Origin: a virus
Strand: one strand, 5' to 3'
DNA length: 25,840 nucleotides
IMG/VR virus record: IMGVR_UViG_3300022853_000080
Span: 1 to 25,840 of that record
The translations under genes were made by a program, and so were the position numbers. The notes beneath the pieces were generated by a model, which was given only the letters and a program-made list of their open reading frames with translations, searched no databases and was not told the DNA's origin. Shown piece after piece: positions 1 through 25,840 of this stretch (its first letter is position 1; every line of letters begins with the position of its first letter).

Positions 1-17
1 GTTACATTTGACGCAGA

Positions 18-404
18 TTAAATACATCGTTCAGTCTCCTCTGGTGGGTCGGGGAGGGGCATCCAGTGTGTTGGATTACACTCAGTATTATGATCAACAT
101 AACCATCTACGGGTATTTCTAAGATGTGCCACGTATTGTTGGCGTATGCCATTGGGACAACTCCAAATCCTTCAGCATAACCTATGACCTGCTCATAGTA
201 GTCTCGGGTCGATGTCTCTATTGGTTGCCATGCGTAATCCCAATTCACAGACGCTTGGACTGCTGGTGGTGTGTAAATTTCGTAGTTGCCTTTGCACCAT
301 GAAAAACTAGGGTCTAGTATTAGACGGTCGTCAATGTGAACAGCCCCACCATTCGCATAGTGCATCATAACTTCTGCTGCCTTACGTGCTTCATCGCGTG
401 TCAT
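18..404 (-). CDS. DUF551-like phage protein
   Basis: This 128-residue protein looks like a join of two modules common in phages. The N-terminus (MTRDEARKAAEVMMHYANGG) resembles a widespread phage module that continues to a W-x-Y type ending, here FSWCKGNYEIYTPP. The C-terminal half carries the DUF551 signature: WQPIETS near residue 59 and THWMPLPDPP near 112-121. The function of DUF551 is unknown; it is an accessory phage domain. The ATG at 404 has a GGGGGA ribosome-binding site a few bases upstream. The ATG overlaps the stop of a 32-codon gene by the four bases ATGA, so the protein is probably translated by coupling at the end of the operon. The next gene on the left is outside the window. 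Confidence 0.75.
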   Translation of the reverse strand: MTRDEARKAAEVMMHYANGGAVHIDDRLILDPSFSWCKGNYEIYTPPAVQASVNWDYAWQPIETSTRDYYEQVIGYAEGFGVVPMAYANNTWHILEIPVDGYVDHNTECNPTHWMPLPDPPEETERCI

Positions 405-499
405 TGTTCATCCCCCACACGTCCTTTAAATAATCGGTAGTCCGGTTGTTGAATTATAGACATTATCACAGCCTTCTCGGTGCCTGTTATACGAATCAT
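401..499 (-). CDS. Small 32-residue protein between HTH gene and DUF551 gene
   Basis: A short open frame of 32 codons fills the gap between the HTH gene and the DUF551-like gene. Its ATG (499-497) overlaps the HTH stop as ATGA. Its own TGA (403-401) overlaps the ATG of the DUF551-like gene in the same way. The product begins MIRITGTEKAVIMSIIQQ and ends FKGRVGDEQ. There is no signal peptide, membrane helix or recognisable motif, and I do not know its function. The double ATGA junction is the same architecture used by most genes of this operon and is the main reason to accept it. It could be a coupling leader rather than a functional protein. Confidence 0.5.
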   Translation of the reverse strand: MIRITGTEKAVIMSIIQQPDYRLFKGRVGDEQ

Positions 500-696
500 T
501 CCTTAGACACCACTTCCAGTTCATGACCAAGTCCGTTCAGGACTCGCTCTACTGTGCTGAGGCTAGGTTCACTAAGACCTCGCCGCCAGTTGCACATCGT
601 GGCCGTGGACACGTTGCACTTTTCAGAAAGTGCAACCCAGGAAAGCTTCTGCTCGTTCTTTAGCTCCATGATAACAGTCATTATAGTTACCTTCAT
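496..696 (-). CDS. Small XRE-type HTH protein A
   Basis: This 66-residue protein is a minimal helix-turn-helix DNA-binding protein of the Cro/C1 (XRE) type. Residues about 18-40 (SWVALSEKCNVSTATMCNWR) have the usual Q/S-x-x-LA pattern of helix 2, the turn, and recognition helix 3. The rest is a short helix ending GLGHELEVVSKE. The ATG at 696 has an AAGGAA site 7 nt upstream; internal ATGs (codons 6 and 10) lack one. A TATAAT promoter lies just upstream, over the exonuclease stop codon, so this gene may be independently transcribed. It is one of three similar-sized HTH proteins in the operon and could be a repressor of phage promoters or of superinfecting relatives. The target is unknown. Confidence 0.75.
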   Translation of the reverse strand: MKVTIMTVIMELKNEQKLSWVALSEKCNVSTATMCNWRRGLSEPSLSTVERVLNGLGHELEVVSKE

Positions 697-715
697 AAGG
701 CGTTCCTTTTTTAAC

Positions 716-752
716 TGCGGTTATTATAGCAAGGGTATTTCCGGTCCAGCAA
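716..752 (-). promoter_or_regulatory. Putative sigma70-like promoter before HTH protein A
   Basis: On the minus strand a perfect TATAAT (728-723) lies 18 nt downstream of TTGCTG (752-747). The -10 box overlaps the stop codon of the exonuclease gene and sits about 27 nt before the HTH protein A start. The 15-nt element GCTATAATAACCGCA (730-716) recurs with one mismatch at 7588-7574, upstream of the modification operon. Base pattern only; no transcript evidence. Confidence 0.5.
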
Positions 753-1269
753 CCAATTTTATTTTCTGCCATGCCGCGAGGGTGCGGGTGGCTTGCTCCA
801 CTGCGTCTGCAAGGGCAGTGTGCTTGGTGGCTTCTGGTTTATCTATAGGGCAAAGGTGCCACAAGGTCCGGGTGTCGCGGATGTTATAGAATCTCCACGG
901 GATGCGTTCACCCTCCATCATACTCTCGATTTGTGGGACATCGAAAGTGGCCCCATGAGACCAGACGAACTTACAGTTCATTCTATTCCAGTAGTCCCTG
1001 AGTGATCCCATACAACCCGCTACACTCGCCCGCCGTGCAGAGGTAACGCCTCGGCGGGCCTCATCACTTTGCTTGAGCCACCACATGAACGTGTCTGGGC
1101 TTACGACTCTCTTCGCATCCAGCTGGTCTTGAAACGTGGGGAACAGCTCTATCCCTCCGTGGTCATCTACCCAACCAGTGTCCGGGTTGAACGCAATCGC
1201 GCCTATTGAAATAAGAACGGCGTCTGCGCCAGTACCCATGGTCTCGTTGTCTATCATTAAATGGTTCAT
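724..1269 (-). CDS. DEDDh 3'-5' exonuclease (DnaQ-like, Rv2179c/DexA-type)
   Basis: This 181-residue protein belongs to the RNase H-fold DEDD exonucleases that remove nucleotides from 3' ends. Exo I is MIDNETMGT (D7 and E9, with Asn in place of the usual Ile/Thr between them). Exo II is FVWSHGATFDVPQIE (D about 110). Exo III is KHTALADAVEQA, with His four residues before Asp, making it the DEDDh subgroup. Length and the WWLKQSDEAR segment fit the phage/mycobacterial Rv2179c-like family. The polymerase encoded upstream already has its own proofreading domain, so this enzyme probably has another job, such as host DNA degradation or end processing. Its ATG (1269) shares one base with the TAA of the preceding 58-aa gene, and AAGGGA lies 7 nt upstream. 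Confidence 0.85.
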   Translation of the reverse strand: MNHLMIDNETMGTGADAVLISIGAIAFNPDTGWVDDHGGIELFPTFQDQLDAKRVVSPDTFMWWLKQSDEARRGVTSARRASVAGCMGSLRDYWNRMNCKFVWSHGATFDVPQIESMMEGERIPWRFYNIRDTRTLWHLCPIDKPEATKHTALADAVEQATRTLAAWQKIKLVAGPEIPLL

Positions 1270-1445
1270 TATCGTTCCCTTATCATCCTTCGCTTAATGT
1301 CTTCAATGGCTTCTTGTAATTCCTTGACTCGGTTCTCAAGCGCAGCGACTCTAGTAGGTCCCGCTCTCCTGAAGTAGAGGATTTCACATAGTTCCCTGTT
1401 AATAGAGCTAGAAAGTTTAAAAGCGTGTTCCACAGCATTGATCAC
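1269..1445 (-). CDS. 58-residue helical protein with GTG start
   Basis: A GTG-initiated frame fills the gap between HTH protein B and the exonuclease. The GTG (1445-1443) overlaps the TGA of HTH protein B as GTGA, exactly as the polymerase GTG overlaps its own upstream HTH gene. The TAA (1271-1269) shares one base with the exonuclease ATG. The product starts VINAVEHAFKLSSSINREL (first residue Met in the protein). It ends in a charged heptad-like stretch (VAALENRVKELQEAIEDIKR) predicted to form a coiled coil or amphipathic helix. I do not recognise a family. A second reading frame in the gap starting at ATG 1438 lacks these junctions and reads like noise. Confidence 0.6.
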   Translation of the reverse strand: MINAVEHAFKLSSSINRELCEILYFRRAGPTRVAALENRVKELQEAIEDIKRRMIRER

Positions 1446-1639
1446 CCTTTCTTGACTAACTCTATTTCGTATCCGTAGACTTTAAGTAGCTTCTCTACGG
1501 ACGCGACTTGTGGTATCTGGTTCCCGCTTTCCCACCGCTGGATAGACGCATGGTGGAGGTCCGACAGTAGCGCGGCGCGATTTTGGCTCAGCCCGGACTC
1601 TTCCCGGAGCGTGACCAGTTCTTTAGCGAGCCAGTGCAT
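1442..1639 (-). CDS. Small XRE-type HTH protein B
   Basis: This 65-residue protein is a compact XRE-type DNA-binding protein. The HTH is LREESGLSQNRAALLSDLHH followed by ASIQRWESGNQIPQ, with the W-E-S-G pattern typical of the helix 3-4 turn in this family. The C-terminus is VEKLLKVYGYEIELVKKG. I chose the ATG at 1639, which overlaps the last 17 nt of the polymerase gene, because GGGAGGA sits 5 nt upstream; an earlier in-frame start at 1699 lies wholly inside the polymerase frame. The stop overlaps the GTG of the next gene. The protein is probably made with the polymerase and may autoregulate the operon; this is inference. Confidence 0.8.
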   Translation of the reverse strand: MHWLAKELVTLREESGLSQNRAALLSDLHHASIQRWESGNQIPQVASVEKLLKVYGYEIELVKKG

Positions 1640-3638
1640 GGAAGTCCTCCCACGAATGTTTAGCGTCGCCCCAGTTTTTCCCAAACTCTGAGTCAACAAT
1701 TATAGGCACCGACAGCGGCACCGCCTCAATCATAATTTCTTCTGCCATTTTGTACTCCTTTTCTTCTGTTACAGATAGATCAATTTCATCGTGCATTTGT
1801 AGCATCATCCAAAGGCCTTGCTTGTGCATCTCTACCATGGCCTTCTTTGTCTGGTCTGCGGCGCTGCCTTGTATTAGGCGGTTCAGCGCCTTGTGTGTAA
1901 ACGCTCGTTTAAGCTTCTTCCAGCGCTTGTCTGTTTGGCCCCTAGCCTGTGCCGCCTCTAGTGGCAAGGGCCTGTCTGTGCGCCCCCATTGCGGCTCATA
2001 TAGGTCAAAGCGGCACCGCCTGTTGAGTATGGTCTTAATAAATCCACGCTTTCCAGCAAGGTTGCTGGTCGTGTTCATCAGGCCCTTCATGTAGGGTAGG
2101 CGGTCGTGGAACTGGTCCAGTATCGACTTGCCTTCTGGCCCTGCAATTTCATAGCATGGGAAGGTCGTAGACTTTTCATCGGAGTGTTGCCACTTGTCAT
2201 CCATCTTTACCATCCACGCCGTAGGTAGTCCTAGATCATGGCATAGCTTGGCCTCGCCCATACCGTAGGGAAGTCCTAGGTTAATCGGCTTGGCTTGCTT
2301 GCGCCCGATATTACATATGTCGGCCACCATTTGGTGATAGTCAGTGTGCGGGTCACGCCGGAACTGTTCCACAGCTTCTGCGGCTCCCGTCTGCTTCGTA
2401 AGGAACGCATAGTGTAGTGTGAGGCGCGGCTCCTGCGACGAGTAATCCTGTGCTGACCAAATGGAGCCCTCTTCCGGTAAGAACATACCCCGAACAATAG
2501 GCGCAAGGAACTCATCACGCCCCGAGTTCTGCTGCAGGTTTGGGTTAGACGCCGACAGGCGTCCAGACACTGTTCCACCATCGTCACTTTTCATAGGGTG
2601 CAGCTCACAGTGGATGCGTCCATCGTGGGCGTGATTGCCGATCTGCCCATCAATAAAGGTGTTCACTGTTTTACCAAGCTTACGAAGCTGACGAACTGTG
2701 CGGGGCATTTCGTGACTGTGACCCTCTAGGAACTCCTTGGTAAAGCTTGGGTTGCCTATGTCGGTGTGTGGGTGAGGGATGTCCAGCTTCTTAAACGCCT
2801 TGGCTACCGAACCAGGGGACCATACATCCATTGTAATCCCCCATTTGGATTTGAGGTTCTTGATTAGATCCTTCTCTAACCCTTGTATCTGGACTCGCGC
2901 CTGTTCCGCTTTACTGTAGTCAATGCGAATGCCCCGCTTGCGCATCTCTACCAGTACCGGGAGCATCTCCATCTCTAGGTGGTACAGGTCCATCAGGTCT
3001 TGGCTGGCGAGTATCTCCTGTTCGTAAAGATACAAGTCCATCGTTTGGATAACATCACCCTCTGCGTATGGTCCTACGTGGCGCGGAGGCATTCTCCACA
3101 TGTTCTTCTTCAGTTCTTTCTGGGTTTTAAAGCCCCAGACCGCGCCCGCTTTTTTAAGATGCTCCTCGTCCTTACCACCGCCAAGCCAGTCTTTTGACAG
3201 GTTGTCCAGTGAGTAGGACATGCGGTTCTCATCTATTAGGGCGGCACCGATTTGGGTATCGTGCAGTTGACCACGGCACACCGTAGCGCCCCACCGCCAC
3301 ATCCAACCGAGGTCATACATTCCGTTGTGGAAGACCTTTGGTATGGACGAGCGCATTATCTCATCTACGTAGCGCCGCACTAGGTCGTCATCCAAATTGC
3401 TGCCCTCTTGATGGCCCACGGGCAGGTAGAACGCGTCTGTGCGGTCGCCGTGACGCAGCCCAATAGCCACCCCGGCCAAGTGGCCACCACCCCATGGCCA
3501 CCCCGGTCCTCGGTCTGTGAGATTGGGGTCGTTGGTCTCTGTGTCAATGGCGAGAACACTCGCGTTCTGCCACTCGGGCAGTATCTCGGGTGGACGCCAC
3601 GGGCTGTCTACATCAAATAGGGGTAACTGTTGGCTCAC
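1623..3638 (-). CDS. polA: Family A DNA polymerase with proofreading domain (Leu762 type)
   Basis: This 671-residue replicative polymerase has both expected domains. The 3'-5' exonuclease shows DTET at 32-35, FHNGMYDLGWM with N105 and D109, and YAEGD with D195. The polymerase shows motif A (QDYSSQEPRL, metal-binding D398), motif B (RKQAKPINLGLPYG, 446-459) and motif C (MHDE, D617). SGRLSASNPNLQQ (358-370) is the usual template-contact block. The residue equivalent to E. coli Phe762 is Leu454. There is no 5'-3' exonuclease domain and no DnaJ-like insert such as reported for HMO-2011. The start is GTG, overlapping the TGA of the upstream HTH gene as GTGA. The polymerase would have to accept any modified thymidine triphosphate made by the upstream cassette. 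Confidence 0.97.
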   Translation of the reverse strand: MSQQLPLFDVDSPWRPPEILPEWQNASVLAIDTETNDPNLTDRGPGWPWGGGHLAGVAIGLRHGDRTDAFYLPVGHQEGSNLDDDLVRRYVDEIMRSSIPKVFHNGMYDLGWMWRWGATVCRGQLHDTQIGAALIDENRMSYSLDNLSKDWLGGGKDEEHLKKAGAVWGFKTQKELKKNMWRMPPRHVGPYAEGDVIQTMDLYLYEQEILASQDLMDLYHLEMEMLPVLVEMRKRGIRIDYSKAEQARVQIQGLEKDLIKNLKSKWGITMDVWSPGSVAKAFKKLDIPHPHTDIGNPSFTKEFLEGHSHEMPRTVRQLRKLGKTVNTFIDGQIGNHAHDGRIHCELHPMKSDDGGTVSGRLSASNPNLQQNSGRDEFLAPIVRGMFLPEEGSIWSAQDYSSQEPRLTLHYAFLTKQTGAAEAVEQFRRDPHTDYHQMVADICNIGRKQAKPINLGLPYGMGEAKLCHDLGLPTAWMVKMDDKWQHSDEKSTTFPCYEIAGPEGKSILDQFHDRLPYMKGLMNTTSNLAGKRGFIKTILNRRCRFDLYEPQWGRTDRPLPLEAAQARGQTDKRWKKLKRAFTHKALNRLIQGSAADQTKKAMVEMHKQGLWMMLQMHDEIDLSVTEEKEYKMAEEIMIEAVPLSVPIIVDSEFGKNWGDAKHSWEDFHALAR

Positions 3639-3838
3639 TTAGATTTCCTCCGCAAAGTTACTTCATAGCCCATTGTTTCGGCCCAGTCTATAAACTGATT
3701 AAGCCTTGGGTCTTTGTGCCTGTACCAGCGGTCTACGCTACTGTACGCGTAGCCGGAGGCTGTTGCGATGTCCAGCTTACGCAGACGCGCGATACGGGCG
3801 GTCTTTTGCAACACCGCTATCATTTGTTTAGCGGTCAT
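3635..3838 (-). CDS. Small HTH-like protein C
   Basis: This 67-residue basic protein starts MTAKQMIAVLQKTARIARLR. It has an HTH-like core, LDIATASGYAYSSVDRWYRH, where a small-residue turn precedes a candidate recognition helix. The ending MGYEVTLRRKSK matches the GYE-x-x-L endings of HTH proteins A and B. I prefer ATG 3838, which has GGAAAGG 4 nt upstream, over ATG 3868, which has no good site. The start overlaps the zinc-ribbon gene by 11 nt and the stop overlaps the polymerase GTG, so its translation is coupled to polymerase synthesis. It probably binds DNA, but the assignment is weaker than for A and B. Confidence 0.65.
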   Translation of the reverse strand: MTAKQMIAVLQKTARIARLRKLDIATASGYAYSSVDRWYRHKDPRLNQFIDWAETMGYEVTLRRKSK

Positions 3839-4022
3839 TGAGCCTTTCCGTATTATCCAACGGGCCAAGGTCTTCTAAGTCATCAGGGTCCATGATCTTA
3901 GAATTTGAGCTGACTCCTTCTATGTTAACTGTCGCGTGATTAACGTGTTGCGGCTCTTCGCATCCAGGGCAGACAATAACGTCATCCTCTAATTCTTCGT
4001 AACATGCAGTGCAGCTTTTCAT
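3828..4022 (-). CDS. Small zinc-ribbon protein
   Basis: A 64-residue acidic protein whose first 21 residues form a zinc ribbon: CTAC at 4-7 and CPGC at 18-21, two CxxC knuckles separated by ten residues. The remainder is low-complexity and acidic (IMDPDDLEDLGPLDN) and probably disordered. Such proteins often act as nucleic-acid or protein adaptors; no specific role can be read. Its ATG overlaps the DUF3310 stop as ATGA and its end overlaps HTH protein C by 11 nt, placing it in the nucleotide-metabolism/polymerase part of the operon. Confidence 0.75.
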   Translation of the reverse strand: MKSCTACYEELEDDVIVCPGCEEPQHVNHATVNIEGVSSNSKIMDPDDLEDLGPLDNTERLNDR

Positions 4023-4270
4023 TTTATGATCCCTTCAGAAATGAGTTCACGGTACTTTTGCAGGTAGTGGATAGCTTTGTCGATATCTTCGATACCGTTC
4101 TTCTCACGCCATCGGTCAATGTATTTGGTTGCGGCTCCCTGAAAGTAGTCGTAACCTCTCCGGGCAGCGAAGTCCCAGTGTTGAATTTCGTACCCGCTGG
4201 TACGATAGTGGACACCTCCGACTTGCAGGTCATTTGCATTCGGGACATTAGCTTGCTCGTCACTTGCCAT
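4019..4270 (-). CDS. DUF3310 protein (T7 gp1.7-like nucleotide kinase family)
   Basis: This 83-residue protein carries the whole DUF3310 signature. It begins at VGGVHYRTSGYEIQHWDF and continues with YDYFQGAATKYIDRW and DIDKAIHYLQKYREL. Phage members have been annotated as nucleotide kinases because the related T7 gp1.7 has a (d)TMP/GMP kinase activity; this short version may lack catalysis. The ATG at 4270 has AAGGAGAG 6-7 nt upstream, the strongest ribosome-binding site in this part of the operon. The gene lies almost entirely inside the 3' part of the HD gene in another frame. Since DUF3310 is conserved throughout, this frame is certainly the real one here. Placement next to ThyA-like and HD proteins fits a role in dNTP supply. 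Confidence 0.9.
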   Translation of the reverse strand: MASDEQANVPNANDLQVGGVHYRTSGYEIQHWDFAARRGYDYFQGAATKYIDRWREKNGIEDIDKAIHYLQKYRELISEGIIK

Positions 4271-4752
4271 TCTTTGCTCTCCTTGTTTGTGATTAATTTA
4301 TTCAGGTGATCGTAGCCGTTATTGAACCACTTGCGCGCGGCCTTGTTTCCTAGGTTTACTTCTTCTTCGCACCAGAGCATAAGCTCCAGCATATCGGCAA
4401 TCTTTAACCTATACGTCTCCACAGTCCCTAGACTTGGCATGTAGTCCTCTTCTTCCTGCATCTCGCAGATATCCAGCACCGTCTTTATCGCAGGGTATTT
4501 TTGCTTTGCTGTGAAGGGTGTATCACCTAACACACCCTCCGCAACATCGTGGTACAGCGCGGCCTGTATGAGACTAAGCGACCGGGTATTAGGCCAAAGT
4601 TCTAGGATAACTGAGGCCACTCCCCAAGAGTGATCAGCTACGCTTTGGCCGCGTATCGTTGTCACTGTATGCCACCGTTGGACGTTGCCTCCGGTTCGCC
4701 TTGCGCTCAAGTCTTCTAACAAGCCACTCGTGACAGGCTTTCTTCCAGTCAT
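4024..4752 (-). CDS. HD-domain phosphohydrolase (YfbR-like 5'-nucleotidase)
   Basis: Residues 20-160 form an HD-domain phosphohydrolase of the YfbR/dCMP-phosphatase-like type. Metal ligands are visible: H28 or H41 (QRWHTV, ADHSWGVA), H68-D69 (ALYHDVAEG) and D120 (KIADMLEL). Such enzymes dephosphorylate deoxynucleoside monophosphates. In modified-DNA phages they may remove an unwanted canonical nucleotide. The ATG at 4752 has AAGGA upstream but overlaps the ThyA-like gene by 119 nt. Residues 162-242 overprint the DUF3310 gene; that tail is Ser/Thr-rich and matches no HD family I know. The functional protein may therefore effectively end near residue 170, with the tail resulting from loss of a stop codon or an assembly indel. 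Confidence 0.8.
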   Translation of the reverse strand: MTGRKPVTSGLLEDLSARRTGGNVQRWHTVTTIRGQSVADHSWGVASVILELWPNTRSLSLIQAALYHDVAEGVLGDTPFTAKQKYPAIKTVLDICEMQEEEDYMPSLGTVETYRLKIADMLELMLWCEEEVNLGNKAARKWFNNGYDHLNKLITNKESKEWQVTSKLMSRMQMTCKSEVSTIVPAGTKFNTGTSLPGEVTTTFREPQPNTLTDGVRRTVSKISTKLSTTCKSTVNSFLKGS

Positions 4753-5659
4753 TACTTTCTATCCTTTCTACGTGCTTAATAGCACCTGTTAAGTTTCCAC
4801 CTTTAAATAGCTCCCACGCCTGGACCATAGGTACGGCGATGCCACACAAGAACGGTTCTGTGAGGCTTACATCGTACGGGTTGTTCATAAAGGCCCATAG
4901 CTCCGGCATGATACGCGCCCTGTCCGCAAATAGGTAACTGGCCGTTACCTCTCTCATTTGGTACGGGTCCACTGGTCCTGGGTCCGGTATTTCCAATGCG
5001 TTGAACACCTTTGTATAGGCGTGATAATCGTTGCTCACTTGGTAGTAGATCCCCACGGGCACCCCAAGCATATACGCGACATACTCCTGAAGGATACTCA
5101 TGTGGACTACATTGGCACCATAGGCACCCCAGATTATATCATTAGACCTGTTGTACACGGTCATATCCAAGCTTCCTAGCCGCATACGGAAGACAACCTG
5201 CATGTTACAAGGGAAATCTTTTCCTTCGCCACTATCTACGCGAGGGTCCCACATACCAAGGACGGCGCGGCGCGTGTCGGGATCTGTTCGTAGAAGAGCG
5301 ATAACTTGGTCAATCTGGTCTCGCTGGAAATGACTGCGCCATCTGTAGCCGTAGGCTCCGTGGAAGGTTTTACCATCGTCACTGAACTGGCCAATGCTGC
5401 CATTGTACCTCTCCAGCCACTCCACATCGTTACGACCAGCAAGCATCCACAAGCTTTCTAGATAGTGGAAGAAAGGGTTAGCATCGCGGCTTGCATTAAA
5501 CAGGACGCGCTCCCTTGGCCGCATATACGCTGTTGTTACAGGGTACGGTAGTGTGAGAACCTGCCCCGCTCTGCTGTTAGAGAACACGCCGTCGCTCCTC
5601 AACTTGTTCGTACCTACACAATAGGCCTCGTTGACATTCCGTGCTGTTATTACTCGCAT
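4634..5659 (-). CDS. ThyA-fold enzyme, probable dUMP hydroxymethylase
   Basis: This 341-residue protein has the thymidylate synthase fold: phosphate-binding TDPDTRRAVLGMWDP (R130/R131), catalytic Cys151 in DFPCNMQ, and NRSNDIIWGAYGANVVHMS (170-188). Asn183 corresponds to the uracil-selecting Asn of ThyA, so the substrate is probably dUMP rather than dCMP. Several features differ from true synthases as I recall E. coli ThyA. The double-Trp block TIWDEW reads SIGQFS (88-93). The H-x-Y that binds the sugar reads YQV. The catalytic Cys is followed by Asn, not His. The folate-closing C-terminal peptide is replaced by a basic tail. These losses fit an enzyme that adds water to the methylene intermediate, giving 5-hydroxymethyl-dUMP. 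An ordinary thymidylate synthase remains possible. It overlaps the glycosyltransferase gene by 10 nt. Confidence 0.85.
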   Translation of the reverse strand: MRVITARNVNEAYCVGTNKLRSDGVFSNSRAGQVLTLPYPVTTAYMRPRERVLFNASRDANPFFHYLESLWMLAGRNDVEWLERYNGSIGQFSDDGKTFHGAYGYRWRSHFQRDQIDQVIALLRTDPDTRRAVLGMWDPRVDSGEGKDFPCNMQVVFRMRLGSLDMTVYNRSNDIIWGAYGANVVHMSILQEYVAYMLGVPVGIYYQVSNDYHAYTKVFNALEIPDPGPVDPYQMREVTASYLFADRARIMPELWAFMNNPYDVSLTEPFLCGIAVPMVQAWELFKGGNLTGAIKHVERIESNDWKKACHEWLVRRLERKANRRQRPTVAYSDNDTRPKRS

Positions 5660-6423
5660 GATGATTTGTACGCCTTTTTCCAGGAGATAACTACGTCAGT
5701 ACGGACGCCGCCGCCCCAGCTTGTTTTCGTTTCTTTTTGCACGACCTTGACAAAGCCTGGATGCAGTTCTGCCAGCTCGTTACTGCATCGCGACATCATC
5801 TCTTGGTCACGGTAGGTACTGCAGCCCCCGGCAACGTTGCTCCCCGCCTGATTATGCGCGGCCCAGTAGCCGATTGAATTCGGCATACCCTTGCGCAAGA
5901 ACTGGAGTGTTACATCAAAGTCTTGCTTTGTGTCAATACGGTCAAATCGTATGCCTTCTTTATGAAAAGCATCCACGTCGTAGGCCAGCAACCGCATCAT
6001 CCGACCAACTTCTTTACGACCCTCGGCGACTGTGTTGTTTCCTTCACGGGCGCTGATACCTGCGTGAGCGTAGTCATCCAGTTGGAGCTTCAGCCACTGG
6101 AATACATCCTTCACGTCTTCAGGGGTGGCTTTGTGGAGTTTGGTTGTGTCATCCCGACGAACCGCAAAGGTAAGGTCATCATCCATCATTACGATCTTAT
6201 CCATACCCTGTTCTTTGGCATAGTCCATGATCCATTGTCGGGTAGGGCTTAGACGCTTTATTTCCCGTGGTAGAGGGACACACATCTCTGGAAATCTGCG
6301 CGAGTAACTAGCGTATTCCTGCTCCTGCACAACGAGAATGGTGTCTGCTTTTAACGAGTCAGGCAACTGTGCCAAAGTCGTTTGTTTATCGGGTCGCCCC
6401 AAGGTGTGTATGAAAAGTTTCAT
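5650..6423 (-). CDS. TET-associated-type DNA glycosyltransferase (TAGT family)
   Basis: This 257-residue protein has the GT-A-like layout of the TET/JBP-associated glycosyltransferases, the family also related to the GREB1 C-terminus. It starts MKLFIHTLGRPDKQTT with the first beta strand and nucleotide-sugar loop. It continues with LSPTRQWIMDYAKEQG and the metal-binding triad IVMMDDDLTF (DDD 81-83), then HAGISAREGNN (120-130) and the acceptor-side TKQDFDVTLQFLRKG (165-179). The family is predicted to glycosylate hydroxymethylated bases in DNA. I start it at ATG 6423, which overlaps the stop of the membrane-protein gene as ATGA; an upstream extension to 6573 is just that gene in another frame. 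Its position between a hypermodification-family protein and the ThyA-like enzyme supports a DNA-base substrate. No TET/JBP gene is nearby. Confidence 0.8.
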   Translation of the reverse strand: MKLFIHTLGRPDKQTTLAQLPDSLKADTILVVQEQEYASYSRRFPEMCVPLPREIKRLSPTRQWIMDYAKEQGMDKIVMMDDDLTFAVRRDDTTKLHKATPEDVKDVFQWLKLQLDDYAHAGISAREGNNTVAEGRKEVGRMMRLLAYDVDAFHKEGIRFDRIDTKQDFDVTLQFLRKGMPNSIGYWAAHNQAGSNVAGGCSTYRDQEMMSRCSNELAELHPGFVKVVQKETKTSWGGGVRTDVVISWKKAYKSSCE

Positions 6424-6620
6424 AGCCAACCATACCCGAACCAGATTGAGACGCCGTGTAGTATCCCAAGAGGGAAGAACGCTAATCCTACGATAAGGAG
6501 TGCTATTGCGCTCCCGGTGTACGCTGCCGCAGATATACAGAACACGAGGTGTGTCCCCCACGCTAGAATACATCCCACGATAAAGACCATTCCGGCCAGT
6601 CCTGCAAATGTGTCACTCAT
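6420..6620 (-). CDS. Small two-TM membrane protein in modification cassette
   Basis: A 66-residue hydrophobic protein with two predicted membrane helices, about residues 7-33 (FAGLAGMVFIVGCILAWGTH onward) and 36-57 (SAIALLIVGLAFFPLGIL). The loop is short and there are almost no charges, so it should be an inner-membrane hairpin. I do not recognise a family. Its ATG (6620) overlaps the stop of the hypermodification gene as ATGA, and its TGA overlaps the glycosyltransferase start in the same way, so it is clearly translated within the cassette. Possible roles include membrane anchoring, superinfection exclusion or lysis control; none can be read from the sequence. Confidence 0.75.
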   Translation of the reverse strand: MSDTFAGLAGMVFIVGCILAWGTHLVFCISAAAYTGSAIALLIVGLAFFPLGILHGVSIWFGYGWL

Positions 6621-7498
6621 GTTTTTCTTCCTTTCGGTTTATACTTGCTGCGAGGCTTGCCTTGGCCGTGGACAACGCGCTCGTATTTGTCGAACTCACA
6701 TAATTGGAATTGGATATCGTGTAAGTCCAGTAAGATAAAGTCCGGTGGCCAGTAATTAAATCGTTCCTCGTACAGTTCCAACAACATCATCAGGTATACG
6801 TCTTCTCGGAGCTTGGTGTCAAACTCGTAGCCGAACACCCTGTTCAAGCCACGACGCGCGCCCGGACCTACCGGGCACCATGTATTAAGGTCGTCACAGA
6901 CAGGGAACGCTGTTGTGTTCAGTGCGTCCTGAAGGACCTCCTTAGTCATAAAGCCACTGCCCCCGAAACCTTTTAGAGATCTCATGCGCGCGGCGACCGC
7001 TTGCCAGCTCCGAGTCTCGTCCATAATAGAAACGAGGGAGTCCACCACCTTAGAAAAGGGAAGTAGAAAATGGTCTACGACAACCTCTTCTTTGGGGAGC
7101 TTGAGGCCTTGGTTGGTGATAACGTAGGCCCCGGTAAAAACGCGCTCCTTGGCCTTCATCCTGTCACGAGCGAGTACCTTAAGGCTAATGCGATGGCTTG
7201 GCTTTGCAAAACTGTGAAGCTTTTGCCATCCTGCGGCTGCAGCGAACTCGAGGGTTCCAAAGTACCGGAAGAAGGCGCAGTTGAAGAGCACTTCCGCCCG
7301 GTTATTCTCACGCGCATTTGGTCCAGTAAAATAATCTCGCATCCATTTAGTCGTGCGGTCATGTTCCCTCTTTACGTTTGTGAACTTGTACTTCTGCAGG
7401 ATAGGATCATCCGTCCAGGGCCACTTGCCACCAGTTTCTTTGCGGAAGCGAATAGCCTCACGCTTTATCATGAATTCGTAGAACTCTTTCGCTCTCAT
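6617..7498 (-). CDS. DNA base hypermodification protein (5-hmdU DNA kinase helical-domain family)
   Basis: This 293-residue protein matches the all-helical family predicted to act on hydroxymethyl-dU in DNA: the HMUDK helical domain and the related alpha-glutamyl/putrescinyl-thymine pyrophosphorylase and amino-acid:DNA transferase groups. The signature block WPWTDDPILQKYKFTNV with REHDR spans 26-48. A helix-hairpin-helix-like LKGFGGSGFMTKEV is at 175-188. PVGPGARRGLNRVFG is at 209-223. The closing DLHDIQFQLCEFDKYERV is at 258-275. No Walker A motif is present, so it is not itself a P-loop kinase. Members work with a base hydroxymethylase to decorate thymine. ATG 7498 has AAAGG 7 nt upstream and overlaps the stop of a 17-codon leader. 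The exact reaction cannot be assigned between kinase partner and transferase types. Confidence 0.8.
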   Translation of the reverse strand: MRAKEFYEFMIKREAIRFRKETGGKWPWTDDPILQKYKFTNVKREHDRTTKWMRDYFTGPNARENNRAEVLFNCAFFRYFGTLEFAAAAGWQKLHSFAKPSHRISLKVLARDRMKAKERVFTGAYVITNQGLKLPKEEVVVDHFLLPFSKVVDSLVSIMDETRSWQAVAARMRSLKGFGGSGFMTKEVLQDALNTTAFPVCDDLNTWCPVGPGARRGLNRVFGYEFDTKLREDVYLMMLLELYEERFNYWPPDFILLDLHDIQFQLCEFDKYERVVHGQGKPRSKYKPKGRKT

Positions 7499-7548
7499 AT
7501 CAACGCCTTTACAATATAAATGAGGATCTCTGTGATAACTTCGCTCAC
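7495..7548 (-). CDS. 17-residue hydrophobic leader peptide
   Basis: GTG at 7548 is preceded by a strong AAAGGAG site 7 nt upstream and opens a 17-codon frame, VSEVITEILIYIVKALI (first residue Met in the protein). Its TGA overlaps the ATG of the hypermodification gene as ATGA. The peptide would be a single short amphipathic or membrane helix. It is the first translated frame after the TATAAT promoter at 7586-7581. It may be a real micro-protein or simply a translational-coupling leader; the strong ribosome-binding site is the main evidence. Confidence 0.45.
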   Translation of the reverse strand: MSEVITEILIYIVKALI

Positions 7549-7573
7549 GGCTTTCTCCTTTCTGAACTAACCT

Positions 7574-7588
7574 TGCGTTTATTATAGC
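7574..7588 (-). promoter_or_regulatory. -10 element of the modification/polymerase operon promoter
   Basis: A perfect TATAAT (7586-7581, minus strand) lies in the gene-free gap just downstream of a terminator and about 33 nt before the leader-peptide GTG. The surrounding 15-nt element GCTATAATAAACGCA recurs with one mismatch at 730-716. No good -35 is seen at 16-18 nt, so an extended, activated or phage-specific promoter is possible. Confidence 0.5.
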
Positions 7589-7614
7589 TGCTTATTTTGG
7601 GAATAAAAGGAGAA

Positions 7615-7650
7615 AGTTAAAATAAAAAAGGGCCACCCGAAGGTGACCCC
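7615..7650 (-). terminator. Rho-independent terminator with UUCG tetraloop
   Basis: On the minus strand, GGGTCACC (7649-7642), loop TTCG, then GGTGGCCC (7637-7630) form an 8-bp stem with one G-U pair. It is followed at once by TTTTTTATTTT (7629-7619). This is a textbook intrinsic terminator 25 nt after the stop at 7675. It ends the replication transcript coming from the right and insulates the promoter at 7586. Confidence 0.9.
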
Positions 7651-7674
7651 TTTCCCTGACACCTGAGATCGCGC

Positions 7675-7908
7675 TCAGGCTGCTTTTTGCTCAAGGTAGA
7701 CGCGGCCATACGCAAGGTCTTTACGCAGGTTGCTGATCCCACCACCAAGCGGCTCAACTTTATCAAGCCATGTAGAAACCTTAATGCCGTCACGGTAAGC
7801 ATCAAAGATTTTCGCAACGTTAGTACCCGGACGACGAGGCCGACCATCATACTCTTTGTTAATCTTGATAAGATCATTTTCATCGATCTTAACTTTATCT
7901 TCGCTCAT
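7675..7908 (-). CDS. Short form (77 aa) from internal start, possible DNA-binding module
   Basis: ATG 7908, in frame within the 172-codon gene, has AAAGGAG 7 nt upstream, as good a site as any gene start here. The 77-residue product begins MSEDKVKIDENDLIKINK. It continues with a basic patch YDGRPRRPGTNVAKIFDAYR and WLDKVEPLGGGISNLRKDL near its end. The last segment recalls small phage modules with a GG-x-x-x-x-L-x-x-D-L pattern, but I cannot name the family. It probably folds and acts on its own; whether the long form is also made is open. Confidence 0.55.
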   Translation of the reverse strand: MSEDKVKIDENDLIKINKEYDGRPRRPGTNVAKIFDAYRDGIKVSTWLDKVEPLGGGISNLRKDLAYGRVYLEQKAA

Positions 7909-8193
7909 AGTAGTTCTCCTTTTTGAGAATTTGGGTTTGGGTTTGGTAAATGGTTGGACAACAGCGCCAAGTGACTTGGTCATTACATCAAACAGCTCCT
8001 CAGCCGTCCCCTCTCGTTCAAGGAACCTTTGTTGCAGTCTCTTGAAGTACGGTCCTCCGAATTCAGGGTGTTCTAGGTCCGAGGGGTGATTGAAAAAGAA
8101 CCCAGATGCGCGCGCAAGTTGAGCGGCCCTGTTGCCGGAGGCGGTCGAGTTAACTCGACCTTTATCGACATCTGTGATGTAAAAACAAGTCAT
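7675..8193 (-). CDS. Unknown 172-residue protein with internal start
   Basis: I do not recognise this 172-residue protein. The first half begins MTCFYITDVDKGRVNSTASG and contains FFFNHPSDLEHPEFGGPYF and KRLQQRFLERE; it is soluble and basic. A Lys/Pro-rich linker (PFTKPKPKFSKRR, about 81-93) joins it to the C-terminal module described under the internal start. The start at 8193 has AGGAGA upstream; an earlier ATG at 8277 lies inside the helicase gene. It is the last gene before the UUCG terminator. The linker and internal ribosome-binding site suggest two formerly separate genes now in one frame, or deliberate production of long and short forms. Confidence 0.65.
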   Translation of the reverse strand: MTCFYITDVDKGRVNSTASGNRAAQLARASGFFFNHPSDLEHPEFGGPYFKRLQQRFLEREGTAEELFDVMTKSLGAVVQPFTKPKPKFSKRRTTMSEDKVKIDENDLIKINKEYDGRPRRPGTNVAKIFDAYRDGIKVSTWLDKVEPLGGGISNLRKDLAYGRVYLEQKAA

Positions 8194-8210
8194 AAGCACT
8201 TTCTCCTTCC

Positions 8211-8230
8211 TAAGTATCTGAAGTATACTT
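8211..8230. promoter_or_regulatory. AAGTATACTT palindrome, possible operator
   Basis: A perfect 10-nt palindrome AAGTATACTT (8221-8230) is preceded three bases earlier by a further AAGTAT half-site. It lies in the 40-nt gap between the UvrD-like helicase stop and the start at 8193, where one of the small HTH proteins could bind. Short AT-rich palindromes also arise by chance. Confidence 0.25.
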
Positions 8231-8233
8231 ATA

Positions 8234-9715
8234 TCAAACGCCCATGGCAAACGAAAAGCGTGTCTGCGGTAGGACAATGTGTAAGTTTTCTTTTGCGCGA
8301 GTCATTCCCACGTAGAACACCCGTGCCTCCTCGTCTGGCGCGTGTTGCAGGTTCTTATATGACTGTGGGCTAACGTCACTAAATAGGACTACGTTGTCGG
8401 CCTCACCACCCTTGGCAGAGTGTATCGTGGATAGTTTTATACGGGGTTCCGCGCTGACTTTCTCTCCACGAGTTAGTGCCGCCACCAAGTAAGATCTCTC
8501 TACTAGGTTCATGCTTTCAAACGCTTCGTGCCAAATGTCCTCTGTCTTTATACCCCAGTTAGTTTGGAGACTGCCTAGTGTGAAAACGCCAGAAGTAGGA
8601 GCGCTTCGTTTATTATGCGGAATGTAGGCCAGAACAGCGCGCGCCTCGGCGGCGGTACACTCGCCTCCGTTACGTAGACTTTCCCAAACGCGGATGGCCT
8701 TAAGACTGCGATCGGATACCGAACGGCGACCCGCTTTTTCATACATCCATCCTTCTCTTTGACAATGGTTTTCCATACTGTCCAGCATGTACGCATTTCG
8801 CGCCAATACCATCCAGCTGCCTTTGCTCATATCCACGTTGATGCCCTTGCTTTCGTAGCGCACGGCACCCTCATCCTCTCTAGGCGACCACACCTTTTCG
8901 CGGCGGGAACCTACTCTGTTTATAATGTCATTGGCGGCGTTCTGTACTGTGCGCGGCGTCCGGTACGATTGGCCAAGGGTGTTTACGTCGCCCTGCAGGT
9001 CAATGAAGTATTGTACGTCTGCCCCGGCCCACTGGAAGATAGCTTGGTCATCGTCCCCAGCCACAATAACACGGTTGGACTTCTCCGCTATTTTCTGTAC
9101 GACCTGCCATTGTAGATGGGAAAGGTCCTGTGCTTCGTCCACCACCAAAAGGTCTAGTTCTGGCGCGTCGCCAGACGCAATGAACTGTTCAAGCATGTCA
9201 GTAAAGTCAAGCATCCCGCGCTGCTTTTTAAACTCCTCTAGGCCCCGCTGCAGCCGTTCCACTTCATACCAGCCAAGGCTCTCGTTGTTCTCTCGCCACT
9301 GGTCAGCGAGGGGTATATTGCGGACCCGGGCCTTACCAATAATAAACAAGGCCTTGTCCCCGGGCTTAAAACCAGCAACCATCCCCTCTATAGCACCCCC
9401 CGCGCCTGTTACCTGCACACCCATAAGGTCACCGAAGGCTCTGTAGTCGTGGGCATTCATCACCTGACGCTTATTAAGGCCCATCAACCTAAACGTGAGG
9501 CTGTGCAGTGTGCGGAAATTGGCCAGTCGCTTTTCTGTTAGGTTGAACTTGGCCCCGGCGCGCGTGATCGCCTCGTTGGCGGCTTTCTTGGTAAACGCCA
9601 AGTATCCTATACGGCTTGGGTCTACACCCGCCTCCAGTGTCTTTTCAACTTCGTTCAGTAGGTACGTTGTTTTCCCAGTGCCCGGAGGCCCTAGAATAAT
9701 TTCTGGTTTGAACAC
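8234..9715 (-). CDS. UvrD/Rep-type superfamily 1 helicase
   Basis: This 493-residue protein is a superfamily 1 helicase. Walker A is GPPGTGKTT near residues 9-17; motif II is VVDEAQDLS; motif III is GDDDQAIFQWAGA; motif IV is QSYRTP; motif V is STIHSAKGGEADNV; motif VI is VFYVGMTRAKE. It should translocate 3'-5' on single-stranded DNA and unwind replication forks or repair intermediates. I start it at GTG 9715: AAAGGAG lies 7 nt upstream, right after the primase TAG, whereas the first in-frame start (9763) lies inside the primase gene. It is shorter than cellular UvrD (about 720 aa), with reduced accessory subdomains, as is common in phages. Adjacent primase and SNF2-type genes suggest one replication module. 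Confidence 0.93.
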   Translation of the reverse strand: MFKPEIILGPPGTGKTTYLLNEVEKTLEAGVDPSRIGYLAFTKKAANEAITRAGAKFNLTEKRLANFRTLHSLTFRLMGLNKRQVMNAHDYRAFGDLMGVQVTGAGGAIEGMVAGFKPGDKALFIIGKARVRNIPLADQWRENNESLGWYEVERLQRGLEEFKKQRGMLDFTDMLEQFIASGDAPELDLLVVDEAQDLSHLQWQVVQKIAEKSNRVIVAGDDDQAIFQWAGADVQYFIDLQGDVNTLGQSYRTPRTVQNAANDIINRVGSRREKVWSPREDEGAVRYESKGINVDMSKGSWMVLARNAYMLDSMENHCQREGWMYEKAGRRSVSDRSLKAIRVWESLRNGGECTAAEARAVLAYIPHNKRSAPTSGVFTLGSLQTNWGIKTEDIWHEAFESMNLVERSYLVAALTRGEKVSAEPRIKLSTIHSAKGGEADNVVLFSDVSPQSYKNLQHAPDEEARVFYVGMTRAKENLHIVLPQTRFSFAMGV

Positions 9716-9728
9716 AGTATTCTCCTTT

Positions 9729-11258
9729 CTATAGTACGTCGCCGTCCATTGCGGGTAAGTCAAATGCTTCTGTCTGCTGGTCAGGTAGGCCCACGTACCA
9801 AACGTTGACTCCCTTGCCCTTTATCTTGAAGAAGTGGCTGTTCGCCTTAATGTTCTCACCCTGTAGCCGCGAGATCATTTGCGAACGATTGTAGTGCTTG
9901 AAGCCATTCCGTACGAGGAACTCCTCAAAGTCTCCAATACGGAAATAGACTCTGTCGGTGGTTGGGGTGGTGGGATCAGGTCCCATCCAAGGCCTGCCAA
10001 GAAGTAGTTCCTCTTTGGACTGAGCCGCCAGTCTGCTATCAGTGGCGTAAAAATGTAACAGTTCTGCGAATTGGTCACTGATACTGGCCTCCCTGGGTTT
10101 GTCTAACACCTCGCATTTGTCTAGTAACGCTTGCACTATGTTTTGCCATTGGCGTTCATTGACGCGGGGCGGCATATAGTTAATGTACTCCATACAGGCT
10201 TTTTGGAAGCGGGGCTGTTGTTGGAGCTCCTCGGTACTGAGCTCAAGGCGTATGCCGTTGACGTCTAGGAACCAAACGGGTTGGTCAGTAGGAAGCTTAC
10301 TAAGGCCCCGCATGACAGGCATAGCGCCACCACCAACACCAAAGGCCCTAGTCCGGCAAAGCGGGGCGTTACAGAAATTGCAAATAGGCTGGTCGTTGCA
10401 TCGGTAGTTGTAGTCTTTTTTGCCAATCTGTTTCTGGATTGTTTGGACTTCTTTAGACTCCAGCGGCGGGTCCATGTATTTCGTGTTGAATTCTTCAAGT
10501 TTGTCCTCCCATTTGTCAGGGAACGCTTTACGAACGTATACGCCCAATGCGAACAGTCCGTTGTTCCGTGTACCCTGTGGAAAGCCTTGGTCTATGAGTG
10601 CCTGTAAGCACGGAGGGCCATCATCAAGGTCCGTGGTTTTCTGAACTTCAATATCTTCTAGGTCTTCTGCGGACATACGCCCGTTTTCTGCAACAGATAA
10701 GAAGCTGGCCAAAAGCATCGCCTTGCCGTCTTTGTCTAGGCAATAGCGTGTTCCTTTGTCGCCTCCGTAGTATGGCATATTAAGCCAGTTTCCCACGTCC
10801 CCTTTCTCAACTAGGACTTGGGCTTGCTTTGGAAATATTTCACTTCTACCGTAACCAAGACTTGCGGCGATCTCGTTGAGTTTACGCTGGACATCCCGTG
10901 CGGGGAGTGCTTCCTTAAAGAACGCCACGAGGTGACAACCCCCAGACTTACTGCGAAGAGGAAATAGAGGTAAACCCCTGCTATAGACTCGGACGGCGAA
11001 GGACTTTAAATCTAGCTGATAGTCGTCAACGTCAATAGCACCCCAATAGCACAGATTGTCGCTTCTAATAGGAATAATTCCGATATTTTCTTTGCCATTT
11101 ACATGCCCTGCCCACTGTTCCGGTGTGACTGGTTTTCGGACTGTGCGGGCAACCCCCTTCCTCTTTCCGTTGGACTCTACTTCATCACTTATTTTATAAA
11201 TTCCGTGCGCTTCGTCCATTCCTTTGAATAAAGCCATTAGGCGATCGGATAAAGACAT
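9729..11258 (-). CDS. Archaeo-eukaryotic-type primase/primase-polymerase (TOTE-like)
   Basis: This 509-residue protein looks like an archaeo-eukaryotic-type (AEP) primase related to the TOTE/plasmid group, not a DnaG/TOPRIM enzyme. The catalytic metal site is WGAIDVDDY (D76 and D78). The nucleotide-binding block is RSKSGGCHLVAFF (H109). EIFPKQ and GNWLNMPYY follow near 140-164. A C-terminal Zn cluster follows, RCNDQPICNFCNAPLCRTRAFG (positions 286-307; C287, C293, C296, C301). Between them RNNGLFALGVYVRKAFPDKW resembles the PriCT helical module. It would make primers and may also extend or translesion-copy DNA. ATG 11258 has GGAGAAG upstream; an intrinsic terminator separates it from the gene upstream. 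Confidence 0.83.
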   Translation of the reverse strand: MSLSDRLMALFKGMDEAHGIYKISDEVESNGKRKGVARTVRKPVTPEQWAGHVNGKENIGIIPIRSDNLCYWGAIDVDDYQLDLKSFAVRVYSRGLPLFPLRSKSGGCHLVAFFKEALPARDVQRKLNEIAASLGYGRSEIFPKQAQVLVEKGDVGNWLNMPYYGGDKGTRYCLDKDGKAMLLASFLSVAENGRMSAEDLEDIEVQKTTDLDDGPPCLQALIDQGFPQGTRNNGLFALGVYVRKAFPDKWEDKLEEFNTKYMDPPLESKEVQTIQKQIGKKDYNYRCNDQPICNFCNAPLCRTRAFGVGGGAMPVMRGLSKLPTDQPVWFLDVNGIRLELSTEELQQQPRFQKACMEYINYMPPRVNERQWQNIVQALLDKCEVLDKPREASISDQFAELLHFYATDSRLAAQSKEELLLGRPWMGPDPTTPTTDRVYFRIGDFEEFLVRNGFKHYNRSQMISRLQGENIKANSHFFKIKGKGVNVWYVGLPDQQTEAFDLPAMDGDVL

Positions 11259-11274
11259 ACTTACTTCTCCAGTG

Positions 11275-11303
11275 AAAAACCCCCCGGCGATTAGGCCGAG
11301 GGG
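11275..11303 (-). terminator. Rho-independent terminator before primase gene
   Basis: On the minus strand CCCCTCGGC (11303-11295), a six-base loop, and GCCGGGGGG (11288-11280) form a nine-pair stem with one G-U pair. It is followed by TTTTT (11279-11275). It lies in the 51-nt gap between the ssDNA-binding-like gene and the primase gene, and would reduce read-through so that early proteins can be made in larger amounts than primase and helicase. Confidence 0.85.
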
Positions 11304-11309
11304 TTCGCG

Positions 11310-12098
11310 TTACATAACTTCAGGATTAGCCGCGACAGGTTCGTCGGGGTTAGTATGCTTCGCTTCTACTTCACCAGAATTAACCGACTTGGCAAACGCT
11401 TTTGCCATTCGGTACGCGTCGATGTCAGATACGACACCTTCCATAGAGACTGACCAGTTCGACCAGTTCCCTTCGTCGTTGCTCTCACCCACAGTTTTCA
11501 GTCGATACATACGACTGTAAGACGGTGCCGTTTTAGGACCCTGCTTTGTCTTGAGGACTTGCTGGCCCATTAAGCTATTCCATTTCTTAGAATGCTTAAG
11601 CTGTGTGCTGGACATTGAGATAACAGCCTGTTCAGCAAAGCCAGAAGCTACGTCATAGATAAGACCGTAGTGCTCAGCGGTAGGGGCTAGAATATTGCCC
11701 TGTGCCGTGCGCATCTTATTCTTCTCATCTGTTTCGTACGAAGGTAGCTCAGAACCGCGAGGGTACGAGTCAACAATACCACCCCCATCTTTACGGTCTT
11801 TCCACTCAATATGCTTGAAGTTGAATGCACACGGAATGAACACGAATCCTTCGTCCGCGTCCCAAAGTTGGCCAGTGACCGTATTGATGATCATACCCTC
11901 TTCGGCACCTTCGATGTAAGCCCCCTCACGCTTGGCAAGCTGCGGCGACATTTGCTGCAGAATACGCAAGAATGGGATTGCCATATCTTCGGTAGTTACG
12001 TTTTGAAGGCCATCTCCTGAGTCAGCCTCCATCTCTTCCATAAGTGCTGCTGGAAGTGTCTCTTCTTTTTTAGCTACGGCGTTTTTTGCCATGGTCAT
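11310..12098 (-). CDS. Candidate single-stranded DNA-binding protein
   Basis: This 262-residue soluble protein is of a type often annotated as ssDNA-binding in marine podoviruses; that is a recollection, not a search. It has an acidic, probably flexible N-terminus (ALMEEMEADSGDGLQN), then VTTEDMAIPFLRILQQMSPQ. The aromatic, beta-rich core runs through FVFIPCAFNFKHIEWKDR and NWSNWSVSMEGVV. The C-terminus is disordered and Pro/Ala-rich without the strongly acidic tail of T7 gp2.5. Its position between a coiled-coil protein and the primase, followed by a strong terminator that would favour high expression, fits an ssDNA-binding role. ATG 12098 overlaps the preceding TGA as ATGA. The alternative is an unrelated conserved replication accessory protein. 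Confidence 0.6.
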   Translation of the reverse strand: MTMAKNAVAKKEETLPAALMEEMEADSGDGLQNVTTEDMAIPFLRILQQMSPQLAKREGAYIEGAEEGMIINTVTGQLWDADEGFVFIPCAFNFKHIEWKDRKDGGGIVDSYPRGSELPSYETDEKNKMRTAQGNILAPTAEHYGLIYDVASGFAEQAVISMSSTQLKHSKKWNSLMGQQVLKTKQGPKTAPSYSRMYRLKTVGESNDEGNWSNWSVSMEGVVSDIDAYRMAKAFAKSVNSGEVEAKHTNPDEPVAANPEVM

Positions 12099-12661
12099 TT
12101 TCCTTTTGTGATTGTCGCTACTTGCCCGAGATAAGCTCCGAAGAGCTCCAGCGGCACGGGCTCAGCCGCTTCGACCTGCCTTCCGAGCCACGCCTTAAGC
12201 GTACCCGCATGGACAGATTGCTTGGTGTCAGGGGAATATCCGGCTTTGATGAGTGTTTCCAAGGCGGCTTCCGCTTTCTCCATTTCTTTCATACCGAAGT
12301 TAAGTACAACTTCGTTTTTGATGATGTCGTCGTGGCCGTGTTCAATAAGCCACGCGTAGGCTTCTTCTTTGTTGCTTTTAGGAATACTCGCCGAAACAAA
12401 CGGCTTTAACTGCACAACTGTACCGTCTGCAGAACTCCAAAGCCCTGTACCAATCGCGTTCATATGCTCCGGCACTGTTTTGGTCTTATGGAACTGCAGG
12501 TTTTCCTTGGCTTCCTTGAGGGCGTTGTCCAGCTGGATAACTGCGTCCTCCATCTCTATTTGCTTTTCAACCAGCGTTCCAAGGGACACGAGATCCGCGT
12601 CACTCGCTACGGTAACTTCCGCAAGGGCGTCTTCTTCCATTTCATCGAAAATATCAGTCAT
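12095..12661 (-). CDS. Conserved phage protein with N-terminal coiled coil
   Basis: This 188-residue acidic protein starts MTDIFDEMEEDALAEVTVAS. A helical segment (LVEKQIEMEDAVIQLDNAL to about 60) has heptad spacing and is likely a coiled coil. A beta-rich core follows (GLWSSADGTVVQLKPFVSAS), then YAWLIEHGHDDIIKNEVVL and the conserved-looking SVHAGTLKAWLGRQVE near the end. I recall similar proteins next to phage ssDNA-binding genes, without a known function. It overlaps its upstream neighbour by 8 nt and its stop overlaps the ssDNA-binding-like gene. A role as a replisome or recombination accessory protein is plausible but unproven. Confidence 0.7.
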   Translation of the reverse strand: MTDIFDEMEEDALAEVTVASDADLVSLGTLVEKQIEMEDAVIQLDNALKEAKENLQFHKTKTVPEHMNAIGTGLWSSADGTVVQLKPFVSASIPKSNKEEAYAWLIEHGHDDIIKNEVVLNFGMKEMEKAEAALETLIKAGYSPDTKQSVHAGTLKAWLGRQVEAAEPVPLELFGAYLGQVATITKGK

Positions 12662-12983
12662 CTAGTTCTTCTTTCTCTTCAAGGTTTACTTCAACAGGGT
12701 AGTACGTTCTTTCATGTTTGTCCCACTTTAAACAGACTGCTCGGCCTTCGTTGTAGTCAAGGGCTACTACTAGTGCCAGCCCCATAATAAGAGGGTCTCC
12801 AGAGAGAAGTAAAAAGTCCTCGTCGGAGAAGCTGCTTAACTCTGAATGTAGTTTACGCAAAACCGGCTCCGCCGAAAAGACGATTTGTATCGCGCTCGGC
12901 AATAAAAGTTTTAGACCGCCGTATTTCTGCGCTGGGATGAAATTTCTCCCAACAACTTCTTGTGTCACATATACTGTACTCAT
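12654..12983 (-). CDS. Conserved small phage protein next to SNF2 helicase
   Basis: A 109-residue soluble protein starting MSTVYVTQEVVGRNFIPAQK. A beta-alpha core is suggested by YGGLKLLLPSAIQIVFS, then FSDEDFLLLSGDPLIMGLA and RAVCLKWDKHERTYYPVEV. The GDPxxMGxA element and the LKWD motif give it the look of a conserved family that I have seen beside phage replication genes but cannot name. I use ATG 12983, whose ATGA overlaps the helicase stop, rather than ATG 12998 inside the helicase gene. It ends with an acidic tail (EEKEELDD). Confidence 0.7.
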   Translation of the reverse strand: MSTVYVTQEVVGRNFIPAQKYGGLKLLLPSAIQIVFSAEPVLRKLHSELSSFSDEDFLLLSGDPLIMGLALVVALDYNEGRAVCLKWDKHERTYYPVEVNLEEKEELDD

Positions 12984-14509
12984 ATCCAATCCCGCCATTT
13001 GTCACCAGTCACCATTCTGGCAATGTTGTTTTTGCTTCTCAAGGCGGAGATAATCTTTTGGTCCACCGTTCCAGGGCACACAAGGTCAACGTATACAACA
13101 GGGTGATGCTGACCGATTCTGTGTGCTCTGTCTTCTGACTGCAGTCTCTTTTCCAAATCATAGTTGTTGGAGTAGTAGATCACGGTTGTCGCTTGTGTCA
13201 GTGTGATGCCATACCCGCCTGTCTGGGTATTGCCGAGGAAATATTTGACAGGGCTTTGTTTTTCTACTGAAACAGGCTCGATTCCCGTTCTTTGTCTTAA
13301 TTCTGCTCTGTCGTAACTCTCTTCTTCTCCAGACTTCCATACTACATCTTGGAATTTTGACACAGCCTCTTGGCGCTCAGCGTCCTTGGTATCACCAAAG
13401 TATGTGACAAAGGCCTCTGCGCCATATTTATCTTCCAAATACTCCGATATCCGCTTTATGTCCAGCCTGTAGTTGGCCCAGATGATAACCTTGCCTGTGG
13501 CTTCCTCGAGTACCGAGTCCAGTTCTTTGATACGGTTATTTGGAAACTCTTTGACAGTTCCATCGTCCATTGTTAGGTGGCCACATACAATCTGGTGGAG
13601 CCTGAGAAGCTGAACAATGGCCGCGCTTGCGCTTGCCTCCATTTCCTCCTCTTCCAAGATAACCAGCGCCATGCGGCGCATGTCATCATACGCTGACTTT
13701 TGTTCCTTGGTTAGCTCAACCGGGCGGGGCGGCATATAGATCTTTTCTGGTAGATCCAGGCATTCGTCCTTTGTTACCCGGTAAGAAAACTCTTTCAAGA
13801 CTCCTTGGAGCTCTTCGGTGTTTTGGAATCCAACGACTTGATCAAAGGCACGACCTCCAAAGTCCCTTCGCTGCATAATAGCGTAACGCCTCCGGAAGCT
13901 ATAGAATGACGAAAAGCCGAGGAGTGCAGGGTTAAGAAATTCAGCTTGGCTGTACAAGTCGAGAGGAGACTTTGTAATTGGGCTTCCTGTAAGGATTCTT
14001 CTGTACCTAGCGAGCTTTCCAAGCTTAACCGTAGCCTTAGTCCGTTTGGCGGTAGGGGACTTGATGATTGTTGACTCATCGATAACCAACATACACTCAC
14101 GGCTGGTTAAGAACTTTTCCAGCACTGTGTACCCTTTCTTTGTGTTCACTGCGTCTATGTTGATGATGAACCACGACAAATCGTTGTGCGGCTCAAAGAG
14201 GGTGTTAATTTCGGCTTTCTTTTTCTTGGTTAGGCTCGATGACCATGTGACTATACGCCCTTCATTTAAATGTAACGGCGTATGCGTTGGCAATTCCTTG
14301 TCTGTCCAGTTGCGATATACGCCTTTGGGCGCGATAACCACTACAGAGGCAATTTTGCCCGCGTCATAGAGCATAGCTGCGTTGTCGATAGTAACCTTGG
14401 TCTTACCTGTACCCATTTCCATGAGATAGGCGTACTCGCGGGCTTTCCACCCTTTTTCTAAGGCGGTTAGCTGGTGGTCGTAGGGGGTGTGTCTAAATGG
14501 ATATTTCAA
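12980..14509 (-). CDS. SNF2/DEAD-like superfamily 2 helicase
   Basis: This 509-residue protein is an SNF2-type SF2 ATPase. Early motifs are the Q-like YDHQLTALEKGW, Walker A MEMGTGKTK (about 31-39) and motif Ia VVVIAPKGVYRNW. Motif II is an atypical LVIDEST in place of DEAH. Motif III is ILTGSPITKSP, and motif VI is QSEDRAHRIGQ near the end. Such proteins translocate on duplex DNA and remodel proteins or forks. I start it at TTG 14509, with AAAGGAG 8 nt upstream and a promoter just before; the longer frame from TTG 14557 would begin at the promoter -35 box. It is the first gene after the candidate origin region and probably opens the replication operon. Confidence 0.88.
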   Translation of the reverse strand: MKYPFRHTPYDHQLTALEKGWKAREYAYLMEMGTGKTKVTIDNAAMLYDAGKIASVVVIAPKGVYRNWTDKELPTHTPLHLNEGRIVTWSSSLTKKKKAEINTLFEPHNDLSWFIINIDAVNTKKGYTVLEKFLTSRECMLVIDESTIIKSPTAKRTKATVKLGKLARYRRILTGSPITKSPLDLYSQAEFLNPALLGFSSFYSFRRRYAIMQRRDFGGRAFDQVVGFQNTEELQGVLKEFSYRVTKDECLDLPEKIYMPPRPVELTKEQKSAYDDMRRMALVILEEEEMEASASAAIVQLLRLHQIVCGHLTMDDGTVKEFPNNRIKELDSVLEEATGKVIIWANYRLDIKRISEYLEDKYGAEAFVTYFGDTKDAERQEAVSKFQDVVWKSGEEESYDRAELRQRTGIEPVSVEKQSPVKYFLGNTQTGGYGITLTQATTVIYYSNNYDLEKRLQSEDRAHRIGQHHPVVYVDLVCPGTVDQKIISALRSKNNIARMVTGDKWRDWI

Positions 14510-14531
14510 AGCTATTCTCCTTTCTGCAGCA

Positions 14532-14561
14532 ACTATATACAAGTAGTGGCTGTTCAAGCAA
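14532..14561 (-). promoter_or_regulatory. Putative promoter of the replication operon
   Basis: On the minus strand TTGCTT (14561-14556) and TATAGT (14537-14532) are separated by 18 nt. Transcription would start near 14525, leaving a short leader before the helicase TTG at 14509. The promoter before HTH protein A has the same design (TTGCTG, 18 nt, TATAAT). It is inferred from pattern only. Confidence 0.45.
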
Positions 14562-14579
14562 ACCCTGTTTCTTTGAGCA

Positions 14580-14605
14580 GATCACCGTGATCCCCTATAC
14601 TATAG
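14580..14605. promoter_or_regulatory. Two adjacent palindromes upstream of the replication promoter
   Basis: GATCACCGTGATC (14580-14592) is a perfect dyad with a one-base centre. Three bases on, CTATACTATAG (14595-14605) is a second perfect dyad. They lie 19-44 nt upstream of the -35 box, where a dimeric HTH regulator could act. A CA-dinucleotide run (14611-14621) and AT-rich sequence follow. Confidence 0.4.
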
Positions 14606-14692
14606 ATACGCACACACACACGTAAAAGAAAAAATAATTTTTACTATTAAAATACTGTATATACACTTTTTACCACTTAACCGCTAATTCGC

Positions 14693-14918
14693 GCCAATAC
14701 CATGCCAATTCGTCGTTTTTACTTATATCCCAACGGATTAGCTTGTCAGCGAATTGGAGTATTGGCGAATTGGCCTCCAAATAGGATTCCGATTCGATTC
14801 TGTATCGGACCGTTTTGCCAATACCGCAATTCGCTGACACGTCGACACCATAGTCACTCTGGGCTGGTCGCGAATTGGCAGGTCTTATTTGCCAATACTT
14901 TGCCAATACCGCCAATAC
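14693..14918. repeat. Iteron-like array of GCCAATAC / GCCAATTC boxes
   Basis: GCCAATAC occurs on the plus strand at 14693, 14817, 14891, 14902 and 14911, and inverted at 14759-14766. The related GCCAATTCG is at 14704-14712, with inverted copies at 14766-14774 and 14871-14879; degenerate copies lie at 14750-14757 and 14826-14834. Three copies at the right end are spaced 9-11 nt, about one helical turn. The region lies between the virion operon and the replication operon and holds no convincing gene. It could be the replication origin with initiator-binding iterons, or a cluster of regulator sites. The array itself is certain; its function is inferred. Confidence 0.8.
14744..14839. repeat. 23-nt inverted repeat with 50-nt loop
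   Basis: The left arm (14744-14766, starting TGTCAGCGAATT) and right arm (14817-14839, ending AATTCGCTGACA) are reverse complements at 21 of 23 positions. The outer 13 and inner 8 positions match perfectly. The 50-nt loop contains one more CGAATTGGC box and a small CCGAT/ATCGG hairpin. The arms contain iteron boxes, so this is a symmetric arrangement of the same binding sites. Cruciform extrusion or a two-sided origin complex are possible uses. Confidence 0.75.
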
Positions 14919-14924
14919 CGCGTG

Positions 14925-17678
14925 TTATGGAAGAAGTGCTTTATTTACCTTTTCTAACAAGGCTCTATTGCCTTGTAGGTCGTTTTGGAGACCTAGGATA
15001 AGAGGGTCATTTGCAAAAGCTGCACTTGGCCCATCGTCGTTTTGGCTCGTTGCCACGCTTCCACCGAGTATTGTTTGAAAGTCCTTAACGCCTTGTGGAG
15101 TTGTGGCCTTTTTAGCCATAGTATTCAGTGCATCTGGATCCAGTACGATGCTCATGAAGTTGTCTGTTTGGATCCTATGCCTGTATTTGGACATGGCCTT
15201 GAATGCGAAGGACCTGTGATCCAATGGTCCAAATATGACCTGACGTAAGACATCAACCAGCGGATTATCACTGGTAGGGGAAACACTGCCGGGGTTACGT
15301 GCCAGTATAGAAGCGGCATCCCGTATTTTGCCAAGGTTCAGAACGTACTCAGCGCCAAAGAGTGTTTCCAGCTTGTCTGTATATTCGGGCGTATCCAGTA
15401 ACTTGTTCATTTTGTCAAAGCTGACGGTCTTTGTCTCCAAAGCGCTGTCATAGCTTAACATGTCGTTTTTAACCCGTTGGACGGCTGTGGCTCTGAACTG
15501 GTCCCATACTTGAGGGTGGTCCACCTGTAACAGTCTACGTGCCTCCTCGATGCGCTCAGGGCTGCTCCAGAGGCGCTTAAATACGTCGCTGGGGGCCATC
15601 TCTGATACGCGGCCCTGTACTGTCTTACTTAGGGCTTGGTTTAGGACCTTGGCGCGCTGTGTGCTGGCTCGTAGAACGTCAGACTTGGACTGAGCCACCT
15701 TCATTAAGTCAATTTGGTCAGGGTCCATATAGCGGGCAAGCGTGACTTCATGGTTGCTGAGCCACTTTGCGGCCCTATCGGGGTTGAACGTACCGTTTGG
15801 TGACGTATTATCACGAAGGAACTTTTCAAACACACCCCGGCGCAGTTCACCTAGCTCAGGCAGGTACTTCATGTCCCCCGTTATGATCTCTGAGAATTCC
15901 CGGCCGGATTCCGCGCGAGCTTTATCTGTCCCAAATATAGTGTCAAATACCTTGGAGTTACTGATGCGCGGGCGACCGTTGGTGTAATCCATCATACGAC
16001 CCAGTGTCCCCCGGGACGCTTTGTCCTTACGAAGGGCATACTCTTTGTCTGCAGCCAGCAAGCGCTCACCTAGCTTTGAGTCACCCTTGGCATCGTGTGC
16101 AGCCAGTCTATCTGCTCTATCACGCATTGCAGCCAACCGTAGGTCAATAAGACTGCTTTTCTCCACGCCTGTTAGAACACCCCTGTCTATTTCACGCTCG
16201 GCGCGTTTCAGTTGACTGATAAGGCGCTGCTGCTGTTCAAACGAGCTGAATCTAGGCGTGTCGTAGGCACCCCCAGTCGGTGTCTCACGGACAACTTGCA
16301 GGTTTTCCTGTATGTCACGGATAAGGGCCGAGTTCTCACCAGTTAGCCGCTTTGACAAGTCAGTGTCGAACAGTGCTCCCTGACGGTCAGCCTCTTTGGA
16401 GAGGTTTAGGTGCGGGAACTTCAGTGGACCAGCTTCTTTTGCTATCGCACCGTATTCGGCGTCGGCCCAGTCACGTAGAGCGGTGTTTTCACGTTCTGCG
16501 ACACTGCGGAGTTCTTCGCCTAGCGCCTCTTCAGAGGATACACGACCACCTTGGCCTTGCACTGTGTATGCCGCCGATTCGGAATCAGCGGTTGCACGAG
16601 CAACGCCGCCTTCGATGGCCTGTATTTCGTCACCAACCAAAGTCTGAGCGACATGCTGAATTTCTTCACCTGCGGCAAGTGCCCCTGCGCCCCCGGCGGG
16701 TGCTGCGGTGTCACTAGCAACTTCTAGGGCTGTGTTCAGCGCCTTCTGATTTGCCTCGTATAACGCGACGACTTCTTTATTTCCGGCTGCTCCCGGCTGC
16801 TTCATATATAGGTCGAGGGCATACATAAATTCTTGGTCATTGAGTAACCGTGCTGAATCAGGCTTGAAGTTACCCGGTACGCCGTTTTCAGTCAGGAACC
16901 TGTTGATCTCCCGAACTGCTTCTGGTGTAGCCTCAGGTATGAGTAAGCCCCGTTCACGGAGCAACGTTGGTATAGAACGACCGCGTAACACGTTCATCAA
17001 CCCTTTGAACGTTGTCCCGAGGCCACGACCGACGGCTGCGCCGCCGACGGCTGCGCCGCCTGCTTTTAGTGGCTCTAGGCCGAACTTTTCAAAGTTAAGG
17101 CCTTGGTCGGGCTTATGGTCATAGTTACCTGACACCACGTTACCACCTTCACGGACAGCTTCACCTGTTGCTGCGCCGCCTCCGATACCGATACCACGTT
17201 TAATCGCGTTCCAGATCTTGCCACCACCGGGGAATCTCTTGGACAATAGATATCCGAGTGTTTCCCCTGTCATAGCTGGCACATCGCCTAGGATCTCAGC
17301 AAAGTCACCGAAGTCCATACCGGGCGGGTCCATAACAGAATACTCGTCGTCACCGGGTTTTTTAAACAGTAGTCTACGGGAGCCGCGGTCCAGTTTAAAT
17401 TCTGTCTGTTCTCCGAGAGCCTTCATAGCTGCAATGGACTGGCTACTTGGGTCGGTTGGCATCCCTGCAGCGGCGCGAACACCCAAGTCTGCACCGTCTG
17501 TGTTTATGCCCCGAGATTCCAGTTGTTCCGTTTCGCTTGGCCCTGCAATAAACTCCCACGCCTTTTTGAGAAGGCCCGGTTCTTCTACCCCAGTTCCCGC
17601 TGAGTTCTGCCTGTCCGTTGGGACGATATCAGCTTCTAGTTGCTGAAGGAGAGCACCGTAGTCACGTTCACCAGCCAT
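14925..17678 (-). CDS. Large internal-virion-like protein (917 aa)
   Basis: This is the last gene of the virion operon. The 917-residue product is largely helical and charged. A Gly/Ala-rich zone at about 160-230 (GIGIGGGAATGEAVREGG and AGGAAVGGAAVGRGLG) could insert into a membrane. The long helical region from about 380 to 560 contains FSSFEQQQRLISQLKRAERE. No transglycosylase or protease motif is visible. Size, composition and its place after two other internal-type proteins suggest a T7 gp15/gp16-like ejection protein that leaves the virion with the DNA. ATG 17678 follows the previous TAA directly, with AAGG upstream. The specific function is inferred from position. Confidence 0.7.
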   Translation of the reverse strand: MAGERDYGALLQQLEADIVPTDRQNSAGTGVEEPGLLKKAWEFIAGPSETEQLESRGINTDGADLGVRAAAGMPTDPSSQSIAAMKALGEQTEFKLDRGSRRLLFKKPGDDEYSVMDPPGMDFGDFAEILGDVPAMTGETLGYLLSKRFPGGGKIWNAIKRGIGIGGGAATGEAVREGGNVVSGNYDHKPDQGLNFEKFGLEPLKAGGAAVGGAAVGRGLGTTFKGLMNVLRGRSIPTLLRERGLLIPEATPEAVREINRFLTENGVPGNFKPDSARLLNDQEFMYALDLYMKQPGAAGNKEVVALYEANQKALNTALEVASDTAAPAGGAGALAAGEEIQHVAQTLVGDEIQAIEGGVARATADSESAAYTVQGQGGRVSSEEALGEELRSVAERENTALRDWADAEYGAIAKEAGPLKFPHLNLSKEADRQGALFDTDLSKRLTGENSALIRDIQENLQVVRETPTGGAYDTPRFSSFEQQQRLISQLKRAEREIDRGVLTGVEKSSLIDLRLAAMRDRADRLAAHDAKGDSKLGERLLAADKEYALRKDKASRGTLGRMMDYTNGRPRISNSKVFDTIFGTDKARAESGREFSEIITGDMKYLPELGELRRGVFEKFLRDNTSPNGTFNPDRAAKWLSNHEVTLARYMDPDQIDLMKVAQSKSDVLRASTQRAKVLNQALSKTVQGRVSEMAPSDVFKRLWSSPERIEEARRLLQVDHPQVWDQFRATAVQRVKNDMLSYDSALETKTVSFDKMNKLLDTPEYTDKLETLFGAEYVLNLGKIRDAASILARNPGSVSPTSDNPLVDVLRQVIFGPLDHRSFAFKAMSKYRHRIQTDNFMSIVLDPDALNTMAKKATTPQGVKDFQTILGGSVATSQNDDGPSAAFANDPLILGLQNDLQGNRALLEKVNKALLP

Positions 17679-19175
17679 TTATTCTGCCTTCGATTTGAGA
17701 TAATCCTGAACATATCCGAATAACTTCGTGTCTCTGCGAGGACGCCAACTCGTGGACTCCATGCGCTGCAGCAAGGACTCCATCATCTGCTCATAGCCCG
17801 CCGCCTGTTCTTGGTAAGAGAACCCGCCGCCCGACTTGCCCTGTTCCTTACGGTACTTGAGAAGCTTCATCGACTTGTTCACTTCGCCGATAGAGTTTTC
17901 ATAGAGGCCGTCCATAAGGAGTTGGTTAGCCTCGGCGACGAATCCCATGTTAGGAAGTGTTTCTATCATAAACTGCAAGTCACGATCTGAAGGGCGAGAA
18001 CCCATCTTAGACTTGAGGATATCACGAACAAGTGTTTTCTGCATGGCCACACCCATTTGGAAATCAGGGTTCGCTCTTAATTCGGCAGGAAGTTTGAACC
18101 CAAGTTCCTCGCCGATACTGTTAGCGTAAGCTTTGAGCTTGTCGAAACCAGCGGCGAAGCCACCGGAGCTGCGTCCTGCCTCTATTGCACGATCCATAGC
18201 ACCTTGAAGCCGAATGGTCGTACCAAACGTAGACAGGGCTGTATCTCCTGCGGTTACGATCCCAGCATTGTGCTTGCCCATCACCTTGCCGAATTCTTCT
18301 TCGGACTTCTCTGTCTGGCCTGTCAGTGCTTTAACAAGGGCTACCGTTGGGTCATCTGTGATAGTACCCTTTTTGTTAATGATAGCGTTTACACGGTTCC
18401 AGTCTTCTGATCCAACTTCGTATTGGTCGCGGGTACGGAGGAGCTTCTCAATACTGCCGGGACCATCTGAGTAGCTGCCAAGCTTGTCGATCGCTGCTTG
18501 GACTGACTGGTGCTCCGGGCTACCAGGCTTGAGAGTATTGCGGTACTCAAGAAGCTTCTGGATGTTCGGTTGGTCTTTTCTCAAGGCACGGGCCAGTGTC
18601 GCACGGGCTGTGTCGCGCTTAACACCAAGAACCTCTTGGTCTAGTGAGCGCTTCTGTTCACGGGCACGGTCGGCCAAAGTCCCGGCAACGGCTACGCCGC
18701 CGCCTTTACCAAGTGCGCCTAGGAACGTGGCTCCTGGAGTACCTGCGGCCTCTGCCATAGCAAATCCACCACGGGCCATGGCCATCGCAAGGTCTGCATC
18801 GGGGTTTGCACCTACCTGCTCAATAAGGCTCTGCCGCTGTGGTGGCGGGAGTGTTTGCATCTGTGGTTGCTGCTGCTGCGGCTGAGGGCCTTGCTGCATC
18901 TGCCGCTGTGCAAGCTGCGTGTTAGCCTGTCCTGCACCGGGCATCTGTGGCGGGGCTTGCTGTGTAGGTGGTGGTATCGGCTGGCCTTGCGTCACAAAGT
19001 CTTGGCGTGTCTCTGGTGGTAGAGGGGGGAGCTCTGCAGGCATGAACTCATTAAAGTCTGCCGGACGAGAAGCATTCGCAAAACTGTACGCTGCGTCACG
19101 AGCCTGAGACTCCATGAAGGGGCCTTGCTCAGCGCCGACACCGTACCGTGGAAGATCACTTAAACCACTACCCAT
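17679..19175 (-). CDS. Internal-virion-like structural protein with P/Q-rich linker
   Basis: A 498-residue protein with three parts. The N-terminus (MGSGLSDLPRYGVGAEQGPF) is short. A disordered Pro/Gln/Met-rich linker runs from about 50 to 115 (PPPTQQAPPQMPGAGQANT, then QGPQPQQQQPQMQTLPPPQ). A helical domain with a small Gly/Ala hydrophobic patch (ATFLGALGKGGGVAVAG) and long charged helices reaches the C-terminus. I infer a DNA-ejection or inner-core protein from composition and gene order. ATG 19175 has AAGGGGA 7 nt upstream, after a 12-nt gap from the preceding gene. Confidence 0.65.
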   Translation of the reverse strand: MGSGLSDLPRYGVGAEQGPFMESQARDAAYSFANASRPADFNEFMPAELPPLPPETRQDFVTQGQPIPPPTQQAPPQMPGAGQANTQLAQRQMQQGPQPQQQQPQMQTLPPPQRQSLIEQVGANPDADLAMAMARGGFAMAEAAGTPGATFLGALGKGGGVAVAGTLADRAREQKRSLDQEVLGVKRDTARATLARALRKDQPNIQKLLEYRNTLKPGSPEHQSVQAAIDKLGSYSDGPGSIEKLLRTRDQYEVGSEDWNRVNAIINKKGTITDDPTVALVKALTGQTEKSEEEFGKVMGKHNAGIVTAGDTALSTFGTTIRLQGAMDRAIEAGRSSGGFAAGFDKLKAYANSIGEELGFKLPAELRANPDFQMGVAMQKTLVRDILKSKMGSRPSDRDLQFMIETLPNMGFVAEANQLLMDGLYENSIGEVNKSMKLLKYRKEQGKSGGGFSYQEQAAGYEQMMESLLQRMESTSWRPRRDTKLFGYVQDYLKSKAE

Positions 19176-19187
19176 TCGATCGTCCCC

Positions 19188-20072
19188 TTATTTGTAAAGC
19201 TGATATGCGCCGACAAGACCAGATAACGCTCCAGCCCCTTGTCCAAATGGACTTGTAGAAAGTTGTGGGTTCACGGAAACACCGGACTGTGTTGTAGATG
19301 TTTCGTACGGAACGCCCTTGAGAACGCCTGTGGCAAAGTTCGTTTGGTCGTAAGGATGCTGGCGTTGCTCTTGGAAATCTCCGTAAGCTGTGTCCAGGCT
19401 CTGCTGACTAAGTTGCCGTTCTGAAGCACCGATTCGCTCCAAGGCGGCTGCGTCTTGTACTGCTAGGCCCTGTGCGGACGCTCCAAGCGTTGGCGCTAGT
19501 TGCGCCGTTTGCAGTGCGCGCGTCTGGTCTGCGTTAAAGGTTTGCTGCGCATTGTCATAGGCTTGTGCTTGGCCCTTGAGCTGTAAGTCAGATAGACCCA
19601 GTGCGCGGGAGCGTTCATTTTCTGCTTCCATAACCCCTTGCCGACCACCACCGAATCCTCCTGCGGATTGCGTAGCTTGGCCTTGGATATTGGCTTGTTG
19701 AACGTCCATGCCTCTATTGTACTCACGGGAGGCAATGTCCGTAACATTCTGCTGATATGGGTTCATGTATTGGGTCGCAGCATCATTACCCCAGTTTTGG
19801 GACGCTTGGTTCAGCGAAGTCTGCGCTTGGTCCATGTAGGGCTGATAAGCCCCTAGACTGTTTTCCAACATGCCTTGAGCCTGAGTCTCACGGTCTGTGA
19901 AACCCGCGATTCGCTGCTGGTCATATGTTTGATACGGCTGCGTGGCAAGGTTCTTGGCTTGTTCAAACAGTTCCTGACCACCTTGGGAGACCCATTGCGG
20001 AATATCTGTATTTGTTACCGTCTCAGTATACCCAGGAGTTGTGTCTACAGTTGGTTTACAAAGATCACCCAT
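19188..20072 (-). CDS. Gln/Ala-rich internal-virion-like protein
   Basis: A 294-residue protein starting MGDLCKPTVDTTPGYTETVT. Most of it is Gln/Ala-rich helix: QELFEQAKNLATQPYQTYDQ, then YQPYMDQAQTSLNQASQNW, then SREYNRGMDVQQANIQGQAT. A Gly-rich turn follows (SAGGFGGGRQGV) and the C-terminus is Gly-rich (GQGAGALSGLVGAYQLYK). This layout is familiar from marine podovirus structural proteins of the T7 gp14-like position, which form part of the ejected trans-envelope channel. Its start overlaps the GNAT gene by 8 nt. The function is inferred. Confidence 0.65.
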   Translation of the reverse strand: MGDLCKPTVDTTPGYTETVTNTDIPQWVSQGGQELFEQAKNLATQPYQTYDQQRIAGFTDRETQAQGMLENSLGAYQPYMDQAQTSLNQASQNWGNDAATQYMNPYQQNVTDIASREYNRGMDVQQANIQGQATQSAGGFGGGRQGVMEAENERSRALGLSDLQLKGQAQAYDNAQQTFNADQTRALQTAQLAPTLGASAQGLAVQDAAALERIGASERQLSQQSLDTAYGDFQEQRQHPYDQTNFATGVLKGVPYETSTTQSGVSVNPQLSTSPFGQGAGALSGLVGAYQLYK

Positions 20073-20508
20073 TTTGTTTTTCCTCGAACAATGTACCGTT
20101 TCTAACGAAGCCTAGCTTACCGTAAAACTTGTCCATGCGATCTACCGACTCACCTAAGATATGAGCTACTCTTACAGGTATATCCGCATCTTGACCAGCT
20201 TTGCGGAAGGCCTTGAGAAGCTTGAACGCTGCCGGAGACTTGCGGTGCTCTGCGCGAACATAAAACCAATGGTCGCCAAGGTGTTTGGCGTTGCTGTACC
20301 AGTCGGTCGCTACGCGCCCTCCAATGCTGCCCATCATTTCGCCTTCGTCAGTTTGTGCGATAAGCACCACCCCCGACGCGATGTTATCAACAACAGTATG
20401 TGTGACCTTTAACCAATCGGCAGAAGGAAGCTTTGCGCTTTCATGCATCGTGTGCAAAAGCACAACGACAGCACTTACATCAACCAAAGTTGCTGGACGG
20501 ACCTGCAT
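20065..20508 (-). CDS. GNAT-family acetyltransferase 1
   Basis: A 147-residue GNAT-fold protein. It has the expected order: strand 1 (MQVRPATLVDVSAVVVLLHT), a central strand with VVLIAQTDEGEMMGSIGG, the acetyl-CoA region DHWFYVRAEHRKSPAAFKLL (about 80-99, a degenerate R-x-x-G-x-G loop), and the C-terminal MDKFYGKLGFVRNGTLFEE typical of GNATs. It would transfer an acetyl group to an amine; the substrate is unknown. The start has an excellent TAGGAGG site 5 nt away. The gene lies between virion genes, suggesting late expression and perhaps acetylation of a virion protein. The changed P-loop leaves open a loss of activity. Confidence 0.75.
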   Translation of the reverse strand: MQVRPATLVDVSAVVVLLHTMHESAKLPSADWLKVTHTVVDNIASGVVLIAQTDEGEMMGSIGGRVATDWYSNAKHLGDHWFYVRAEHRKSPAAFKLLKAFRKAGQDADIPVRVAHILGESVDRMDKFYGKLGFVRNGTLFEEKQNG

Positions 20509-20833
20509 TGATACCTCCTAGCGCGCCCCGTGGAGCTTGCTGTTGTGGCTGCATCTGCGGCTGCGGCTGCATCTGCGGCTGTGCTTGCGGACCTTGTGGC
20601 GGTAGGGTTTGCTGCACACCCGCACCGTTCAGTGCAAGTTCCGGCCGGTATTGGTGGCCTTCCAACGCGGTTAGGCCTTGCATAAGAACAAAGTCAATTT
20701 CAGGCACCAGTTTGTAGAGCATGACCAAGGCGGCGTTCTGGTCGATACCTTGGTCAAAAGCCAAAATCTCTTCTTTACTTAACTGGTCTAAGCGTCCCAG
20801 AAGGACTTCTTGTACTCGTTTATCTAGGGCCAT
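20480..20833 (-). CDS. Small virion-region protein with P/Q/M-rich tail
   Basis: A 117-residue protein with a helical N-terminal half (MALDKRVQEVLLGRLDQLSK, then EEILAFDQGIDQNAALVMLY) and a low-complexity tail. That tail repeats PQMQPQ units before ending in APRGALGGINAGPSSNFG. The tail matches in character the linker of the 498-residue protein further down the operon. I choose ATG 20833, which has GGAG 7 nt upstream, over GTG 20839. It overlaps both flanking GNAT genes (14 and 29 nt). It may be a virion assembly or scaffold-like partner; the function is unknown. Confidence 0.7.
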   Translation of the reverse strand: MALDKRVQEVLLGRLDQLSKEEILAFDQGIDQNAALVMLYKLVPEIDFVLMQGLTALEGHQYRPELALNGAGVQQTLPPQGPQAQPQMQPQPQMQPQQQAPRGALGGINAGPSSNFG

Positions 20834-21269
20834 TGTCACTCTCCAAACTGTCTGTGTTTATCTTACCGAAAGAGTGGATAAAACTGGTCATGTTCTTTTC
20901 GCCAACCTTAAATCCACATCCTTTGAGCATCCGCTTCATTGGTTCTGAGGAGGTTACTTCGTACACTATGCCCTCCCCTTCGAATTTGGTGTGTGCGTCT
21001 TCCTTGAGAGCTTCAATAATCTTACGAAGGCCAATACCTTTTTCAGTGGTGTGCGCTTCGGGGTTAACCATAAGGAACGACATGATGCAAATTTTGACGC
21101 CCTCCGGAAAATAGACAAACCCTGCAGCGCATGGCTTTCCATTATGGAATGCGACCCTTCCGTGGGGCAAGATACTCTCTGGAATAGGATCCCAGTCATA
21201 CGCTTGGACCCATTCGCAGATGATCGAATAGTGTGCTCTGGGCGTGTACGCCTCTGTTCGGTAGCTCAA
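20820..21269 (-). CDS. GNAT-like acetyltransferase 2 with TTG start
   Basis: A 149-residue GNAT-like protein. Central strands read HGRVAFHNGKPCAAGFVYF and VKICIMSFLMVNPEAHTTEK, followed by the CoA-side helix GIGLRKIIEALKEDA and the late EPMKRMLKGCGFKVGEK, the usual GNAT ending. No ATG is available before the fold begins. TTG 21269 has GAGGAG about 10 nt upstream and gives a complete domain, so I accept it. That start lies inside the Hint-protein gene (74-nt overlap in another frame). The substrate is unknown. It is one of two GNAT-like genes bracketing the P/Q-rich protein. Confidence 0.65.
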   Translation of the reverse strand: MSYRTEAYTPRAHYSIICEWVQAYDWDPIPESILPHGRVAFHNGKPCAAGFVYFPEGVKICIMSFLMVNPEAHTTEKGIGLRKIIEALKEDAHTKFEGEGIVYEVTSSEPMKRMLKGCGFKVGEKNMTSFIHSFGKINTDSLESDNGPR

Positions 21270-22647
21270 TATAGAAAAGCTCCTCGTTCCGTTCGTGTGA
21301 CATATTCAGCACGGCAAGGCGGTCTGTGTCTGTCAGCTCCGAAGTGTTCGGGACTTCGTTTAGGTCTGCGCTGATAAAGCCGCTAGTGACCAGTGTGTAG
21401 TTTTCAGTGCAGATTGGGTAAACGACCACAGGAGAATCAATGGACACAGGGGTGCTCAGTGCAGAGTCGCGGACCCGAATCCAGATACCATGCTCAAACA
21501 CGGCATGGCCTCCTGAAACATAAACATCCTTGTATTCGAAGATCTCATCGGAGTAAGCCTCGCCACGGGTAATGACTGTACCGCCGATGAATACCCTGTC
21601 ACCAAGGCGAAGGTCTTCAACTGCTTTGGTTGTCCCGTCTTCCATTTCGATAGGTGTGCCCTGCATGTAGCAGAACATTGAGCCAATGGTGCCACCGATA
21701 AAGCCACCGATAGGTCCACCGAAGGAATAGCCGACGGCTGTGCCAACGCCAGAACCTGCCGCGCTTTTGGCTGCAGTCTTGAAATCCTGTCCCATAAGTA
21801 AGCCCAAGCCAAGGGAAACACCCCCGCCAAGAAGCCCTGACTGAAACCCCCCATACTGGAAGTTTGTCTTAAAGTCACCGCCGGACCACACAGGCGTTCC
21901 GGGTGCTGCAGAGATAGAAACCCCGCTTCCGCTTTGACCAGAAAGCACATTACCTCCTTCAGGAGTGGACGCGAGCTGGGTGTTACCTGTAAATGCTGAT
22001 GGTGGTGGTGGTGCGCTACTCTCACCCAATACGCTAGATGCGAAGTCACTGCCGCCAGAACCCAATAACTCCGACCGTGAGATACCTTGTGACAGGGGCG
22101 ACCCGCCGCCGTACAGGCCCTGAGTTTCACCTAGAATGGAATTAACTGCAGGGACATTGGCAGACAACGAACCTACGTTGGTAGTCCCTGAAGGACCGCC
22201 GGATAGGTAGGTGCCAAAGTCTGTGAGCGTATCTGGAATATCTGTGATAAAGCCTGAGGCGTTATCTAGCGCATCGCTACCAAAAGATACGATGTCATTG
22301 TACGTTGTTTCGCCACCACCCTTGAGACTATCCAAGAAACCCGGCTCAACACCTGTACTCTGCAATTCATCAAAGGCGTACTGGCCTGCGTTTTGTCCTA
22401 TCTCGTTTGCCAAGAAACTGGCCCCTGCGCCCGCTAATCCTAGCGCCATATTTGGCCCTGTCTGTGTGTACGGGTCGTCCAATAGGCGGCTCCCGCCCTG
22501 CGAAGTGAAGCCCTCATCCAATGTTACTTGGCGACCCGGTGTGTTTGTAAAGAAACGGTGGGACGGGGTGCCCCCCGCTTGGCCATAGGTAAGGATGTTG
22601 GTGGCGGGGGCTTGGTATGTAGGATCTTGCAGTGTGAGAATAGTCAT
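21196..22647 (-). CDS. Gly-rich virion protein with C-terminal Hint (intein/hedgehog-like) domain
   Basis: Residues 1-300 are Gly/Ser-rich, with tail- or ejection-protein character. A glycine zipper (GYSFGGPIGGFIGGTIGSMF, about 306-325) probably inserts in a membrane. Cys326 then opens a Hint domain: GTPIEMEDGTT, KAVEDLRLGDRVFIGG (341-356), the block-B-like VSGGHAVF with H381, and CTENYTLVTSGFISADL (413-429). In hedgehog and bacterial Hint proteins the first Cys performs an N-S acyl shift that cleaves the chain. There is no C-terminal His-Asn plus extein, so splicing is unlikely but cleavage at Cys326 is possible. About 50 further residues follow the domain. The gene starts at ATG 22647, sharing one base with the previous TAA. 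Confidence 0.8.
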   Translation of the reverse strand: MTILTLQDPTYQAPATNILTYGQAGGTPSHRFFTNTPGRQVTLDEGFTSQGGSRLLDDPYTQTGPNMALGLAGAGASFLANEIGQNAGQYAFDELQSTGVEPGFLDSLKGGGETTYNDIVSFGSDALDNASGFITDIPDTLTDFGTYLSGGPSGTTNVGSLSANVPAVNSILGETQGLYGGGSPLSQGISRSELLGSGGSDFASSVLGESSAPPPPSAFTGNTQLASTPEGGNVLSGQSGSGVSISAAPGTPVWSGGDFKTNFQYGGFQSGLLGGGVSLGLGLLMGQDFKTAAKSAAGSGVGTAVGYSFGGPIGGFIGGTIGSMFCYMQGTPIEMEDGTTKAVEDLRLGDRVFIGGTVITRGEAYSDEIFEYKDVYVSGGHAVFEHGIWIRVRDSALSTPVSIDSPVVVYPICTENYTLVTSGFISADLNEVPNTSELTDTDRLAVLNMSHERNEELFYIELPNRGVHAQSTLFDHLRMGPSV

Positions 22648-22883
22648 TAGCCCAAACGTCCTTTTGCCTTTAAGTCTTCAATAAGCGTACAGAGCACATC
22701 CGCGACCTCTGCTAGTGTTGTTGCATCTGCGTCCAGTGCTCGCACGGTGGTCACGTTTGTAGTAGTATAGCCTATTTGGATGGGTTGGCTAAGATCAATT
22801 AACTCAACTTCCAAATCATCCACAAGTTGACGTCCCCACCCTTGACTCCATTCAAACGGTGCTGCGGGTAGGGATGTTTTCAT
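22647..22883 (-). CDS. Small virion-region protein (78 aa)
   Basis: A 78-residue soluble protein. The N-terminal half has Pro and aromatic residues (MKTSLPAAPFEWSQGWGRQL). The C-terminal half is a helix with the conserved-looking RALDADATTLAEVADVLCTL and IEDLKAKGRLG. Similar short proteins with a TLAEV-x-x-VL-x-TLI-x-DL ending occur beside tail genes of marine podoviruses as I recall, without known function. It overlaps the nozzle gene stop as ATGA and the Hint-protein start by one base. Confidence 0.7.
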   Translation of the reverse strand: MKTSLPAAPFEWSQGWGRQLVDDLEVELIDLSQPIQIGYTTTNVTTVRALDADATTLAEVADVLCTLIEDLKAKGRLG

Positions 22884-24691
22884 CGCTTGCTCACTGGCTT
22901 CATTCTAAGGCGGTTAGTACCAATACGCCACTTGTCCCCAAGTGCGTCAGACGCATACCGGACACGTATTTGACGGCCCTTGGCACGGAAGCTGAGCTTG
23001 GCTGTTGTGGCTCCAATAGTAAATGGGCCTTTTGTTACCTCATTGGCGTCCTGTGGATACTTCTTTGTGTAGAAAGACACCTTGACGTCACCTGTTTGAA
23101 CCATATCCGGAATAAATTTGTCCGACAATAGAAGCGCGCCGCCAGCGCCAACGCTAGGGTCATCGATTTCTATAGCGCCAGATTCTATATACGCGCTCAT
23201 GGCTGCAGTGTCATCGTCGTCACCAAACTCGTGGTTGAAGTAGCACCCTGCCGCGTCAAAGGCGATAGGGTTTGCCAGGAACTTCTCGCTGTCGTTCCAA
23301 GCGCTTCGAGCCAGTGTTCCGTCATGCCAGATGTTTTTCTGTGGCTCGCCGTAATAGTACGCGACGTAATGGCTACATTCTGTGTTAGCTCCGCGAGGGT
23401 AGAAGAACCACACCTCTTGGAACTGTGTGTTGATAGCCACATAACTTTTTTGCTTATTGTCTTCGTTGATGTTGTCAAATACATAACGTCGCATAGGACA
23501 GTCAAGTACAGAGACTTGGCCAGTGTACGCATAGAAGTTGTGATGGCCCATGAAGAACACAGTGCCGTTGATTTCCCCCGTGGCTTTCATACCGACAATG
23601 GTGATGTCCTCGGCCAGCAACCGGAAGTTGAAGATGAACGGCTGCGCTGTGTACTGTTGTGCATACAGGCTGGTGTCTGTAAAGATAAGGGTCTGGTTAC
23701 GAGACTGTATCTTAGACACGATTGTTGTCCCACCAGTCAGTTGGAAAGAGCCTGCGGTATTCGCCACTCCCGGGGTCCAGTTGGTGTTGTCGTCTTGGTC
23801 AGACCATCGGACCAGCATAGGGTCCACAACACTGCCCGTATGTGCCCCGTACAATACTAGAATCTTAATGTCTTGGTTTACGTCGTTGATCTTGGCTGTT
23901 GCCGGGGCGTTGCTTACAAGTGCCGCCCGTGTAGCCACACCGCCGCTCGTGTCCCAGATGTAGGTGCCACCGTTGCGCTTGGTCATAAGGAGGTCTTCAC
24001 CCCAAAGTGCGAATGTCCAATAAGTTACTTCTGTGGACGTCGCGTCGCCACCTGAGCGAGGACTGCCCCATGTTGAACCACCCCAACCACCAGCACTCCA
24101 ACCTAGACCGCCCGCTGTGCTGTCAAAGCCTGTGGTAACAAGGTACTCAACAACCACCGAAGAACCACCCCCCGTGACCGTGCTAGTGGCGGCTGACGCC
24201 GCCGTGATAGTGTATGTGTTGGCTGTAGGTGTTGTTTGTATTTCATACTCGCCTACGATCGTTATACCGCCTGCAGCCGCCGCACCAGAAACAACGATAA
24301 AGTCGCCAGGATTACCGCCAAAGCTCGTATCCGTTATCGTGACTGTTGTGCTGCCCGAGGTGGTGTCAATAGGATTGGATCCCAGAGGATTGGTTGTCTT
24401 CCGTAGCGGCGTGATATCGTAAATAGATCCCTGAAAAATTACCTGAACATGGGACGCGGTGCCTACGGCGATGATACTTTCATCAGCCAGTGTGCGCCAA
24501 GTCTTAGTCGTGCGTGGGACGCCCGTGGTCATGTAGTCCGCGTTGAGTTTCCAGCCGCCAATTTTTTCTGGTAGGTCTTTACGGAAGCGGACATGTTCCA
24601 CATCTACGTACCGTCCCTCAGAAGCGTACTCTGTCATATCCCGAATAACTCCGGGCGGTAGCTTAATGGGAATTGGTACGCCTCTGGTCAT
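22880..24691 (-). CDS. Tail tubular protein B / stabilisation protein
   Basis: This 603-residue beta-rich protein has features of the podovirus tail nozzle (T7 gp12, P22 gp10-like stabilisation proteins). It opens with a basic, proline-containing IPIKLPPGVIRDMTEYASEG and YVDVEHVRFRKDLPEKIGGW, the usual start of the family. Propeller-like repeats follow with WSDQDDNTNWTPG and SKIQSRNQTLIFTDTSLYA near 290-360. A Thr/Gly/Ser-rich insertion (about 110-215) probably forms an exposed domain. The C-terminus is FRAKGRQIRVRYASDALGDKW, also typical. It would form the lower tail tube that closes the virion. ATG 24691 overlaps the stop of the membrane-protein gene. Confidence 0.82.
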   Translation of the reverse strand: MTRGVPIPIKLPPGVIRDMTEYASEGRYVDVEHVRFRKDLPEKIGGWKLNADYMTTGVPRTTKTWRTLADESIIAVGTASHVQVIFQGSIYDITPLRKTTNPLGSNPIDTTSGSTTVTITDTSFGGNPGDFIVVSGAAAAGGITIVGEYEIQTTPTANTYTITAASAATSTVTGGGSSVVVEYLVTTGFDSTAGGLGWSAGGWGGSTWGSPRSGGDATSTEVTYWTFALWGEDLLMTKRNGGTYIWDTSGGVATRAALVSNAPATAKINDVNQDIKILVLYGAHTGSVVDPMLVRWSDQDDNTNWTPGVANTAGSFQLTGGTTIVSKIQSRNQTLIFTDTSLYAQQYTAQPFIFNFRLLAEDITIVGMKATGEINGTVFFMGHHNFYAYTGQVSVLDCPMRRYVFDNINEDNKQKSYVAINTQFQEVWFFYPRGANTECSHYVAYYYGEPQKNIWHDGTLARSAWNDSEKFLANPIAFDAAGCYFNHEFGDDDDTAAMSAYIESGAIEIDDPSVGAGGALLLSDKFIPDMVQTGDVKVSFYTKKYPQDANEVTKGPFTIGATTAKLSFRAKGRQIRVRYASDALGDKWRIGTNRLRMKPVSKR

Positions 24692-25161
24692 AGAACTTTA
24701 TAACACGCAAGTCCGGCAGCGACAAGGAATCCTGGTATGAGTGTAGCCACGTCCCTATCACCAACTATGTTTATCAACCATTGCGGCTTGTGCTGTCCCA
24801 CGTAGTACATATTTAGCGCGATGACAGGGCCTACCGCTACGTAGAATATTAGGTCTGGGTTGTTAAGTGAGGCCCATGGGATAATCGCCAAAAACGCGGG
24901 GAGAGAATACCGCGCCATTGAGTAAGGGATGTTTTCCCACTTCGTATAACCAAAGGCGATGTTCGCTGCAGCAAAACCTCCGGCGCATGTTGCAAGCGCG
25001 GCGTCAAGAATTGTCGTCGGTTCTAGCCCGTACCACGCGGCGAACAGGCAGATCACCAGTAGGCTCCAGCGCCCCGGTCCCGCGTACCCGTTCCCTTGGG
25101 CGAATCGTGCAGCGCTCCCGGCAACACCAATTAAGAATACGACACATATGGCAATCGTCAT
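24688..25161 (-). CDS. Four-TM membrane protein after endolysin
   Basis: A 157-residue hydrophobic protein with an N-terminal helix (MTIAICVVFLIGVAGSAARF) and about four further hydrophobic segments: WSLLVICLFAAWYGL, ILDAALATCAGGFAAANIAF, YSLPAFLAIIPWASL, and LIFYVAVGPVIALNMYYVG. A last one (ATLIPGFLVAAGLACYKVL) is at the C-terminus. I do not recognise the family. Its ATG overlaps the endolysin stop (ATGA) and its stop overlaps the nozzle gene. The location suggests lysis timing, superinfection exclusion or a virion membrane component; the number of helices is larger than in a typical holin. Confidence 0.7.
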   Translation of the reverse strand: MTIAICVVFLIGVAGSAARFAQGNGYAGPGRWSLLVICLFAAWYGLEPTTILDAALATCAGGFAAANIAFGYTKWENIPYSMARYSLPAFLAIIPWASLNNPDLIFYVAVGPVIALNMYYVGQHKPQWLINIVGDRDVATLIPGFLVAAGLACYKVL

Positions 25162-25637
25162 AACAGGTCTCCTTGTAAAAATAATGCTTTTTCTTCTGCT
25201 CGTCTAAGTACGAGTCCTCGGAGTATTCTTCCGTTGGCGCGTCGCCATTTCCAGAATTCATTAGATGCACCTGTGTAGTCATATCGATTTAGTTTCATTC
25301 TGAGGGTGGAACTTTGGAGTCGTCCGCTACCCACGTTGTACGTGAGTGACGCGACCGCGTCGTATTGGCCCTGCGATAACGGGACAGATACCAGCTTTTG
25401 TATCGCGCCCTGGACGTGTCGCAACTCTCTTTCCAGAAGTCGAGTAGCATAGTCAATATCAATAGGGGGATGATCCATAGTAATACGACTACCATCCAAA
25501 TCCCAAGTGCTGCCCCACCCAATAGTAGGGATATCAGCAGGGCACCGATACGGGTCCAGGCCCGGTGTATCAGGGTCTCCATCCACAAGTCCTTCCCATT
25601 TCTTTATAAGCGCTATACCTGCAGAGCCTACGTTCAT
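25158..25637 (-). CDS. Endolysin, GH24 phage-type lysozyme
   Basis: This 159-residue enzyme is a T4/P22-type muramidase that cuts peptidoglycan between MurNAc and GlcNAc. The catalytic Glu is in IALIKKWEGLVDG (E15), followed by DPYRCPADIPTIGWGSTWD, where Thr38 and the TIGWG strand match the family. The C-terminal lobe has LSQGQYDAVASLTYNVGSG and WRRANGRILRGLVLRRAEE, the conserved helix-turn blocks of GH24. There is no signal peptide or SAR helix, so it needs the holin encoded just upstream. The ATG overlaps the holin stop (ATGA). A hydrophobic frame is nested inside it in another frame (separate entry). Confidence 0.95.
   Translation of the reverse strand: MNVGSAGIALIKKWEGLVDGDPDTPGLDPYRCPADIPTIGWGSTWDLDGSRITMDHPPIDIDYATRLLERELRHVQGAIQKLVSVPLSQGQYDAVASLTYNVGSGRLQSSTLRMKLNRYDYTGASNEFWKWRRANGRILRGLVLRRAEEKALFLQGDLL
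25295..25582 (-). CDS. Possible overprinted membrane protein inside endolysin gene
   Basis: In another frame of the endolysin gene, ATG 25582 is preceded by GGAAGGA about 7 nt away and opens 95 codons. The product has two adjacent hydrophobic helices (RIGALLISLLLGGAALGIW, then MVVVLLWIIPLLILTMLL) and a strongly basic tail with ARYKSWYLSRYRR. That is the layout of a two-TM holin or antiholin. It may be a chance product of the endolysin codons; I rate it as a candidate only. Confidence 0.3.
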   Translation of the reverse strand: METLIHRAWTRIGALLISLLLGGAALGIWMVVVLLWIIPLLILTMLLDFWKESCDTSRARYKSWYLSRYRRANTTRSRHSRTTWVADDSKVPPSE

Positions 25638-25840
25638 GTGTGGGATTGCCGCGCAAACGTGCGCGATCCGAACCAGAAGCAGACGACTGTGCCAAACAAG
25701 GCTTGAGTAGGATCATTCCAGATCTCAGCGTACTGAACTGTCGTCATCCAGTCCATATTCACCGCTACAGTTAGGGCGAAGAACTCAATGAAGAATAAGT
25801 ATGTTATTACCGGACGCACACTTGCGGCGAGATTTATAAC
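25634..25840 (-). CDS. Holin, GTA-type three-TM family (partial, runs off right edge)
   Basis: The frame is open to the right edge of the window, so its start is missing. The visible 68 residues read VINLAASVRPVITYLFFIEF, a first hydrophobic segment with the SVRP motif. They continue through ALTVAVNMDWMT and end with LFGTVVCFWFGSRTFARQSH. The VRP-x-x-TY and WFGSR pair is typical of the gene-transfer-agent/phage three-TM holins, whose third helix would lie in the missing part. It would permeabilise the inner membrane for the lysozyme, whose start overlaps its stop. An internal GTG at 25819 would give only 61 residues and cuts the SVRP motif. Confidence 0.75.
   Translation of the reverse strand, partial: VINLAASVRPVITYLFFIEFFALTVAVNMDWMTTVQYAEIWNDPTQALFGTVVCFWFGSRTFARQSHT

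Follow-up and report, generated by a model that had tools for sequence, protein, structure and literature searches.

In phages M6, ViI and phi W-14, thymidine hypermodification is believed to proceed via phosphorylated 5-hydroxymethyldeoxyuridine (5hmdU). The window analysed here (25,840 nucleotides, i.e. a 25.8 kb contig fragment of an incomplete viral genome) carries on its minus strand, in the 4024-7548 region, five genes that encode a ThyA-like enzyme, a TAGT glycosyltransferase, an HD-domain protein, a small hydrophobic protein and an HMUDK_hel protein, and the question it raises is which DNA modification such a gene set would produce. The best explanation is that it is the thymidine-hypermodification cassette of phages in a form that uses a glycosyltransferase, and we consider it probable that 5hmdU is made and then glycosylated in DNA, by reactions and with a sugar that we infer below.

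All five genes were recovered by window sequence and family searches (Table 1), with matches far above chance (E-values of 1.4e-39, 1.7e-26, 3.8e-22 and 1.7e-12, together with 1.1e-116 to phrog_5131 and 1.1e-53 to phrog_842), and the family names that the initial annotation had given them (matching PF18723, PF20691, phrog_5131 and PF12917) were right. The genes form an operon, coupled as it had described, by ATGA overlaps (HMUDK_hel/small membrane protein and small membrane protein/TAGT) and by short overlaps of 10 nt (TAGT/ThyA) and 119 nt (ThyA/HD), and the terminator placed ahead of them is strong (14 pairs and a T tail). The promoter said to lead the cassette was left unsupported: the sigma-70 scan upstream of HMUDK_hel reported no site at the TATAAT (7586-7581, minus strand), which makes a weak candidate in which no -35 is visible. 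The boundary at 7548 is accounted for by a candidate leader ORF that begins there and terminates in ATGA at the HMUDK_hel start. At the other end, the conserved part of the HD protein spans approximately residues 12-175 (with recognisable H, HD and D motifs), and its last ~70 residues may lie outside the domain, since the frame crosses the out-of-phase DUF3310 gene. The small membrane protein adjoining HMUDK_hel recurs in only a few loci (L100, L112, L113 and L118/L119).

Table 1. Features of the cassette and its flanks in the window.
Feature	Position	Strand	Evidence and remarks
Family A DNA polymerase, downstream	1623..3638	-	phrog_17 3.3e-113; synteny with M6 and Pam3
DUF3310 protein, next in line	4019..4270	-	PF11753 2.4e-5; phrog_5839 4e-21; out of phase with the HD frame
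HD-domain, YfbR-like predicted 5'-deoxynucleotidase	4024..4752	-	PF12917 1.7e-12; phrog_6047 1.3e-38
ThyA-family predicted dUMP hydroxymethylase, 341 aa	4634..5659	-	phrog_5131 1.1e-116; 45% identical to M6 gp58
TAGT glycosyltransferase, 257 aa	5650..6423	-	PF20691 1.7e-26; phrog_842 1.1e-53; DDD motif at residues 81-83
Small hydrophobic protein, 66 aa, probably membrane	6420..6620	-	phrog_7319 1.7e-9
HMUDK_hel (aGPT-Pplase1), 293 aa	6617..7498	-	PF18723 1.4e-39; phrog_2396 3.2e-46; HhH DNA-glycosylase-like fold
Candidate leader ORF, 17 codons, MSEVITEILIYIVKALI	7495..7548	-	sequence; GTG start at 7548
Possible -10 element, perfect TATAAT	7581..7586	-	sequence; -35 not seen
Intrinsic terminator, upstream of the cassette	7624..7655	-	14-pair stem, TTCG loop, T tract; GGTCACC-TTCG-GGTGGCC type

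The active site of the ThyA-like enzyme bears the hydroxymethylase-like losses initially ascribed to it: in the window protein and in 159/159 cassette relatives, the position of the E. coli thymidylate synthase hydride-transfer residue Leu143 is occupied by Asp and Trp80 is absent, while Cys146 and Asn177 are retained. The same signature (Asp at L143, no W80, C146 and N177) is found in SPO1 gp29, annotated as a dUMP hydroxymethylase, and in T4 dCMP hydroxymethylase an Asp at the L143 position keeps the reacting water in place (PMC6841964). As L143 is replaced by Asp, W80 is missing and Asn177 is kept, dUMP is the predicted substrate, and by this residue signature the protein is a predicted dUMP hydroxymethylase. 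We reject a dCMP hydroxymethylase of the T4 gp42 type, the specificity position (179/177) being Asn and not Asp in the window and in all relatives; Asn in place of Asp179 indicates a uracil substrate. A plain thymidylate synthase is likewise rejected, in view of the active-site residues.

The TAGT protein scores 93.9 bits against PF20691 (curated cut-off 27.5), its D81, D82 and D83 (a metal-binding DXD-type motif) are invariant across 48 sequences, and its predicted structure has a GT-A fold (Z 15.3 to GalNAc-T2). Phages commonly carry ThyA-family genes, so one could suppose that the cassette combines an ordinary thymidylate synthase with a glycosyltransferase for a surface glycan or a protein, leaving the DNA unmodified. 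We regard this as very improbable: the loss of the hydride-transfer residues in every relative largely refutes the first half, and TAGT is tightly linked to the DNA-modification protein in 71/80 loci and belongs to a family held to act on DNA in T6-like phages. Within this family, the T6-type enzyme is thought to add sugar to DNA-borne glucosyl-hmC (PMC13390438), so that its target is a sugar already on the base and not the hydroxymethyl group, an observation that counts against glycosylation of 5hmdU itself.

HMUDK_hel aligns with PF18723 over its full length (residues 4-279, 136.6 bits, cut-off 25). Its placement in the 5-hmdU-DNA-kinase helical/aGPT family thus held, but the kinase identity did not: the AF2 model (pLDDT 95.6) has an all-helical, DNA-glycosylase-like fold and not a P-loop kinase fold, which on the strength of the model rules a kinase out. 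Foldseek alone gave no significant match (best E 1.0), and the kinship of the fold was seen only by a second-look alignment (VIA), with Z ~10 to 3-methyladenine/8-oxoG glycosylases and to the DUF2419 queuosine salvage enzyme, and Z 9.9 over 225 residues to gp46/PUGT (8z2m), a 5-PmdU glycinyltransferase. The initial annotation had named unrelated folds of HMUDK_hel and TAGT as what would speak against it; in the predicted structures, both proteins adopt folds expected for such enzymes.

As its fold is common to gp46, which is a catalyst, HMUDK_hel could be an enzyme and not a DNA-binding helper. It may then act like gp46, adding or exchanging a group on the 5-methylene carbon, with TAGT decorating the product and not plain hydroxymethyluracil. 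This would agree with the structural match to gp46, with radical SAM genes at 24/80 loci, and with the many invariant or near-invariant residues (R13, N41, R44, D47, R78, K136, D191, D203, W207, R216, R220, E268, K271 and R274), which arguably exceed the needs of a passive binder. However, the name of gp46 refers to a phosphorylated substrate (5-PmdU) and TAGT loci are devoid of the kinase; moreover, because separate HMUDK_hel and ADDT genes coexist in M6 and Pam3, the two are unlikely to share one job, and we judge a catalytic HMUDK_hel to be unlikely, if worth keeping in mind. The matches to true HhH DNA glycosylases (Z ~10) could also be taken to mean that HMUDK_hel acts in base excision, clearing hmU or T out of unglycosylated DNA, as a self/non-self check or an attack on host DNA, and several hmU glycosylases do not accept base J (PMC6449724). 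Such an activity would be suicidal while hmdU is being incorporated, and HMUDK_hel is also present in kinase-type cassettes; we give this reading little credence. The best reading of HMUDK_hel, in our opinion, is that of a DNA module with exchangeable partners.

Neither the 5-hmdU DNA kinase (PF18748, phrog_800), whose slot beside HMUDK_hel is sequenced in this incomplete contig, nor ADDT (PF18724), a gene that can be distant from the locus, was found in the window fragment. Both were absent from the complete genome of phage LuckyBarnes, from MW202897 and from those TAGT contigs that were searched over their full length (up to 80 kb), while the same searches recovered them in M6, ViI, Ab18 and TM26. 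Because the contig holds neither kinase nor amino-acid transferase, and HMUDK_hel is by its modelled fold not a kinase, glycosylation appears to replace phosphorylation rather than to come after it. Since only 25.8 kb of the genome is covered, the contig might lack a kinase or other enzymes that are encoded elsewhere, and TAGT would in that case glycosylate an amino-acid-type hypermodified base, a scenario with which the distance of ADDT from the ThyA locus in ViI and Montesquieu and the combination of TAGT with Nmad5 at one locus (L099) are compatible. Against this, the kinase adjoins HMUDK_hel in M6, TM26, Ab18, Pam3 and Sonora, the corresponding slot is fully sequenced here, and neither gene occurs in LuckyBarnes or in the long TAGT contigs, which leaves this scenario improbable in our estimation.

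The gene set, initially believed to have no described counterpart, is not confined to the window: many environmental phages have it, and its core is present in the isolated phage LuckyBarnes. In IMG/VR, HMUDK_hel and ThyA lie within 3 kb of TAGT at 71/80 TAGT loci, and a profile search detected kinase or ADDT at 0/80. The window HMUDK_hel alone, used as query, retrieved no match in IMG/VR, and HMUDK_hel loci were reached by an alignment query; among 80 such loci, the partner was TAGT in 28, a GT4-like gene (clusters c1/c3) in 40, an unassigned gene (c6) in 7 and kinase/ADDT in 2. Neither cluster c3 nor cluster c6 matched any Pfam or PHROG family; a profile alignment connects c3 to c1 (E 4e-6). 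The one GT4-type protein searched (L101) had no relative in isolated phages. The HMUDK_hel tree, from which ViI gene 062c was left out (rejected as HMUDK_hel, the profile finding no match in it), requires at least 15 changes of partner label, and well supported branches force at least 8 of them for TAGT. A search for ORFs in which HMUDK_hel is fused to a glycosyltransferase came up empty. We tentatively suggest, with somewhat less than even confidence, that HMUDK_hel is misnamed and represents the invariable component that handles DNA in 5hmdU modification, pairing with an adjoining transferase (TAGT, GT4-like glycosyltransferase or 5-hmdU kinase, in many cases accompanied by radical SAM or FkbM methyltransferase) and the hydroxymethylase. 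Among the environmental phages sampled, thymidine hypermodification would in that case mostly yield glycosyl-5hmdU and its derivatives rather than amino-acid thymidines.

Under the glycosylation reading, the ThyA-like enzyme would convert dUMP into 5-hydroxymethyl-dUMP, the HD nucleotidase would remove competing dTMP or dUMP (the substrate being our supposition), and host or phage kinases would raise hmdUMP to hmdUTP, a step for which no enzyme was identified in the window. Phage DNA polymerase I would incorporate hmdU, replacing T partly or completely, whereupon the HhH-fold HMUDK_hel would bind DNA and present hmdU at chosen sites, a role to which we assign about an even chance. TAGT would finally move a sugar from a nucleotide-sugar to the hydroxymethyl group, and the resulting glycosyl-5hmdU (base-J-like) would block host nucleases. 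If this is true, a separate branch in phages also leads to a sugar derivative of 5hmdU that resembles base J. The cassette would supply candidate enzymes with which 5hmdU in DNA might be tagged with sugars, and it suggests a definite role for HMUDK_hel, which is widespread but whose annotation rests solely on its association with the kinase. The claim is testable in LuckyBarnes, an isolated phage with a hydroxymethylase, HMUDK_hel and two TAGTs.

The closest known system is the thymidine-hypermodification cassette of M6 and Pam3, in which HMUDK_hel, dUMP hydroxymethylase (45% identity between the window and M6 enzymes), HD nucleotidase and DNA polymerase I follow one another as they do in the window; the arrangement HMUDK_hel-X-ThyA-HD-PolA is found in M6, MW2 and Pam3, where X stands for kinase-type genes and here for TAGT. 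M6 and Pam3 possess the 5-hmdU kinase, ADDT, a PLP enzyme, radical SAM and Nmad5, instead of which the window has TAGT and the small membrane protein, and M6 DNA contains 5hmdU-derived bases (PMC6449724). In Brevibacterium phage LuckyBarnes (gp38-gp41), HMUDK_hel, two TAGTs and the ThyA-family enzyme are adjacent, although relative to the window the order is reversed, TAGT is doubled and HD does not adjoin. Caudoviricetes sp. MW202897 (Manatee Spring) shares the TAGT-ThyA-HD order (TAGT 42.5% and ThyA 47.6% identical), yet HMUDK_hel was not found in it, and since it has TAGT and ThyA with no detectable HMUDK_hel, the latter is not always needed. The hmC glycosylation of T4/T6 resembles the proposal in that a ThyA-fold enzyme hydroxymethylates the nucleotide before sugar is transferred on DNA, and T6-like phages have TAGT; unlike here, the base is cytosine, the specificity position is Asp, a partner of the HMUDK_hel type has not been described and the T6-type TAGT adds the second sugar. 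Kinetoplastid base J is, like the predicted product, a glycosylated 5hmdU, but there thymine is hydroxylated in DNA by JBP1/2 and another glycosyltransferase acts, whereas here the hydroxymethyl would be put on dUMP; none of the window proteins scanned against Pfam (a subset of the ORFs of the incomplete contig) was a TET/JBP thymine hydroxylase. A 2019 paper stated that there had been no report of glycosylated hydroxymethyluracil in the genome of any phage. The gene combination may already figure in the primary M6/ViI enzyme papers or in the original TAGT/aGPT-Pplase prediction papers. Sugar-bearing thymidine analogues are present in the DNA of phages SP-15 and YerA41, the former as glycosylated dihydroxypentyluracil and the latter with a group of ~1 kDa.

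The five minus-strand genes named in the initial annotation were all recovered from the window sequence (a linear IMG/VR virus record of 25,840 bases), overlapping or coupled as described there. Pfam searches placed four of them in HMUDK_hel (PF18723, E 1.4e-39), the TAGT glycosyltransferases (PF20691, E 1.7e-26), Thymidylat_synt (E 3.8e-22) and the YfbR-like HD proteins (E 1.7e-12); all four enzymes have strong PHROGs matches (phrog_2396, phrog_842, phrog_5131 and phrog_6047), and the small membrane protein matches phrog_7319. The proposed insulating terminator is present directly upstream of the cassette; the proposed promoter is doubtful, being a TATAAT without a -35 element at which the promoter scan makes no call. 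A leader ORF of 17 codons precedes HMUDK_hel, the end of the one and the start of the other sharing an ATGA. The HD domain stops near residue 175, and the out-of-phase overlap of its frame with the DUF3310 gene is either a genuine long overlap or a contig indel.

The ThyA-fold enzyme, to which hydroxymethylase-like losses had been ascribed, was examined in an alignment of 159 cassette-locus sequences (window included) with E. coli ThyA, SPO1 gp29 and ViI ThyA. These losses run through the whole set: all 159 sequences carry Asp at the position of E. coli Leu143 and lack Trp80, and all retain Cys146, Arg126, Arg166, Ser167, Asp169, Asn177, His207 and Tyr209, a residue pattern equal to that of SPO1 gp29 (annotated as dUMP hydroxymethylase). 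By sequence, the closest solved relatives are CMP 5-hydroxymethylase (5jnh, 5b6d) and then thymidylate synthases. The Leu143 position corresponds to Asp145 of T4 dCMP hydroxymethylase, three residues ahead of the catalytic Cys (which we take to be Cys148). In the T4 enzyme the hydroxyl comes from a water held by Asp145, and selection of cytosine falls to Asp179 (PMC6841964); the window enzyme has Asn in place of Asp179, which fits a uracil substrate. On the residue signature and this comparison, the window protein is, by features visible in its sequence, a predicted dUMP hydroxymethylase.

The assignment of the TAGT withstood structure prediction and search: its AlphaFold2 model (48 window/IMG-VR sequences, pLDDT 95.5) has GT-A glycosyltransferases as neighbours in Foldseek and VIA-align 2 (best match GalNAc-T2: Z 15.3, rmsd 4.1, 224 residues), and Asp81-82-83 are invariant. 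In T6-like phages, a TAGT is regarded as the probable enzyme adding the second glucose to DNA glucosyl-hmC (PMC13390438), which ties the family to DNA-borne groups. The HMUDK_hel model (76 sequences, pLDDT 95.6) found no significant Foldseek match, and VIA-align 2 returned DUF2419 queuosine-salvage enzymes (Z 10.5, rmsd 5.2, 220 residues), HhH DNA glycosylases (3-methyladenine, 8-oxoguanine; Z ~10) and phage PaMx11 gp46 (8z2m; Z 9.9, rmsd 4.5, 225 residues), a Z of 10 alone not being decisive for an all-helical protein. All of these top matches are nucleobase or nucleoside enzymes, the majority DNA-acting. The gp46 protein is the 5-phosphomethyl-dU glycinyltransferase; the main rival reading makes HMUDK_hel, like gp46, a transferase in its own right. 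A P-loop kinase was rejected, as the predicted fold differs.

Alignment-based IMG/VR scans supplied the 80 TAGT and 80 HMUDK_hel loci most similar to the window, from contigs that are partly redundant and fragmentary (a gene absent from a fragment may still exist in the phage). With our own profiles, HMUDK_hel and ThyA both lay within 3 kb in 71 of the 80 TAGT loci, and kinase or ADDT in none. Partners in the 80 HMUDK_hel loci were TAGT (28), GT4-like c1/c3 genes (40; a c1 member matches PF00534 at E 8e-8, c3 being counted solely through profile similarity to c1), a c6 gene, which matches no Pfam or PHROG family (7), and kinase/ADDT (2); radical SAM/SPASM genes occur in 24 loci and FkbM-type methyltransferases in 7. 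Where such genes lie between HMUDK_hel and the glycosyltransferase (L095, L014, L104), they suggest extra tailoring of sugar or base. Whole-record searches with phrog_800 (the 5-hmdU DNA kinase family) gave clear IMG/VR matches only in the two records already kinase-labelled (L094 and L170) and weak ones in two GT4-type records (E 3e-5 and 8e-4); among isolates, M6, ViI, Ab18 and TM26 matched, and LuckyBarnes and MW202897 did not. Since this profile, as is usual for P-loop proteins, also matches every one of 14 control genomes, absence of a match is more telling than a weak one. For ADDT, L170 was the sole IMG/VR record with a match, and that match lay under the family cut-off. That a kinase lies in an unsequenced part of the window phage is possible but unlikely, and complete relatives count against it: in the lytic Brevibacterium phage LuckyBarnes, whose genome is complete, ThyA adjoins two TAGTs and HMUDK_hel, and neither kinase nor ADDT was found. 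Phage records, like PHROGs, name members of the kinase family (M6 gp54, MW2 gp14, ViI 061c) 'terminase small subunit', probably a misannotation.

Fitting the partner labels (TAGT, GT4, c6 or kinase/ADDT) to a maximum-likelihood tree built from 83 dereplicated HMUDK_hel proteins takes 15 changes; the well supported branches require at least 8 for TAGT and at least 4 for kinase/ADDT. Furthermore, among the loci listed, the HMUDK_hel nearest to that of the window (L094, 61% identical) has a kinase-family protein (phrog_800 1e-17) in the slot of the window TAGT, so that the decorating enzyme differs between near neighbours. Taken together, the label changes and this slot indicate that the partner was repeatedly exchanged around a constant HMUDK_hel and ThyA, the strongest argument that HMUDK_hel may serve 5hmdU modification in general.

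Coordinates of features in the window and in compared loci or records (L-numbers)
Record	Positions	Feature
Window	7655-7624 (minus)	Terminator
Window	7586-7581	TATAAT
Window	4019-4752	HD frame (to 4024) and DUF3310 gene (4019-4270), overlap ~247 nt
Window	496-696, 1442-1699, 3635-3868	Three small HTH-like proteins (66-85 aa), similar C-termini
Window	9729-11258, 11310-12661	TOTE-type archaeo-eukaryotic primase and homologues of gp33/gp34 from cyanophage Pam3 (Pfam)
Window	20065-20508	GNAT acetyltransferase gene amid structural genes
Window	21196-22647	Structural-region protein, weak Hint (intein-like) match, residues 326-354 (PF13403 0.0043)
L094	10001-13737	HMUDK_hel, 5-hmdU-kinase-family and small methyltransferase-like proteins; no TAGT
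L117	10889-12650	NAD-dependent epimerase/GDP-mannose-dehydratase-like gene immediately ahead of TAGT; hints at the sugar used
L099	10001-15237	HMUDK_hel, TAGT, weak APH-like kinase, HAD-like, weak MobA-like nucleotidyltransferase, Nmad5, ThyA, all consecutive; possibly a dedicated activated-sugar supply
L095	5578-7178	Radical SAM/SPASM and FkbM methyltransferase genes between HMUDK_hel and glycosyltransferase
L014	1382-2353	As L095
L104	10930-12650	As L095
L003	3686-4249	phrog_800 (M6 gp54), 'terminase small subunit' in PHROGs
L004	3511-4077	phrog_800, same PHROGs name
L176	38203-38865	phrog_800, same PHROGs name

Building on the observed gene set, residue signatures, folds, recurrence and partner exchange, we propose that the ThyA-like enzyme would convert dUMP to hmdUMP, the HD nucleotidase would adjust the nucleotide pool and the phage polymerase would incorporate hmdU into DNA, where HMUDK_hel would present the base and the TAGT would transfer a sugar, so that the modified DNA would be guarded against host nucleases.

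TAGT and aGPT-Pplase were reportedly first described in computational work of 2013, and combinatorial hypermodification genes in viral metagenomes are said to be the subject of work from 2022; the TAGT-HMUDK_hel-ThyA combination may have been mentioned before. Kinetoplastids have base J, and SP-15 and YerA41 are already known to contain other types of glycosylated thymidine derivative. In the Manatee Spring phage MW202897, TAGT, ThyA and HD are present and HMUDK_hel was not found; Pam3 itself has a kinase-type cassette. M6 DNA contains 5-(2-aminoethyl)deoxyuridine, thought to derive from 5hmdU via a phosphorylated intermediate (PMC6449724). Its genes run ADDT, PLP enzyme, radical SAM, 5-hmdU kinase, HMUDK_hel, Nmad5, ThyA, HD and DNA polymerase, and most of this set is common to Bordetella MW2, Pseudanabaena Pam3, Rhizobium RHph_TM26 and Stenotrophomonas Sonora. 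The order HMUDK_hel, ThyA, HD, polymerase is common to M6 and the window, but the window has the TAGT and the small membrane protein where M6 has the kinase set.
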